This document shows, piece by piece, positions 1 to 64,000 of a DNA stretch of 64,000 bases. The position numbers and the translations under genes are program-made. Origin of the DNA: Chryseobacterium sp. SORGH_AS_0447 (GTDB taxonomy: Bacteria; Bacteroidota; Bacteroidia; Flavobacteriales; Weeksellaceae); assembly GCF_030818695.1 (NCBI RefSeq), contig NZ_JAUTAR010000001.1, positions 3,094,501-3,158,500 on the forward strand, written 5' to 3'. Under the pieces are notes generated by a model, which saw only the letters and a list, made by a program, of their open reading frames with translations, made no database searches and was not told the DNA's origin. How positions within the stretch are numbered: position 1 is the first letter of the stretch; every line of letters starts with the position of its first letter.

Positions 1-2010
1 TGAAATGAATTTGTAATAAGAAACGCCGTGCGCCGGAATATCTAAAGCCAGATTTTCCTTATCCACATTGATTTTCGAAATATCTTTCTGTCTCCAAATA
101 TCTCTCACCACCTGATTTCCTGAAATTCCCAATTTTTTAAAATCTTTGTAAGACATTTTCACTTTTTCCCTTCCGAAATTGGCAAAAGCCACCGCTTTTC
201 CGCCGTCTTCAAGGTCTTTAACATAGATTTTCAGTTCGCCAACGGTGTCCAGGCACACACCCTGTTTTCCCAAAGCGTCCTGATTGACGGCAATTACCTC
301 ATCGTTGGTTAAAAGATTTAAAGTAAAATCATCCAGCTTTTCAAGGTCACAGCCGATCAGCAACGGTGCGGAGAAAATGCTCCAAAGGCTGATGTGGAGA
401 TACTGCTCATCGGGTTTCAGCTTGCTCTGGTGCGGATTTCCCCAGCCGACCACTCCTACGACCAGCATATCCGGATCATTCCGGTTGCCGGGTTTTGCGT
501 ACGGAGCGGCTTTGTCCTGCGCAAGCGCAATACTTTTCACGCTGGCCCAGGTATCGGTAATATCGTTGGTGGTACGCCAGGACTGGGCATGGGTTTCATC
601 GCCCCATTTCCAGACATCGCCCATCCCGTACTGGCAGAGGTTGTAGACAATATCCCTCGGCTGTCCGTAGAGCAGGTCGCCCATCAGTTTAAATGGTTTT
701 ACCCCTTTATCCAGATCGCCGCCGCCGTTGAATGCCAGTGAAGGAACTTTGCTTGGGTCGTTATCCGGCAGACCGTCGATCACGCCGCCGTAGCTGCACC
801 AGTCGTATTTCAGGTAATCGACGCCCCATCTGGCGTAGCTTTCGGCATCCTGTTTTTCGTATCCGTAGCTTCCGGCACATCCGCCGCAGGTCCAGGGTCC
901 CGGAGAGGAATAGATCCCCATTTTCAATCCGTTGGCATGAATGTAATCGCCCAGGTTTTTCATATCCGGAAATTTGGAGTTGGTTAAAATATAACCGTCC
1001 TTATCCCGGAACTGCCCTTTGAAAGACGGGTCTTTCCCGTCGCGGTTGTATTGCCAGGAATCATCGACATTGATGTAATTCCAGCCGTGGTTAACCAGCC
1101 CGGTTCTCACTAACGCATCCGCTGCCCTTTTTACTTTGTCGGCAGATACTTCGTGCCCGAAACAGTTCCAGCTGTTCCAGCCCATGGTCGGTGTTAAAGC
1201 TATTTTGTCACCGCTTACTATTCTTAATTTTTTTGAAACTGAGCCTTTAGCATTTTTAGCTGATAAAAGGACTTCGTAGGTTCCTTTCGTATCTATTTTT
1301 CCGGTAATGATTCCGGTTTGAGAATCTATTGTTAAACCTTTAGGAAGGTTTTTCGCTGCAAAAGCCATCGGACGTTCTCCTGTTGCCGGAATCCTGAACA
1401 AAAAGGGTGAACCAGGGCGGACGCCGTAGATCGCTGCGGAATTGATCTTCGGTACAGCCGAAGGTTTAGGGGTTAAAATATAGGGTTTCGAGGCAATCGG
1501 GTTGAAGGTTTCCAACGTAGAAACGCCGGTGGTTTCAAACCGGGCATCCACCCAGTCGGCGTGGTCGTAATACGGGCCATTTCCGCCGTCTGCAACGACC
1601 AGTTCCAGCTGTTTGATTCCTTTTAACGATACCGAAACGGGTTTGGCTTTGTCGCCCAGATGCATAATGCCGCTTGACCAGAGTTTTTTGTTGTCGCCGT
1701 AAATTTCAAATTCCACTGCGGGCTCGTGGCCTTTCATTTCATCATCGATCCCGACCCATGCTGAAAATTTTGTGACTTTTCCGTTTAATCTAATCAGCAA
1801 AGAACTTTCGGCGTGGGTTCCGAAACCCCGGTCAAACATTTTGCCGGCAATCGTCAGTTTTTTACCGTCCACAGACGTATTGATTCCGGGTTTCCCGTTT
1901 CCCTGCGTGGCAACGCTCAGGTCCAATTGGTCTAACCAGATGGTTGTTTGTGCATTTAAACAGCATCCGGCAATGAGAAAGCTGAGAACAAAAAGTTTAA
2001 ATCTGAACAT
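1..2010 (-). CDS. NPCBM-GH27 alpha-galactosidase, 3' end cut by window
   Basis: Exo-acting retaining alpha-galactosidase expected to remove terminal alpha-D-galactose from plant polysaccharide side chains in the periplasm or at the cell surface. A signal peptide (about residues 1-20, ending CLNAQ) is followed by an NPCBM-like carbohydrate-binding domain (about 22-160), an Ig-like putative-Ig stretch (about 175-265) and the GH27 barrel, which opens with LTPTMGWNSWN near residue 272. The nucleophile is D403 in YLKYDWC and the acid/base is D514 in NDPDML. The frame is still open at base 1, so only the last few residues can be missing (670 codons seen, ending near GVSYYKF). It is the most distal visible gene of the leftward PUL. 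GH27 assignment is strong; the natural substrate is inferred from the neighbours. Confidence 0.9.
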   Translation of the reverse strand, partial: MFRFKLFVLSFLIAGCCLNAQTTIWLDQLDLSVATQGNGKPGINTSVDGKKLTIAGKMFDRGFGTHAESSLLIRLNGKVTKFSAWVGIDDEMKGHEPAVEFEIYGDNKKLWSSGIMHLGDKAKPVSVSLKGIKQLELVVADGGNGPYYDHADWVDARFETTGVSTLETFNPIASKPYILTPKPSAVPKINSAAIYGVRPGSPFLFRIPATGERPMAFAAKNLPKGLTIDSQTGIITGKIDTKGTYEVLLSAKNAKGSVSKKLRIVSGDKIALTPTMGWNSWNCFGHEVSADKVKRAADALVRTGLVNHGWNYINVDDSWQYNRDGKDPSFKGQFRDKDGYILTNSKFPDMKNLGDYIHANGLKMGIYSSPGPWTCGGCAGSYGYEKQDAESYARWGVDYLKYDWCSYGGVIDGLPDNDPSKVPSLAFNGGGDLDKGVKPFKLMGDLLYGQPRDIVYNLCQYGMGDVWKWGDETHAQSWRTTNDITDTWASVKSIALAQDKAAPYAKPGNRNDPDMLVVGVVGWGNPHQSKLKPDEQYLHISLWSIFSAPLLIGCDLEKLDDFTLNLLTNDEVIAVNQDALGKQGVCLDTVGELKIYVKDLEDGGKAVAFANFGREKVKMSYKDFKKLGISGNQVVRDIWRQKDISKINVDKENLALDIPAHGVSYYKFIS

Positions 2011-2054
2011 TTTTAAAATTTTTACCAATGATTAATACAACTCATAACAATATG

Positions 2055-2124
2055 TTTTGGCTAAAGCCCTACGCGTTATTCTCTGTGTTAAATGGGCTAA
2101 AGCCCATTTCTATTGATATTCCTG
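2055..2124. repeat. GGCTAAAGCC-type hairpin repeat, copy 1
   Basis: Intergenic element with the palindromic core GGGCTAAAGCCC, a second GGCTAAAGCC about 40 bases before it, and the tail CTATTGAT. The same layout recurs at 10375-10440. It sits between the GH27 start and the stop of the upstream GH43 gene, as expected of a REP-like dispersed element. Confidence 0.7.
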
Positions 2125-2133
2125 AATTCAACA

Positions 2134-3513
2134 TTAATTTTTATTAAATTTCCACCAATCGAAATAGAAAAGGTCTTTTTCTCCTTTAAAAACAAAATAG
2201 AGATCGTGGACGCCCTTGATGTTTTTAACCGGTGTTTTGATTGTTTTAAAAAAATCGCCTTCTGCTTTTCCGGTTACCCGGACGGTTCCTAAGAGCGGTC
2301 CGTCAACAGCATCGGTATGGATTTCTATACTGCCGCCGTACAAAGCAGCTGCGGAGACTTCCACAGATTGGGTTCCTTTGGAAAAATCCACGCCCTGCAC
2401 TTTGAGGTAATCGCCATTATTGACGGATGAAATTACGATCCGGTCGGTAATTTTCTTGCCGGTATCATAGGGATTGTTCCTTTCCCATTCGGTCATCTGC
2501 TCTGTTTTCAGGCCTTCGCTGAAGGCAATGGTTTCGGCCTCTACCCTGTTGTACGGATTGAGGGTTGCTATTCTTTTTACGCCTTCAGGATTCCAGAACG
2601 GCAGCTTTTGGATGGTGCCGTCGGCATTGTATTTCATTTCACTTACGCAGACCGAACGGCGTTCGTAATGTTTGCTCATGGTCTGTTTTCCGATGTTGTA
2701 ATTGAATCCGAAAACATAGGTTTTGCCTTTGTAATCGATGATTCCCGGATGGTTTCCGTTGGAACGTTTATCGCTGTCCATGATCATTCCTTTGAATTCC
2801 CAAGGTCCGGTCGCCGATTTTCCCATCGCATAACCGATTCCTTCGGGACAACAGGTTGAGGCATACGCCATATAATATTTCCCGTTTCTTTTCCATGCCC
2901 ACGGCCCTTCCTGGTAATGAAATGGATCAGCTGCCCCTTTTACTTTCGCAATGGACGGATCTTTCACGACATCGCCTTTTACCGAAATCATATCTTCATT
3001 CAGCTTAACGTACCAAAGGTTGGGATTTCCCCAATAGAGATAGGCCTGTCCGTCATCATCGATCAGCACCGTCGGATCAATATCATCGGAGGAATTTTTA
3101 ACCAGCGGCTTTCCGATCGGATCTTTGAAAGGACCGTACGGACTGTCCGCCACCAACACGCCGATTCCGCGTTGTCCCGGCATCGGGCAATACATATAGA
3201 ATTTTCCGTTTCTTTCAATGACTTGGGGAGCCCAGGCTCCGTTTTCGGGATCGGTCCATTTAAAATCTTTCAGGGAAGCCACAACGCCGTGATCGGTCCA
3301 GTTGACCATATCCGTAGATGTGTACAGCAGCCAGTTTTTCATTTTGAATCCGAAAGCATCGTCTTCATCGTGGCTGGTATAAAGGAAAACCGTGTCTTTG
3401 TAAACCATCGGCGCAGGGTCGGCAGTGAATTTGGTCTGGATGATGGGATTCTGGGCAAATGCGGCCTGGAAGCATCCGAACATTATGGTTAAACTTAAAA
3501 ATTTCATTGTCAT
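2134..3513 (-). CDS. GH43 glycosidase with C-terminal CBM6
   Basis: Secreted family 43 glycosidase, probably an arabinofuranosidase or beta-xylosidase acting on arabinoxylan fragments. The signal peptide is about residues 1-20 (FQAAFAQ). The five-bladed propeller shows the usual triad: base D32 in TADPAP, pKa modulator D146 in DIDPTV and acid E202 in YQEGPW. A C-terminal beta-sandwich beginning near residue 322 (RVEAETIAF) looks like CBM6, an arrangement common in GH43 arabinoxylan arabinofuranohydrolases. It lies only 9 bases downstream of the GH31 gene and is probably co-transcribed with it. Family is clear; substrate and subfamily cannot be fixed from sequence alone. Confidence 0.9.
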   Translation of the reverse strand: MTMKFLSLTIMFGCFQAAFAQNPIIQTKFTADPAPMVYKDTVFLYTSHDEDDAFGFKMKNWLLYTSTDMVNWTDHGVVASLKDFKWTDPENGAWAPQVIERNGKFYMYCPMPGQRGIGVLVADSPYGPFKDPIGKPLVKNSSDDIDPTVLIDDDGQAYLYWGNPNLWYVKLNEDMISVKGDVVKDPSIAKVKGAADPFHYQEGPWAWKRNGKYYMAYASTCCPEGIGYAMGKSATGPWEFKGMIMDSDKRSNGNHPGIIDYKGKTYVFGFNYNIGKQTMSKHYERRSVCVSEMKYNADGTIQKLPFWNPEGVKRIATLNPYNRVEAETIAFSEGLKTEQMTEWERNNPYDTGKKITDRIVISSVNNGDYLKVQGVDFSKGTQSVEVSAAALYGGSIEIHTDAVDGPLLGTVRVTGKAEGDFFKTIKTPVKNIKGVHDLYFVFKGEKDLFYFDWWKFNKN

Positions 3514-3522
3514 ACTTTAAGA

Positions 3523-5967
3523 TTATTTAAAACTTATGTTGATCTTTTTCCCGGAATAACTCACGGTTTTCTGCTGACCGTCCGGAAGAAGTAAACTGAA
3601 ATTTCTTTTTTCAATCATCCCGTTAAATTTGCCTTTCCTGGCTTCAACGGTAAGTGTTTTTGATTTTTCGTTCCAGTGAAAAGGGATTTCAGTAAAGGCT
3701 CCTTTTTCGTAATTGTAATTATCAAATTCGTCTTCGTACAAAACAAAATCGGCATCGGCTCCGGAATAGATATTTACGGTAAGCTGATCCCATTTTTTCT
3801 CCGTTGCATATTGTACATCAGGACCGAACGGAATAATGCTTCCTGCTTTCACGTATAATGGAATGCTCTGGAGGGTAACGGATTTTTCAATCTTCTGACC
3901 GCCGCTGTGCTTCTGATTCGTCCAGAAGTCGAACCAATCGGCTCCAGCCGGAAGATAGACCTGCACGGTTTTGTTTTGGGTGAAATCCATCCCGGAATCC
4001 TGATTTTCTTTCTTTGTAGTGTTATCTTTATTCCAACCCTGGTTTTCATCGGTGGTTATGATTTTTTCCGGGGTGTACTGCGCATAGAGAACAGGTGCTA
4101 CCAGCAATGACTTCCCGAAAAGATATTCATTATTGATATCCCAGGTGTTTTTGTCTGATGAAAAATCCATTGACAATGCACGGAGAAAACTCGAATTGTT
4201 TTTGGAAACGTCATGGGAAACGGAATAAATATACGGCAGCATGCTGTAGCGCAGCCTGATGAATTTTTCTATTGCATCGTACACGACATCACCTTTTTTT
4301 CCAAACTGATAAATTTCTCTGGGAACATCGGTTCCGTGGGAACGCATCATCGGAGTGAAAGTTCCGTACTGGAGCCAGCGAACATACAATTCCTGGAACA
4401 CCGGGCTCTTCGCACCGCCATTCCTTCGGTAAACACCGGCAAAGAAACCGCCGATATCGGAATTGAAATTCGGGTTTCCCGTCAGGCTGAAATTTAACCC
4501 TGCCGGCACCTGATTGCGCAACATTTCCCAGGAAGAATTAACATCACCCGACCAGGTGTTGGCTGCGTATCTTTGCTGTCCTGCAAACGCTGATCTGGTG
4601 AGAATAAAAACCCTTTTATCGCCTGTGGTTTCGCGCTGATGATCATAAACACCGCCTACCGTCATTAACGGATAGGCATTTCTCACTTTTCTGAATGATC
4701 CTAAATACGTTTTGGTATCGAGGTCTTCCGGTTTCTGGCTGAGGTGGTCGGGTTCCGTAGAATCCATCCACCAGGAATCTACTCCTAAGCTGAAAAGGCC
4801 CTTATTTAAATATTTCCAATACATATTCCTGGCTTCGGGGTTGTATGCATCGTAGACACGCACCCCGGAAGGATAGTTCATATCCGGCGGCCATACATCA
4901 CGTCCCGATTCCGGCCACGTTTTAAAGTTGAACAGCATTCCTTTCTGATCCATTTCCCGGTACGGATTCGTCATCGGCCCAAAGGATGACCAGATGGAAA
5001 CAGAAAGATGTGCGTTCCTATCATGAATATCCTGAATCATTTTTTTGGCATCGGGAAAATCAGGGCTGATGAAATCCATCGCATTCCACTGGTAATTATT
5101 TTCCCAATACTGCCAATCCTGGATGATTCCGTCAAGAGGAACTTTTAATTCCCTGTATTTTTTCACTACATCTAACAGTTCATCCTGACTTTTGTAGCGT
5201 TCTTTGCTCTGCCAGTAGCCGTACGTCCAGAGCGGGAGCATCGGCACATTCCCGGTCAGGTTCCGCATTCCTGCTACTACGCCGTCGGCATTTTTCCCAT
5301 AAATAAAATAATAATCAATGCCCTCGCCCACCTCGGAAGAGAAAGACGTCTGCTGCGGCGTATCGGTAAATTGGGTCGGCGATTCGTTATCCCAGAAAAC
5401 GCCATATCCTTTCACCGACTGAAAGAACGGAATAAAATCCCAGGTGTTGTTCTGAATCATTTTAACATCGGTATTCCGCTGAGACATTTTCCCGTTCTGC
5501 AGAATTCCCAGGCCATAGATCGGCTCTTCTATCTCCAGCTGAAAAGACTGTGAAACAGAAAAGGTTTGATTCCCGGCATCGTTGAATGGCTTGAAATTAC
5601 TTCCGGTTTCTTTCAAAAGTTCCTGTCCTGACGATGACCGGTAACTTATTTTTCCGGTCTTAACATCAATGGAAAGCTGGAGCTGATCCGATTTTAATAA
5701 AATAGCATCATTGTTTTCGGAAACCGAAAAACGGGTCTGCTGTTCCTTTCGGATGACTGCCAGGCTGTTTTTCACCCATGATTTTCCAACCGGATATTTC
5801 ATTACCCTAACCGTATTACCGCCATACCATTTTACCTCAATAGCCAGAGTTCCCGCAGAAAGACTCAATCCGGAATTCGTCTTTTTATAGGATTGCGCAT
5901 CAATATTTCCGGAGAGCATGACCACCGTAAGGACAAATATTCTGGTTTTTACTGTGTTAAAATTCAT
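3523..5967 (-). CDS. GH31 alpha-xylosidase/alpha-glucosidase
   Basis: Retaining exo-alpha-glycosidase of family 31, 814 residues with a signal peptide ending near NIDAQ. An N-terminal beta-sandwich is followed by the barrel beginning near PLWTYGYWQSKERY (about 246). The nucleophile is D402 in WWMDSTEPD and the likely acid/base is D475 in WSGDV; C-terminal beta domains follow. The YWQSKERY and WWMDSTEP forms resemble bacterial alpha-xylosidases, which remove alpha-1,6-xylose from xyloglucan or xylose caps on complex xylans. The adjacent GH43, CE1 and GH95 genes favour a plant hemicellulose substrate. Alpha-glucosidase activity is not excluded. Confidence 0.85.
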   Translation of the reverse strand: MNFNTVKTRIFVLTVVMLSGNIDAQSYKKTNSGLSLSAGTLAIEVKWYGGNTVRVMKYPVGKSWVKNSLAVIRKEQQTRFSVSENNDAILLKSDQLQLSIDVKTGKISYRSSSGQELLKETGSNFKPFNDAGNQTFSVSQSFQLEIEEPIYGLGILQNGKMSQRNTDVKMIQNNTWDFIPFFQSVKGYGVFWDNESPTQFTDTPQQTSFSSEVGEGIDYYFIYGKNADGVVAGMRNLTGNVPMLPLWTYGYWQSKERYKSQDELLDVVKKYRELKVPLDGIIQDWQYWENNYQWNAMDFISPDFPDAKKMIQDIHDRNAHLSVSIWSSFGPMTNPYREMDQKGMLFNFKTWPESGRDVWPPDMNYPSGVRVYDAYNPEARNMYWKYLNKGLFSLGVDSWWMDSTEPDHLSQKPEDLDTKTYLGSFRKVRNAYPLMTVGGVYDHQRETTGDKRVFILTRSAFAGQQRYAANTWSGDVNSSWEMLRNQVPAGLNFSLTGNPNFNSDIGGFFAGVYRRNGGAKSPVFQELYVRWLQYGTFTPMMRSHGTDVPREIYQFGKKGDVVYDAIEKFIRLRYSMLPYIYSVSHDVSKNNSSFLRALSMDFSSDKNTWDINNEYLFGKSLLVAPVLYAQYTPEKIITTDENQGWNKDNTTKKENQDSGMDFTQNKTVQVYLPAGADWFDFWTNQKHSGGQKIEKSVTLQSIPLYVKAGSIIPFGPDVQYATEKKWDQLTVNIYSGADADFVLYEDEFDNYNYEKGAFTEIPFHWNEKSKTLTVEARKGKFNGMIEKRNFSLLLPDGQQKTVSYSGKKINISFK

Positions 5968-6187
5968 TTTTTGTGATTTGGATAAGACTGAATGCTACAG
6001 ACTTAAAGTTTATTTACCTTACCGGATTTTTCTTAACGCAAGGTTAAGTTTTCCTGGTGTATCATGTAAGCAGGCAAAGAAATGTTCGGCAGGCTGATCT
6101 AATGAAGTGTGCACATCATCGATCTGCTTCATCACCGACACTCTCGCTCCCAATTGCTCCCTTAAAAATGGACGCTGGTCTCCGGAT

Positions 6188-8119
<1,932 letters not shown>

Positions 8120-8129
8120 TTATTTGTAA

Positions 8130-8147
8130 TTTTTACACTTATTAATT
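8130..8147 (-). promoter_or_regulatory. Candidate ACACTTA operator before the esterase gene
   Basis: TTTACACTTATTA lies 17-34 bases upstream of the esterase start and resembles the motif repeated around the Nudix-type regulator gene (25940-26243). It is a single short match in AT-rich DNA, so support is weak. Confidence 0.3.
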
Positions 8148-8267
8148 TAGATAAAAAAATAATACCGGCAAGGGTTTATTTTTTTACTGTTAATTTATTG
8201 AATTTTCCTTTGGCTTTTTAATGATGCCGCCCCTTCAGGGCTTGGTTTTTCCGTTGTGCTTTTTTGT

Positions 8268-8681
8268 CATAGGGCTAACACCCTATGCTGTTGATTTCGC
8301 CCTTTCAGGGCTTTGAAATTCTGTCTGGTTATTAATCTTATCTATTTTTTCGTAGATTTCATAGGGCTGCACCCTATGCTGATGATTTCGCCCTTTCAGG
8401 GCTTTGAAATTCTGCCTGGTTACTCATCCTATCTGTTTTTTCGTAGATTTCATAGGGCTGCTGCACCCTATGCTGATGATTTCGCCCTTTCAGGGCTTTG
8501 AAATTCTGTCTGGTTACTCATCCTATCTGTTTTTCGTAGATTTCATAGGGCTGCTGCACCCTATGCTGATGATTTCGCCCTTTCAGGGCTTTGAAATTCT
8601 GTCTGGTTACTCATCCTATCTTTTTTTCGTAGATTTCATAGGGCTGCACCCTATGCTGTTGATTTCGCCATTTCATGGCTT
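8268..8681. repeat. Tandem array of a 92-bp two-hairpin unit
   Basis: Successive units start at 8268, 8360, 8451, 8544 and 8637 (periods 92, 91, 93, 93); four are complete and the fifth is partial. Each has a first hairpin, CATAGGG-CCCTATG, and a second, GCCCT-ttc-AGGGC, joined by a conserved spacer and a T-rich tail. Units 2-4 are nearly identical; the edge units are more diverged. The array fills most of the 624-base gap between the esterase and the next GH43 gene. The whole unit is conserved, so this is not a CRISPR array; a REP-like element amplified in tandem fits better. Confidence 0.85.
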
Positions 8682-8737
8682 ATGTGTTTTTTGCCAATGT
8701 AACTTTAATATCTAAAATTTTCCAGATTATTCAGTTT

Positions 8738-10348
8738 TTATTTTACATCTGTTTTAACCCTAAAAAAATCAACATCCACAAAACCGCCCGGATCTTTAGT
8801 GGCATAATTGAAGATCGCAAATTTGGAACCCATGAAAAATCTCCGGTAATCGAAAATCATTTTGTAATCTTTTGCCATTTCAGTCCAGTTTTTCTGGTCG
8901 GTGCTGTAATAAAAATCTGCCAGATCTTTTCCAAGGTTGAAATCGGCATCGATTTTAAAGTAAACTTTGTTAGCGTTCAAAGGAATCCGTTTTTTCTCTT
9001 CTTTTTTAACATCCGTTACCGCTTTGGTTTTATTGTCCAGACTCACTTCGTTGGTTGAAAATACCACATATTTTTTCCCGCCTTCCATGACAACAGACAA
9101 AATTCCCGAATCCCCGTTAAATGCACTGAAACCGGCAACATCACCATCTTTCATTCCTTTTACATCCAGGGCTACGGTGCCACTGGATTTTGGGCCTTCC
9201 ATTCTTTGGGTAAGCGTATTCGGAGCAAGGTAAATATTGTCTACTACTCTACTCGTTTTCAGTCTTAAAAATCCTTTTCTTTCAGATAATGACCAGGCTG
9301 AATTCAGGGGATTGTGGTTCCACTGCCACTGGATTTTCATTTTTTGATCTGAGAATTCGTCGCTTTCCACCAGATGGTTGTTCGGTTTGAAAGGCGGAAG
9401 CGGAATCTGCCCCGTTAATGGCACTTTTCCATTATCGCCCAACACCGGCCAGCCGTTCTCCCATTTCACCGGAAGTAAAACAGGGACCCTTCCTACCCCG
9501 TTTCTGTCCTGAAAAATCAGGGAATACCAATTTCCGTTCTTATCGTCAATCAACGCACCCTGTCCGGCATAGGAAAACCCCAGGAAGTTATCTTCAAGAA
9601 TAACTTTCTTTTCGTAAGGTCCGTTGACTTTATCGGCCCTGTACACTTCCTGCCGGCGTTTTCCACCTCTCGGCCAGGAAATCATCATCATGTAGTACTT
9701 TCCGTCTTTCTTGATGATCTGGTTACCTTCCAGCAATCCGGTTTCGGAGGCATCTTTCTGAAAAACTTCTGTTCCGTCCTGATTTCCGATGATGGTTTTA
9801 AAATCCGGGCTCAGCTCGAAAACTTTATTGGAAGTAAACACATACACACGGTCGTCATCGTCAAACAACAAAGACGCATCGTGAAAATGTCTTGTTCTCG
9901 TCAACAGCTTCCAGTTTCCTCTTTCAGGATTGTCGGTGACATAAAAATAGGATTTAAACGGTTCGTCGTTCGGGGAAAACAAAACATAATATTTTCCTTT
10001 GTGATACCGGATGGAAGAGGCCCACTGCCCGCGCCCGTAGACGGTTCCGTTCAGCAGGTCGTATTTTGAATTATCATTCAACGTGTTGAAAACATAGCTT
10101 GCCATTTCCCAATGCACCAGGTCTCTGGAATGCATCACAGGGGCACCCGGCATCAGGTGCATCGTAGTACTGATGAGGTAAAAATCGTCACCGTTCCGGG
10201 TAATGGATAAATCCGGGGCATCGGCCCAGATGATGGGATTGGTAAATGCCGTGGTTGCCTTCTGAGAAGGATTTACCTGGGCTGAAAGTGAATTCAGCCC
10301 GATAAATCCCAAAAAAGAAACTATATAAAATGATTTTTTAATATTCAC
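8738..10348 (-). CDS. GH43 beta-xylosidase/arabinofuranosidase with C-terminal lectin-like domain
   Basis: Secreted GH43 enzyme expected to release xylose or arabinose from xylo-oligosaccharides. I start it at a GTG (10348), because the reading frame upstream to an ATG at 10396 runs through a dispersed repeat and would bury the signal peptide (KKSFYIVSFLGF...LSAQ). From the GTG the protein has 536 residues. The catalytic residues are D46 in APDLS, D157 in HDASL and E207 in LEGNQ. The segment STTMHLMPGAPV is typical of xylan-active GH43 enzymes. A C-terminal concanavalin-like sandwich (about residues 340-535) matches the beta-xylosidase C-terminal domain. Family is firm; substrate preference is inferred. 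Confidence 0.88.
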   Translation of the reverse strand: MNIKKSFYIVSFLGFIGLNSLSAQVNPSQKATTAFTNPIIWADAPDLSITRNGDDFYLISTTMHLMPGAPVMHSRDLVHWEMASYVFNTLNDNSKYDLLNGTVYGRGQWASSIRYHKGKYYVLFSPNDEPFKSYFYVTDNPERGNWKLLTRTRHFHDASLLFDDDDRVYVFTSNKVFELSPDFKTIIGNQDGTEVFQKDASETGLLEGNQIIKKDGKYYMMMISWPRGGKRRQEVYRADKVNGPYEKKVILEDNFLGFSYAGQGALIDDKNGNWYSLIFQDRNGVGRVPVLLPVKWENGWPVLGDNGKVPLTGQIPLPPFKPNNHLVESDEFSDQKMKIQWQWNHNPLNSAWSLSERKGFLRLKTSRVVDNIYLAPNTLTQRMEGPKSSGTVALDVKGMKDGDVAGFSAFNGDSGILSVVMEGGKKYVVFSTNEVSLDNKTKAVTDVKKEEKKRIPLNANKVYFKIDADFNLGKDLADFYYSTDQKNWTEMAKDYKMIFDYRRFFMGSKFAIFNYATKDPGGFVDVDFFRVKTDVK

Positions 10349-10374
10349 GGTTGGTGGTTTAGGAGTTCGGTAAG

Positions 10375-10440
10375 TTTTGGCTAAAGCCGAATGCATTGTT
10401 CTTTTTGAAAACGGGCTAAAGCCCGTTCCTATTGATGTCC
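10375..10440. repeat. GGCTAAAGCC-type hairpin repeat, copy 2
   Basis: Second copy of the element at 2055-2124, in the same orientation: GGCTAAAGCC, then about 28 variable bases, then the longer palindrome ACGGGCTAAAGCCCGT and CTATTGAT. It separates two GH43 genes and overlaps the false N-terminal extension of the downstream one. Confidence 0.7.
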
Positions 10441-10456
10441 AATAACAAATTCACTA

Positions 10457-12175
10457 TTAATTCGGTACAATATCGTTAGACGATGTGCTGTACAAACCGA
10501 TTAAGCTTCCGGTGAAACCACCTGCCACATCGGTTGATAAAATGTCTCCGGAAACCGGTCCGCCCAGGTTTTTAAAGCTTTTCCCGTCCACGGTATAGTT
10601 GAAACTGAGGTTGTCATTCTCACCCACCACTTGTAATTTGATGTTTTTGGACCATGAAATTTTCTCGCTGGCAATCAATTTGGATGCTCCTTTTTCGGTT
10701 CTTTCCAGAACGATATAATAGTCTTTGTCTTTTTTCGTAATCCCAAACACATAGTTGAACCTTTCGCTTTGGTAGCAGGTGATTCCAGCCAGTTCCTTTT
10801 CGGACTTCGGCTTGAAATCCAGGGTTACGGAAGTTTCAAAATCTTCATGCTGCAGCCTGTGGAACAAAGCGGATACCGGAGCCAGTGCTTTAATATTCGT
10901 TTCCATCGGATTTACTTTTATTCCGTTTTTCGTGGATGTGATGAAGTTTTCACGCGGACCGCGCATGGCGATCCAACGGTAATCCAGGTTTTTATCAGTA
11001 AGTTTATCGTTGTACGTAAAGTTTCCGTTCGGGAAAAATCCGTTTTGTCCGGTCTGGTTTTGAGCACCTTCCGGTAATTTCAATTTCGGCTTCATCGGGA
11101 CCAGCCCGTTCTGGAAAACCGGATACGTTCCGCTCCAGTCTACCGGTAATACGAAGGTTTCACGGCCTTTGTTCACCCGGTTGTTGACGTTCGGCCTGAT
11201 AGCCAGGAATACGCCATACCATTGTCCGTTCGGTCCTTCCACCAAATCGGCGTGGCCTGCCCAGTCCACTTTTTCCTTCCGGTCTTTCGGGAAATACCGC
11301 TGCGTCAGAATCGGGTTGTTCTTCGCCGGAACGAAAGGTCCTTTCGGAGAGTCAGCCATGAAGATCACTTCGCTGTGCCATCCGCCTGTTCCGCCTTCCG
11401 CGCACATCAGGTAATATTTTCCTTTGTATTTGTATAAATGCGGCCCTTCAATCCAAATCGGTTTCTGGGTAATATCCACCCCGGCGTTCACGATAATTCT
11501 GTCTGATCCTGTTACCACCTGGTCTTTCTCAAGATCGTAATCCCACATTTTGATCACACGATGACCCTGATACTGCTCGGTTCCCTTTGGCGGCGCATCG
11601 TTGTGAACGATATAGGCTTTTCCGTCATCGTCAAAGAAGATCGCAGGATCGATGCCGTCGAAATTCAGCTTCTGCACTTCGCTCCAGCCTTTGGCCGGGT
11701 CTTTGGTTTTCACGACCATGTTTCCTACTCCGCCAGCAATCTGCGTGGTGATCATATAGAACGTGTCGTTGTATTTATTATACTTGATGTCCGGTGCATA
11801 AATTCCTTGGGAAACCCCTCCTTTTTCTACTTTTAACTGAGACGGGCGATCCAGTACGTGGCCGATTTGTTTCCAGTTGACCATATCTTTCGATGTGAAG
11901 ATCGGAACTCCCGGAAACATGGAAAATGAAGAATTCACCAGGTAATAATCATCCCCTTTTTTGGTGATGCTCGGATCCGGGTAACAGCCCTGAAGGATCG
12001 GCGAATAGAACTCGTCCGGTTTCAGTGGATTGTCATTGTATATTTTATCGTTTCCACGGTAGCTGAAATCGGAAAAGGTCTGAGCAGAAATATTGCTCAC
12101 GCTTAAGAACGCTGCTGCCGTCAGCAGAGTGAATTTGTTCTTTAAAAAATTCGGATTCATGGGTCTCTTTTTCAT
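10457..12175 (-). CDS. GH43 beta-xylosidase
   Basis: Secreted GH43 enzyme of 572 residues with a signal peptide ending near NISAQ. The catalytic triad is D67 in YPDPS, D176 in GIDPAIF and E243 in WIEGPHL. The motif run SSFSMFPGVPIF...HVLDRPSQL is the signature of the beta-xylosidase branch of GH43, and a C-terminal beta-sandwich (about 380-570) matches the xylosidase accessory domain. It would take xylose from the ends of xylo-oligosaccharides and feed xylose isomerase and xylulokinase encoded upstream. An alternative start is the Met at residue 6 (MNPNF). This is the second of three GH43 genes in the locus. Confidence 0.9.
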   Translation of the reverse strand: MKKRPMNPNFLKNKFTLLTAAAFLSVSNISAQTFSDFSYRGNDKIYNDNPLKPDEFYSPILQGCYPDPSITKKGDDYYLVNSSFSMFPGVPIFTSKDMVNWKQIGHVLDRPSQLKVEKGGVSQGIYAPDIKYNKYNDTFYMITTQIAGGVGNMVVKTKDPAKGWSEVQKLNFDGIDPAIFFDDDGKAYIVHNDAPPKGTEQYQGHRVIKMWDYDLEKDQVVTGSDRIIVNAGVDITQKPIWIEGPHLYKYKGKYYLMCAEGGTGGWHSEVIFMADSPKGPFVPAKNNPILTQRYFPKDRKEKVDWAGHADLVEGPNGQWYGVFLAIRPNVNNRVNKGRETFVLPVDWSGTYPVFQNGLVPMKPKLKLPEGAQNQTGQNGFFPNGNFTYNDKLTDKNLDYRWIAMRGPRENFITSTKNGIKVNPMETNIKALAPVSALFHRLQHEDFETSVTLDFKPKSEKELAGITCYQSERFNYVFGITKKDKDYYIVLERTEKGASKLIASEKISWSKNIKLQVVGENDNLSFNYTVDGKSFKNLGGPVSGDILSTDVAGGFTGSLIGLYSTSSNDIVPN

Positions 12176-12204
12176 ATGTAAATTTCTTAATTTTTATTTT
12201 ATTA

Positions 12205-12375
12205 ATTCCCACGGGTTGCGCGTGTGGTTTTACTTATTTGTTATTTATTCTACAGGTTTCACCTGTGGCTATTGTTGTTGAACCTTTCGGTTCTTGTTAT
12301 TAACAGGTCGCCCCTACTAGGCTTGTATTGCAATTAACTTTTTTTCTATTATCAGGTCACTCCTGCGGAGTTTTT
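12205..12375. repeat. Degenerate hairpin-rich repeat elements
   Basis: Short imperfect units with small hairpins, including ACAGGT-ttc-ACCTGT and GAACC-ttt-GGTTC, and repeated CAGGTC starts. They look like decayed relatives of the hairpin elements elsewhere in this PUL. Confidence 0.5.
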
Positions 12376-12429
12376 GTAAATTTTTCTTGTGACTAACATG
12401 TTTCAAACCTTTCTACCATAATTATCCGT

Positions 12430-12550
12430 TGAATCACTCGCAGCCCGGCTTGAGCGGAAATCCTTTTTTGCTTGTAATAAAATTCTTTTTAGTCTGAATC
12501 GTCTGCAAAAAAGATTGGGAGCGGAAGACGGATAAAGCTGCCCAAACCTA
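12430..12550. repeat. Dispersed imperfect inverted-repeat element
   Basis: The segment runs from GCAGCCCGGCTTGAGCGG to GGATAAAGCTGCCC; its inner parts GGAAATCCTTTTTTGC and GCAAAAAAGATTGG are near inverted copies. From memory this resembles a repeat common in Chryseobacterium intergenic DNA. Together with the preceding element it fills the 406-base gap between a GH43 and the GH95 gene; no coding sequence is visible there. Confidence 0.55.
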
Positions 12551-12581
12551 ACAAAGGAGTTCTACATAGTCAAATTATTAT

Positions 12582-15044
12582 CTATTTCATTTTTAAAATA
12601 TATGTTTTTCCCGCTTCAGTCGAGAAATCGTACACCAAACCGTTTTTAATTTCAATCGAATTCAATTTAGCTTTGCTAGAAATCATTGGTTCCTTAATGT
12701 CAGGTGTCTCAAAAAAGAGATTCGTATTTTTGCCTTCCGCTTTTTTGAGTTTTGCATTTCCGGTGAGCTGCATTTCATTAGGTATTCTCAGCCGGCAGTT
12801 ACCGCCCAGTTTTGATTTGATGGTAATTTCTTTGGCTTTATTATTTTCCCAAATAATGCTTACTTCAAATCCGCCATAGGTTTTCAGTCCGGAGATATCG
12901 CCGTTTTTCCATTCGTCGGGAAGTGCCGGAAGAATGTCAATGAAACCGTTCTGCGTCTGCAGCAGCATTTCGGTGATTCCCGAGGTACAGCCGAAGTTTC
13001 CGTCGATCTGGAACGGCGGATGGGCATCGAATAGATTTGGGTACGTTCCGCCTTTGCTTCCCCAGCCGTCCTTTTCTACCAGGGTCAGTTGGTCTTTGAT
13101 CAATTTATTGGCATGGTTTCCATCCAGCAATTTGGCCCAGAGATTGACTTTCCAGCCCATCGACCAGCCTGTGGAAACATCGCCTCGATGAAGGAGAACG
13201 TTTTTGGCTGCGTCTGTCAGTTCCGGTGCGGTGAAGGGATTAATCTGGTTGGAAGGAAACAAACCATACAGATGCGACACATGCCTATGGTTGTCTGCCG
13301 GGTTATCCCAATCGCCCATCCATTCCTGCAGTTGTCCGTATCTTCCGATCTGCATCGGCGGTAATTTTGAAATGATGGTGTTCCAAACCGGAATTTTATC
13401 TGAGTCAAGATTAAGAATTTCTGCTGCTTTTTTGGTCTTGGTGAACAGATCAAACATTAACTGGTTATCCATGGTATTGCCTGCAGCTAAAGCACTGCCC
13501 TGATGTCCCTGCGGAATATTTTCAGGAGACATCGATGGGCTCACGACCAACCAATGGTGCGTAGGTTCTTCTATCAGAAAATCTTCATAGAATTGAGCGG
13601 CAGATTTCAGAACCGGATAGACCGATCTGAGGTAATTCAGATCCCCGCTGTACAGGTATTTGTCCCACAGGTGCTGGGAAAGCCAGGCTCCGCCCATCGG
13701 CCACATGCCGGCATTGGCAAAGTCTACTACCCCGGTGATCCTCCAGATATCGGTGTTGTGGTGAGCGACCCAGCCACGGCTGTTGTACATTAGTTTTGCG
13801 GTTTCTTTTCCGGATTCACTCAGATCTTTTACCATCCGGATCAGCGGTTCATGCATTTCCGATAAACCGGTTTTTTCGGCCGGCCAGTAATTCATTTCCG
13901 TGTTGATGTTGATGGTGTATTTGCTGTCCCAGGCCGGTTTGTTGGAATTGTTCCAGATGCCTTGGAGATTGGCAGGCTGACCGCCTGGCTGTGACGAGGA
14001 AATCAGGAGATAGCGTCCGAATTGGTAATATAATGAAATGAGCTCCGGATCGTTGGTGGTTGCAAAGTTTTTAACCCTGATATCGGTCGGATTTTTTGCT
14101 GCCTCCGAAGTGCCTACATTGAAATCTACTCTTTTGAAATATTTCTGATAGGCCGCCAGGTGATTTTTAAATAAGCTTGTAAAAGATTTATTTTGTGCGG
14201 CTTCGATGTATTTTTTACTTTTTGAAACTTCGTCTGCCTGTAAGGTTTTGTAATCTGTAAAATTGGTGGCGATCGAAATGAGGACCAATACTTCATCTGC
14301 ATCAGTTACTGAAATTCCGTTTCCTAAAACCTGCGTTTTTCCGCCTTTGTTGATGAATTTTGCCAGTGCATTGAATTTCACCTGACCCTGAACACCATCC
14401 AATGTAGATGATAAACCATCCATCTGTAAAGTATTGGCATCAATGGCCTTTACGTTTTTTTTAAGTTCACCATTGAAGTGAGCGGTAAAATTGAGTGCTT
14501 TTTTTCGGTCTGAACTCAGTTTGATAACAATAACATGATCCGGAATGGAAGCGAAAACTTCTCTTTTAAATGTAATTCCGTTTGAAGTAAATATTGTAGT
14601 GGCAACGGCTTTTTCGATATCTAATTCCCGATAATAATTTTTAACCTCTTTAAAGTCATTAAAATCAAGGGTAAGATCGCCGATATTCTGATAGGCTGAA
14701 CCATGAAGGCTTTTCGCCGTTAGTCCCTGGTCTGCAAGAATTTGTGCCCGTTTGTAATTTCCGTTGAATAAATAATACCGGATAGAATCCAGGACTTTCG
14801 GCCCGTCCGGGTTATCGTTCCGGGAAGGACCGCCGGACCAGAAAGTGCTCTCATTGAGCTGAAACTTTTCTTTGGAAAGATCGCCGTAAACCATTGCCGC
14901 AAGCCTTCCGTTTCCGACAGGCAATGCTTCCACCCACTGCTTGGCAGGCTTGTCATACCAAAGTTTGTTTTTCCCTCCTTTCTGGGCAGGGGAAAATACG
15001 CTTATGAATAGACAGAAGGTAAGTATGCAATAGGTTGGTTTCAC
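12582..15044 (-). CDS. GH95 alpha-L-galactosidase or alpha-L-fucosidase
   Basis: Inverting GH95 glycosidase, 820 residues, signal peptide ending near FSPAQ. The N-terminal beta domain (WYDKPAKQWVEALPVGNGRLAA) and the (alpha/alpha)6 barrel are both present. Conserved active-site elements are the asparagines N379 and N381 in TININTEMNYW, SPSMSPEN, and the aspartate in QIDGNFG. The residue two before the first Asn is T377. In bifidobacterial fucosidase AfcA this position is His, whereas the Bacteroides ovatus alpha-L-galactosidase of a xylan PUL has Thr (from memory). That favours alpha-L-galactose on corn-type glucuronoarabinoxylan as the substrate. The specificity call is inference; the family call is firm. 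Confidence 0.88.
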   Translation of the reverse strand: MKPTYCILTFCLFISVFSPAQKGGKNKLWYDKPAKQWVEALPVGNGRLAAMVYGDLSKEKFQLNESTFWSGGPSRNDNPDGPKVLDSIRYYLFNGNYKRAQILADQGLTAKSLHGSAYQNIGDLTLDFNDFKEVKNYYRELDIEKAVATTIFTSNGITFKREVFASIPDHVIVIKLSSDRKKALNFTAHFNGELKKNVKAIDANTLQMDGLSSTLDGVQGQVKFNALAKFINKGGKTQVLGNGISVTDADEVLVLISIATNFTDYKTLQADEVSKSKKYIEAAQNKSFTSLFKNHLAAYQKYFKRVDFNVGTSEAAKNPTDIRVKNFATTNDPELISLYYQFGRYLLISSSQPGGQPANLQGIWNNSNKPAWDSKYTININTEMNYWPAEKTGLSEMHEPLIRMVKDLSESGKETAKLMYNSRGWVAHHNTDIWRITGVVDFANAGMWPMGGAWLSQHLWDKYLYSGDLNYLRSVYPVLKSAAQFYEDFLIEEPTHHWLVVSPSMSPENIPQGHQGSALAAGNTMDNQLMFDLFTKTKKAAEILNLDSDKIPVWNTIISKLPPMQIGRYGQLQEWMGDWDNPADNHRHVSHLYGLFPSNQINPFTAPELTDAAKNVLLHRGDVSTGWSMGWKVNLWAKLLDGNHANKLIKDQLTLVEKDGWGSKGGTYPNLFDAHPPFQIDGNFGCTSGITEMLLQTQNGFIDILPALPDEWKNGDISGLKTYGGFEVSIIWENNKAKEITIKSKLGGNCRLRIPNEMQLTGNAKLKKAEGKNTNLFFETPDIKEPMISSKAKLNSIEIKNGLVYDFSTEAGKTYILKMK

Positions 15045-15187
15045 TAATTTTTTATTTTGTCTGTTATGCTTAAACAGGATATTTTTTCATCATCATCTGT
15101 GGATATCAAACAAAATTTTAAAATGAGACCTCAACGTATGATAGTCAAGGTCTCTCTAACTATATATGAAGAAAATTAACAAACTTG

Positions 15188-16003
15188 TTAAACGCCGCTG
15201 AAGGCACTGAAACCTCCGTCTACCGGTAATAAAGCCCCGGTAATAAAACTTGCGGCTTCCGAGCAGAGGAACTGTACAGCTCCGTTTAGCTCTTCCACTT
15301 CTCCAAAACGCTGCATCGGGGTTTTGGCGATTACTTTTTTACTTCTGTCGGTTAATGAACCATCCGGGTTCAGAAGAATGGCACGGTTCTGATCACCGAT
15401 GAAAAATCCCGGTGCTACTGCATTCACACGGATTTTATCACCGAATTTTAAGGCTACATCGGATGCCAGCCACTGCGTAAAGTTGGTGATCGCCGATTTT
15501 GCCGCCGAATATCCGGCTACTCTTGTGATCGCTGAATATGCTGCCATTGATGAAATATTAACGATGCTTCCGCTTCCCTGCTCAGCCATTGCTTTTCCGA
15601 AAACAAAGCTTGGGTAAACGGTTCCGTTGATGTTAAGATCGGTTACCTCATTCCAGCCTTTCATGTTCATATCAAAAAAAGACTGATCGGGAGATAAGGT
15701 TGCTGCAGGGATATTTCCGCCTGCAATATTTAACAGAATATCGATTCTGCCGTATTTTTCGGTAATTTTTTTTGAAGCCGCTTCAAGACTTTCGAGGTCC
15801 ATCACATTGGCTTCAACGGCATAGGCATCACCGCCCAGATCCGTCCATTCTTTAACGCAGGCATCCAGTTTTTCCTGGTTTCTGCCTAACGCTACGACTT
15901 TCGCTCCTGCTTTAAGGAAACTCTTGGCCAGGCTTCCGCCCAAAACGCCGGAAGCTCCTGTAATAACGGCTACTTTATCTTTTATGCTAAATATTTCGTT
16001 CAT
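15188..16003 (-). CDS. uxuB: SDR-family D-mannonate oxidoreductase (fructuronate reductase)
   Basis: Cytoplasmic NAD(P)-dependent short-chain dehydrogenase, 271 residues. The cofactor motif TGASGVLG is near residue 16, NIAGGN replaces the usual NAG region, and the catalytic set is Ser in NISSMAAYS with YSAAK. In many Bacteroidota the reversible reduction of fructuronate to mannonate is done by an SDR encoded next to mannonate dehydratase rather than by the long-chain UxuB. The gene lies 52 bases downstream of uxuA on the same strand, which supports this role for glucuronate from xylan. Another sugar-acid dehydrogenase remains possible, and the symbol is functional rather than orthologous. Confidence 0.75.
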   Translation of the reverse strand: MNEIFSIKDKVAVITGASGVLGGSLAKSFLKAGAKVVALGRNQEKLDACVKEWTDLGGDAYAVEANVMDLESLEAASKKITEKYGRIDILLNIAGGNIPAATLSPDQSFFDMNMKGWNEVTDLNINGTVYPSFVFGKAMAEQGSGSIVNISSMAAYSAITRVAGYSAAKSAITNFTQWLASDVALKFGDKIRVNAVAPGFFIGDQNRAILLNPDGSLTDRSKKVIAKTPMQRFGEVEELNGAVQFLCSEAASFITGALLPVDGGFSAFSGV

Positions 16004-16055
16004 TTTTATGATTGATAATTGAAGATTGATAATTGATGAAAAGCAAGTACTGATT

Positions 16056-17249
16056 TTATCTCGCCATTTCGTTTTGTACAGCGGCCATTACGCCTTCGAT
16101 CTGTCCCAAAGCCAACATTCTGCCCAGGAATGAGTAGCCGGGATTATACCCTTTATCTACATCTTCCGTCAGAAGCCTTCCGTGATCGATCCGCATTGGT
16201 AGATCCGGGTTTTCTTTTTCGAATACGCGGATGACATCAATTAATTTTCCTCTTCCGCCTAAATGATGGGCTTCAATAAAATCTCCATTCTCGAAAACAT
16301 TGGTGCTTCTGAGGTGGACAAATTTTGTGCGGTGTGCAAATTTCTGAGCCAGCTTCGGTACATCATTCTGAAAATTGGCACTTAGTGATCCTGCACAGAA
16401 CGTCAGTCCATTATGAGGATTATCTACTGTATTTAAGAACCAGTCGATGTCTTCTTCATTGGTTACGATTCTTGGTAAACCTAACAAAGCGAAAGGCGGA
16501 TCGTCGGGATGTACACACATCTGGATGCCCCATTTTTCGCAAACCGGCATTATTTTTTCAAGAAAATATTTAAGGTTTTGGCGAAGCTGGTCTTTATCAA
16601 TTCCGTCATACAGCGCCAGTAAATTGTTGAATTTTTCAACCGGATTCAGGTCGCCTTCTTTAATATTTCCGTTGACGAATCCCTGGGTTTTTACAATTAC
16701 GGAATCAATAAGATCATTGTTGTCCTCTTCGGTCAACGTATTTTTCAGTTCTTCTACTTTCTGAAGAATTTCCTGCGTATAGTCGTTTTCTGCTCCTTTT
16801 CTTTTTAAAATATAAATTTCAAAATAAGCAAATTTGGCTTTATCAAAATACAAAGATGACGAACCGTCTTCCCATGCGTGAAAAAGATCTGTTCTTGCCC
16901 AATCCAATACCGGCATAAAGTTGTAACAAACGGTTGTTACACCTGCTTTGCCCAGATTTTCAAGACTGGTGATGTAGTTTTCTATCAAAAAGTCGCGGTC
17001 TTCACCTCCGTATTTGATGGCTTCGCTTACCGGAAGGCTTTCTACCACAGACCAGCGAAGACCGTAACTTTCAATATAATTTTTATAATCATTCACCGCC
17101 TCCAAACTCCAGACCTGCCCGTTCGGGATATCGTGAAGTGCAGAAACAATTCCTTCGACACCGATCTGACGCAGCGTCTCCAATGTTATTTTATCTTTTT
17201 TGCCAAACCAACGCCAGGTTTTTTCCATAAGTTTTGAATTTTTCTTCAT
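16056..17249 (-). CDS. uxuA: Mannonate dehydratase
   Basis: Dehydrates D-mannonate to 2-keto-3-deoxy-D-gluconate in the hexuronate pathway. The N-terminus KTWRWFGKKDKITLETLRQ and the internal MCVHPDDPPFALLGLPRI are hallmarks of UxuA; the metal-binding and substrate loops extend to the LRSTNVFENGDFIEAHH and RIDHGR segments. I start it at the ATG at 17249; an ATG at 17228 (MEKTWRWF) is equally possible, and the longer frame from 17258 uses a TTG inside a hairpin. It lies just after a terminator-like hairpin that separates it from susD, so its expression may be partly uncoupled from the transporter. Uronate isomerase and KDG kinase are not in the window. Confidence 0.92.
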   Translation of the reverse strand: MKKNSKLMEKTWRWFGKKDKITLETLRQIGVEGIVSALHDIPNGQVWSLEAVNDYKNYIESYGLRWSVVESLPVSEAIKYGGEDRDFLIENYITSLENLGKAGVTTVCYNFMPVLDWARTDLFHAWEDGSSSLYFDKAKFAYFEIYILKRKGAENDYTQEILQKVEELKNTLTEEDNNDLIDSVIVKTQGFVNGNIKEGDLNPVEKFNNLLALYDGIDKDQLRQNLKYFLEKIMPVCEKWGIQMCVHPDDPPFALLGLPRIVTNEEDIDWFLNTVDNPHNGLTFCAGSLSANFQNDVPKLAQKFAHRTKFVHLRSTNVFENGDFIEAHHLGGRGKLIDVIRVFEKENPDLPMRIDHGRLLTEDVDKGYNPGYSFLGRMLALGQIEGVMAAVQNEMAR

Positions 17250-17255
17250 AGTAAA

Positions 17256-17285
17256 CAAAATAGGTGCTTTTCAACACCTATTTTG
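17256..17285 (-). terminator. Intercistronic hairpin between susD and uxuA
   Basis: Perfect 11-bp stem CAAAATAGGTG/CACCTATTTTG with an 8-base loop, followed on the minus strand by TTTAC. It lies directly in front of the uxuA start and could end or attenuate susCD transcripts. Confidence 0.65.
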
Positions 17286-17315
17286 CTGCTAATATGAATG
17301 TAGAATAAAATTTAA

Positions 17316-19265
17316 TTAGTATCCAGGATTCTGGTATTTCGCTTTAATGTCAGAAGAAACCTCCATCGCATTTAACTGTCCCTGAGGAATTGGTCTCAGA
17401 TAATGGAATGCCTGTATATTTCTTGTAACGGTTTGTGGAGTATGGTTTCCATAAGAAGCTCCTCCAATCTGATATGTTGCTGCATAATCTCCCCACTTCT
17501 GTGTACGTACCAGATCATACCATCTGTAGAATTCTCCGTAGTATTCACGGGATCTTTCTGCAAGGATATAATCAATCGTGATAGCTGCCGGTGTAGCTGC
17601 AATCATAGCTGCACTATTATCTGCAATATATGTAGTGTTTTGAGCATTATTAAATTTCCATTTACCTGCTCTTGCACGGATTACATTAATTAAATCTCTC
17701 GCTGTCATGGAGCCAGATGCTCCTTTTACTGCTGCTTCTGCTGCGATAAAATAGAACTCAGAGAATTTAGCTACGTTGAAAGGACGAGTAAGACCTGCAT
17801 TAGGATATCCTAGTCCATTTGGATCATCGGTACGATATGTTCCGATTTTCCATAATCCAGGGTAAACAATTCTGCTGATTCCGTTCGGTGCAACAATCCA
17901 ATCTGCTCTTCCAGGTAAAGTTCCTGCTCCAACACCGTTATTACCAGATCCAGACGGATAAGTAGGTGTTTGTGAATCGTCCTGTAAGAAGCTTAAAATA
18001 GCACCTCCCGGCTGTACTGGAAGATTGTTTGCATTATATAATACAGGTACCGTCGTTAAACCTGTTCCGTTCTTATTCCAGTTTCCTCTGTAAGTAGTAA
18101 CGAAAGTTCCATCGTATCTGGAGTCATTGGTTTTATCTGCAAAAGTGTTTTTAATAACACCAATTGTAGGACACATACGAACCCAAGGACGCCCTAAAGG
18201 TTGAGCAGCCTCCCGCTGTACAGAACTAACCCCTGTAAATGTAGTTGCAGAAGTACTACTTTTAATAGCTGTGTAATTCCACGTCTGCATCCAAGCTGCG
18301 AAGTTATCCGGAGCCCATCCTGAACCGAATCCTACAGGATCACTTTCATTATAATAAGAGCTGGATTGAGTATGGTCTGCATAAAGCATACATTCTGTAT
18401 TTCTATCTTTAGAGCCTTCGTTTACATCGTAGAATGTAGGTTGAAGTGCATATTGACCCGGATTTGTAATTCCTGCCATTGCTATATCATATGCCTGCTG
18501 AAAATACCATTGAGCATTATGTCCGTCCGGATCCGTTCTGGCAGCATCAGGGTATGTAGGAATATTATTCGGGTTTTGAAGCCACCAGCCGTAAGTAAGA
18601 TATGCTTTCGCCAAAAATAATCTTGCTACATTTTTAGTAACTCCTCCTGTAATCCTCGGGTTTGCAGGTAAGTTATCAACCGCTTTCTTCAGATCAGGAA
18701 AAACAGCCTTCGTATATACTTCAGGTACTGTATTTCTTGCAGAAGTTGTTACTGGAGTAATGTTGAATTTTAATTCTCCTGAGCCTAAATCCAATGGTAC
18801 CCCTCCATAAGTCTGTACCAGCATGAAATAATCAAATGCTCTAAAGAATCGGGCTTCAGAAATCAAGGATTCCGGAACTGAAAAGCCAGGGCCTTTTTCA
18901 ATAATTCCATTTGCCGTATTGATATTCGGGAAAGCGGCACTCCATACCATACTGGTAGGAAAAGTATTGGAATTTACATTTCCATTACCGGACATATCAA
19001 GTTCTCTGAAATTTCCGTCAGCACTCTGTGCAAAGGTAGATTCATCCGTCCCGTTCTGACAGTTACTCATAAAGTATCCGTTTCCGTATAATAATCTTAG
19101 ATGTCTGTATAATGAAGGTATACTCTGGTTAATTCCGTCAGCAGAACTGAAGTAATCAACAGTGTAGATTGATCTAGGCTGTTCATCCAGGATTTCATTA
19201 CATCCTGTAAATGTTAATGATAAAAAGATTGCTCCTAATACCAACTTTTTGTTCAAATGTATCAT
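17316..19265 (-). CDS. SusD/RagB-like glycan-binding lipoprotein
   Basis: Surface lipoprotein that caps the SusC channel and binds the target glycan. The lipobox is FTGC with the lipidated Cys at residue 22, followed by EILDEQP, typical of SusD proteins. The length is 649 residues, at the long end for the family. The C-terminal third contains the conserved IVYPGLWKIGTYRTDDPN, FYFIAAEAAVKG and ILAERSREYYGEFYRWYDLVR segments. It starts 11 bases after the SusC reading frame ends and is surely co-transcribed with it. Substrate is inferred from the adjacent xylan-type enzymes. Confidence 0.93.
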   Translation of the reverse strand: MIHLNKKLVLGAIFLSLTFTGCNEILDEQPRSIYTVDYFSSADGINQSIPSLYRHLRLLYGNGYFMSNCQNGTDESTFAQSADGNFRELDMSGNGNVNSNTFPTSMVWSAAFPNINTANGIIEKGPGFSVPESLISEARFFRAFDYFMLVQTYGGVPLDLGSGELKFNITPVTTSARNTVPEVYTKAVFPDLKKAVDNLPANPRITGGVTKNVARLFLAKAYLTYGWWLQNPNNIPTYPDAARTDPDGHNAQWYFQQAYDIAMAGITNPGQYALQPTFYDVNEGSKDRNTECMLYADHTQSSSYYNESDPVGFGSGWAPDNFAAWMQTWNYTAIKSSTSATTFTGVSSVQREAAQPLGRPWVRMCPTIGVIKNTFADKTNDSRYDGTFVTTYRGNWNKNGTGLTTVPVLYNANNLPVQPGGAILSFLQDDSQTPTYPSGSGNNGVGAGTLPGRADWIVAPNGISRIVYPGLWKIGTYRTDDPNGLGYPNAGLTRPFNVAKFSEFYFIAAEAAVKGASGSMTARDLINVIRARAGKWKFNNAQNTTYIADNSAAMIAATPAAITIDYILAERSREYYGEFYRWYDLVRTQKWGDYAATYQIGGASYGNHTPQTVTRNIQAFHYLRPIPQGQLNAMEVSSDIKAKYQNPGY

Positions 19266-19276
19266 GATGCAAAATA

Positions 19277-22187
19277 TTAAAAAGTTAAGTTAAGTCCCAT
19301 TAAGTAATTTCTTGTAGATGGGTTATTGGTACCAATAACCAACTGACGCGGCTGATAGCCGTTAACAGCCTGATTCTGATCTCCCGTAGAGTTTGGTTCT
19401 GGATCCATTCCTGAGAATTTGTGATACGGAGAGAACAACACTACCGGGTTTGTTACGGTAAAATAAATTCTCAGGGCACTTATTTTCAGATCGTCCAACA
19501 GGTTTTTGTTGAAATTATATCCAAGAGTGATGGTTCTTAATTTCACGTACGAAGCATCAAACATGGCTAATGTAGAAGAATATTTAGGATTATCTCCGCT
19601 TAAATGTCTACCAGGACGTGGGAAATAAGCATCAGTATTATCTTCTGTCCAGTAATCTACATCTACGTTATTCCCTCTACCGGTTAATCTGTTAAGATAA
19701 CTTGCAGATCCATATAATGTACTTACAAGAATTCCTCCGTGCTGAAAAGCTCCTACTGTACTCAGGTCGAAATTTTTATAAGAAAATCTCATATTAAAAC
19801 CACCTTGATATTTAGGCGCTGTATTGAATACCTGCATATCATCAGGACCGATAGCTCTCATAGGAGTTCCATCTGGATTATATCCTCCGGTATATAAAAC
19901 TTTAATCGAACCTACTACATCTGCTGCAGATCCTGGCTCTAAGATACTTTGGTAAGCATCACCTGCCTGCCATAAACCAATATATTTATAATCATATAAA
20001 GCATTGATGTTGTATCCAACGAACCAAAGGTTATTCAAATCACGAGTTGCCCCTGAAGCAAGTGATAAAATTCTGTTTTTGTTGGTATAAAAGTTAACCC
20101 CAGCTTCCCAAGAGAATCCTTCAGGATTATTTACAATGATACCGTTTAATGAAAATTCAACCCCTTTATTTTCTGTTTCAGCAACATTTTCAAGAACATT
20201 TGATAAACCGGAAGATATTGGTAAATTCTTTCTTGTTAAAAGGTCAAAAGTATGGGTTTTATAATATTCTACGCTACCTGTAAGCCTATTATTAAACAAT
20301 CCAAAGTCTACCCCATAGTTTTGTGTTTTAGAATATTCCCAGCCCAATGATGCATTTGGCGCCTGCGATACATATACACCTGTTGTATTGGTATTTCCGA
20401 AATTGTAAGGCGTTACGGTTAATCTTCCTAAGGTAGAATATTCAGGTACTGCCTGATTTGAAGTTTGTCCCCAACCTGCTCTCAACTTAAGTAAATTAAT
20501 CGCTTTTACATTTTGCATAAAAGATTCATTGGTAATGTTCCAACCCAATGATAATGCAGGATAAGTATGCCACTTATTCCCCGGAGCCAATCTGGAAGAT
20601 CCGTCCGCTCTTAATGTAGCAGTCAACATGTACTTATTGTCAAAAGTATACATTACCCTACCCATTGCCGATAACAATCCCCATTGTGCGTAACTCTGAT
20701 TGTTAGGATCTACTGTTATGTCAGCCTGAGGAGATTGTCCTAAATTATAATACTGAAAGAAATCGGCAGGTACATTTCTTGCACTCATGTAGGTACCTAT
20801 AGATCTGTTTCCTTCAGCTGAATAAAGACCAACTGCATTAATCTTATGTTTACCAAAAGTTCGGTCATAAGTTAATAAATTTTCCAATGCCCAGTGGTAA
20901 GTCTGGCTGTTTCCTCTTCCTGCAGACGATGATGTTGCCGGATTAAAACTGAAAACGCCTACGCCAGCATAATTTCCACTATTTGATGTCCGATAATCCA
21001 AACCTACATTTAGTCTGTATTTCAATCCGTTAATTGGCAGCGTTACTTCACCATACATGTTGTTGTATGAAGCAAAAGATTTGGTTTCATCAACATATTT
21101 CTGGCCTAATGCTTCAATATTTTGCCTTGAAAAAATCCAAATCTGATCTGCTCCTCCACCTGTAGTCATTGTTTTTTTAGGACTTCCGTCTGCATTATAA
21201 GGATTAGCAAGAGGAGAATAGCCTAAAATAGCACCTGGATTCAGACCATTAGCTTCAGATTTAGAATAGTTGGTATTGGTTGTGAAACCTACCCGAAAAC
21301 GCTTTCCTAATTGTTGATCGACAGCCATTCTTAAAGCAAATCTCTCATAATTTTGTAAAGGTATGAGCGCATCCTGCTTGAAATAAGATAAACCTACACT
21401 GTAGTTACCGCCCTCAGTACCACCAGATACCCCGATATCGTGGCTGGTAATCATTGCCGGCTTATAATATAGGCTTTGCCAATCAGTATTTGTAGTTAAG
21501 CTCTCGTCACCATTAGTCTGGTACAGAGGTGTTGTAGAAGTCTGGCCAGCTGATGGCGCTGGTGTAGCATAATTACGAAGTTTTGCAAAAGCAGGGCCGT
21601 CCATCATTGGATATCTTGAGAATAAAGTCTGAACTCCATTGAAGGTATTATATGTAAATCTGGCTTTTTGCCCTTTTGACCCTCTGTTTGTTGTAACTAA
21701 TATTACCCCGTTTGCACCTCTTGAACCATAGATTGCGGTTGCAGAAGCATCTTTAAGAATATCTATACTTTTAATATCGCTTGAACTGATATCTCCTAAT
21801 GATCCGACGAATGGAATACCATCAAGAACAATAAGCGGATTATTATCCCCTGTTAATGATCGCGTTCCACGGATACGAATCTGTAAAGCAGCTCCAGGCT
21901 TAGTAGAATTCTGAGAGATATCCACCCCTGCCGCTCTTCCCTGCAATGCCTGCGTTATGTTGGCAGAAGGTACCTCACGAAGTGCATCCCCTTTTACAGA
22001 AGCTACGGATCCCGTTACAGCTTCTTTTTCTTTGGGTACCATATCCGATGACAACTACTTCCTCTATCTTTTTCTCCTTGGGCACCGTATCTTTTTTTAC
22101 CTGAGCATACGCCATGCCGGCAGGTAATAAGGCCATGGCAAAAAAGAGGGCCGCCTTATTGGTTTTTGAAAAATAAAATCGGTTCAT
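19277..22187 (-). pseudogene. SusC/RagA-like TonB-dependent transporter, frameshifted near the N-terminus
   Basis: Outer-membrane importer of the PUL. The first 70-codon frame (from 22187) has the signal peptide and the start of the plug, ending EEVVVIGYGTQRK; the second frame resumes with EAVTGSVASVKGDALREV and runs 900 residues through the plug and barrel to the terminal aromatic GLNLTF. The frames meet in an A5 run (22025-22029, T5 on the plus strand); removing one A restores a 969-residue protein. There is no carboxypeptidase-regulatory-like domain before the plug, so this is the short SusC form. Either the gene is disrupted or the base is a sequencing or assembly error; everything else looks intact. 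Confidence 0.9.
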
Positions 22188-22219
22188 AATTATTATTTTT
22201 AAATATTAGGGTTGAAATA

Positions 22220-22274
22220 AAAAGGCTGGTAATAATTATAGTTTTTAATAATCCTTAGTGTTTAGCAGCCTTTT
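22220..22274 (-). terminator. Hairpin terminator after xylA
   Basis: AAAAGGCTG and CAGCCTTTT form a 9-bp stem around a loop of about 37 bases, with CCTTTTTATTT at the minus-strand 3' side. It lies between the xylA stop and the SusC start. The large loop lowers confidence. Confidence 0.45.
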
Positions 22275-22283
22275 CATTTATTT

Positions 22284-23612
22284 TTAGATATACATGTTCA
22301 CAATAGCTTCAAACAATTCCTGTTTTCCGCTTTTTGGCTGAGGTTCCCCAATTTCATGTGCGATTCTCTGAAGATCCTCTAAGGTAAGAGATCCTTCTTC
22401 AAATGCCTTTCCGTGCCCGTTGTCAAAAGAAGCATAGCGGTCTGTTCTTAATTTGTTATAATCCGAATTTTCAAGAATGTCGGCAGCAGCCAAAAGTCCT
22501 TTGGCAAATACATCCATTCCTGAAATATGAGAGATGAATAAATCTTCAGGATCGATAGAGTTTCTTCTGATTTTAGCGTCGAAGTTTACTCCTCCTTTTC
22601 CTAGACCTCCTGCCGGTAGCAACACCAACCATGCCTGAACCATTTCCAGATAATCTACCGGGAACTGATCGGTATCCCATCCGTTCTGGTAATCTCCTCT
22701 GTTCGCGTCGATGCTTCCTAGCATTCCTGCATCTACTGCTGCCTGAAGTTCGTGCTCGAAAGTATGCCCTGCCAGTGTAGCGTGGTTTACTTCGATATTT
22801 AATTTAAAATCTTTATCTAATCCGTAATGTCTTAAGAATCCGATCACCGTTTCAGAATCGTAATCATATTGGTGCTTGGTAGGCTCCATCGGCTTAGGCT
22901 CGATCAAGAAATTTCCCTGGAAACCTTGCTGACGGGCATAATCTCTGGACATTGTTAAGAAACGTGCCAAATGATCTTTCTCACGCTTCATATCCGTGTT
23001 CAAAAGACTCATGTATCCTTCTCTTCCACCCCAGAATACATAGTTTTCTCCTCCAAGTGCGATAGTTGCATCAATAGAGTTTTTCACCTGAGTTCCGGCA
23101 CATGCCAATACATCAAAATTCGGGTTGGTAGAAGCTCCGTTCATGTATCTTTCGTGGGTGAAAACGTTTGCCGTTCCCCAAAGAAGCTTAATTCCCGTTT
23201 CTGCCTGCTTTTGCTTGGCATATTCTACAACCGCCTGAAGGTTCTTTTCATAATCTTTCCAGTTGTCTGCAGGATCTACCAAGTCGATGTCGTGGAAACA
23301 GTAGAAATTGAAGCCCATTTTAGACATAAATTCAAAACCTGCATCCAGTTTATGCATCGCTCTTGTAACAGCGTCGTTTCCGATATCCCAAGGATGGTGA
23401 ATGGTTGCTCCACCGAATGGATCGCTACCGTTGGCACATAAGGTATGCCACCAAGCCATTGCAAAACGCGTCCAGTCTTTCATGGGTTTTCCCATCACGA
23501 TTTTCTCTGCATCATAGTAACGGAACGCCATCGGATTTCTGCTTTCCTTCCCTTCAAACTTAATCTTTTCAATCCCGGTGAAATACTCTTTTGTACCTGT
23601 TAAAGTGTTCAT
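22284..23612 (-). CDS. xylA: Xylose isomerase
   Basis: Converts D-xylose to D-xylulose in the cytoplasm. The length of 442 residues and the segments [70 protein letters not shown] and [15 protein letters not shown] are the diagnostic class II xylose isomerase motifs, including the metal-binding Glu, His and Asp residues. It lies downstream of xylB in the same direction with a 107-base gap. Identity and activity are clear. Confidence 0.98.
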
Positions 23613-23719
23613 ATTGATCTTATTTATTTTTTAATTAATTTTAAAATTTTGCGTGAAAATCCCCTGCTCACTGATGGTAAAGGCTCAGCAAGTACAATGG
23701 AAATTTCCGTTGTAGCTCT

Positions 23720-25204
23720 TTAGATGATTTCGTTAAGATGATTTGTCCATCTCGTGTAGGCTTCTAAATATTGTTCGCGTTTTTCGTGTTCCGGTTCTAT
23801 GACAGCGATTTTTTCAAGTGATGAAAATGCTTCTTTAGAATCTGCATAAAACCCGATTCCCATTCCTGCAGCCCGGGCAGCTCCTACTGCACCGTCGGTA
23901 TCGTACAATTCGATCACCGCATTGCTGACACTGGCCAGCGACTGGCGGAAAATCGAACTTAAAAACATATTGGCATTTCCTGCACGGATCACCTGAATAT
24001 CCATCCCGATGTTTCGCATGATGTTCATCCCATATTCGTAGGAAAACACAATTCCTTCCTGCGCGGCTCGCAGAATATCTCCCTTTGAATGAATATTAAA
24101 GTTGATCCCGTGGATCGAACAGCTGGTATCCTTGTTCTCCAACACCCTTTCCGCTCCGTTTCCGAAAGGGATGATGCTCAGTCCTTTGGAACCGATCGGC
24201 GAAAGCGAAGCCATATCGTTCATATCTCCGTAAGAAGAAAGTGAAGTGGCAAAATTATGCTTCAGCCATGAATTCAGAATCCCGGTTCCGTTGATGCAAA
24301 GCAAAACGCCTAATCTTGTCTGCTCCGGTGTATAATTTACGTGGGCAAAAGTATTTACTCTGGAAAGCTTATCGTAGTCCAATTCATCAAGTACCCCGTA
24401 CACTACTCCTGAAGTCCCTGCCGTTGAAGCAATTTCTCCCGGATTGAAAACATTCAGTGATAACGCGTTATTCGGCTGGTCTCCTGCTCTGTAGGAAATT
24501 GGGGTTCCTTCTTTCAGACCTAATTCCTGAGCTGCAGCAGCAGAAACGGTGGCCTGAATACCGAATGTCGGTACGATTTCAGGAAAAAAGCTTTTCGGGA
24601 TTCCGTAATAATTGATAACGTCTTCCGAAATGCAGTTGTTTTTGAAATCCCAGAAAATCCCTTCGGATAATCCTTCTATCGTGATACCGATCTGCCCGGA
24701 GAGTCTCATCGCAATATAGTCTCCCGGAAGCATGATCTTATCTATTTTTTCAAAAATCTCAGGTTCGTGTTCTTTTACCCATGCTAATTTGGATGCGGTA
24801 AAATTTCCCGGTGAATTCAGTAAGTGCGATAAGCATTTTTCTTCACCGATGGTTTTGAAAGCCTTTTCACCATATGGAACAGCGCGGCTGTCGCACCAGA
24901 TGATCGAAGGTCTCAGCAGGTTCTGGTCTTTATCTACGAGAATCAGCCCGTGCATCTGCCAGGTGATCCCGATTCCTTTAATATCCTCCGCCTGTACGCC
25001 GGATTCGTGCATTACGGCTTCATGGGCAAGCTTAAGATTGGTCCACCAGTCCCCAGGATTCTGCTCTGCCCAGCCCGGGTGGATTGCAGTGATTTTCATT
25101 TCCTTTTTCGGGGAAAATTCTGAAGCAATCACTTTTCCGCTGGATGCCTCGATGAGACATACTTTCACAGAAGAACTGCCAATGTCATAGCCTAGTAAGT
25201 ACAT
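23720..25204 (-). CDS. xylB: Xylulokinase
   Basis: FGGY-family sugar kinase, 494 residues, phosphorylating D-xylulose to enter the pentose phosphate pathway. It starts MYLLGYDIGSSSVKV (phosphate-binding loop), carries WQMHGLILVDKD, TASKLAWVKEHEP, the AGTSGVVYGV nucleotide-binding element and the second FGGY signature in the C-terminal lobe. It starts 16 bases after the Nudix-type regulator gene, so both probably share one promoter, and precedes xylA. Position beside xylA makes D-xylulose the likely substrate rather than another pentulose. Confidence 0.95.
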   Translation of the reverse strand: MYLLGYDIGSSSVKVCLIEASSGKVIASEFSPKKEMKITAIHPGWAEQNPGDWWTNLKLAHEAVMHESGVQAEDIKGIGITWQMHGLILVDKDQNLLRPSIIWCDSRAVPYGEKAFKTIGEEKCLSHLLNSPGNFTASKLAWVKEHEPEIFEKIDKIMLPGDYIAMRLSGQIGITIEGLSEGIFWDFKNNCISEDVINYYGIPKSFFPEIVPTFGIQATVSAAAAQELGLKEGTPISYRAGDQPNNALSLNVFNPGEIASTAGTSGVVYGVLDELDYDKLSRVNTFAHVNYTPEQTRLGVLLCINGTGILNSWLKHNFATSLSSYGDMNDMASLSPIGSKGLSIIPFGNGAERVLENKDTSCSIHGINFNIHSKGDILRAAQEGIVFSYEYGMNIMRNIGMDIQVIRAGNANMFLSSIFRQSLASVSNAVIELYDTDGAVGAARAAGMGIGFYADSKEAFSSLEKIAVIEPEHEKREQYLEAYTRWTNHLNEII

Positions 25205-25220
25205 AGTATAAAGAAGGGTA

Positions 25221-25937
25221 TTATTTTATTAGTTTAGTATTGTTTTTCTTAAAGACCTTGGCATCAAACTTATAATATCTGGCGGCACGGTGCGATACGT
25301 TCTTTTCGATCTCATCCAGGGGAACAATATAGTTGAAGGATGATATTTTTTTATGAAAATTTTTAATATCTATATATTTTTCGCTCAATGCGCTATATAG
25401 CTGGTACAGTTGCCTGATCGTAAATCTTTTCGGCAGAAGCTCGAAAATAATCGAGAAATCCGACTCGATCCACTTTCTGATCTCGATCAGCGATTCGCTG
25501 ATGATCTTGTTGTGATCGAAAGGCAGTGAAGGAACCTGATCGATCGGAAACCAGTCTACCGTGCTGTATTTGGTACTGTTGATCTTATGATCGATTTTGC
25601 AGAGCGAAAGGTAAGCCACGGTGATAATCCTGTCGATGTGATGCTTATACTCCTCTCCCATCCAGTTGATATCCTTTTCATTGTTTGCCCTCATCGGGTC
25701 TGCAAAGCACTTAAATTGCTTCAATACCATTTTCCTGATCCCTGTAAGCTCGTGAAGAACTCTCTCTGCCGCGTCGTCTACATCTTCATCACTAAAAATA
25801 AGACTTCCCGGAAGCTTAATCTGCTTTTCCGCATCAAGATGTCTTTCTACGAGTAAAATATTCAGTCTGTTTTCATGGTCAAATCCAAAAACAACACAAT
25901 CAACAGAAACATAAGTATGTATAAATTCAGGGCTCAT
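25221..25937 (-). CDS. Nudix-domain transcriptional regulator of the xylose genes (NrtR/AraR type)
   Basis: Probable sugar-responsive regulator: an N-terminal Nudix fold used as effector sensor (about residues 5-145) and a C-terminal winged helix (about 160-238, FTIRQLYQLYSALSEKYID). The Nudix box is degraded: where catalysis needs REUxEE there is RVLHEL, so two of the three key Glu are lost and hydrolysis is unlikely. The frame extends to a TTG at 25967, but I choose the ATG at 25937 (MSPEFIHTYVSVD); the -7 element at 25965 would otherwise lie inside the gene. Bacteroidota AraR and, as I recall, the xylose regulator of Bacteroides belong to this type. Nearby ACACTTA sites suggest autoregulation. 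Confidence 0.82.
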   Translation of the reverse strand: MSPEFIHTYVSVDCVVFGFDHENRLNILLVERHLDAEKQIKLPGSLIFSDEDVDDAAERVLHELTGIRKMVLKQFKCFADPMRANNEKDINWMGEEYKHHIDRIITVAYLSLCKIDHKINSTKYSTVDWFPIDQVPSLPFDHNKIISESLIEIRKWIESDFSIIFELLPKRFTIRQLYQLYSALSEKYIDIKNFHKKISSFNYIVPLDEIEKNVSHRAARYYKFDAKVFKKNNTKLIK

Positions 25938-25972
25938 TAAAGTGTTAACATTTATGTAACATGACAAATATA
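25938..25972 (-). promoter_or_regulatory. Candidate promoter and operator of the regulator-xylB-xylA operon
   Basis: On the minus strand TATATTTG (25965-25972) matches the flavobacterial -7 TAnnTTTG. TGTTAACACTT (about 25940-25950) lies just downstream, between the expected start site and the ATG, where a bound repressor would block transcription. No convincing -33 element was seen. Confidence 0.5.
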
Positions 25973-26002
25973 AAAATTCAGACGAATAAAAAAAATATTT
26001 TT

Positions 26003-26243
26003 ATTGCTAACACTTAAATATCAGCAATTTACATATCGATTTTTTATGATAACAATTGTATATAAATAATGATAAGGTTATCATATAATTAACACTTACA
26101 TTTATTGTAAGAGATCATTTTACAAGCATTTATGTTAAAAAAATACATTAAAAATTTCTTAAAATTTATGTTAAAATAATATGATAAGAATTGTTAAAAA
26201 ATATTTTTAAAAAAATTATAAACAAGTGTAAAAAAAACACTTT
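26003..26243. promoter_or_regulatory. Cluster of ACACTT motif copies upstream of the regulator
   Basis: Copies are CTAACACTTAAAT (26007-26019), TTAACACTTACAT (26089-26101) and the inverted pair AAGTGT-(a7)-ACACTT (26224-26242). With the copy at 25940-25950 these suggest a (T)NACACTTA half-site for the Nudix-type regulator. The 872-base gap 25938-26809 is otherwise AT-rich and shows no coding sequence. Confidence 0.4.
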
Positions 26244-26662
26244 TACAGCCTAAAAAGCATTAAAAAAACATTAATTTTTTTACCATTTTTGTAGGTGAGG
26301 TCGCCTAAAATTATAAAAAACGGAATTTGGGTAAATGATTGCAATCGCAGGATCCACTTTTACATTTATTCTATTTAATATCTACACCAGATAATAATGG
26401 AGGTGAAAAGTGGAGATAAATTATTGCAGATGATTTCTATCGCTCACATACAGCTATTTTCACAGTGATAAAAGGATCTTTAACAATACCTTGAAAAAAT
26501 TAAACGTACAACTAGATATAGGAAAGATTATCAACAGCTGGATCACCAATTACACTATTAACATATAAAATAACAAACCCGAATCTAAAGACAGAATTTA
26601 TGATTCACGTAACTTGCGGCATCTCTAAAATAATTTTAAAAGTTAAAATCTTATTAAAAAAA

Positions 26663-26687
26663 TAAACCCACTGCAAAAGTGGGTTTA
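26663..26687 (-). terminator. Strong hairpin terminator facing left
   Basis: TAAACCCACT/AGTGGGTTTA forms a perfect 10-bp stem with a 5-base loop. The T-run (TTTATTTTTTT) follows only on the minus strand, so it stops leftward transcripts. No leftward gene is visible within about 120 bases to its right, so its source transcript is unknown. Confidence 0.7.
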
Positions 26688-26809
26688 ATGCGGTTAAAAA
26701 AATACAATTCGAGACAGTCGATTCTCTTCGTAAATCCGTATTTTGCCATTCTTTTTCCATGAAACCAGTCAAAGACAGCAACCATTCATCAGGTAAATAA
26801 AATAAGCTT

Positions 26810-27436
26810 ATGACGTTAACCGAAATTTCTTACGAGGATGAGTTTGAAAGAGCCATCTCTCCGGCTCAGGCGGCTACCCTGGATAGGTACATCAAAGTAT
26901 TTTCCGTAAACGGCATGGCCAAAAAAAAAGAAGAATACCGGAAAGGGGAACGAATCCATTTAATATATTACAGGGATCCTGATGACCCGGTTGAAGCGAT
27001 CCTGGCAGACTACAAGTTGTTTCCGACCATCGAAATCCGCGAAAGGCACAGGGCGGGAAACTACATACGGGTCGATGACTTTGAGTATGCGGACGGAATT
27101 CTGTGGGCCAAGGGGATTTCGGTATTTGACCATAAGGGCAATGAAATTTACAGCAGTCCGATCGATGCCGTAACCAACCGGCATGATTATGACGAAACTA
27201 ATAAATATTTCTATAACGACCACAATAAAAAATTATATGTTTTCTGGTACGGAACGAATGGCCAGTTCAGTTGTATGATGAGCTATAATCCCAATCATAA
27301 CCCCTATTTAAACGAATTCAAGCAGGACTTCCGGCTGGAGGATCTTCCGGGCCTGCCCGATTTCAACTGGCCGGAAATGGAATATTATCACCATGCGGAA
27401 CCGGTGGTTCCGGCTGACTCCGGATTTCATGAATAA
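26810..27436 (+). CDS. Hypothetical protein, 208 aa
   Basis: I do not recognise this family. The 208-residue product has no signal peptide or membrane segment, is rich in Tyr, Asp and Pro, and reads as a soluble, mostly beta protein (SVFDHKGNEIYSS, KKLYVFWYGTNGQFSCMMS). The codon use matches the surrounding genome, unlike the AT-rich defence genes further right. It starts at ATG 26810, and a TATTTTGC near 26750 may be its -7 element. Another unknown gene follows 27 bases later in the same direction, suggesting a two-gene operon. Confidence 0.7.
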   Translation: MTLTEISYEDEFERAISPAQAATLDRYIKVFSVNGMAKKKEEYRKGERIHLIYYRDPDDPVEAILADYKLFPTIEIRERHRAGNYIRVDDFEYADGILWAKGISVFDHKGNEIYSSPIDAVTNRHDYDETNKYFYNDHNKKLYVFWYGTNGQFSCMMSYNPNHNPYLNEFKQDFRLEDLPGLPDFNWPEMEYYHHAEPVVPADSGFHE

Positions 27437-27463
27437 ACAGAGGTTAAAGTAAAAATAAAGAAT

Positions 27464-27988
27464 ATGTCATATCATTATTATATATCAGTAACGGCTCATA
27501 TAAATAATAGAGGTGTTGATGCCACGATAAGCACCCCGACAATGGAAGAGGCATCAGAGCTTTCATTGATGGGTATCGACGAGATCACACAGGTTATCAA
27601 CAACTTACATACTGTCGTATCCGGACAGCTGGACTATCTGAATTGGGGCACGGACCTGCTCAATGTAACTTCTGAAGGTGATGTAACCCAATACGGACGT
27701 TATGATAAAGCAATGGAAATCCAAGTGACCACCCAGAGCCTGATCAGTTTTTTAACAGAGCTAAAAAGGTTTAAAGAACACTGTATGGAAAGAGATTATT
27801 ATAAAAGCATTATCAGCCGTGCGTTCACCAATGTGAGGGCTAATCCTTCCCGTTACAGGCGCTGGCCTTCTTCAGATCTGTATTATCTTATTACCATAGA
27901 CCGGATCACCGTTACACTGTCCATAGAAACTGAAGATTTTCATTTGTCAGCTGAAGAATATACCGCTCAGCTGAAAAGATATTTTTAA
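27464..27988 (+). CDS. Hypothetical protein, 174 aa
   Basis: Unrecognised soluble protein of 174 residues, second gene of a probable pair. It begins MSYHYYISVTAHI and has an amphipathic centre (SLISFLTELKRFKEHCMERDYY) and a C-terminal beta-like part (LYYLITIDRITVTLSIETEDFH). No catalytic motif, signal peptide or membrane helix is visible. Spacing of 27 bases to the upstream gene and shared direction imply co-transcription and a joint role; no function is proposed. Confidence 0.7.
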   Translation: MSYHYYISVTAHINNRGVDATISTPTMEEASELSLMGIDEITQVINNLHTVVSGQLDYLNWGTDLLNVTSEGDVTQYGRYDKAMEIQVTTQSLISFLTELKRFKEHCMERDYYKSIISRAFTNVRANPSRYRRWPSSDLYYLITIDRITVTLSIETEDFHLSAEEYTAQLKRYF

Positions 27989-28058
27989 TGACTTTTTAAA
28001 ATTATCTTTTTATTTTTACAGCAGATATTATGAGTATTTACACGAGTCTGATTAAATA

Positions 28059-28328
28059 TCACTCCTTTACCGCTCTCTTTACAATCAGATAAGCAGCATC
28101 CAGTATTTTAACAAGATGAATATACGACCCGATCATCCTTCTCTCCTCTTCGCATCGGGAATCTGAAAGAGAAAAATAAACAGCCGATGAAAGAAACTCT
28201 TCGTATTCTTTCCTGCGGTAAGCTTTAAAAGCCTTTCGGAGCACCCGCACCGAATCCCGGTATTTTTCGGCTGATAGGCTTCCCATTATCAAGGATGCGC
28301 TTTTCTCAGGAGATTCCTCATCGTCCAT
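28059..28328 (-). CDS. Small hypothetical protein, 89 aa
   Basis: Charged, helical protein without a recognisable domain (SAEKYRDSVRVLRKAFKAYRRKEYEEF, written here in parts; helix about residues 18-45). Its start lies inside the 3' end of the upstream small gene with a 40-base overlap in a different frame, so the two may be translationally coupled. Both lie leftward from an XRE-controlled divergent promoter region. Confidence 0.55.
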   Translation of the reverse strand: MDDEESPEKSASLIMGSLSAEKYRDSVRVLRKAFKAYRRKEYEEFLSSAVYFSLSDSRCEEERRMIGSYIHLVKILDAAYLIVKRAVKE

Positions 28329-28585
28329 TTGTTTCTTTTATTTCTGATGAGAAAACATGCGCGAACAAAAGATCTCAGCGCCAGGTAGAAATGAAAGGCC
28401 TCCGCCGCATCCTGAGCCGGTACGGATTTCTTTTTTACAGCGGAGATCATAATCTTATTAAGCATTCCCCGGGCGGTCGCCGGATCGTTGAACTGGAAAA
28501 AGGTTTCCAAAAGTCTTATCCCCGAATGCACTTTACTGCCGGACCAAAACCGGGCTTCCAGATTTAAATTTTTCTTTTTCATCAT
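28289..28585 (-). CDS. Small hypothetical protein, 98 aa
   Basis: Basic, helical 98-residue protein without a known domain; it contains FHFYLALRSFVRACFLI, a hydrophobic helix that could contact a membrane or a partner. A good -7 element (TACATTTG on the minus strand, 28664-28671) lies about 80 bases upstream, and the palindrome at 28689-28704 sits where the -33 region would be. That arrangement supports a real gene controlled by the divergent XRE regulator. It overlaps the next small gene by 40 bases. Confidence 0.6.
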   Translation of the reverse strand: MMKKKNLNLEARFWSGSKVHSGIRLLETFFQFNDPATARGMLNKIMISAVKKKSVPAQDAAEAFHFYLALRSFVRACFLIRNKRNKWTMRNLLRKAHP

Positions 28586-28663
28586 TTTGTTTTGTTAGGT
28601 TTCTTTATAATCAGGTACACAAAATTTTCATATTATCAAATTGCTGTACTGCGACTTCAATTA

Positions 28664-28671
28664 CAAATGTA
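28664..28671 (-). promoter_or_regulatory. -7 element of the leftward small-gene pair
   Basis: TACATTTG on the minus strand matches TAnnTTTG exactly. It is about 18 bases from the palindrome, which would cover the upstream promoter contact. Confidence 0.5.
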
Positions 28672-28688
28672 ATGATAATTTTTATTTA

Positions 28689-28704
28689 TTACCGAATTCG
28701 GTAA
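28689..28704. promoter_or_regulatory. Perfect 16-bp palindrome, likely XRE operator
   Basis: TTACCGAATTCGGTAA is fully self-complementary and stands in AT-only DNA between the divergent small-gene pair and the XRE regulator, 30 bases before the latter's ATG. This is the expected place and symmetry for a dimeric helix-turn-helix repressor site. Confidence 0.7.
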
Positions 28705-28734
28705 CGATATTTTTTTAATTAAATATCAAATTGC

Positions 28735-29007
28735 ATGAAACGTGCAATTATGAATGAATTTAAGACGAAAGAAATCAAAAGGTTAATCGCTGAAAAAATT
28801 AAAACAGCAAAAGGTGACATTCCTTACTCAAAAATTGCCGAAAAATGCAATGTCACCTCAGCCAGAATCAGCGATGTAGCCAACAATAAAATTGATTGTC
28901 AGCTGAGTACTTTACTTGAAATTGCTACCGGTCTGAGAATTCATCCTAAAGAACTTTTTGATATTGCTTTTGATTTTGAAGAATATTATTCTGAACTTGA
29001 TAAATAA
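28735..29007 (+). CDS. XRE-family helix-turn-helix regulator
   Basis: Small DNA-binding protein of 90 residues (84 if started at the second Met, MNEFKTKEI). The helix-turn-helix covers about residues 28-65: DIPYSKIAEKCNVTSARISDV with NNKIDCQLSTLLEIATGL, the classic Cro/C1 type. It has no extra sensor domain. A perfect palindrome immediately upstream suggests autorepression and control of the divergent small-gene pair. A rho-independent terminator follows five bases after the stop, so it is monocistronic. Confidence 0.85.
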   Translation: MKRAIMNEFKTKEIKRLIAEKIKTAKGDIPYSKIAEKCNVTSARISDVANNKIDCQLSTLLEIATGLRIHPKELFDIAFDFEEYYSELDK

Positions 29008-29011
29008 AATA

Positions 29012-29037
29012 ATCCTGACGAGCGTCGGGATTTTTTT
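29012..29037 (+). terminator. Terminator after the XRE gene
   Basis: ATCCTGACG/CGTCGGGAT stem (one G-T pair) with loop AG, followed by T7. Confidence 0.85.
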
Positions 29038-29112
29038 GTTTTACGGAAACCCGTAAGGCGATGATCTGGAAGCTGCTTATCTTTACTTTATTAACCAACA
29101 AAATTATTTATT

Positions 29113-29289
29113 ATGAGTGACGATTTAAATAAAAGAAGACCGCAGGATGCAAGTAAAATTAATGTGCATGAAGACTGGGAATTAGAATATTGGTCAAAAG
29201 AGCTTGGTGTTTCTAAGGAAAAAATAAGAGAGGCCGTCAAAGCTGTTGGGACTTCTGTGGCTGCAGTGAGAAGGTACCTTGGAAAATAA
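29113..29289 (+). CDS. DUF3606-type small protein, 58 aa
   Basis: Short ORF from ATG 29113: it begins MSDDLNKRRPQDASKINVHE and ends AVRRYLGK. This matches the small DUF3606 family seen across Bacteroidota and Proteobacteria, with the conserved DxxxI(N) then WELEYWSKELGVSKEKIREAV helix pair that resembles a tiny helix-turn-helix. Function is unknown. It has its own terminator 16 bases after the stop and a similar one before it, so it is a single transcription unit. Confidence 0.8.
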   Translation: MSDDLNKRRPQDASKINVHEDWELEYWSKELGVSKEKIREAVKAVGTSVAAVRRYLGK

Positions 29290-29304
29290 TTTAAGTTCAA
29301 TGAT

Positions 29305-29335
29305 AAATCCTAACGAGAGTTGGGATTTATTTTTT
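29305..29335 (+). terminator. Terminator after the DUF3606 gene
   Basis: AAATCCTAAC/GTTGGGATTT stem with loop GAGA, followed by ATTTTTT. The core CCTrACGAG..GT.GGGAT is shared with the terminator at 29012. Confidence 0.85.
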
Positions 29336-29485
29336 GAGGACACAATTATAATTCATGAGAAATTCCGTGAAAATACGGATAGGGAATTTTGTGGTAGTTT
29401 TTATTTTTGTTGTTTCTGAAGCTACATGAAGATTAAATAAATTTACGGCAGTTATATCAAATAACTATTAACCCTAAACTAAACA

Positions 29486-30508
29486 ATGACTTATACTTTT
29501 AAAAATACTGAAATTAATAATGAAAAAGCATCAGTCTTTGAGACAAAATCCTTATTATATTTAATTGGAAAAAGTGATAGTAAAAATGATATTGAATATA
29601 TCACTTTTGACTGTTTCAATGATGTAAGTGGAATAGATAAGCATGGAAAAAATATTTGGGATATCCAATCTAAAAATGAAGGAAATCTTAATCCTAAAAA
29701 AATTGGACAATATTTCTTCACTCTTTTTGACAATTCAATATCAAAACTAAATTTTAAAGAATTTATATTTTTCACCAGACAACTTAAAGACGAGTATAAA
29801 ATAGACAAATTGATAAGAGCTTACAGTTTTAATAATTTTGAAATAAAGACAAAACAAAGAATTAAAAATGGGCTAAGCAAAGAGATAGAGAGGGTGAAAG
29901 GCAAAGTTATTAACTATGATAATGAAATTGATTCATTTTTAGAGAATGTTCTAATAGTAGAAGACGATAGAACTGAACAAGAATACCTAAAACTTATAAC
30001 TAAATTTAAAAATAAATCTCTCAAGACAGATAATTTTTACTCAACTGTTTTTAAGGAATTAAGAGATCTTCAATCTTCCAAAAAAAATTCATTAATTGAA
30101 AATCAAATGATTTCTAATATTTTAGATGTGATAAATTTCAATCGCCATTTAAAAATTCTCGAAATCGATACGTTTCTTATTTGTCGAATAATTGGCGTAG
30201 AAATTTTTAAATATAAAAGTATACCTTTAGATTTTTTTGATTATGTTAAAGATTTATCACGTGATGATAGAGAAGATTTAATTCAGGAATGTAATTCTAA
30301 CTTATCCAGATGTTTATTCAATAAAACAAGTAATAAAGAATTTTGGAAAATTTGTGAAAAAATTATAAATTATTTAGATAAAAATTTCACAAATAGTACT
30401 GAGGATATTTATAAAGCACATTTTAATTCTTATATTCCAAAATATAATTATCTCAAAGAAATGACTATAAAATATATAATCGCTTTAATTATAGAAGGCT
30501 TCAAATGA
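29486..30508 (+). CDS. Cap4/DUF4297-like nuclease, effector of a two-gene defence system (putative)
   Basis: First gene of a two-gene operon, 340 residues, very AT-rich. The N-terminus resembles the PD-(D/E)xK-type nuclease fold of Cap4/DUF4297 effectors: a helix with E19, then TFDCFNDV (D42, D46) and WDIQSKN with the QxK catalytic end at Q61-S62-K63. Residues about 130-340 are helical and unassigned and may contact the partner. The stop overlaps the ATG of the next gene by 4 bases, so the two are translationally coupled. Coupling to a Rad50/SMC-like ATPase points to a Lamassu- or ABC-three-component-like system that cuts DNA after sensing phage or plasmid. The nuclease call rests on a short motif and is inference. 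Confidence 0.6.
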   Translation: MTYTFKNTEINNEKASVFETKSLLYLIGKSDSKNDIEYITFDCFNDVSGIDKHGKNIWDIQSKNEGNLNPKKIGQYFFTLFDNSISKLNFKEFIFFTRQLKDEYKIDKLIRAYSFNNFEIKTKQRIKNGLSKEIERVKGKVINYDNEIDSFLENVLIVEDDRTEQEYLKLITKFKNKSLKTDNFYSTVFKELRDLQSSKKNSLIENQMISNILDVINFNRHLKILEIDTFLICRIIGVEIFKYKSIPLDFFDYVKDLSRDDREDLIQECNSNLSRCLFNKTSNKEFWKICEKIINYLDKNFTNSTEDIYKAHFNSYIPKYNYLKEMTIKYIIALIIEGFK

Positions 30509-32115
30509 TTATAAAAAAAATTGCAATCGGAAATAATTCTGAAGCTTTTATTGAAGAAAGATTCCAGAATAAGACAAACATAATCTTTAGTGATGATAAC
30601 AATAAAGGTAAAACAATACTAATGCAAAGTATCGTTTATTCTATTGGCTATGAATCAATTTGGCCTGTAGGATTTAACCCTAGAAATTATTATTTTTATT
30701 CAAAAATATCATTTGAAAATATTGATTATGAATTCCTTAGACATAATAATTCTATTCTAGTTATTGGAAACAATCAAAATTACATATTTAATAGTATAAC
30801 TGAATTTAAGTATTTCTTAGCTAAAGAGATTATTCCAATACCTAATATTCCAAAAGATGGACAATTAAAAATCTCAGATTTAAGCTTATTTTATGAATTA
30901 TTCTTTTTGGGTCAAGATAGAAGAAATACATCAAATCTAATTGTAAAGTCTTTTAATAATAAGACTGATTTTTTAAATATGGTATTTTCTTATCAAGGGC
31001 TATTGAATGTTTTTTTTAATGATAATTCAGATGTTGAAGAATTAAAAATAAGAAAAGGAGAGTTAGAAGAAAAAATAAAAATTGAAAAAAAGAAAATTCA
31101 AATTTTAAAAAAAAATCCTAAAATAGCTAACTATGTAAGTAGTTTAGCTAATAATGAAGATTTTGAACGCATCAAAAAGAGGTTACGAGATTTGCATAAT
31201 TCTATAACCGAATTACGAAAAAACAGAAATAGAGAAGAAAATAGAAAAATTAAGTTAGACTATCTTATTATTGAATTAAACTCACTAAATAGAAACTTAA
31301 CAGCGGGAAAGGTTAAATGTTCTGACTGTGGTAGTTCTAAGGTCATTTTTTCAAATGATGATTTCGAATTTGATGTAAGTAATCAATATATCCGTAATAG
31401 TATAATTGAATCAATTAGGGAGAATATAAAACTGAAAGAAGAAGTTATTATGGAATTAGATGGAATTATTGAAAAAGAACAGATTGAAATAAATAAACTT
31501 TTAAAAACACCTAATCCTGAATTTAGCAATTACATTCTATTTGAAGCAGAAATTAGAGATTCTATAGAGATAGATAGTTCTGTTACGGTTTTAAGAAATG
31601 AATTGAATGAAATAGAAAATAATATAAAAAATATTAGCAATAGTATCGAATATAACAAACTTCAACAAGAAGAATTATTAGAAAAAATAATTAGCGAGAT
31701 CATTAGATTATATAGACTAATTGATCCGAAAGGAACAATGTTAATTAATGGACTTTTTACAAAGACAAATGAAACATTTTCGGGAAGCGAAGAGCAAGAA
31801 TTTTATTTCTGCAAAATTGTTGCATTAAATAATATTCTCGAACATAAATATCCAATTATAATTGATTCATTTAGGGAGGGAGAACTTTCCACAGCAAAAG
31901 AAGAAAAAATGATTGAAGAATTTGTTAAACTAAATAAGCAAGTAATTTTAACTTCAACGCTAAAAAGAGAAGAGTATTCTGCTGATAAATACTTGTCATT
32001 TCAAGATGTTAATACACTTGATTATTCTAAATTAGAAGATAGTAAACTTTTACAAAAAGAACATTTAGAAAAATTTTTAAAAATAATAGAAAAGTTTCCG
32101 ATAAAACTTAAATAA
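30505..32115 (+). CDS. Rad50/SMC-like ABC ATPase with zinc-hook CxxC (putative defence ATPase)
   Basis: Second gene of the operon, 536 residues. An N-terminal ATPase half has a Walker A variant SDDNNKGKT (G35-K36-T37; the usual first Gly is Ser) and a Q-loop near Q137. Two coiled coils (about 175-265 and 300-400) flank CSDCGSS at C272-C275, the position and form of a Rad50 zinc hook. The C-terminal half has the ABC signature FSGSEEQ (425-431) and Walker B PIIIDSFREGE with D454 and a likely catalytic E458. The H-loop region has ILTSTLK without His. Rad50-like hooks mediate DNA bridging; with the nuclease partner a DNA-sensing defence role is likely. The family is clear, the system type is not. 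Confidence 0.75.
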   Translation: MIIKKIAIGNNSEAFIEERFQNKTNIIFSDDNNKGKTILMQSIVYSIGYESIWPVGFNPRNYYFYSKISFENIDYEFLRHNNSILVIGNNQNYIFNSITEFKYFLAKEIIPIPNIPKDGQLKISDLSLFYELFFLGQDRRNTSNLIVKSFNNKTDFLNMVFSYQGLLNVFFNDNSDVEELKIRKGELEEKIKIEKKKIQILKKNPKIANYVSSLANNEDFERIKKRLRDLHNSITELRKNRNREENRKIKLDYLIIELNSLNRNLTAGKVKCSDCGSSKVIFSNDDFEFDVSNQYIRNSIIESIRENIKLKEEVIMELDGIIEKEQIEINKLLKTPNPEFSNYILFEAEIRDSIEIDSSVTVLRNELNEIENNIKNISNSIEYNKLQQEELLEKIISEIIRLYRLIDPKGTMLINGLFTKTNETFSGSEEQEFYFCKIVALNNILEHKYPIIIDSFREGELSTAKEEKMIEEFVKLNKQVILTSTLKREEYSADKYLSFQDVNTLDYSKLEDSKLLQKEHLEKFLKIIEKFPIKLK

Positions 32116-32247
32116 CATTTTTGCTACTTCTTTTAAAATCAAATATTAATTTATCCGTAATCTATATAATTTACCCGTACCAATAAAATTTCGCATATAA
32201 ACCCTCAATGGCAACAAAATTGCTGCTGCTTAGTATTGTTGAATTTT

Positions 32248-34227
32248 ATGATAACTGCAGACCGTTCATTCGAAAACAATTTTACTTCCGACTTACTGAT
32301 TCAGGCCCTCGCCTGCTCTCCCGCACCCACCGCCCTTTATTCCGGCGAAGACATTATCATCCGTTTTGCGAACCAGGGAATGCTGGAACTTTGGGGGAAG
32401 GACGCTTCCGTGATTGGGAAACCACTGATGGAGGCACTTCCGGAACTGGAAGGACAGCCTTTTTTGGGACTTTTGCAGCAGGTCTGGCGTTCGGGGAAAA
32501 CCTATGCGGTATCGGAAGCGCCGGCTAAGCTGATTAAGAACGGAGTTGAAACGCTGGATTATTTTGATTACGAATATCGTGCCCTTTTGGATGAAAACCA
32601 AAAAACCTGGTGCATCCTGAACACGGCACTGAACGTTACCTCTCGCCGCGAATTCCTGGAACAGCTTCGGGTGAAAGAAGAAAGGGAACAAGCCCTGAAT
32701 GAAGAAATGGCCACTACCCTCGAGGAACTGACCTACAGCAATGAAGAACTCGGCAATTCCATTCAGCAGCTTGCCCATAGCAAAGAATATATCCGTGCCA
32801 TCATCGAACAGGCCCCCGTGGGAATCGCGATGCTGAAAGGACCGGAGCATCTTATTGAGATTGCCAATCCGGCGATCCTACAGATCTGGGGACGTACGGA
32901 AGATGAAGTCGTGGGTTATCCGCATGAACAGGTACGACCTGAACTGCGCGGCCAGCCTGTGAACGGATGGCTCCGTGAAGTATACGAAAGCGGTGTCCCG
33001 AAAATAAACAACGAATTTCTGGTAAAACTTCATCATAAAGACGGATTGCGGGAAGCGATCGTCAACTCCATTTACCAGCCTATCTTTTCAGAACACGGAG
33101 AAATTTCAGGGGTCCTGATCATCCTTGAAGAAATTACCCAGCAGGTATTGGAACGGCGCAAAAATGAAAACGACCAGCATATGCTGGCGATGGCCATCGA
33201 TGCGGGGGAACTCGCTACTTTCTATTATCAGCCTGAAACCAATCTGTTTTCCGGCAATACGCTTCTCAAGAACTGGTTTGGTCTTTCTTCGAGTGAAAAT
33301 TTAGATCTGTCCATCGCATTGGAGGTGATTATTCCGGAAGACCGGGAACGTGTTGCTTCTGCCATCGTTCAGACTTTAAGCAAGAATTCCAACGGCCATT
33401 ATTTCGTGGAATACCGGATCCAAAATAAATCAGACTATAGAGTCCGGTTGCTTCAGGCCCGCGGACGGGTTTTCTACGATACACAGGGGAATGCTCTGAG
33501 CCTTAACGGCACTTTAAGAGACATCACCGAACAAAAGAAAGAGGAAGAACGGAAAGACGATTTTATGGGAATCGTAAGCCACGAGCTGAAAACCCCGATC
33601 ACTTCGCTAAAAGCTTATCTTCAGGTGTTGCAGCGGATGGCGGTAAAAGCAGAACATCAGCTGCAGCAGAGTACCCTGGAAAAATCCCTCAAGCAGGTGG
33701 ATAATATGGCTGCGATGATCAATGGTTTCCTGAATGTCTCCAGGTTAGATTCCGGGCAGATGCACATCGAAAAGACAACCTTCGATTTCCAGCTGCTATT
33801 CTCAGAAATTGAGGATGAGGTTTTATCCGTTATTCATACCCATCAGTTTATTTTCCAAGCAGCCGGGCCTTTGCAAGTATCGGCGGACCGCGAGAAAATT
33901 TCGCAGGTCATCCACAACCTCATCGGAAACGCGGTAAAATATTCACCGATGGGAACGGTGGTTACGGTGGAATATGCAAAAACGGAAGATAACCGCTTAC
34001 AAATTAAGGTTCAGGATCAGGGCAAAGGAATATCAGCAGATGATCAGCAGCGGATATTTGAACGGTACTACCGGGTACAGGATAATCAAAACACCTCTAT
34101 AACAGGCTTTGGGATCGGACTTTACCTCTGCAAAGAAATTATCGAGCTTCACGAAGGCAGCATTGAGGTTGAGAGCTCACAGGATGAAGGTTCGGTTTTC
34201 TCATTTGTTTTGCCGCTTAAAGGATAA
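32248..34227 (+). CDS. Soluble multi-PAS sensor histidine kinase
   Basis: Cytoplasmic histidine kinase of 659 residues from the ATG at 32248; the frame extends 12 bases to a TTG, which I reject. Three PAS-like domains cover about 15-125, 175-290 and 300-420; a coiled coil with EEREQALNEEMATTLEEL joins the first two. The dimerisation domain has the H-box FMGIVSHELKTPITSL, and the ATPase domain shows the N-box IHNLIGNAVKYS, DQGKGIS and GFGIGLYLCKEI. There is no membrane helix and no adjacent response regulator, so its partner is elsewhere. The signal it senses is unknown. Confidence 0.92.
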   Translation: MITADRSFENNFTSDLLIQALACSPAPTALYSGEDIIIRFANQGMLELWGKDASVIGKPLMEALPELEGQPFLGLLQQVWRSGKTYAVSEAPAKLIKNGVETLDYFDYEYRALLDENQKTWCILNTALNVTSRREFLEQLRVKEEREQALNEEMATTLEELTYSNEELGNSIQQLAHSKEYIRAIIEQAPVGIAMLKGPEHLIEIANPAILQIWGRTEDEVVGYPHEQVRPELRGQPVNGWLREVYESGVPKINNEFLVKLHHKDGLREAIVNSIYQPIFSEHGEISGVLIILEEITQQVLERRKNENDQHMLAMAIDAGELATFYYQPETNLFSGNTLLKNWFGLSSSENLDLSIALEVIIPEDRERVASAIVQTLSKNSNGHYFVEYRIQNKSDYRVRLLQARGRVFYDTQGNALSLNGTLRDITEQKKEEERKDDFMGIVSHELKTPITSLKAYLQVLQRMAVKAEHQLQQSTLEKSLKQVDNMAAMINGFLNVSRLDSGQMHIEKTTFDFQLLFSEIEDEVLSVIHTHQFIFQAAGPLQVSADREKISQVIHNLIGNAVKYSPMGTVVTVEYAKTEDNRLQIKVQDQGKGISADDQQRIFERYYRVQDNQNTSITGFGIGLYLCKEIIELHEGSIEVESSQDEGSVFSFVLPLKG

Positions 34228-34308
34228 ACTATTTATTCACTTAAGAAAACAATTTAAATATCGCTTGTTTTCAAATCTGCAATATTTAAACTTAAGTCAA
34301 TAAAAAAA

Positions 34309-34341
34309 TAAAACACCGAAGAAATAGTCTCCGGTGTTTTT
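34309..34341. terminator. Bidirectional terminator between the kinase and the stress-protein gene
   Basis: AAAACACCG.AGA/TCT.CGGTGTTTT stem with one mismatch; T-runs on both strands, serving two convergent genes. Confidence 0.8.
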
Positions 34342-34378
34342 TATAGCTTGTCTATGTAGATTTTACATAAATGGTATC

Positions 34379-34798
34379 TTAAGCTGCGGTATATTCTCCC
34401 TCCTGGTCCTTATGCCAAAACGTTACCCGCTCTGCGCTGACTTTTATTAAACAGATTCCCGGGGTATCGATGCCTTCCGGAAACCACTGTTCCAGGCCAT
34501 CCACCCATTTTTCTTCAAGGGTTTCCTTATCCTTGACTATCGATGCCTTACCGTAGCAATCGATAAACAACATATCATCGGTTTGGTAAATGAGATTCAC
34601 CTTGTTGTCATTTTCAATCTGTTGAACTTTATTGCTGTCCTCGTATGTGAAAAACCACGAGTCTCCGTCATATTCTACTTTGCCGTTGTTGCTCATCGGC
34701 CTGGAATGCGGAACCTGTTTTTCGTCGCGTGTGGTCATCATGCAGAAGTCTAAATCTTTCATTTTTTCTGCAATGGTCTGTAATGATGCTTTTTCCAT
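34379..34798 (-). CDS. Pyridoxamine 5'-phosphate oxidase-like general stress protein 26
   Basis: Small FMN-binding split-barrel protein, 139 residues. Segments FCMMTTRDEKQVPHSRPM, DSWFFTYEDSNKVQQIENDNKVNLIY and the C-terminal VTFWHKDQEGEY are typical of the general stress protein 26 branch of the PNPOx-like family, which binds flavin but does not make pyridoxal phosphate. It is a monocistronic leftward gene bounded by a shared terminator at its 3' side. A role in stress protection is presumed from the family. Confidence 0.85.
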   Translation of the reverse strand: MEKASLQTIAEKMKDLDFCMMTTRDEKQVPHSRPMSNNGKVEYDGDSWFFTYEDSNKVQQIENDNKVNLIYQTDDMLFIDCYGKASIVKDKETLEEKWVDGLEQWFPEGIDTPGICLIKVSAERVTFWHKDQEGEYTAA

Positions 34799-35056
34799 TT
34801 TAATTTTTTTTGTGAAGTTTTGGTGTGTACGAATTATTTTCTTTTCCTTTACTCATTGTCATATCAAATAACTGAAATAAAGGAGATAACTGCTTTATAT
34901 TCCAAGTATAACCAAAAGATATACCGATTATCTAAAAGACGGGACAACTCTGTTTTCCTGAAAGAGAAAACCTGAATTTAACTTTGTCTTTTATACAATA
35001 GGATAACTACTTTGGGATTGGCATGCATTTGGTTCAGGATGGGAAAAATAATTCGT

Positions 35057-35605
35057 ATGATCAAAAAAATCTTTACCCTGATGTTTTCGTTATCTTTAGT
35101 AAGCTGTATTACTCTGGTAAGCTGTATCGATGACCTTGAAATTCCTATACCCTTTGATGTTCCCGTAACGGTGGAACAGAATCTTCCTTTTGCTACGGTA
35201 TCTACCAATTCATACCTTCGCTATCCGGAGATTACCCTGAACCTGGATGTAGATGCTGCGATTAAGGAAAAAAATTCAAAACTGTCTATCAACAATCTGA
35301 AAAGCGCAAAGCTTACCGGTTTTTCCATCGAGTATATCAGTTCTCAGCTGGGAAACAAGCTTGATGTTATCAGCGGTGCCAAAATTTATATCAAGGCTCC
35401 TAATTTACCGGAAGTGCTGATCGGTACGGTTGAAAATAACACCAATCCGAATCAGGTGGTGTTTAATACTGTAGATACGGAACTTATCGAGTATTTTAAA
35501 TCCAAACAGAATTCATTGATTTTAGAAGTAAAAGGCTCAAAATCCAGCCTGGATGAACTGAAAGTGAATCTGAAACCTGTTTTCAAGATTACATTGGGAT
35601 TGTAA
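35057..35605 (+). CDS. Putative lipoprotein, 182 aa
   Basis: Unrecognised secreted lipoprotein. I start it at ATG 35057 (MIKKIFTLMFSLSLVSC), giving a lipobox LVSC near residue 17; the open frame back to 35012 begins with TTG and would mask the signal. An ATG at 35039 is a weaker option. The mature part is beta-rich (VTVEQNLPFATVSTNSYL, LILEVKGSKSS) with the look of Bacteroidota periplasmic or surface LEA-like beta-sandwich proteins, but no family is named. A strong terminator follows. Confidence 0.75.
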   Translation: MIKKIFTLMFSLSLVSCITLVSCIDDLEIPIPFDVPVTVEQNLPFATVSTNSYLRYPEITLNLDVDAAIKEKNSKLSINNLKSAKLTGFSIEYISSQLGNKLDVISGAKIYIKAPNLPEVLIGTVENNTNPNQVVFNTVDTELIEYFKSKQNSLILEVKGSKSSLDELKVNLKPVFKITLGL

Positions 35606-35626
35606 AAACCATTTACCAGAACATAA

Positions 35627-35656
35627 AAAAATGCAGGATTTCTATCCTGCATTTTT
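35627..35656 (+). terminator. Terminator after the lipoprotein gene
   Basis: ATGCAGGAT/ATCCTGCAT stem extended by A/T pairs, loop of 4, then T5. Confidence 0.85.
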
Positions 35657-35699
35657 CATGTAAAAATATTGTAAAACAAGCAGGCATTGCCTGAACTTT

Positions 35700-36767
35700 T
35701 TAAGGAATTATCTTTTCCGCTCTCAGCTTCTCAAACAAACGGATAAAAGAATCCTCTGTGCTTTCAAAAGCGGTAAAGCCGAGTTTCCTGCTTTTAGACA
35801 TATCGGTCATCACCTCCAGCGGCCTTCCCAGGTCCAGATCGGTGTGCCAGGCTGAACTCAGGCGGTTAAGGTCTTTTTCTTTCAGATCATATTTCTCTGC
35901 GATTTCGCTCCAGGCTTCCTGTTTGGTTTCCATTTCTTTTTCGAGAGGCCTGATGGCACCATTGTAACCGTCTGCCTCGATGCCGAAATAGTCTGTTATT
36001 CTTTTCCACAACCACTTCCACCGGAAAACATCCCCGTTGGTAACATTAAAGGCCTGATTTTTTGCTTCTTCTATGGTTGATGCCCAGATTAGCTGCTTTG
36101 CCAGGATTTTTGCGTCGGTAACATCTGATAATCCGTTCCATTGCGCTTCAGAACCGGGCCACACAAATTTCGCCCCCGTTTCTTTGCATATACTCGCATA
36201 AACAGCCAGTGTGATTCCCATATTCATCAGGTTGCCGATAGCATAACCTATCACGGTATGAGGCCGGTGAATGCTCCAGGAAAAGTGATCCCTTTCTGCC
36301 GCTTCGTACACTGCATCTTCCTGGGCATAATAGAAATTGGGATATTCTAGTCTGGGATGCTCTTCCCGCACCGGCGTTTCAGGTAAAGTTCCCGCATTTA
36401 CGTACGCTTCAAACGGGCCCAGATAATGTTTCAACCCTGTAACCAATGCCACATGACGGACCGATTTTTTCGGCGATAAAACATTAAGCAGATTTTGAAC
36501 CATTACCCTGTTAACGGTAATATTTTCCTGCTCATTCTCTTTTCGCATCCAGGTGGTAAAAAAAACGTGGGTGGGAGTAATATCTTTAAGAGCTTCCGAC
36601 AAGCTTTCTTCGTCCAGCAGATCTGCCTTAACCGGCTGTAAACCCGCTACAGTCGATAGGTGATTTCGTGCGAGACCATAAGTGGTCCAGTTCTGGGAAA
36701 TTAATTCTTCAGCAAGATTGCTTCCTGTAATTCCGGTTGCGCCAACAACCAATGCTCTATTTTTCAT
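35700..36767 (-). CDS. PRISE-type SDR (progesterone 5-beta-reductase/iridoid-synthase-like)
   Basis: NADPH-dependent enone reductase-like SDR of 355 residues from the ATG at 36767 (MKNRALVVGATGITGSNLAE); the frame extends 26 codons further but the Rossmann start fixes the true N-terminus. Hallmarks of the PRISE subfamily are present: TGLKHYLGPFE with the catalytic Lys, and FYYAQEDAVYEAA with the catalytic Tyr. Plant members reduce activated C=C bonds of steroids and iridoids; bacterial members have similar enone activity in vitro, so the native substrate is unknown. A Crp/Fnr regulator gene lies 102 bases upstream in the same direction. Confidence 0.85.
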   Translation of the reverse strand: MKNRALVVGATGITGSNLAEELISQNWTTYGLARNHLSTVAGLQPVKADLLDEESLSEALKDITPTHVFFTTWMRKENEQENITVNRVMVQNLLNVLSPKKSVRHVALVTGLKHYLGPFEAYVNAGTLPETPVREEHPRLEYPNFYYAQEDAVYEAAERDHFSWSIHRPHTVIGYAIGNLMNMGITLAVYASICKETGAKFVWPGSEAQWNGLSDVTDAKILAKQLIWASTIEEAKNQAFNVTNGDVFRWKWLWKRITDYFGIEADGYNGAIRPLEKEMETKQEAWSEIAEKYDLKEKDLNRLSSAWHTDLDLGRPLEVMTDMSKSRKLGFTAFESTEDSFIRLFEKLRAEKIIP

Positions 36768-36869
36768 AAGAATATTTTTGTTACACTTGTTTAAGCCTAA
36801 CAAAAATAGGAACAGAATGGTCTTAAAAAACTTGACAGAGATCAAGAGTTTAAGAAGAAAGAACTAAAA

Positions 36870-37448
36870 TTATTGAAACAGCAGTTTCTTTCTGATCCTG
36901 CTTACCGTTTCCGGACTTAGCCCCAAATACGAAGCAATTAATGTATGCGGTATTCTTTTGGCGATTTCAGGATTGGTCTGTACCAGTGATATATATTTCT
37001 CTTCGGCGGTCGATTTATTGGAAATCATCAGTCGGTGGTCTTTGGTCACCAGGCTGTTTTGGTATAAAATCCTAAAATACCGGTCCATTACCGGAATCTG
37101 GAGCATTAACCGTTCGTAATTATCAAAACTGATGAGAAGCACTTCAGAATCTTCAATGGCATCGATGTTCAGCAGTGCTTTTTCACGATTGATAAAACTA
37201 TTGAAATCCGAAATCCACCAGCCTTCAAAGGCAAAAAGACTGATCCGATCCTGCCCTTTTTCATCGCTCATAAAGGACTTTAAAATTCCGCAGCTTACGA
37301 ATGTCAGGTAATTGCAGATTTCCCCTTCCCGCAACAAATACTGTTTCTTTCCGAGACGTTTCTGTACGAAAAAGGATTTCAGCAGAACGATATCCTGCTC
37401 ACTCAAATCAACCTTCTCTCGGATGTGTTTGGTTAAGACCCTGAACAT
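36870..37448 (-). CDS. Crp/Fnr-family transcriptional regulator
   Basis: Regulator of 192 residues: an N-terminal cyclic-nucleotide-binding-like barrel (about 20-130, LREGEICNYLTFVSCGILKSF) and a C-terminal winged helix (about 150-190, ASYLGLSPETVSRIRKKL). It lacks obvious Fe-S cysteines or the full cAMP-binding signature, as in many Bacteroidota Crp-like proteins of unknown ligand. It is followed by the PRISE reductase gene, which it may control. Confidence 0.88.
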   Translation of the reverse strand: MFRVLTKHIREKVDLSEQDIVLLKSFFVQKRLGKKQYLLREGEICNYLTFVSCGILKSFMSDEKGQDRISLFAFEGWWISDFNSFINREKALLNIDAIEDSEVLLISFDNYERLMLQIPVMDRYFRILYQNSLVTKDHRLMISNKSTAEEKYISLVQTNPEIAKRIPHTLIASYLGLSPETVSRIRKKLLFQ

Positions 37449-37489
37449 AATGTGTTATATATAATCAAATAATCGAATGTAAATACGGA

Positions 37490-37812
37490 CTATGCGAATA
37501 CGGGCATGACCAACATGTGCATAATTCCAGGTAAAGGTAAGGTAAATCCAAATCCGATCAATACTCCTGGCTGATTATTCATTGATAAAGAGTACATTTC
37601 AGATGCATCAGAAATCCGAATGAATACCTCACGTCCGATTGAATTACCTAATTATTGGGAATAATCAAATTCAAAGCCAACACTTATTGCCGACTTCCTT
37701 AATTTTCGAATATCTAAAATTGGCAGTCTTTTCTATTGACAAAATATTTTACTTTCAGTCCGAGGTGTTTGAAGTATTCATTCTATGAATCAGCGATGGG
37801 ACTTTCAGTATT
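37490..37812 (-). pseudogene. Relic of a VOC/glyoxalase-like gene
   Basis: The 369-base gap between the Crp/Fnr gene and the next small gene contains scattered coding remnants on the minus strand in different frames: SILKVPSL, then NEYFKHLGLKVKYFVNRKD ending at a stop, then SVGFEFDYSQ, an in-frame TAA, and GREVFIRISDASEMYSL. The order and wording (KHLGLKVKYF, GREVFIRISD) match the two beta-alpha-beta halves of VOC-superfamily proteins. With at least two frameshifts and stops it cannot be expressed intact. Assignment is by eye on short pieces. Confidence 0.5.
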
Positions 37813-37817
37813 GAGGC

Positions 37818-38039
37818 TTAAGCCACCTTCATTTTAAAAAGGTAATGAGATACTTTGTAATTGATGACGTCTCCGGATAAACGGTTGACGTACAGTCTTT
37901 TCTCATACAATCCTAAGAAATAACGGGAAAGGGTATAGATAAGCTGGTTCTGTTTCGGACAATCCGGCAGTTTAATATTGTAAAACGCTTCGATTTCAGC
38001 TTTAATGAGATCCGAAAGATTGTCTTCTGAGGTAAACAT
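37818..38039 (-). CDS. Small hypothetical protein, 73 aa
   Basis: Unrecognised 73-residue soluble protein (MFTSEDNLSDLIKAEIE to KVSHYLFKMKVA) with no signal peptide. A perfect -7 element TACTTTTG (minus strand, 38147-38154) about 110 bases upstream supports expression. No partner gene is evident. Confidence 0.6.
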   Translation of the reverse strand: MFTSEDNLSDLIKAEIEAFYNIKLPDCPKQNQLIYTLSRYFLGLYEKRLYVNRLSGDVINYKVSHYLFKMKVA

Positions 38040-38146
38040 AGCAATTATTTATCAATAGTGAGTAAGTAATCCATAAAATGAAATTCAGGTTCTGAAATGA
38101 AAGCATCGTTTCTTTGATCCTTCTGTTGCATTTTATCGTCTACAGC

Positions 38147-38154
38147 AAAAGTAC
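38147..38154 (-). promoter_or_regulatory. -7 promoter element for the 73-aa gene
   Basis: TACTTTTG on the minus strand matches the flavobacterial TAnnTTTG. The rest of the 390-base gap 38040-38429 holds only AT-rich DNA and the terminator at 38366. Confidence 0.5.
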
Positions 38155-38365
38155 ATTAAAAAAATGTAAAACATAATTAAAATAAAATTAAAATATCTGC
38201 CATAAATATTTTCAAGATCTTAAATTTCAATTCCTTATACCTGTCTATTTTCCAGCACCAAAGAATCATTTTTTTGATTCTGCAACATCAATCGGCTTTG
38301 AATATTCTCCGGAAACAGGCATACATAATAAAAAATATTAGCTTATTTCATCATCATTATTCATA

Positions 38366-38394
38366 GAAAAAAGACCGTAAATACGGCCTTTTTT
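38366..38394. terminator. Bidirectional terminator after the catalase gene
   Basis: AAAAAAG.CCGT/ACGG.CTTTTTT stem with loop AAAT and T-runs on both strands. Confidence 0.85.
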
Positions 38395-38429
38395 ATTTAT
38401 TGAAAATTATTAAATACAATATGCTTTGC

Positions 38430-40571
38430 TTAAGCCGGATTGTTTCTTTCCGCTTCCAATTCCCAGACTCTGTGATTGGCAACTGCTTTTATGAAGGCAT
38501 CATCGGCATTCTGATCATCTGAGCTGATAATACCCGGATCTTCATGTTTTTTGCTGCTCACATTACTCATTTTCAGGATCTCTTCGGTTTCCTTTCCGAA
38601 ATAGATCGCTTTGCAATGCTTATATGCTTCATTTACAAAAAGGATTGTTCCTGGCTTATTATCTTCATTCAGGAGATTCTCAACCGATTTTTTGCCGCTG
38701 GCGATATACAATGCATCAAAGCATACACTGGCGGTGCTGGTTAATGAATGCTTCGGCGTAAAGCTTGTACCGTCATCTGCAGTCACCGGCGAAAGACTTC
38801 CCGCAATGATCTGAACCATGGCTCCTTTTCCTTCTAGTTTTGACTGTAACGCATTTACATCAGCTGCATGTACGCCGTCTTCCATAATGAAACCGATGAT
38901 CCGGCTCTCAATGGAATCTTTAACGGTGTTTTTCATGCTCAATGCTTCAGAAGTTTTTGTCGACGGTTCTCGTTCCTCGCTTTGAAGCGTTTTCGGATCT
39001 GCATCCGCAGGAATGCTTCCGTTCGGCTGTTCCAGTTTGGTAACCTGTACACCTACTTTCTTTGCAACCGTAGCGGCCAGGTCTTTATCGATAAATGCCA
39101 GCTGCCCCACTACCCTTTCACGAATGGCAGGAATGGTTACTTTCGACAATTCGAAGATCAAAGCATTCTGAAGATGTTTCTTTTCCGGTGCCGATTGGCT
39201 GTTGTAGAATAATTTAGCCTGAGAATAATGATCCACAAAACTTTTACTTCTTGCCCGGATCTTTTTCCCGTCGACTCTTTCTTCCTGTGTCGCAAAACCG
39301 CCATCTTTCATCATCGCCTGGAAAGGACATCCGCCACCCATAGAATTCGGTTCATAACTTACTTTTCCTTTTACGATCTGCTGTCTCATGTGACCGTCAC
39401 GCTGGTTGTTGTGCACGGTATTGATGGATCGGTTAATTGGAATTTCATGGAAATTTGGCGAACCTAATCTGGATAACTGGGTATCGGTATAAGAGAACAA
39501 TCTCCCCTGCAATAACGGATCATTAGAGAAATCGATGCCCGGCACCAAATGTCCCGGGTGGAAAGCAATCTGCTCGGTTTCCGCAAAGAAATTATCCGGG
39601 TTTCTGTTAAGGGTCAGCGTTCCTACCAATTCTACCGGAACTTCTTCTTCAGGAATCAGTTTGGTAGGATCCAGCAGATCGAAATCAAATTTATGCTCGT
39701 CTTCTTCTGGAATGATCTGCACGCCGAAATCCCATTCCGGGAACGCGCCGTTTTCAATCGCTTCCCAAAGGTCCCTCCTGTGGAAATCCGGATCTTTACC
39801 CGAAATCTTTGTCGCCTCATCCCAGGCTACGGAATGGACTCCCAATTTCGGCTTGAAATGGAACTTCACGAAGTGCATCTTTCCTTCCTCATTAACGAAT
39901 TTAAAAGTGTGAACCCCGAAGCCTTCCATCATTCTCAAGCTTCTCGGGATGGCCCGGTCGCTCATCGCCCACATGATCATATGCATGCTTTCCGGCATCA
40001 GGGAGATAAAATCCCAGAACGTATCGTGTGCAGAAGCTGCCTGCGGAATCTGGTTATCCGGCTCCGGTTTTACAGCATGAATGAGATCCGGAAATTTGAT
40101 GGCATCCTGTATAAAAAATACCGGAATATTGTTTCCTACCAGGTCGTAATTGCCTTCTTCCGTATAAAATTTAACGGCAAACCCTCTTACATCCCTTGCG
40201 AGATCGGTACTGCCCGCACTTCCTGCTACAGTAGAGAACCGCACGAAAACAGGAGTTTCCTTCCCTTCTTCCGATAGGAATTTAGCTTTTGTATATTTGG
40301 CTAAGCTTTTATTGAGCTTAAAAGTTCCGTGTGCACCCGAACCGCGTGCGTGAACAATCCTTTCCGGGATTCTTTCGTGATCGAAATGGGTAATTTTTTC
40401 TCTTAAAATAAAATCCTCCAGCAAACTCGGTCCTCTTTCGCCCGATTTCAGGGAATCCTGATTGTTGTTAATCTTTAAACCCTGATTGGTTGTCAGCGCC
40501 GCACCGGAATTATCGGTGGTATGGTCCTGAAGCTGATTTAATTTTCCGTCGGAAAAATCTTTGTTTTTCAT
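38430..40571 (-). CDS. katE: Large-subunit monofunctional catalase (HPII type)
   Basis: Clade II haem catalase, 713 residues, disproportionating hydrogen peroxide in the cytoplasm. The distal His is H74 in RIVHARGSGAHG, with VRFSTVAGSAGS, the NNIPVFFIQDAIKFPD pocket and the proximal haem-Tyr segment RLFSYTDTQLSRLG. The C-terminal flavodoxin-like/GATase-like domain of about 150 residues (IIGFIMEDGVHAADVNAL onward) is present and distinguishes it from small-subunit catalases. It is monocistronic with its own terminator. Confidence 0.95.
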   Translation of the reverse strand: MKNKDFSDGKLNQLQDHTTDNSGAALTTNQGLKINNNQDSLKSGERGPSLLEDFILREKITHFDHERIPERIVHARGSGAHGTFKLNKSLAKYTKAKFLSEEGKETPVFVRFSTVAGSAGSTDLARDVRGFAVKFYTEEGNYDLVGNNIPVFFIQDAIKFPDLIHAVKPEPDNQIPQAASAHDTFWDFISLMPESMHMIMWAMSDRAIPRSLRMMEGFGVHTFKFVNEEGKMHFVKFHFKPKLGVHSVAWDEATKISGKDPDFHRRDLWEAIENGAFPEWDFGVQIIPEEDEHKFDFDLLDPTKLIPEEEVPVELVGTLTLNRNPDNFFAETEQIAFHPGHLVPGIDFSNDPLLQGRLFSYTDTQLSRLGSPNFHEIPINRSINTVHNNQRDGHMRQQIVKGKVSYEPNSMGGGCPFQAMMKDGGFATQEERVDGKKIRARSKSFVDHYSQAKLFYNSQSAPEKKHLQNALIFELSKVTIPAIRERVVGQLAFIDKDLAATVAKKVGVQVTKLEQPNGSIPADADPKTLQSEEREPSTKTSEALSMKNTVKDSIESRIIGFIMEDGVHAADVNALQSKLEGKGAMVQIIAGSLSPVTADDGTSFTPKHSLTSTASVCFDALYIASGKKSVENLLNEDNKPGTILFVNEAYKHCKAIYFGKETEEILKMSNVSSKKHEDPGIISSDDQNADDAFIKAVANHRVWELEAERNNPA

Positions 40572-40860
40572 ATGATAATAATTTTTGTGATTAGAGCTAC
40601 GCGATGATGGAACAACAATTGTACCCCTTAGGGCACAGGCTGCTAATTAATAACAGTTATAAATAATTATCCCGTAAAATCCCCGTCACAAATGGTTGTT
40701 ATTGCTGTTTATTTTTATTTTCAATAAGTAAAAAGGCTTCTCTCCAATTTGCTGTTCCAAAATACAACCAATAAAAACCATAGAATTATTCATTATTTGA
40801 AGATAAACTCATCTATATGGCATTTGTCTTGTAGGCCATTAGTAGATTAATTTAATTTCT

Positions 40861-41295
40861 ATGAAAAAACTAATTTTAACAGCAGTATGCCTTATTGGAC
40901 TGTCAGCCTGCAATAAACCTTCAAAAACCACTGAGAATACCGTTACCGCCGAAAAGAAAGCAGTAGGTGCGGATAAAGATGATCATGGATGCATCGGTTC
41001 TGCAGGACAGACCTGGAGCGAACTGAAGCAGAATTGCATCCAGGTTTTCAACGAAGGGTTCCGGCTGAATCCTATTGCTCGTGAAAAAGATGCCGCCGTG
41101 ATCAGTGCCTTTGTTTTATGGAGCCAGGATAAGAGTAAAATCGAACTTTTTTTGCCGGATGATGTAAAACAAGAGAGTATTATTCTGAATAAGACAGAGA
41201 ACGATCTGTATCAGAATGACCAATATAAATACGATGCAAACAAATCCATTCTTTATGTGGATGGCGTAGAGAAATATAAAGGCAATGTAGAATAG
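40861..41295 (+). CDS. Putative lipoprotein, 144 aa
   Basis: Lipoprotein with signal ending LIGLSAC (Cys at residue 17), followed by a low-complexity linker (KPSKTTENTVTAEKK) and a domain with CIGSAGQTWSELKQNCIQVF. The two cysteines in that segment could form a disulphide. I recognise no named family, although such proteins recur in Chryseobacterium. It is divergent from katE across a 289-base gap and has a strong terminator, so it is monocistronic. Confidence 0.8.
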   Translation: MKKLILTAVCLIGLSACNKPSKTTENTVTAEKKAVGADKDDHGCIGSAGQTWSELKQNCIQVFNEGFRLNPIAREKDAAVISAFVLWSQDKSKIELFLPDDVKQESIILNKTENDLYQNDQYKYDANKSILYVDGVEKYKGNVE

Positions 41296-41320
41296 GAATT
41301 GTTTTCTATGGTTGTTTTTG

Positions 41321-41352
41321 AAAAATCCTCAGGTTGAGCCTGGGGATTTTTC
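41321..41352 (+). terminator. Terminator after the 144-aa lipoprotein gene
   Basis: AAAAATCC.CAGG/CCTG.GGATTTTT stem with a TTGAG loop and T-run. Confidence 0.8.
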
Positions 41353-41517
41353 TTTGTAATTACTTTTATTCTGGGCTGAGTAGATGTATTCAAGATCATT
41401 GATTTTCGTCGGAGTAGTATTGCCGCTTTCAAGACCGAATTTCTGAAAAGACTGGTCATATTTCCGTTCAAATCATATTCTAAAGATTCTGTGTTTTCTC
41501 CAAGGTCTAAGTTGCTG
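41353..41517 (-). pseudogene. RHS-repeat fragment
   Basis: The 313-base gap between two lipoprotein genes carries a minus-strand relic reading SNLDLGENTESLEYDLNGN, MTSLF, then after a frame change GLESGNTTPTKINDLEYIYS. The ENTESL.YDLNGN string is the same as in the intact RHS protein encoded at 44478-48185 (KENTESLAYDLNGNISN), and INDLEYIYS matches its IDNLTYDYT. It is therefore a broken piece of an RHS core downstream of the present toxin operon, probably left by earlier RHS rearrangement. Confidence 0.7.
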
Positions 41518-41608
41518 CTAATTTTTCTTCTGCAAGAAAGCAGCTATGCAAAATATTTTGAAGGATTAATTTTAAAAGTCAACTAAATACTAATACCGTT
41601 GAAACTCT

Positions 41609-42031
41609 TTACCTTATTTTGCATATTTCAGAGGTGACGCTACCTTCTCCCTTAACGCTGGTTTCTACTATCGAGCAGTTATCTTCAATGTCATTTATTG
41701 TGCACTTATATCCTCCTACAGAATTCACATAAAGGTCAATTTCATTATATTGACTTTTTGTTGTATCAAGAATCAAAGTATATTGATTATCATCTTTCCA
41801 AAATATTTTATAGTACCTATCTTTTTTTAGTTTTTTGCCGGTGTCAAGATCAAATGTTTGTTCAATTTGAAAGTCCGCAGTTCGTTGCAAGAGATATTTT
41901 CTGTTAGAATTCTTATTAATTAGTTGAAATTTTCCAATTTTGAAATCTGTAGATTGCATATCCTTCTTAGTTTCTGTTTTTTTGCAGTTAAGAAGAATAA
42001 AAGTAGTTGAAAGAATAGTGATTATTTTCAT
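41609..42031 (-). CDS. Putative lipoprotein, 140 aa
   Basis: Unrecognised small lipoprotein; the signal is MKIITILSTTFILLNC with the Cys at residue 16, followed by a charged linker and a beta-rich domain (KYLLQRTADFQIEQTFDLD, YYKIFWKDDNQYTLILD). Similar small proteins are common next to toxin-immunity loci in Bacteroidota, but no immunity function is shown. It is separated from the immunity array by a terminator. Confidence 0.7.
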   Translation of the reverse strand: MKIITILSTTFILLNCKKTETKKDMQSTDFKIGKFQLINKNSNRKYLLQRTADFQIEQTFDLDTGKKLKKDRYYKIFWKDDNQYTLILDTTKSQYNEIDLYVNSVGGYKCTINDIEDNCSIVETSVKGEGSVTSEICKIR

Positions 42032-42078
42032 AGATATTTAATGTTTTAAATCTAAATTTTTAATATTTCTTGAAAAAC

Positions 42079-42103
42079 AACACTCCACTTGAAGCAGAGT
42101 GTT
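42079..42103 (-). terminator. Terminator at the end of the toxin-immunity operon
   Basis: AACACTC/GAGTGTT stem, then GTTTTTC on the minus strand; located after the SUFU fragment. Confidence 0.65.
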
Positions 42104-42180
42104 ATAATTTAGTTATAAAAAATTTATGAATTACTGTTAAAAGCTGTAAGGGCGAGTAATTCTATATCAAATAATGTATT

Positions 42181-42462
42181 TTAAATAGCAGATATTCTAT
42201 TAATATCAAATATATCTATATCTTTTTCCTGAAAAATATCCTCTAAGGCAGATTTACCATTTTCCATTTTATATTCTAGTTCTTTGTCTGAAATTGGAAC
42301 TCCCAAAAGCCAATGTACAGTTTTATTAGGAAGTTTCAACGGTTCTAGTTTATCCTCCCATAAGAAAGGTGATATAAACATAATATGCTCCATTTCAGAG
42401 GTTTCATAATACATTTCAATAATTCTCATAAATACTGCCCCTGATTGACACTGCCATTTCAT
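42181..42462 (-). pseudogene. C-terminal fragment of a SUFU-family immunity protein
   Basis: The 93-residue frame matches only the C-terminal part of suppressor-of-fused-like proteins: FISPFLWEDKLEPLKLP, VHWLLGVPISDKELEY and the end DIFDINRISAI. Intact bacterial SUFU proteins are about 180-220 residues, so the N-terminal half is missing. Bacterial SUFU proteins are known as immunity proteins of polymorphic toxins. The break lies beside the 3' end of a duplicated DMP19 gene, suggesting that duplication or recombination truncated it. It may still be translated. Confidence 0.7.
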
Positions 42463-42489
42463 ATTAATAATATATGAACTTTATTAAAA

Positions 42490-42963
42490 TTAATTTTTCA
42501 AATGATTTTGCAAATAATCAACAAGCAATTGTTCCAAATCTTCATCAAGATCATAATACTCATCATCTAATTTCTCTAATGAATCAAAAATTTCATCATC
42601 AAATTCAGTAATTTTTTCTAATTTTCTACTGAAAATTCTTGTTCTAAATTCTTCAATGTCGTAATGTTCACTGTTGACAATTTCTACTGCTTTCTCTAAA
42701 ATTTTTGATGCTTCAAATGCTTTTATAAGCTTTAAATTTTCAATGGTTAAATAAGCAAATTGTCCATATGAATTAAAAAAGTATTGATGTAAACCACCAT
42801 TAAATACCTGTTCATGATAAATAATTATCGTATAGGTGACCTGTAAATTTTGAGGCAAATCATTAATATAATCATACCACAAATCCTTATCATTTAATAT
42901 TTTATCATTTAAACCTTTAACCGAATTTGCATAATATTTGCTGGATATTTCTTCATTTTTCAT
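42490..42963 (-). CDS. DMP19/DUF4375 family acidic protein, copy A (putative immunity)
   Basis: Acidic 157-residue protein of the DMP19 (DUF4375) family; YTIIIYHEQVFNGGLHQYF and NSYGQFAYLTIENLKLI are the family core, and the C-terminus is a run of Asp and Glu (EKLDDEYYDLDEDLEQ). Neisseria DMP19 is a DNA mimic. Next to a putative nuclease toxin, an acidic DNA-mimic immunity role is attractive but inferred. It differs from copy C (43995-44468) at about 24 of 157 positions, and near-identity continues past the stop. A terminator lies upstream, so it may have its own promoter. Confidence 0.85.
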   Translation of the reverse strand: MKNEEISSKYYANSVKGLNDKILNDKDLWYDYINDLPQNLQVTYTIIIYHEQVFNGGLHQYFFNSYGQFAYLTIENLKLIKAFEASKILEKAVEIVNSEHYDIEEFRTRIFSRKLEKITEFDDEIFDSLEKLDDEYYDLDEDLEQLLVDYLQNHLKN

Positions 42964-43020
42964 AATAATATTTGATTTATATCGCTTTGACTGCTCTTGC
43001 CAAAAGAATCCTGTGACAGA

Positions 43021-43056
43021 AAAAGGGGCAGATTTAATTATGTAATTCTACCCCTT
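43021..43056 (-). terminator. Terminator within the immunity array
   Basis: AAGGGG/CCCCTT stem with inner AATT pairing, followed on the minus strand by T5. It separates the 113-aa gene from DMP19 copy A. Confidence 0.6.
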
Positions 43057-43136
43057 GAGTTTAAAGTGACATCTGCTCAAAATTTAATTTGGCAATTGTT
43101 TTATTAAATGGGTTTATAACATACTTTCATATATCT

Positions 43137-43478
43137 TTATTCTTCCTCTATTAATTCTAAAAATAAACTTTGCAAGTCTTCATTTAGTTTCTCCTTGGTA
43201 TCTTCTGTTGTCAAAATAAACTCATTATCGATACCTTCTGCATAAGTTGAGCCGTCTAATATTCCTAATACGTGAGATAATGTATTGATCTCAACAATTT
43301 TTAAAAAATTTAAAAATGTCTCTTTCTCAATTTTTGAAAAATTGATATACATCGGCAGTATACCTTTCCAAATAGGATCTGTGGCCTGCGTAGTGTTTTC
43401 CAATAAGTCTTTATATAAACTTAAATTTTCTTCAATAACTTCCTTATTAAGGATTTTTACTAATTCTTCCGGTTTCAT
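43137..43478 (-). CDS. Hypothetical acidic protein, 113 aa (putative immunity)
   Basis: Acidic helical protein with no family I can name (KPEELVKILNKEVIEEN, SHVLGILDGSTYAEG). Its ATG overlaps the stop of DMP19 copy B by 4 bases, so the two are translated together. Length, charge and position fit a small immunity protein in a toxin-immunity array; that is context only. Confidence 0.65.
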   Translation of the reverse strand: MKPEELVKILNKEVIEENLSLYKDLLENTTQATDPIWKGILPMYINFSKIEKETFLNFLKIVEINTLSHVLGILDGSTYAEGIDNEFILTTEDTKEKLNEDLQSLFLELIEEE

Positions 43479-43954
43479 TTAAAAGGTAGTTTTTTTAAAT
43501 AGTCTGCTAATAAATCTTCTACATTTTCGTCTTCAATATTATAATATATATCATCTAATTTTCTTAAGGGCTCATCTAAGATATCCTCTCTGAAAAGTCT
43601 TTTAAGATTTTTATTTAATAGTTGTTTCCGAAATTCTTCATCGCTCAAATTATCATCTTTTACTAGATTGAAAGCATTTTCTAATAAATTTGATTTTTTA
43701 AATGCTCCTATTTCAATTAAAGCGTCTATCGTTTCCTTTGCAAATTGCCCATAACCGTTTACAAAATATTGGTCAAATCCCCCATTAAATACCTGGCTTT
43801 CCACTAGCACTGTAAGATATGTTGCTTGAAGATGTTTAGGAAGATTTACAATGTGACTATACCAATATGGCATATCACTATCAAACCAGTCATCTTTAAG
43901 ATCCTTGGTCGATTGTAGATAGTATTTTTCAATTAGTGTTCTGTTGCTCAACAT
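43475..43954 (-). CDS. DMP19/DUF4375 family acidic protein, copy B (putative immunity)
   Basis: Diverged paralogue of the flanking DMP19 proteins, 159 residues. It keeps the family core (VESQVFNGGFDQYFVNGYGQ, ETIDALIEIGAF) and the acidic C-terminus (YYNIEDENVEDLLADYL) but shares far less with copies A and C than they share with each other. It overlaps the next gene by 4 bases. The array order toxin, copy C, copy B, 113-aa, copy A implies stepwise gain of immunity genes. Confidence 0.85.
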   Translation of the reverse strand: MLSNRTLIEKYYLQSTKDLKDDWFDSDMPYWYSHIVNLPKHLQATYLTVLVESQVFNGGFDQYFVNGYGQFAKETIDALIEIGAFKKSNLLENAFNLVKDDNLSDEEFRKQLLNKNLKRLFREDILDEPLRKLDDIYYNIEDENVEDLLADYLKKLPFK

Positions 43955-43994
43955 ATAATTACATTATTCATAATTTTAATGAACTTTATTAAAA

Positions 43995-44468
43995 TTAATT
44001 TTTCAAATGATTTTTCAAATAATCAACAAGCAATTGTTCCAAATCTTCATCAAGATCATAATACTCATCATCTAATTTCTCTAATGAATCAAAAAGTTCA
44101 TCATCGAAATCAGTAATTTTATCTAATCTTCTATTGAAAATTCTTGTTCTGAATTCATCAATGTCATATTGTTCGATATTGACAAGTTCTAAAGCTTTCT
44201 TTAAAATTTTCGCTGCTTTAGAAGCTTTTATTAGCTTTAAATTTTCAATGGTTAAATAAGCAAATTGTCCATATGAATTAAAAAAATATTGATGCAAACC
44301 TCCATTGAAGACCTGTTCATGAAAAATAATTATTGTATATGTTACTTGTAGATTTTGAGGTAAGTCAATAACATATTTATACCATAAATCCTTATCATTT
44401 ATTATTTTCGTGTTTAAGCCTTTAACCGAATCTGCATAATATTTGCAGGTTATTTCTTCATTTTTCAT
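43995..44468 (-). CDS. DMP19/DUF4375 family acidic protein, copy C (putative cognate immunity)
   Basis: DMP19-family protein of 157 residues directly after the RHS toxin gene (9-base gap), the usual place of the cognate immunity gene. It shares the VFNGGLHQYFFNSYGQFAYL core and the Asp/Glu-rich C-terminus with copy A, with which it is about 85% identical by my count. A DNA-like acidic surface could block a nuclease toxin by occupying its DNA-binding site; this is inference from Neisseria DMP19. Confidence 0.88.
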   Translation of the reverse strand: MKNEEITCKYYADSVKGLNTKIINDKDLWYKYVIDLPQNLQVTYTIIIFHEQVFNGGLHQYFFNSYGQFAYLTIENLKLIKASKAAKILKKALELVNIEQYDIDEFRTRIFNRRLDKITDFDDELFDSLEKLDDEYYDLDEDLEQLLVDYLKNHLKN

Positions 44469-44477
44469 ACTTAAATT

Positions 44478-47400
44478 TTATTTTTTAGCTTTTATAAATG
44501 CACCCTCGTACATTGTTTTATTGAGTTGTATTAATTCTTGTAAAGCTTCATTTGGAATACCTTGACTACCATAAACACGCCTTAATTCAAAAATATCTCT
44601 TGCAACAACATCTCGAGCGCTTGTAAGACCTTTTGTGTTTCGAGATACAACTCCTTTTCCTATTGTGTGACCTTCTTTTGGAACCAGAATTGAAGGAGCT
44701 GTTTTTGGGTCATAATCTGCAATAAGTCTCTTCATTATAGCTTTTTGACCCACATGATGCGCATCTAGTCCCTCTTCTATACCCTGCATTACTTTGTATT
44801 TTCCAACTTTCCACAAATTTGGACTTGGCGGTGTTGCAGGCGGAGTTTCTCTTAACGTTCCAGTTACAAATAATCCAACTGAGGCTAACGTCATTAAAAA
44901 TTGTGCATCACGTTCTCCAACATGGTCTTCTAATTTATCTTGTACTAACATTCCGGCAACATCAGTCGGTCCCATAAAAGCTATCCCACCATCATAGTAA
45001 TGTGCTGGTAATATGACCTCTCTCCTTGGTTGCGGCAAATTACCAATAGTGAATCCTACACTTCCATAGCAAACACTACAATTATTTGGCAGAGTGGTTG
45101 CTGGATTTGATGCTATTGCTCTTAGCGGCGCGTTAATGACAACCTCTTCAATTGGAGCTGGATTATTATCTCCCCCAATCGCATTAGGTGATAGCTTAGG
45201 TACCGGATCACCAAACAATCCCGATGGATCGGAAAACATTACGGGATTGTTATAGGCATAACCGTAAGCGTCGAGAGTTGCATTACTTAATGGATCATGA
45301 GTGCCAAAGCGACCTACATCCGCCATATAGAAACGAGCATTCATATCATATAATCCCGTTTCCTGTAATTCCTGGCCTAAAAACTTGTATTTTTTATAAC
45401 TTCCGCCTCCAAAATATGCACTACCTGTTTTCAGGTGATTCATCCCGAACGGGTAGAAATCATTGTTATCGACAATCTCAAGAGCTCCTGTGCTGCTTTT
45501 TCCATAGGAAACCCTTACATTTCCCTGTAAATCTTTATATTGGTAAATATATTGATTTTTTACATAATCGTAGAAGCCTTCTCCTGTAGCGAAAAACTGT
45601 AAATCCGGAGTTTTTATAATCAATGGCGTACCAGGATCTCTAAAATCAATTGGGGTAAAAGCCTGCGGTTCATAAGCTCTCGAAGCCATCATCATTTCTG
45701 AACTTCCGCCACCGCCTGTGTTTTCACCTGTTGTACTGAAATACTGGAACCCGTCCAGATAATCCGTTGTTTCTTTGGTTGTGGTTGTCCCTGAAATTCC
45801 TACCGAGGTTTTTGCTGTTTCTTTTCTTATTTTGCTGCCATCTGCCCGGTATTTTGTGACAATATCTGTGGTAAGCTGTCCCAGGTTAATGGTTAATGAG
45901 TTGGGTAGATTCATATAATTATAACCGATGCTGGTGATGCTTTTATCGATCATATTTTTCATGTTCCCATTCACATCATACGCGATAGTATTTCCTGCCG
46001 TCCCTTCATATCCGGTAGCATTTCCACTTAGATCCTGAATTTTAGTGGCCCTGTTTCCGGTGTAGTCATAGGTAAGATTATCAATTACCGTAGCCGTACT
46101 GCTTCCGTTTTCCATTACGGAAGTCCTATAAATATTAGAAATATTACCGTTCAGATCATAAGCCAAAGACTCCGTATTTTCCTTGCTATAAGGATTCTGG
46201 GGATTCTGGTAAAATCCCGCCGTTAATCTGTCTAACCTGTCATAAGCATATCCGTATCTTTTCGGGGTAATTGACGGATTTGTTCCAATAGCCTCTACTG
46301 CTCTCCAATCGATCTCCGCAATATTCCCATTGTACTTCGGTATCACGTTCTTTCCCGGGAACTGTGAAGAATCCGGATTCTGGATACCGTCTCGATTAGC
46401 GTACTTTATCTTATAAGAAAATAGTTTTCCGCCAAGATCAGCAGCAGCCATCTGGTTTTTATTAATATCCGTTAGCCAGCCCCTAACATTGTAATCATAA
46501 TCGATAGTCTGTAAAGGTGCAGAACCAGAGGTAGAGCCTACTTTTTTATTGACGAGCTGGGACAGATCGTTATAGGTATTCTCTGCGAGTAATTCCTCCG
46601 GATTGCTGTCTACCTGATGAAAATGCTTTATAAGCCTGTTTTGATCATCGTAAACAAATCTTTCCATCACTGTCACACCGGTTTCGCCCTGCTTTCTGAG
46701 GTGAAAGATATTTATTCTTAAAGGAACTCCTAAAAAATCCACCTCTGTCTCGGTATTAGTATACCCTCCGAGATAGTTTGTTCTTTTGGAGGCAATCGCC
46801 CTTCCAAAAGAATCGTAATAATTATAAGTTTTCGTCCAGTTATTATCTTCAATATTTTTTACGTAAGAAGCGGTCAGAAATCCGTTGGTAGAAGCGTCAT
46901 TATTGGCATCCACAGTCTGCGGCAGGACATACTGTCCTAAAACAGTCTGCGGAACCGCAGGTGCTTCAGGAGGGTAGGTATCATAATAATTTACCGAAAG
47001 CAGCGTCATGCTTCCCGTAGGAAACGCCTGTTTGCTATAATACACATCAAGTCCCTGCAAATTAAAGGAAGTCGATGTTCTTTTTTCGTTGTTGTAAGCA
47101 TTTGCCGACATGCTGTTCAATGCATTTTGCATGGCCTGTCTTGTGGCGGTATTGGCAAAAAAGCCGGTATAAACTACTCTTCCGGATTCATCATACTTGG
47201 TGAAAAGCCAGCCTTTAGCATTAAAATTATTATTTATAGTTCTTAAAACTCCATCCTGAGCCAAGACGACCCTATCTTGTTTATCATATGCTAAAAATTC
47301 CCATTCTTTTCCAGGTAATCTTTTCTCTACAAGTCTATCCCTTCCGTCATATCTGTACTGGTAACAGAGTTCGTTTAATACAGCATCAGTAATGACATTG

Positions 47401-48185
47401 TTGTTCTGCTCGATCTGCTGTACCGCTTTAGGGGTAATGATGAAAGCCTGTTGGTTATATTCATTATAAACATAGTAGGTATCTATGTTTTGCGAACCGT
47501 CGTTCTTCCGGATTAAAACCGTCTGTCCTCTTCCGTTCTGAAACTGGATGACCGCGTTTCCATCTTCGTCGGTTATTGTATTTTTATACAGGGTTCCCGC
47601 AGGATAAAACCCTGAATTAGCCGAAGAAAGTGATACTGTAGAAACCGTATTGGAAACACCGCTTACCGTATTGGTTGAAGTACTGGTAACAAAAGCCTTT
47701 ACTTCGTTTCCGGTATTGGCTTCGTATTTATATTTTTTCGTTTTCCCGGAACTCATTTTCCATTCCTCTCCCGGATTTGCTTCCTGCAAAACCCTGTCTA
47801 AAGGGGAATTTTCAATTTCCTTTTCCGTAAAAGCATTGGAAACACCATAATAGGCGTTGGCTGCTGTTTCGTTGGTAATTCCGGTGTGGATTGATGAGTT
47901 CTGAGAAGTTACAGGTACGGGCAATATATTTTTTGTCTGCCTTCCGAATCCGTCATACGTTACTGGCATAACCAGATCTTTCCCGGTCGGACTGGCTTTG
48001 ACATTGATGATCTGTTTGGGCCTTCCCAACCCGTCAAAATAGGTAATGGATTCTGATTTTTTGCTACAATCCTGATTCAGACAGTCTATAGACTGCACAT
48101 AATTTTCATTGGATTGTGCAAAAGACATCCCTGCGAGCAATAAGCTTAACAAGGACAATCCTTTTAATATTAAATATTTTTTCAT
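44478..48185 (-). CDS. RHS-repeat protein (DUF6443 type) with C-terminal putative nuclease toxin
   Basis: RHS/YD-repeat protein of 1235 residues from the ATG at 48185 (MKKYLILKGLSLLSLLLAG, signal peptide ending FAQ); a longer frame begins inside the preceding gene. The N-terminus (DCLNQDCSKKSESITYFDGLGRPKQ) is the DUF6443 type seen in Chryseobacterium. Many YD repeats lead to the core end ARFYMADVGRFGTHDPLSN and YAYNNPVMFSDPSGLFG. After this about 220 residues are variable: a linker and a C-terminal domain with GLDAHHVGQ and VPKEGHT, which looks like a His-based HNH-type nuclease. The toxin type is inference; the RHS architecture is firm. Immunity candidates follow directly. Confidence 0.88.
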   Translation of the reverse strand: MKKYLILKGLSLLSLLLAGMSFAQSNENYVQSIDCLNQDCSKKSESITYFDGLGRPKQIINVKASPTGKDLVMPVTYDGFGRQTKNILPVPVTSQNSSIHTGITNETAANAYYGVSNAFTEKEIENSPLDRVLQEANPGEEWKMSSGKTKKYKYEANTGNEVKAFVTSTSTNTVSGVSNTVSTVSLSSANSGFYPAGTLYKNTITDEDGNAVIQFQNGRGQTVLIRKNDGSQNIDTYYVYNEYNQQAFIITPKAVQQIEQNNNVITDAVLNELCYQYRYDGRDRLVEKRLPGKEWEFLAYDKQDRVVLAQDGVLRTINNNFNAKGWLFTKYDESGRVVYTGFFANTATRQAMQNALNSMSANAYNNEKRTSTSFNLQGLDVYYSKQAFPTGSMTLLSVNYYDTYPPEAPAVPQTVLGQYVLPQTVDANNDASTNGFLTASYVKNIEDNNWTKTYNYYDSFGRAIASKRTNYLGGYTNTETEVDFLGVPLRINIFHLRKQGETGVTVMERFVYDDQNRLIKHFHQVDSNPEELLAENTYNDLSQLVNKKVGSTSGSAPLQTIDYDYNVRGWLTDINKNQMAAADLGGKLFSYKIKYANRDGIQNPDSSQFPGKNVIPKYNGNIAEIDWRAVEAIGTNPSITPKRYGYAYDRLDRLTAGFYQNPQNPYSKENTESLAYDLNGNISNIYRTSVMENGSSTATVIDNLTYDYTGNRATKIQDLSGNATGYEGTAGNTIAYDVNGNMKNMIDKSITSIGYNYMNLPNSLTINLGQLTTDIVTKYRADGSKIRKETAKTSVGISGTTTTKETTDYLDGFQYFSTTGENTGGGGSSEMMMASRAYEPQAFTPIDFRDPGTPLIIKTPDLQFFATGEGFYDYVKNQYIYQYKDLQGNVRVSYGKSSTGALEIVDNNDFYPFGMNHLKTGSAYFGGGSYKKYKFLGQELQETGLYDMNARFYMADVGRFGTHDPLSNATLDAYGYAYNNPVMFSDPSGLFGDPVPKLSPNAIGGDNNPAPIEEVVINAPLRAIASNPATTLPNNCSVCYGSVGFTIGNLPQPRREVILPAHYYDGGIAFMGPTDVAGMLVQDKLEDHVGERDAQFLMTLASVGLFVTGTLRETPPATPPSPNLWKVGKYKVMQGIEEGLDAHHVGQKAIMKRLIADYDPKTAPSILVPKEGHTIGKGVVSRNTKGLTSARDVVARDIFELRRVYGSQGIPNEALQELIQLNKTMYEGAFIKAKK

Positions 48186-48192
48186 ACTGTGA

Positions 48193-51100
48193 TTATTGTT
48201 TGTAATGATAATTGTTTTGTTTAACCGTCTTAATAAGTTCAGCTCCTGCAGCATTTTTCCCTCTCACATTTCCGTTCTTCAGTCTTCCTGCAGCATCATA
48301 CCCAAATATCTCCCTGATTCCTGAAGCTGGCGTAATGCTGGTCACTCCAATTAACGGATCATAGGTATAGGTTGTCATTTTCTTTCCTGAAAGAGCGGAT
48401 AATTTTCTGAAATCATTCAGGGCATTTAGAAGCAAGCCCTCTTTGCTTGGATCAGCAGCAGCATCATTGGACGCGGAGACAATTGCGTTGGTTGAAACAG
48501 TAGCCGTAAGCTGGTCGTAGGTAATTCCTTCAATAATAGCTATTGCTTGCGTTTGATTATAACCCCAGACAACAGTCACCGGAGTGCCGTCTTTTTCCGT
48601 ATACTGAACGATATTTCCCTTATCATCATATTTATCATAGGTTACATCTGTAGATGCTGCGTTATTTAGTTTATCATATGATTTCTCAGACAATGGCAGT
48701 ACCAGGTTTCCGGTCTGTGTGGTCGGAAGTGAAGTTGGATAAACGGTTTCTGACCTGTCAAGGGTTTTGGTAACGCCGCCAACGGTTTGGGTCGTCGTGG
48801 TTTCCAATGGAATGGCGATCATGTTTTTACTGATCATTAATTGATTGCCTTTTTCGTGAGCGTAGAAATAGTTGGTTTCTGTGATAATACTATTTGAAGA
48901 AACAACTTTTTCAGAAATAATATTAATAGGTTTTAAGATGTTTTCTAATGAAAAGGTCTTATTTATTATTGTTTCAATTGTACCTGTATTCAGATAATCT
49001 TTTGTTACAACTTCTTCAAGTAAAAACTTCCCTGATTGTATAGGAAAAGAATTTAAAACCCTTGTAGAATAAAAAGAACCAAACGCGGTACTGTGCTCAT
49101 ATATACCAATTTTAGCAGAAGGTATTAACATGCTTACATTGCTATATGAATTTGATGAAAGTATATTTTTTGAGAATGTAGGAGTATACTTATAGTTGAT
49201 CTCTCTAACAGGATTGGTCGAATTATCATTATACATTTTTTCATTTAGAATATTTTTATTTCTAAATTGGTAAGGATTAAACCCATTTCCGGATATAATA
49301 CTGATATCCAATTGGTTTTCTTCTTTTTCAAATTGATATACTCTCTTTCCTTTACCAGCTGTATATTCTGTTATAAATTCATAATTTACAACATCTTTTC
49401 CTAAAAGACTTGAATTAATAGATTGATCAGCATTTAATGCATACATATTGCACAAAACAGGAACGGAACCAGAATTAGGTATTATCTTGGGCACTATTTC
49501 AAGAAAACTTAGAGGAGAAGCAAAATAGGCTGATGAATGTTCACCTGCTATAGTTGGATTATGATAGCTAAATGTTCGCTTTAGGTAATTCGAAGTGCCG
49601 TCAAAATCTTCAATACTCTTTATTCTTAGTCCCCCTACAATGTTATTTTCATCATTGTTTTTTATATATTTTATCTTGGATATTTTTAAACTAATAAAGC
49701 AATTACCTTTTCTCTCTGTCCTTATTCTTTTCTTTACATTAGGATTCGTAAAAAAGATATCTTCAGTAAGTTTGCCTGTTCTATCAGCACCATTAAATAC
49801 AGCAATAATTTCCCAATGATTATTTATAAATTCTTCTAAATATGCAGCTCCTGTACTCTCACTATTTTCTGGTATTTGATTAGGAACTTGGTTTGAACAG
49901 CTATTATGGAACTCTGCCCAAAGCTCTTCCCCTTCCAATCGATTTACATCAATATAAAAATATTCTGTAGGTGACGTTGAAACTGTAATAGTATTGAGAT
50001 CACTTTGGGTATTATTATATGCGTTATTTATTAATCCGTAAACACTTTCAACTTTTTGGGGAATAAGTAATTTTCCCCAAACGGTATTATTTTCATAAGA
50101 AAATAGAGAAAAACCACCTGTAGGATAAAATACTTTTTTTAAAATGTATGCCTGTGAAGTATTAGGATCTACACTCCGGTTACTTCCCTCAACATAATTA
50201 TTATTAAAATAGTGCAAATTAGGAATCATGGTAGAATTATACACCTGACCATTATAATATCCCCACAAATCTTGGGCAAAGCTTCCTAATTCTGGATTTA
50301 AAAGGTCATTATATTCAAAAGAATATTTGCTATTTTCCAATCTATCATTGATACTGATCAATTTCAATCGATGTTTTTTGTATTCATCAACAATATTTAT
50401 ATTTGAATGAAAGTAGTCATGAATAAGTGCGAAGTCTTTTATAATAGTATTACTCTTATTATTTATTACTTGTATATTATCCAACGCAAAAGTATTTTCA
50501 GGATTATCAGAATAAATATCTTTTCGTCCTAAAATTCCATTTATAATATTTTTATAATTAAATTTTACTGTTTGATTATTGTAGATTATCTCTGTTAAAA
50601 GATTGTCTGAATATTTATTCAATGTTGTTGTATGTTGATCTTCCTGCCCCATAATACAGGGATCTCCAGCTCCTGAAGGAATTGGGTAGTAAAAATCAGT
50701 AAAAGAATTACTGATATTCTGATAAGACATTTTTTTTTGGTATTTAAAAGTAATTTCTTCATCATTTGGAAGTGTTATTTTGTATAGGAGTAATGATGAT
50801 GTAAATGATGAAGATCCTGATTGAGAACTTGTGAAAAGATTGCTTCCAACTCCCAAACTATAAACAATGCCTTTATCGTCAGTTATTGTAAACACTTTAT
50901 CTGTGTCAGAATAAGAAATTTTGATATTCTCATATGGAATGGTGTGAAAATTCCCATTACTGTCTCGAACAAATGACCCTGAAACAGTTGGCAAATTATA
51001 ATGATATATATCTGGTTCTGTGTCTAATGTATTATCTTTTAATCCATATAATTTGAGTCTTGTCTCTAAAGGGAAGGATTCTATATCAATTCCGTTATAT

Positions 51101-51501
51101 TGATAATCATAGGCATTTGAGGGATACCATGATGCTGAAATATTCTGCAAATCATCTTTTCCATGAGTTTCTACAGAGATATTATTAGGTATTGATAAGT
51201 TCCATCCCAAGCCTGCTATACTAGACGTTTCATCAACTTTAATTCCCCCTGTATTATAAGTTAAAGCAATAGGAATTGAAACTCCGAATTTTGCTAAAAT
51301 AGTATATAAAGGTATTGAAACGTTAAGCTTGCCTGTTCTATAATCAACAGGAAATTCTCCAGCTTTAAACATACTGTAGGTGGATGGAGAAACCGGTATT
51401 ATTTTATTGTATTCTCTTTGGTTGGGACTAATTTGTCCTTTATACTGTATACCTATAAGTAGAAAATAAATTAGCAATCTTATATTTTCTTTATTCATCA
51501 T
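48193..51501 (-). CDS. RHS-associated large secreted protein, 1102 aa
   Basis: Large secreted protein with a signal sequence (about residues 1-23) and an N-terminal beta domain typical of Bacteroidota RHS partners: YSMFKAGEFPVDYRTGKLNVSIPLYTI, SIPIALTYNTGGIKVDETSS and IAGLGWNLS. It ends with a few RHS-like strands (TYDKYDDKGNIVQYTEKDGT, YTYDPLIGVTSITPASG, IFGYDAAGRLKN). The stop is 7 bases before the next RHS gene, so together they resemble one RHS shell encoded in two pieces. It has no toxin domain or T9SS tail. Probably a structural half or chaperone of the toxin shell. Confidence 0.82.
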   Translation of the reverse strand: MMNKENIRLLIYFLLIGIQYKGQISPNQREYNKIIPVSPSTYSMFKAGEFPVDYRTGKLNVSIPLYTILAKFGVSIPIALTYNTGGIKVDETSSIAGLGWNLSIPNNISVETHGKDDLQNISASWYPSNAYDYQYNGIDIESFPLETRLKLYGLKDNTLDTEPDIYHYNLPTVSGSFVRDSNGNFHTIPYENIKISYSDTDKVFTITDDKGIVYSLGVGSNLFTSSQSGSSSFTSSLLLYKITLPNDEEITFKYQKKMSYQNISNSFTDFYYPIPSGAGDPCIMGQEDQHTTTLNKYSDNLLTEIIYNNQTVKFNYKNIINGILGRKDIYSDNPENTFALDNIQVINNKSNTIIKDFALIHDYFHSNINIVDEYKKHRLKLISINDRLENSKYSFEYNDLLNPELGSFAQDLWGYYNGQVYNSTMIPNLHYFNNNYVEGSNRSVDPNTSQAYILKKVFYPTGGFSLFSYENNTVWGKLLIPQKVESVYGLINNAYNNTQSDLNTITVSTSPTEYFYIDVNRLEGEELWAEFHNSCSNQVPNQIPENSESTGAAYLEEFINNHWEIIAVFNGADRTGKLTEDIFFTNPNVKKRIRTERKGNCFISLKISKIKYIKNNDENNIVGGLRIKSIEDFDGTSNYLKRTFSYHNPTIAGEHSSAYFASPLSFLEIVPKIIPNSGSVPVLCNMYALNADQSINSSLLGKDVVNYEFITEYTAGKGKRVYQFEKEENQLDISIISGNGFNPYQFRNKNILNEKMYNDNSTNPVREINYKYTPTFSKNILSSNSYSNVSMLIPSAKIGIYEHSTAFGSFYSTRVLNSFPIQSGKFLLEEVVTKDYLNTGTIETIINKTFSLENILKPINIISEKVVSSNSIITETNYFYAHEKGNQLMISKNMIAIPLETTTTQTVGGVTKTLDRSETVYPTSLPTTQTGNLVLPLSEKSYDKLNNAASTDVTYDKYDDKGNIVQYTEKDGTPVTVVWGYNQTQAIAIIEGITYDQLTATVSTNAIVSASNDAAADPSKEGLLLNALNDFRKLSALSGKKMTTYTYDPLIGVTSITPASGIREIFGYDAAGRLKNGNVRGKNAAGAELIKTVKQNNYHYKQ

Positions 51502-51506
51502 AATAA

Positions 51507-53090
51507 TTACTTTTTAATCAGTTTCGTACTCGCCGTTTTCCCTGAATCCGTTCTTACCGATACCAGGTAAGCCCCCTGAATCAGCGGCTGCGTGTTGAGT
51601 TTGGTTACTTTGTTTTTTGTTCTGATGCTCTGAAGCTGTCTTCCGCCCATATCATACACCGTAATCTCCGCTCCGAACGCTCCTTCTCTCAGACCCTCAA
51701 ACCCAAGCTCCACATACGCATAATCACTTACCGGGTTCGGGTAAATCTTAATATCCTGCTTCTCGATCAATTGGTCAATCTGTTTATCTCCAAGCTTTAT
51801 GATCTTCCAGTTCTCTTTACCCAACTCTTCGGCGCTGGTTCCGGCCAAAATGATCGAACCGTCACGGTTCAGCTTAATATCCGAAAGCCGCTCCTCCCTT
51901 TTGCTGGATTCTCCTTTTATATGCTTTCTCCACTGCTCATGGCCGTTCTGATCCAGGTACAGCATCCAGAACTTTTCATCATCCGTTTCAATCCTTCCTT
52001 CTGCCTGGGTATAGCCGCCCAATAAAATTCCTTTCGTATTTTTATCATCGGAAGCATGCAGAACACTCATGCCCATCAGAACATCACGGTTTTTAAAATT
52101 GTAGGATTTCTGCCGGATTTCTTCACCTTTTGCGTTTACGGAAATGAGCCAAAGGTCTGTTCCTTCTTCGATGCCTACGGTTTTATTCCCGGATCTTTCC
52201 GATCTGGATTCCCCTCCGATCAGATATCCGGTGGAAGTCATGGCCAAAGTCCTTAAATGATCGTCACCTGTTCCACCGAAGTTATTTTCCCATTCTACTT
52301 TGCCGTCTTTACTAAGCTTAACGATCCAGTAGTCGCCTTCACCGTAATTGGAGGTGGTTTTTGGTTGATGGTTCATAGCATTGCTACTTCCAGCCACCGC
52401 TCCGCTTCTGGAGTAGATCCCTAATAAAGCTCCGCCATCCAACGTTGGGATCATTTTTTCCACTTCGTCCAATCCTTTTCCGCCTAAAACAAGCTGGGAA
52501 ATTTCCTTTCCGTTTTTATCCAGCTTCACAACTAACACATCTTTAGAGCCGTACCCCTTTTCAGCATTCTGAATATTCCCGGCTACAAAAAATCCGAAAT
52601 CCGTCGTCTGGATCACCGCTCTCGCTTCTTCATCCGAAGCAGTGCCAATGGTTTTCTGCCACAATTCATCACCGAATTCGTTCAGTCGAATTAACCATAC
52701 GTCCGATCCACCTTTCGATTCGTCTTTCTTATCCAGGCCTTTCCCGCTGTAGGAAGTTCCTGCAAGCAAAAATCCGCCTTCTTGGGTATTAACAGTAGCG
52801 GATAAAAAATCATGGTTTTTCCCGGAAAAATATTTTTCCCAGACTTCTTCTCCCCGAGAATTTAATTTTACCAGATGAAAATCGTAGCCGTTGTTTTGCT
52901 TACTGTCTGAAGAAATTTTATTGGATTGGATACTGCTTCCCGAAATCAGATATTGTCCGTCGATGGTTATTGTAACCTGGCTTAAGAAATCCTGGGTCGA
53001 GGATCGGATGTCCTTCTGCCAGACCACTTCCTGGGCCGAAACACCCAGAACCGTACACACAGCAAGTGCGCTCATGTAGAGTTTTTTCAT
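51507..53090 (-). CDS. T9SS type A sorting-domain protein with propeller-like repeats
   Basis: Secreted 527-residue protein: signal peptide (MKKLYMSALAVCTVLGVSAQ), about seven repeats of the delta-60/propeller kind (GGFLLAGTSYSGKG, GGALLGIYSRSG, GYLIGGESRSE) and a C-terminal T9SS type A domain (IKIYPNPVSDYAYVELG... STKLIKK). It would cross the outer membrane by type IX secretion and be attached or released. It is the first gene of the RHS operon, 5 bases before the 1102-aa gene, behind a good promoter. A role in surface display or delivery of the RHS toxin is possible but unproven. Confidence 0.9.
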   Translation of the reverse strand: MKKLYMSALAVCTVLGVSAQEVVWQKDIRSSTQDFLSQVTITIDGQYLISGSSIQSNKISSDSKQNNGYDFHLVKLNSRGEEVWEKYFSGKNHDFLSATVNTQEGGFLLAGTSYSGKGLDKKDESKGGSDVWLIRLNEFGDELWQKTIGTASDEEARAVIQTTDFGFFVAGNIQNAEKGYGSKDVLVVKLDKNGKEISQLVLGGKGLDEVEKMIPTLDGGALLGIYSRSGAVAGSSNAMNHQPKTTSNYGEGDYWIVKLSKDGKVEWENNFGGTGDDHLRTLAMTSTGYLIGGESRSERSGNKTVGIEEGTDLWLISVNAKGEEIRQKSYNFKNRDVLMGMSVLHASDDKNTKGILLGGYTQAEGRIETDDEKFWMLYLDQNGHEQWRKHIKGESSKREERLSDIKLNRDGSIILAGTSAEELGKENWKIIKLGDKQIDQLIEKQDIKIYPNPVSDYAYVELGFEGLREGAFGAEITVYDMGGRQLQSIRTKNKVTKLNTQPLIQGAYLVSVRTDSGKTASTKLIKK

Positions 53091-53127
53091 GTCCTTCGAG
53101 TTAATTATTAATTTTTTATAATTCCTG

Positions 53128-53157
53128 CAAAAATATAATTTTTACCTGATCAGCAAA
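53128..53157 (-). promoter_or_regulatory. Promoter of the T9SS-RHS-immunity operon
   Basis: On the minus strand TTTG (53154-53157), an 18-base spacer and TATTTTTG (53128-53135) fit the flavobacterial -33/-7 consensus TTTG-N17..20-TAnnTTTG. The start codon lies about 38 bases downstream. Confidence 0.65.
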
Positions 53158-53381
53158 GGATTTATTAAAGAAATTTAATATCCTGCTGATCATTCTTCTG
53201 CAAAGCTATAACCGCGATGCGACAAAACGTGACGCATTATTTTAAAATAGAAAAATTAAGCTCACAGGAAATTTTTAAATCTCTTACTATACAAATATAT
53301 AAAAAAATAGCAATTTATTATTGTCAATATATTTATAAAAGCAATAATTACTTGTTTTATATGATTAATCACTTTTAATTT

Positions 53382-53475
53382 CTTCCACAATTCTTCGGGT
53401 GTTCTTCGGTAATCCTTCGGAAAAAAGATGTTTTTTCCGAAGCAGACCCGAAGGTGATCCGAAGAAGTCCCGAAG
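53382..53475. repeat. Symmetric array of CTTCGG half-sites at exact 11-bp spacing
   Basis: CTTCGG occurs at 53393, 53404 and 53415 (with a degenerate CTTCCA at 53382), and its complement CCGAAG at 53437, 53448, 53459 and 53470. All steps are 11 bases, or 22 across the centre at 53428.5. The centre is a perfect 12-bp stem, CTTCGGAAAAAA/TTTTTTCCGAAG, with loop GATG; the outer half-sites pair with symmetric 5-base internal loops. It lies in the 605-base gap between the T9SS-RHS operon and tetR. Confidence 0.9.
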
Positions 53476-53490
53476 AAAAGGATAAGAATA

Positions 53491-53530
53491 CCGGTCAAAG
53501 CCGGTCAAAAGTAGTCAAAACAGGTCATTA
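53491..53530. repeat. Four 10-bp-phased GGTCA direct repeats
   Basis: Ten-base units CCGGTCAAAG, CCGGTCAAAA, GTAGTCAAAA and CAGGTCATTA place GGTCA (one AGTCA) at 53493, 53503, 53513 and 53523. The spacing equals one helical turn and the array adjoins the 11-bp-phased one. Direct-repeat binding by a regulator is plausible. Confidence 0.8.
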
Positions 53531-53695
53531 CTTTCATAAATAAATTTAATACCTTTAAAACCTCTGAAATATCACTAATGAATAAAAAGATAAATCCTCT
53601 TCCCAAAGACAAATATTTACCTTTCATAAAACCGATTTTAAACTAAGATTTCTCTGATAATTTCTTACTTTGCAGGAAGACCCAATATTATCTTT

Positions 53696-54286
53696 ATGAA
53701 AAAGTCACAGGAAACCAGGCTCCACATTCTTCAAACCGCCTTTCAGCTGATTTATGGCAAAGGATACCAGACGACAAGTGTGGATGAGATCATTGCCCAA
53801 ACGAAAGTGACCAAAGGGGCTTTTTACTATCATTTCAAGACAAAAGATGAAATGGGCCTTGCCATTCTTAATGAGCTGCTGAGACCTACTTTTACTGATC
53901 ATTTTATCAGTCCTCTCGAAAATTCAGAAAATGCATTGGAAAGCATCTATGACCTGCTTTACAAAATTCTGATGGAAGATTCTTTTATGACGGTGGAAAA
54001 CGGCTGTCCGGCTTCCAACTTTACGCAGGAAATGGCTCCCTGGAATGCGGAATTTACCCAAACACTGAATGAACTCTCCAAAGATTGGGAACTAGCCATG
54101 ATTCAGGCCATTGAAAAAAGTAAGGAAAAAGGGTTGGTGAGAACCGAAGTCAATGCCGAAGAGGTTGCCGTATTTGTATTGTCAGGCTATTGGGGCGTCA
54201 GGAATCTGGGAAAACTGGAAAATTCCAAAGGGGTATATAAGGTTTTTCTAAAAGGACTCACGTCTTATTTTAACAGCTTGGGCTAA
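53696..54286 (+). CDS. TetR/AcrR-family transcriptional regulator
   Basis: Repressor of 196 residues: an N-terminal helix-turn-helix (about 8-55, TRLHILQTAFQLIYGKGYQTTSVDEI with AKVTKGAFYYHF-like recognition helix) and an all-helical ligand domain. The form VENGCPASNFTQEMAP in the ligand domain is typical of the TetR group near AcuR/NemR-like regulators of reactive electrophile or quinone stress. A palindromic site lies just after its stop, in front of the next operon in the same direction, which it probably represses. A TACTTTGC near 53668 may be its own -7 element. Confidence 0.92.
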   Translation: MKKSQETRLHILQTAFQLIYGKGYQTTSVDEIIAQTKVTKGAFYYHFKTKDEMGLAILNELLRPTFTDHFISPLENSENALESIYDLLYKILMEDSFMTVENGCPASNFTQEMAPWNAEFTQTLNELSKDWELAMIQAIEKSKEKGLVRTEVNAEEVAVFVLSGYWGVRNLGKLENSKGVYKVFLKGLTSYFNSLG

Positions 54287-54297
54287 CTTTTTTTCAA

Positions 54298-54319
54298 AAA
54301 CATACCAATTAGTATGTTT
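54298..54319. promoter_or_regulatory. Palindromic TetR-type operator
   Basis: AAACATAC-CAATTA-GTATGTTT has 8-bp perfect arms. It lies 12 bases after the tetR stop and immediately upstream of the -7 element of the next operon, the expected position for repression by the adjacent TetR protein. Confidence 0.75.
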
Positions 54320-54326
54320 TTTATTT

Positions 54327-54334
54327 TACCTTTG
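54327..54334 (+). promoter_or_regulatory. -7 element of the membrane protein-rhodanese operon
   Basis: TACCTTTG matches TAnnTTTG; it follows the palindrome and precedes the ATG at 54354 by 19 bases. Confidence 0.6.
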
Positions 54335-54353
54335 TCACATTGTTAAAAGTTTA

Positions 54354-54815
54354 ATGATGTATCAGACACTGACCTTTCTTCATTCTATTTTCCGATGGCT
54401 GGTTCTCCTAAGCCTTGTCTTCTCGATATTCAGGGCTTATAACGGCTATTTTGCTCGTCAGAAATTTTCCGGAACCGACGATTCCCTACGGCATTGGACC
54501 GCAACGATTGCCCACATCCAGCTGGTGTTGGGGATTGCTCTGTATTCACAAAGTCCGATGGTAACCTATTTCTGGAAAAATTTTGATCAGGCTAAAGAAT
54601 CTTTTGACCTTATCTTTTTCGGGGTGATTCATATTGGGCTTATGCTTACTGCTATAATCCTTATCACGATCGGATCCTCCATGACCAAACGGAAAAAAGA
54701 TGATACAGAAAAATTCAGAACCATGCTGATCTATTATAGCATTGCCCTTGTTATTATATTCCTGGCTATTCCCTGGCCGTTTTCTCCACTCGCCAACAGA
54801 CCTTATTTAAGATAA
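54354..54815 (+). CDS. Four-helix membrane protein, 153 aa
   Basis: Inner-membrane protein with about four transmembrane helices (LHSIFRWLVLLSLVFSIF, ATIAHIQLVLGIALYS, LIFFGVIHIGLMLTAIILI and a last helix with IALVIIFLAIPWPF). His residues in the helices (LHSIFRW, AHIQ, IHIG) resemble haem ligands of small cytochrome-b-like proteins, but haem binding is not established. First gene of a TetR-controlled operon with a DUF3817 and a rhodanese gene (1-base gap to the next). Confidence 0.8.
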   Translation: MMYQTLTFLHSIFRWLVLLSLVFSIFRAYNGYFARQKFSGTDDSLRHWTATIAHIQLVLGIALYSQSPMVTYFWKNFDQAKESFDLIFFGVIHIGLMLTAIILITIGSSMTKRKKDDTEKFRTMLIYYSIALVIIFLAIPWPFSPLANRPYLR

Positions 54816-54816
54816 T

Positions 54817-55119
54817 ATGATCCATTTATTCAAAACAAAAATCGGAAGATTAAGGATGATCGCCATCCTTGAAGGAATCTCCCTGTTAGTGCTTGTCTTT
54901 ATTGCTGTTCCGCTGAAATACGGATTCGATAATCCTTCACTGGTAAAAATGATGGGCCCGGTACACGGTTCGTTGTTCCTGCTGTTTTTATTCACTACCT
55001 TAAGTGTCGGCGTTGAACAGGGGTGGAAGTTTAAAGAAATAACCTGGAAAGTCCTGTTGGCCTGTGTAATTCCGTTCGGAACCTTTTATATTGACCACAA
55101 AATCTTACGCCGGTTATGA
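54817..55119 (+). CDS. DUF3817-family membrane protein
   Basis: Small membrane protein of 100 residues with three predicted helices. The segments LRMIAILEGISLLVLVFIA, VPLKYGF and MMGPVHGSLFLLFL are the DUF3817 signature, including the conserved GPxHG. Function is unknown in the family. It overlaps the rhodanese gene by 4 bases and follows the previous gene by 1 base, so the operon is tight. Confidence 0.88.
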   Translation: MIHLFKTKIGRLRMIAILEGISLLVLVFIAVPLKYGFDNPSLVKMMGPVHGSLFLLFLFTTLSVGVEQGWKFKEITWKVLLACVIPFGTFYIDHKILRRL

Positions 55120-55484
55120 AAAGTCTCATTGTATGCTGCGGAATCGTTCTTGCCCTTTATATCACCTACAGGATTTACAAATACCAGACACTGGACGACG
55201 GACTGGAACAGCTGATCAAAAAAGGAGCAGTGATTCTTGATGTGAGGACGGAAAGTGAATATAAGACCGGCCACATTCCCGGATCTGAAAATATCTCGCT
55301 GGGTACCATCAGGGAGCGGTATACCGAACTTGATCCGTCCAAAACCTATATCACCGTCTGCTCGCATGGACTGAGAAGCGTAAAGGCAGAACATATTTTA
55401 AAAGAAAAAGGGTTCAAACATGTTTATAACGGAGGTGCCTGGATCGACCTGCAGAATCATCTCGGTTTAGACAGAACCCGTTAA
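55116..55484 (+). CDS. Membrane-anchored rhodanese-like sulfurtransferase
   Basis: Single rhodanese domain (about residues 30-120) behind an N-terminal helix (SLIVCCGIVLALYITYRIY) that anchors it to the membrane. The active loop is CSHGLRS with the catalytic Cys in VCSHGL; VILDVRTESEYKTGHIPGS is the usual entry motif. It would carry persulphide sulfur, perhaps for detoxification or thiol redox, which suits control by a stress-type TetR. Last gene of the operon. Confidence 0.9.
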   Translation: MKSLIVCCGIVLALYITYRIYKYQTLDDGLEQLIKKGAVILDVRTESEYKTGHIPGSENISLGTIRERYTELDPSKTYITVCSHGLRSVKAEHILKEKGFKHVYNGGAWIDLQNHLGLDRTR

Positions 55485-55638
55485 AAAATCAGTGTCTCTC
55501 CCCTAAATATTGCTTTTCTTTGACATAAGATTTGTTTCTTTATTGTTGTTTAAACAGATCATTTTGCTCAAATCAATTGCAGTCATGTCTCAGATTGCTC
55601 AGGGAAAAAGTTTAGTTCAAATATAATTCACTTCAAAA

Positions 55639-56541
55639 TCAATCCTTTTCTCTGAACTGTACCGGTGTAAGCTGCACCTTTTTCCTAAAGAAATTGTTAA
55701 AGTGTGTAGCTTCTTTAAAACCCAGTGAATAAGCAATTTCCGAAACGTTCCATTCGGTATGCTTCAGTAAAATTTTTGCTTCCTGCAACAGGCGTTCGGC
55801 AATAATTTCAGAAGTTGTTTTTTCGGTAACCTCTTTTACAGCCCGGTTAAGATGGTTAACGTGGACGGAAAGCTGTCCGGCAAATTCCGAAGGCGAGCGA
55901 AACCTGATCCGCTGCCTCACTTCTTCGATCGGAAACTGGCGTTCCAAAAGTTCCAGAAACAGATGGGTAATCCGGTGAGAGGCATTGGCTTTTTGTTTTT
56001 CATATTTTGAAGCCGGCTGCATTTTCAGGGTGTAATGCAATAGATCAAACACCAGATTTCGGAGCAGATCATATTTGTGCACATAATCGGAAACCATTTC
56101 AGCCTGCATTTTTCTGAAAACAGTGGTTATATCTTCCAGCTGTTGATCGTTCAGCTCAAAAACCGGTATCACGTTGGGCTGAAAAACTTCATAGTCGTTC
56201 AAATTTCCGAAATGATGAAAAAAGGCAGGCGTAAAAACACAAAAAATCCCGGATTTATAATCGTCAATCCATTCGAATTTGTAAGGGATCTGAGGATTGG
56301 TGAAAAACAAGGCCTGCTTCTGAATATCAATAACTTTATCGGCGTAATGAATCCGGTTTCTGCCGATAATCAGCGTAATTTTAAAATAATCTTTCCGGCT
56401 GTACACAACCGGCTGATGATCTTTTCCTATATATTCGTCTACGGTAAAAACGTTGAAATGCCCCACTCCGTTCCGGATATTTTCCGGAATACTGTTAAAT
56501 TTTGACTGATAAAACTCTTCAAGTGACTGCATTTTTTCCAT
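55639..56541 (-). CDS. AraC-family transcriptional regulator
   Basis: Regulator of 300 residues: an N-terminal cupin-like sensing domain (about 20-140, YKFEWIDDYKSGIFCVFTPAFFHHF) and a C-terminal double helix-turn-helix (about 200-300) with FAGQLSVHVNHLNRAVKE and the second motif ending AYSLGFKEATHFNNFFRKKVQLTP, the AraC signature. The divergent or upstream SDR gene (56619-57458) is transcribed toward it and ends at its own terminator, so operon linkage is unlikely; regulation of that SDR is a reasonable guess. Confidence 0.92.
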   Translation of the reverse strand: MEKMQSLEEFYQSKFNSIPENIRNGVGHFNVFTVDEYIGKDHQPVVYSRKDYFKITLIIGRNRIHYADKVIDIQKQALFFTNPQIPYKFEWIDDYKSGIFCVFTPAFFHHFGNLNDYEVFQPNVIPVFELNDQQLEDITTVFRKMQAEMVSDYVHKYDLLRNLVFDLLHYTLKMQPASKYEKQKANASHRITHLFLELLERQFPIEEVRQRIRFRSPSEFAGQLSVHVNHLNRAVKEVTEKTTSEIIAERLLQEAKILLKHTEWNVSEIAYSLGFKEATHFNNFFRKKVQLTPVQFREKD

Positions 56542-56572
56542 CTGATAAATTTACAAAAATCAAACAAAAAAG

Positions 56573-56599
56573 AGTGTTGCCTATTGTTGTGGCAACACC
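56573..56599 (-). terminator. Terminator after the SDR gene
   Basis: GTGTTGCC/GGCAACAC perfect 8-bp stem with a 9-base loop; minus-strand T-run CTTTTTTG follows. Confidence 0.85.
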
Positions 56600-56618
56600 C
56601 TTTATTCTTCTTACCTCT

Positions 56619-57458
56619 TTACTTAAAATCAGTAGAAAAAGAAATGTTTTTATTGCTTTCCAATTCTTCTGACAACACCTTTATTTTTTCCGTAGCCCGA
56701 TGGTAGGCATCACTTCCGAGATACAGCCGGACCGGTGGATTCGGTTGTTCTGCCAAACCGATTAAAATTTCAGCCAGCTTTTCAGGGTCACCGGGCTGTG
56801 TTCCGTTCATTTCAGAATATTTTCCGTGGGAAGCTCTTATGGATTGATATTCATCAATTTTCTTTTCGGCAAAGACAAGTGAGCTTTCTTCCAGGAACTC
56901 CGTTCGGAATGCACCTGGCGCCACTACTGTCACTTTTATCCCCAGTTCTTTTACGTCCTCCGCCATGACTTCGGAAAGTCCCATTACCGCATATTTTGTG
57001 GCTGCATACATGGCCCAGCCAATTCCCGGCGCAAATCCCGCAATGGAAGAAATGTTGATGATGTTTCCGGATCTCTGCGCTCTGAAATAAGGCATTACGG
57101 ATTGCATGGTTGTGATGACGGCAAATACATTAATATCAAAACTGTTTTTGATTTCCTGCTGATTCAATTCTTCCACTGCACCACCGATTCCATATCCTGC
57201 ATTGTTTACCAGGACATCAATTTTGCCGAAATGCGCAACCGCTTTTCTCACAGCTTCGCTGATGGAAATTTCACTGGTTAAGTCAACATCCAACGGTAAA
57301 AACTGCTTCTCATCAAAAGTTCCGACCTCATCCGTCAGATCTTTAGGCTTCCTGCTTGTCGCTGCCACCTGATGGCCGTCTGCAATTAATTTTTTCACCA
57401 AAGAAAGTCCTAATCCTTTAGAAGCGCCTGTTACCAGCCATACTTTTTTTGTCTCCAT
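56619..57458 (-). CDS. Classical SDR oxidoreductase
   Basis: Short-chain dehydrogenase of 279 residues from the ATG at 57458 (METKKVWLVTGASKGLGLSL); an upstream ATG at 57482 adds eight residues of little likelihood. Cofactor motif TGASKGLG, NNAGYG, catalytic Ser in INISSIAGFAPG and YAATK are complete. Such proteins in Bacteroidota are common aldehyde/ketone reductases induced with AraC regulators. Substrate unknown. Confidence 0.92.
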   Translation of the reverse strand: METKKVWLVTGASKGLGLSLVKKLIADGHQVAATSRKPKDLTDEVGTFDEKQFLPLDVDLTSEISISEAVRKAVAHFGKIDVLVNNAGYGIGGAVEELNQQEIKNSFDINVFAVITTMQSVMPYFRAQRSGNIINISSIAGFAPGIGWAMYAATKYAVMGLSEVMAEDVKELGIKVTVVAPGAFRTEFLEESSLVFAEKKIDEYQSIRASHGKYSEMNGTQPGDPEKLAEILIGLAEQPNPPVRLYLGSDAYHRATEKIKVLSEELESNKNISFSTDFK

Positions 57459-57652
57459 ATTCTTTAAATTGTTATGATACAAAAGTAGCCTGATATCCGG
57501 CTGTGCTTCTAACGAAATAGAAACAATAGATTACAAAAAACAAACATTTTCAACCGGTTGATTTAGCCTTTTACAAATCTTTTTTGCTGCAAAAAATTCA
57601 ATAGTAAAATGGATTGTTGAAATTTGCTATTAATAATTGGGATTTTCAGCAT

Positions 57653-58792
57653 CTATCGGAAAATCTTCTGGGAAAACTGGTATAAACATCGTCGCCAGGT
57701 AAGCCATTCGTGATAAGTATCGGGTGACTGGTACTCGACGTAAGGATATTTATTCTGATCAAGATAAGTCGTCAGGATCTTATTGAAATCCTGGAACCGC
57801 TCGCTTTCTTTGGTCCCGATTCCGATAAATAAAAAAGGTTTCTTATCCGTTTTCAACAGATTACCGATCGGAAGCTCTTTAAAAGGCTGAAGCGATGTTC
57901 CTTCGTAGATAACAGGACTGAAAGCGCCGATGGCCGAAAACAGATCAGGGTGTCGCGTACCGATAAGCAACGCCTGGTAACTTCCTCTCGAAAGCCCGGC
58001 CACCGCTCTGTTGCCATTGGTTTTATACTTTTTTTCAATATAAGGAATCAGTTCCTGAACCATGATTCGGTCTATATTTTTCGAAGACACTACTGTTCTC
58101 GGATAATCGTCCGGTCTCTTTTCCTCTTCCGGATTCAGGGCTACGCCGTAATCCATCACCACGATCATTTCTTTGGCCTTTTTCTCTGCAAAGAGATTGT
58201 CGAGAATATCGTTCAGATGACCTTGTTTTTCCCAGCCGGTAATGTCCTCACCGGTTCCATGATACAGGTATAAAACCGGAAATTTTTGGGTTCCGTAATT
58301 TGGAGGCAGATAGACCTTGAAATTTCGCCGGCCTCCGGTAATTGCAGAAAACAGGCTGTCATCGATAATCTTCCCATGTTTTACCTTCTTTTCGATAAAG
58401 AAATCTTCACCTGAACTGATTTCGATCCCGCTGGTGGGCTGACCGTAGCCGAAATAAAGCTCCGTATTGGGATCATTGGTCCGTTTGCCGTCTACATTAA
58501 ACCAATAATAGTGGAACCCGATCTCCAGCGGTGAGGTGGATACTGTCCAGAAACCTTCTTTATCTTTCGTGGTGGTTGATTTTATATTCTGCATGCCGTC
58601 TCCGCCTTCAAGGATTACGGATTTTGCATCAGGGAAATAGACTTTGAATTCTGCCTTCCCATCGGCATCTACTTTCGGAAATTCTTTTCCTTCTTTGGCA
58701 GTAACCGATGTTCTGAAATTTTGTGAAAAGATCAGGGAAGAGCACAGCGCAAAAGCAGCTGACAGTATGGTGATTTTTTGCATGGGTTTCAA
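57653..58792 (-). CDS. CE1-type esterase with N-terminal CBM48-like domain
   Basis: Secreted esterase of 379 residues (signal peptide to about residue 24, LIFSQ). The CBM48/E-set domain covers about 40-125 (EFKVYFPDAKSVILEGGD, IGFHYYWFNVDG) and the CE1 domain about 135-379, with nucleophile S268 in GLSRGS and H361 in YHEWLTW. The nucleophile elbow has Arg-Gly after Ser instead of the Met-Gly of the PUL esterase. It resembles the second half of the double esterase at 6188-8113, but lies in a different locus, so it is a paralogue and probably xylan feruloyl or acetyl esterase. Confidence 0.88.
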   Translation of the reverse strand: MKPMQKITILSAAFALCSSLIFSQNFRTSVTAKEGKEFPKVDADGKAEFKVYFPDAKSVILEGGDGMQNIKSTTTKDKEGFWTVSTSPLEIGFHYYWFNVDGKRTNDPNTELYFGYGQPTSGIEISSGEDFFIEKKVKHGKIIDDSLFSAITGGRRNFKVYLPPNYGTQKFPVLYLYHGTGEDITGWEKQGHLNDILDNLFAEKKAKEMIVVMDYGVALNPEEEKRPDDYPRTVVSSKNIDRIMVQELIPYIEKKYKTNGNRAVAGLSRGSYQALLIGTRHPDLFSAIGAFSPVIYEGTSLQPFKELPIGNLLKTDKKPFLFIGIGTKESERFQDFNKILTTYLDQNKYPYVEYQSPDTYHEWLTWRRCLYQFSQKIFR

Positions 58793-59078
58793 TTTTAAAG
58801 CTTAATTAGGCGGTAATTTAGGCATTATTTTACACCTATAGACCAAATCAGAAAATGTCCGGTCGGTAAGACCTTCATTCTAAGCTTTTTTCCTTTTTGT
58901 TCTTTCTGTATCAAAGATATTTACTGTAAAATTTATTTTTAAGCGGAGTTTTTGTTTCGTATCTTGTTTAATATTAAATTTAAAAATACCTTCGGATTTT
59001 ATAAAGCTTATCTGATGTTCTACAGATCATATGAGGATGACTACAATGATATTCGGTATTTGATTCTCAGTTTCAATC

Positions 59079-61658
59079 ATGGGTAAACCTTTATATTTCT
59101 TTTTGTGCTGTTCCGCTGCTTCGGCAACGATGCTGGTGAATGCACAAAGCAGGTCCGAAAACGGAAAAACGAAAAGCAACGACAGCCTAAGGATTCATTC
59201 GGTAGAGGAAGTGGTGGTTTCTGCTTCCAGAACTTCAGAAAATATTCTTACCAGTCCGGTAACGGTAGAATCGCTTAGCCATGCCTTTCTTCAGAATACC
59301 GCTGCCCTCTCTTTTTTCGACGGTCTGGAAAATGTAAAGGGCGTACAGATGCTCACGCCAAGCTTAGGGTTTAAGATCATCAATACCCGCGGCTTCGCCA
59401 ATACGACCAATGTAAGATTCAGCCAACTGGTGGATGGCTTTGACAATCAGGCACCTCATATCGGGGCTCCGATCGGCAATGCTTTAGGTCCGAACGATAT
59501 GGATATCGAACGCGTCGAAATTATTCCCGGTACTTCTTCGGCGCTGTACGGTCTGAATGCCGTTAATGGTCTGGCCAATTTTATAACAAAGAATCCGTTT
59601 ACGACAACCGGAATCTCTTTCCAGCAAAAAACCGGGGTCAATCATGTTGGGGAATCTTCTGATAAGGCCACCTTATTTACCGAGTACAGCTTCCGCATTG
59701 CCAAAAAACTCTCTAACCGATTTGCTTTTAAGCTGAACGGGACTTTTACCAAAGGAACCGACTGGAAAGCGGATAATATGGACGACCTTAACCCCAACGC
59801 AAATCTGGCATTGGGTATTTCCGGCGGAATAAATAATCCGGCCTATGATCCCGTGAACGGATACGGTAACGAATCGTCCAACCGCCGGACGCTAACCCTT
59901 AACGGCAAACGTTATGTGGTTGCCAGAACCGGATACCGCGAGCAGGAAGTCACCGATTATAACATTCAGAATCTGAAAGCGGATATCGGGTTATCGTATC
60001 AGTTCGATCCTAAGACAACAATCACCTATACCTACCGGTTTGCCGATCTGGATAATGTGTATCAACGGGCCAACCGGTTTGCACTGAAAGATTACCTGTT
60101 GCAGCAGCATGCACTGGAGGTTAAAAATGATTTTTTCCTTTTCAGGACTTTTATAACGGCTGAAAATACGGGCAAGTCCTATAATCTCAGATCAGCGGCT
60201 GAAAATCTGGACCGCCGGTTTAAATCGGATGATCAGTGGTACGCTGATTACACCACGGCGTTCAACAATGCATTATCTTCGGGACCGGACGTATTGCAGG
60301 CGCTCCATCAGGCACGCGCCATGGCCGATCAGGGAAGACTGCAGCCGGGCACTCCAGAATTTAAAAATGTTTTAAAGGAGCTTGCCAATATCAACAATTG
60401 GGATCAGGGCGCAGCCCTGCGGGTCAGGGATAAACTGGTTCACGCCGAAGCACAGTCCGACCTTTCAAAACTTTTAGGAAGTAAGTTTAAAGAAAATACC
60501 GGCCTGAATCTGCTTGCCGGAATAGATTACCTGTCTTATATTATTGAGCCGGACGGTAATTATTTTGTGAATCCGGCAGCCGGTAAAACATCCGATACTT
60601 TCAGCTATGGAAAAACAGGCGGATTTCTGCAAGCCGGTAAAGATTTGTTTCATGGAATTTTAAAAGTTTCAGCGACCCTCAGGATCGATAAGAACGATTA
60701 TTTTGAGGTAAAATACAATCCCCGTCTGACGGCCGTCATTGTGCCTTTCAGTAATCAAAGCCTACGGATGTCTTTCCAGAGCGGTTCCCGGTTTCCAAGT
60801 ATTTTTGAAGCCTTTTCCAATGTCAACAGTGGCGGCGTGAAAAGAATCGGCGGATTAAAAGTAATGTCCGACGGGATTTTCGAGAATGCGTATCTGCGCA
60901 GTTCCATCGACCGTTTTCAGGCGGCTGTTACCGCAGACTTCAATAATGGAATGACCGTAGCGGATGCCATAGAAAAAGAAAAAGGACTATTGGTAAAAAA
61001 CTATTACACTTACCTGAAACCGGAGCACCTCACTTCTTTTGAAGCAGGTTACAAAGCTTTTTTCCTGAAAAAAAGCCTGCAGTTGGATGCCGATTTCTAC
61101 TTTAACAGGTATAACGATTTTATCGCACAGGTTGAAATGAATGTGCCCAATACAACTGTGCAGGAACAAATCCCCACTTTTTTAAACAACAGGAACCAGC
61201 AGAGCCGCTACCGGATGTATACCAATTCCCGAAGTGTCGTTTATAATTTTGGAGGAAGCCTCGGGGCCAGTTATTTCCTGGGACGGCATTACCAGATAGC
61301 CGGAAACGTATCGTACGCCAAGTTAAGCAGGACCGATTATAATGACGGTTTTGAAGACGGCTTTAATACTCCCGAGTGGATCACTAACCTTTCTTTCAGC
61401 GGAACAAATATTGTTAACCGTCTCGGATTCAACGTTACCTACCGAAGGCAGAGCGGTTTTTACTGGCGTTCATTTTTAGTCAATGGCGAGGTTGAAGCCT
61501 ACGGAACCGTCGATGCCCAGGTAAACTATGATTTTTTTAAGGAAAAGCTGGGGATAAAGATTGGAGCGACAAACTTATTTAACCGGCATTATTATTCATT
61601 TTTGGGAGGGCCCAGCATCGGGGGTTTGTATTACACGACATTGACGTATAGCCTATAA
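59079..61658 (+). CDS. TonB-dependent outer-membrane receptor
   Basis: Importer of 859 residues with a signal peptide (to about residue 23), a short TonB-box region (IHSVEEVVVSASRT), a plug (about 50-170) with TRGFANTTNVRFSQLVDG and GTSSALYGLNAVNGLANFITKNP, and a barrel ending in TLTYSL. It has neither a carboxypeptidase-like N-terminal domain nor a SusD partner, so it is probably not a glycan importer; a siderophore, metal or cofactor substrate is more likely but no specific one is indicated. It is monocistronic. Confidence 0.92.
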   Translation: MGKPLYFFLCCSAASATMLVNAQSRSENGKTKSNDSLRIHSVEEVVVSASRTSENILTSPVTVESLSHAFLQNTAALSFFDGLENVKGVQMLTPSLGFKIINTRGFANTTNVRFSQLVDGFDNQAPHIGAPIGNALGPNDMDIERVEIIPGTSSALYGLNAVNGLANFITKNPFTTTGISFQQKTGVNHVGESSDKATLFTEYSFRIAKKLSNRFAFKLNGTFTKGTDWKADNMDDLNPNANLALGISGGINNPAYDPVNGYGNESSNRRTLTLNGKRYVVARTGYREQEVTDYNIQNLKADIGLSYQFDPKTTITYTYRFADLDNVYQRANRFALKDYLLQQHALEVKNDFFLFRTFITAENTGKSYNLRSAAENLDRRFKSDDQWYADYTTAFNNALSSGPDVLQALHQARAMADQGRLQPGTPEFKNVLKELANINNWDQGAALRVRDKLVHAEAQSDLSKLLGSKFKENTGLNLLAGIDYLSYIIEPDGNYFVNPAAGKTSDTFSYGKTGGFLQAGKDLFHGILKVSATLRIDKNDYFEVKYNPRLTAVIVPFSNQSLRMSFQSGSRFPSIFEAFSNVNSGGVKRIGGLKVMSDGIFENAYLRSSIDRFQAAVTADFNNGMTVADAIEKEKGLLVKNYYTYLKPEHLTSFEAGYKAFFLKKSLQLDADFYFNRYNDFIAQVEMNVPNTTVQEQIPTFLNNRNQQSRYRMYTNSRSVVYNFGGSLGASYFLGRHYQIAGNVSYAKLSRTDYNDGFEDGFNTPEWITNLSFSGTNIVNRLGFNVTYRRQSGFYWRSFLVNGEVEAYGTVDAQVNYDFFKEKLGIKIGATNLFNRHYYSFLGGPSIGGLYYTTLTYSL

Positions 61659-61760
61659 ATCATCTCTAGTCTATATGAATGCCTTTAAAATCTACCAAGT
61701 TCGAATTAAAATGTATTGATAAAATAGAATGGCCGGAAATCGTCATTATTCCGTAACTTT

Positions 61761-62921
61761 ATGGTAAATCCAAATTACATCATGATTCCAGCCAATATTT
61801 ATATAGACGAATTCGGAAATGCTCATCCTGATCTTTCTAAGAAAGGAGACTTTTCTCATTTTATATACACTTCTGCAATTATCAAAGATCCCGATACGGA
61901 AAAGGCCCGCAAGATCCTTCAGGAAATCTGCATGAAATATAAATTGGGCGAAAACCTGGAATCACGGAATATCAAAAATAAAAATTTCAGGAAGAGAAAG
62001 GACATCTTACTTGAGCTGATGGAAAAACTGGATTTTGTAGTGGATGTTATGGTAATCGACAAGTCGAAACTCTCCGGTGATGGGCTGAAGACTAAAAAGG
62101 TTTTCCATAAATATTTCCAGTCCCTGTTTGTGGAAAAGTACAACCACCGCTATGAAAGCTACTCTATCCATGCCTACCGCGTCGGGGAAACCTTTACCGA
62201 TGAGCTCCGGGATTACGTCGTCCGCAAAAGCGTCAACCGTGATCTGTTCCACCAGGATAGGAATTTTGAAATCGCTGACGATAAAGATGAAAAGCTTATC
62301 CAATTGGCAGACTTTATCTCCGGATGCCTGGGCAAAGTTTTTTGTACCAGCCATTTCGACAGGCAATACATCGAACTGTTCAACCTTCTGCATGCCAGGA
62401 CTTCTATTACCTACTTCCCTTTCGAGAGTTATCTTACCCGTGAAATCGAGGAAAAACCCGAACTGGACCGCCAGATCATGAAGATGAATTATCAGCTAAT
62501 CGAAAAGTTCTTCGATTCGGCCAAAGCAGAAAAAGCCCGGGAAAAAGCCCGGCTGCTGGAATATCTGCGGTTCCAGTCCGAACTGAATCCCAACCGACTA
62601 GTATCGACTACGGAACTGCTGGTTTATCTCAATAATTTTTTTCCCGCCATCAAAAGCGAACGGATCAGGATCCTGATCCGCGATCTGCGGTACGAAGGCC
62701 TCTTTATCGTAAGCCATTCCGGAAAGCCCGGCTATAAGCTGGCCACCCGGTATTCTGATATTTCAGAGCACTTCAACCATTTCCTGAAATACGTTGTGCC
62801 AATGCTCCAGAAAGTCAAAATTCTGAATGAAACTCTTTCCCAGCATTCATTCAACGACATTAATCCTATAGAGAAAGATCCCAATATGCAGAAGCTGAAG
62901 GAACTGGTTGCAGGAATTTAA
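61761..62921 (+). CDS. DUF3800 protein with C-terminal winged-helix-like domain
   Basis: Protein of 386 residues. The N-terminal DUF3800 domain (about 10-230) has IYIDEFGNAH with the Asp-Glu pair and DEKLIQLADFISGCL, the two ends of an RNase H-like fold with presumed metal-binding acids (DUF3800 members are often near mobile or defence genes). The C-terminus (about 265-350) reads as a winged helix: STTELLVYLNNFFPAIKSERIR, ILIRDLRYEGLFIVS. Starts at 61761 or at the Met at residue 8 (MIPANIYIDE). A nucleic-acid function is likely, no more. Confidence 0.8.
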   Translation: MVNPNYIMIPANIYIDEFGNAHPDLSKKGDFSHFIYTSAIIKDPDTEKARKILQEICMKYKLGENLESRNIKNKNFRKRKDILLELMEKLDFVVDVMVIDKSKLSGDGLKTKKVFHKYFQSLFVEKYNHRYESYSIHAYRVGETFTDELRDYVVRKSVNRDLFHQDRNFEIADDKDEKLIQLADFISGCLGKVFCTSHFDRQYIELFNLLHARTSITYFPFESYLTREIEEKPELDRQIMKMNYQLIEKFFDSAKAEKAREKARLLEYLRFQSELNPNRLVSTTELLVYLNNFFPAIKSERIRILIRDLRYEGLFIVSHSGKPGYKLATRYSDISEHFNHFLKYVVPMLQKVKILNETLSQHSFNDINPIEKDPNMQKLKELVAGI

Positions 62922-63348
62922 GTATCATCGCGTTTATTTTTCAGTATGGAAATATGTATTTAATTTATTTGAAATACGAGTTTCGTGTTGTTTATTTTAT
63001 TAAATTTGGTTAATAACCATTTGAAATTGAACTCAAAATAAACAATCTAAATTCATAATTCTAAGTCATACAATTTAAATAACTTCGAAAGACTTATCAG
63101 CGACGATTATAACTGCTAACTGAATTCAGAGGATTAAAAGAAATTGCGTTTACGAATGTATTTCGGATCATGATGAATACCTTATTGATCGATTAAACCA
63201 TTCTTAAGCGTGTGGATTGTTTTGAGCAAAAATAATGGAAGAAAACGGACAGTGAAAGAAATCGGAAGTGAGATATCCATGGAAATTTTTATCTATCCTA
63301 TTTCATCAACCCATTATGACATCCATTTAATAAATAATCTCTTGAAAT
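62922..63348. other. 427-base gap upstream of the tail-sheath gene
   Basis: AT-rich, no convincing ORF, RNA gene or repeat. It is the expected leader and promoter region of the structural operon that starts at 63349; I could not place a -7/-33 pair with confidence. Confidence 0.4.
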
Positions 63349-64000
63349 ATGCCACAAAACTTCTCTACTCCCGGAGTATATATTAATGAAGTAAATGCTT
63401 TTCCGGATTCAGTGATCCCCGTGAATACTGCGGTCCCTGCTTTTATAGGATATACTCCAAAAGCAACCTATAAAGGAAGATCATATACCAATATTCCGGT
63501 AAAAATCACTTCCTTTTCAGATTTTTTATCGATCTACGGTTATCCTGATCCAACTGAATCTGGCAACCCTCGTAAACCATACTGTCCTGAATTTTTTCTT
63601 ATTCCTCAAAAAGCTACAGTTAATGATGCTGACAGCCTAAGGATTGGCGATCAATCCTATCTTGTATTACCTGATCCCAATACCATCTATTATCTTTATA
63701 ATAGCATCAGGCTGTTTTATGATAACGGTGGCGAGGAAGCTTACATCGTTTCGGTAGGTACTTACGGTACACCTTCCGGAAAACCTGCTGATCAGGAGAC
63801 AGGACTGATAAATCCTAATATAAAGCTTGAAGATCTGCTGGCGGGCCTCGCACTTTTGCAGAATGAACAGGAGCCTACCCTCTACGTCTGCCCCGATGCT
63901 GTCTTGCTTTCTGATTCAGCTAACGCTTCTTTTTGGAAAACTGCGTTACTGCAATGCAGCCAGATGCAAACCGCTATTGCCCTGATCGATGTGAAAGGCG
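63349..64000 (+). CDS. Contractile tail-sheath protein, 5' part (cut by window)
   Basis: First 217 codons of a sheath protein of the phage/injection-system type. The start MPQNFSTPGVYINEVNAFPD and the AVPAFIGYTPKA, NSIRLFYDNGG.EAYIVSVG segments are the N-terminal features of the sheath family (contractile phages, R-type pyocins, Afp/PVC particles). The first position after a long intergenic leader and the Bacteroidota background suggest an extracellular contractile injection system, but a prophage or T6SS relative cannot be excluded because downstream genes lie outside the window. No upstream phage genes are seen. Confidence 0.85.
   Translation, partial: MPQNFSTPGVYINEVNAFPDSVIPVNTAVPAFIGYTPKATYKGRSYTNIPVKITSFSDFLSIYGYPDPTESGNPRKPYCPEFFLIPQKATVNDADSLRIGDQSYLVLPDPNTIYYLYNSIRLFYDNGGEEAYIVSVGTYGTPSGKPADQETGLINPNIKLEDLLAGLALLQNEQEPTLYVCPDAVLLSDSANASFWKTALLQCSQMQTAIALIDVKG

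Follow-up and report, generated by a model that had tools for sequence, protein, structure and literature searches.

Two overlapping genes near the middle of the window, which is the whole 64-kb stretch of Chryseobacterium DNA analyzed here (host genome, one contig of 4.37 Mb), raise the question of whether they form a defense system of their own or a version of a known one. The first-pass annotation had proposed a two-gene defense candidate joining an LmuB/Rad50-like zinc-hook ATPase to a partner with a QxK motif, and PADLOC matches, a match to a solved LmuB, residue conservation, and profile-profile comparison all bear this out. We favor reading the pair as a mobile system akin to type I Lamassu, whose effector family is either its own or far diverged. 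Genes A and B were found with the 4-base ATGA overlap described earlier, and the AT-richness of the segment was likewise recovered: the three 1-kb intervals from 29001 to 32000 have G+C contents of 0.289, 0.225, and 0.251, versus 0.37 to 0.46 in the two nearest intervals on each side. Further AT-rich intervals of the window lie at 26001-27000 (0.294) and 42001-45000 (0.255 to 0.318). By eye, an RHS/YD-repeat-like protein of 1258 aa (44478-48254, - strand) is followed by three similar small proteins of 157, 159, and 157 aa (42490-44468, - strand), and together these resemble a polymorphic toxin whose immunity gene is repeated. The features of the pair, in window coordinates, are as follows.

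29486..30508, + strand: gene A, an open reading frame of 340 aa (PADLOC model PDLC04520, PDC-M22A; E = 1.7e-140)
30505..32115, + strand: gene B, an LmuB/Rad50-like ATPase of 536 aa (PDLC04526, PDC-M22B; E = 3.1e-210)
29540..29674, + strand: codons 19 to 63 of A with E19, D42, D46, and Q61-S-K63, the presumed catalytic motif, from conservation
30589..30615, + strand: Walker A of B, S29-DDNNKGK-T37, with S29, D30, N32, N33, G35, K36, and T37 in 48/48 B proteins
31318..31329, + strand: zinc-hook-like CxxC of B, C272 and C275, both cysteines in 48/48
31780..31791, + strand: ABC-signature-like S426-G-S-E of B, with S426 and G427 in 48/48
31852..31875, + strand: Walker B of B, P450-R457, with D454 in 48/48 and without the catalytic glutamate
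29352..32185, no strand: approximate extent of the inserted cassette, from comparison with relatives without the pair

Both proteins match adjacent-gene models of PADLOC-DB 2.0.0, PDC-M22A and PDC-M22B, over nearly their full lengths; the pair belongs to the candidate family PDC-M22, and no feature distinguishes it from that family. The same models match all 45 rows of our A alignment and all 48 rows of our B alignment, the window's own among them. A passage of PMC10855318 describes PDC candidates as being without experimental validation, a passage of PMC12988326 gives validation as pending for most of them, and a literature search of limited scope found no paper naming PDC-M22. The pair is real, well conserved, and already catalogued as a candidate; because the family is already listed, it is a modest finding as a new system. 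With this analysis, an unnamed entry of a database becomes a specific hypothesis open to testing, that of an LmuB sensor with a nuclease that is either not LmuA or a very diverged form of it.

The A alignment (A5) has 45 rows after removal of L014 (interrupted), L025 and L056 (incomplete), L008 and L009 (plasmid records), L003 (the same locus as L014), and L006 (the same locus as L016). The B alignment (A6) has 48 rows, with L008, L009, L003, and L006 dropped. Pairwise divergence reaches 73% in the A alignment and 71% in the B alignment.

Homology of protein B to LmuB

Judged by its sequence, protein B is a homolog of LmuB. The window's B matches the LmuB model PDLC00254 of PADLOC with E = 1.2e-17, and 46 of the 48 B proteins match it at E ≤ 0.01. 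The best PDB match of the 48-protein B profile was the solved LmuB 9ux7/9ux8 (562 aa; E = 4.7e-12, profile positions 19 to 497), followed by a designed helical protein (E = 3e-4); no Rad50 chain occurs among the 29 matches at E ≤ 1. A profile of four LmuB proteins from the window's family also retrieves 9ux7/9ux8 (E = 4.7e-15). The alignment of B with 9ux7 pairs the Walker A (SKGNTKGK in 9ux7), a CxxC, an SGS, and a ‘DSF’ Walker B. When profiles were compared directly, B scored 99.5% against seven LmuB proteins (E = 1.6e-22); in the reversed control it is the coiled-coil middle that aligns, and the score was 31%. With four LmuB proteins, the score had earlier been 96.7%. Of the seven, two had been scanned with PADLOC, two more (from L077 and L078) are 76% and 72% identical to the protein of L076, and the three of L108 to L110 were recognized because a DUF4297 gene precedes them. 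L079 (broken frame) was left out, and L059 (internal stop) was also unused. A quick tree with four LmuB rows, in which branches are very long, was used only to show that the B proteins form one group and that the LmuB proteins differ strongly.

The motifs named in the first-pass annotation (D46 and Q61-S-K63 in A; SDDNNKGKT, C272/C275, and TSTL in B) are all present, and they are fixed or nearly fixed in the relatives. In B, the residues S29, D30, N32, N33, G35, K36, T37, C272, C275, D454, and T485 each occur in all 48 aligned proteins. The residue that follows the Walker B aspartate D454 is serine in 34 proteins, tyrosine in 6, cysteine in 5, phenylalanine in 2, and alanine in 1, and is never glutamate. 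Four aligned LmuB proteins of Flavobacteriia have a ‘DS’ Walker B, a CPxC hook, and the Walker A GANxxGKS. The Walker A of B, earlier called atypical, is therefore unusual beside these four but resembles the SKGNTKGK of the solved protein. Passages of PMC10586767 report a Glu-to-Gln change in LmuB generally and a zinc hook in many, though not all, LmuB proteins. From these motifs, B probably binds ATP and hydrolyzes it slowly or not at all. The traits that appear odd from the sequence of the pair, namely the absent catalytic glutamate and the absent middle gene, are common to type I Lamassu.

Gabija and Septu (PtuA) were rejected because neither GajA nor PtuA is among the eight PADLOC matches of B at E ≤ 1. 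Among the best 25 of 69 Pfam families matched by the 48 B proteins, each family matches at most 5 proteins (AAA_23 matches 4 and SMC_N matches 1). The Pfam and NCBIfam matches of the window's own A and B fall below the curated cutoffs, are mutually discordant, and were taken as chance.

Protein A and type I Lamassu

Q61 and K63 are present in all 45 aligned A proteins, and E19 and D46 are present in 44; W58 and D59 (45/45 each) and D42 and N45 (44/45 each) are similarly conserved. E19 is a likely fourth motif residue that the earlier annotation had missed. The set E19/D46/Q61/K63 is the residue pattern of PD-(D/E)XK nucleases in its QxK variant, and on the strength of these motifs the N-terminal region of A may have a PD-(D/E)XK-like nuclease fold. 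A Chou-Fasman average over the alignment is only loosely compatible with a helix and strands around the motif and was set aside as evidence. Searches of Pfam, NCBIfam, PHROGs, and PDB sequences gave no match to A above chance, no solved structure matches the A profile at E ≤ 1, and the libraries hold no believable name for it other than PDC-M22A; individual Pfam families match at most 3 of the 45 A proteins. PADLOC matches to PD-T4-6 (E = 0.0044) and Cas11a (E = 0.0085), in one A protein each, were taken as chance.

Two rows have gaps in the motif. One A protein (L050) begins later, and that of Sporomusa ovata (L031:6037-7011) lacks the D42-D46 stretch while keeping Q61 and K63 and is possibly an inactive nuclease. 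At L014, A is broken into a 129-aa piece and a 185-aa piece that matches A residues 156 to 340, and B is intact; either the effector was lost first or the draft sequence is in error.

The reading that survives best beside our own is that the pair is simply type I Lamassu and that A is an LmuA diverged beyond sequence detection. It has the same mechanism as our preferred explanation and does not exclude it, and we regard it as a serious possibility, if somewhat short of probable. According to a passage of PMC12409362, two-gene Lamassu is type I, the form originally described, and three-gene Lamassu is type II; elsewhere, one passage puts the share of Lamassu loci with LmuC at about 10.2% (PMC8565338), and another describes Lamassu as usually having three components, with LmuC lacking in some (PMC10586767). 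PDC-M22 shares with type I an LmuB-type SMC-like ATPase with a CxxC hook and a ‘DS’ Walker B without glutamate, a two-gene order with the effector upstream and without LmuC, and similar protein sizes (340 + 536 aa in the window versus 355-397 + 549-587 aa). A passage of PMC11811056, in which one PDC-M46 call coincides with a Lamassu call in the proteins it covers, also fits this reading.

Two-gene operons of LmuA (357 to 363 aa) and LmuB (571 to 577 aa) occur in the window's own family. A 4-base overlap like that of A and B joins the genes in three of these operons (L076, L077, and L078) and at L110; in a sixth Lamassu locus of the family, L079, LmuB is broken. The suggestion of a minimal or new subtype, which the first-pass annotation had drawn from the two-gene layout, is weakened accordingly. 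On the named plasmids L108 to L110, a DUF4297 gene is followed by a protein of 570, 587, and 549 aa, respectively, with a further hypothetical gene right behind at L108; L111 has two smaller genes instead, and L112 ends at the record edge. Searching the genome of the window for LmuA gave no match, and the control genomes were equally silent.

The comparison of A with LmuA itself cuts both ways. An E/D/QxK-type pattern also stands near the N terminus of LmuA, but the spacing from D to Q is 15 in A versus 19 in the LmuA of L076, and at E ≤ 0.01 LmuA models match none of the 45 A proteins. Against the profile of 13 LmuA proteins of the DUF4297/Cap4 form, A scored 1.6% (E = 0.03), versus 0.3% (E of about 0.2) for both the reversed and the LmuB controls. 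This nonsignificant match stays in register from its beginning (columns 24-228 of A with 26-236 of LmuA), which speaks for kinship; against it, the N-terminal parts alone scored 0.2% versus 0.3% for the control, and an earlier comparison with five LmuA proteins gave 0.1%. Of the 13 sequences, five were PADLOC scanned, L096 and L097 came from the LmuA model, L106 came from a profile scan, and L108 to L112 were found by tblastn with an LmuA. Because the profile comparison is barely above its controls, the earlier label ‘Cap4-like’ holds for A as a resemblance of motif and does not extend to the models or profiles.

PDC-M22 thus differs from type I Lamassu in an A protein that has no significant relation to LmuA/DUF4297 in sequence comparisons covering the DUF4297/Cap4 form, in a slightly shorter B (530 to 549 aa versus 549 to 587 aa for LmuB), and in a Walker A unlike that of the four Flavobacteriia LmuB proteins. 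We tentatively suggest that an LmuB-type sensor may here be paired, in records labeled with six phyla, with a non-LmuA effector whose nuclease domain and docking part are of independent origin. If so, the LmuB switch could control unrelated partners, and sensing would be separable from the reported mechanism of the LmuA tetramer, for which a passage of PMC12409362 cites work in which freed LmuA tetramerizes.

Gene pairing, distribution, and mobility

A and B are closely paired and coevolve. At 46 of the 47 loci found through B, B is immediately preceded by an A-family open reading frame, and the two overlap by 1, 4, or 11 bases at 42 of these 46; at the sole exception, L025, just 686 bases of contig precede B. 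The A reading frame is incomplete at L014 and L056. Distances between A proteins correlate with those between B proteins (r = 0.898; 990 pairs from 45 loci), and none of 2,000 permutations gave a correlation as high.

Neighboring reading frames within 5 kb of the pair (460 in 50 loci, with less sequence at contig ends) formed three clusters present in at least three loci, recognized by eye as serine recombinases (10 loci), tyrosine integrases (4 loci), and a DUF1016-like protein (3 loci); among these clusters there is no recurrent third gene. The earlier statement that a separate middle component is absent is thereby confirmed, since A abuts B and no third gene recurs within 5 kb in the 50 loci. 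A three-component Lamassu with a missing gene was rejected on the same grounds and because the site of a relative lacks the pair altogether. The likeness to Lamassu and ABC-three-component systems proposed in the first-pass annotation stands for the LmuB homology and the type I layout and fails for the middle component. Type II Lamassu, DdmABC, and ABC-3C share with PDC-M22 an SMC-like sensor and a predicted nuclease, whereas the PDC-M22 pair has neither a middle component nor a recurrent third gene.

The pair is mobile; some copies lie in predicted prophages, and one follows a type I restriction gene. In three genomes of the same genus that carry the pair (G509, G495, and G417), the best DNA match listed to window positions 26500-35000 spans about 29446-32114, the pair alone. 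In a fragmented draft genome of 73% completeness (G538), the pair is absent and the window's flanks lie 224 bases apart, with matches of contig L092 to 29002-29351 and 32302-34152; contig L094 of another genome (G556) matches the window from 32186 on. From these flank matches, the insert extends from about 29352 to 32185. In a further genome of the genus (G451, L093:3819-6367), other genes, by eye an arsenic resistance operon, occupy the insertion site, which suggests that this position, upstream of the histidine kinase, could be a hot spot.

The distribution is patchy. In the window's family, 5 genomes of 320 have a B match, counting the window's own; a sixth match (G669; E = 5.7e-4 over 97 residues) was counted as unspecific. 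The PDC-M22A model, run over 395 genomes of the phylum, matched in the window's own genome only. A short-pattern scan of a species-level genome collection, which gives a lower bound, found at least 45 B loci, and B is present in 2 of 72,556 plasmid records and in none of 50,697 phage records. Predicted viral contigs yielded three loci in an alignment scan, whereas a first scan with B alone had found none. The records are labeled Bacteroidota, Bacillota, Pseudomonadota, Bdellovibrionota, Actinomycetota, and Cyanobacteriota/Melainabacteria, and many are metagenome assemblies.

A stands before B in all three viral contigs and is cut by the contig end in L113. In L113, the neighbors of the pair are an S24-type repressor and a phage replication gene A; in L114, the pair lies between a DUF927 protein and a gpA terminase with a lambda-family portal. 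In L115 (positions 967-6608), A follows, at a distance of 3 bases and on the same strand, an hsdR-like gene that encodes HSDR_N and helicase domains and is itself preceded by a Methylase_S gene; the pair there appears as if it were part of a type I restriction operon. These contexts, from three loci, are consistent with defense, and carriage by prophages and plasmids would also fit a role that serves the element. On the latter account, A is a toxin held by B, and the pair is a stabilizing or interelement competition module of phages and plasmids rather than a host defense system. The two plasmid records, the three viral contigs, and the presence of recombinase-like genes no more than 5 kb away at 10 of the 50 loci speak for such a module. 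We consider it unlikely, however, because in the window's genome the pair alone forms a chromosomal insert and because the homology of B to LmuB points to DNA sensing.

Proposed mode of action

We consider it fairly likely that the pair is a self-contained, horizontally moved, two-gene defense cassette operating in the manner of type I Lamassu. B would dimerize, with contacts at the ATP-bound heads and at the zinc hook, and would keep A inactive in an A:B complex, probably through the C-terminal region of A. The trigger may be abnormal phage or plasmid DNA (ends, hairpins, or stalled forks) sensed by B. Because the catalytic glutamate is missing, B would act as a slow or one-way ATP switch and not as a motor. 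A would then be freed or would oligomerize, and its QxK nuclease domain, proposed from the conserved residues, would cut DNA. Infection would end, probably with the death of the cell. We infer sensing and release in PDC-M22 by analogy with Lamassu, as described in passages of PMC10586767, PMC12409362, and PMC12904381. If this model is true, comparison with Lamassu could separate the parts of activation that belong to the sensor from those that belong to the effector.

The Lamassu-like cassette must also be weighed against a reading modeled on the SbcCD/Rad50-Mre11 complexes, in which nuclease and ATPase would work directly on DNA that is invading or damaged, by processing ends and not by cell suicide. 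PDC-M22 resembles these complexes in its CxxC hook, ABC-type heads, and coiled coils, and in the adjacency of a zinc-hook ABC-type ATPase to a predicted nuclease. Direct end processing is nevertheless improbable: A has no phosphoesterase match, unlike Mre11/SbcD, and the catalytic glutamate expected of a cycling motor is absent from all 48 B proteins. Housekeeping repair of the SbcCD kind was rejected on account of the missing Walker B glutamate and the patchy distribution, and it also fits poorly with the recombinase neighbors and with the relative whose site lacks the pair.
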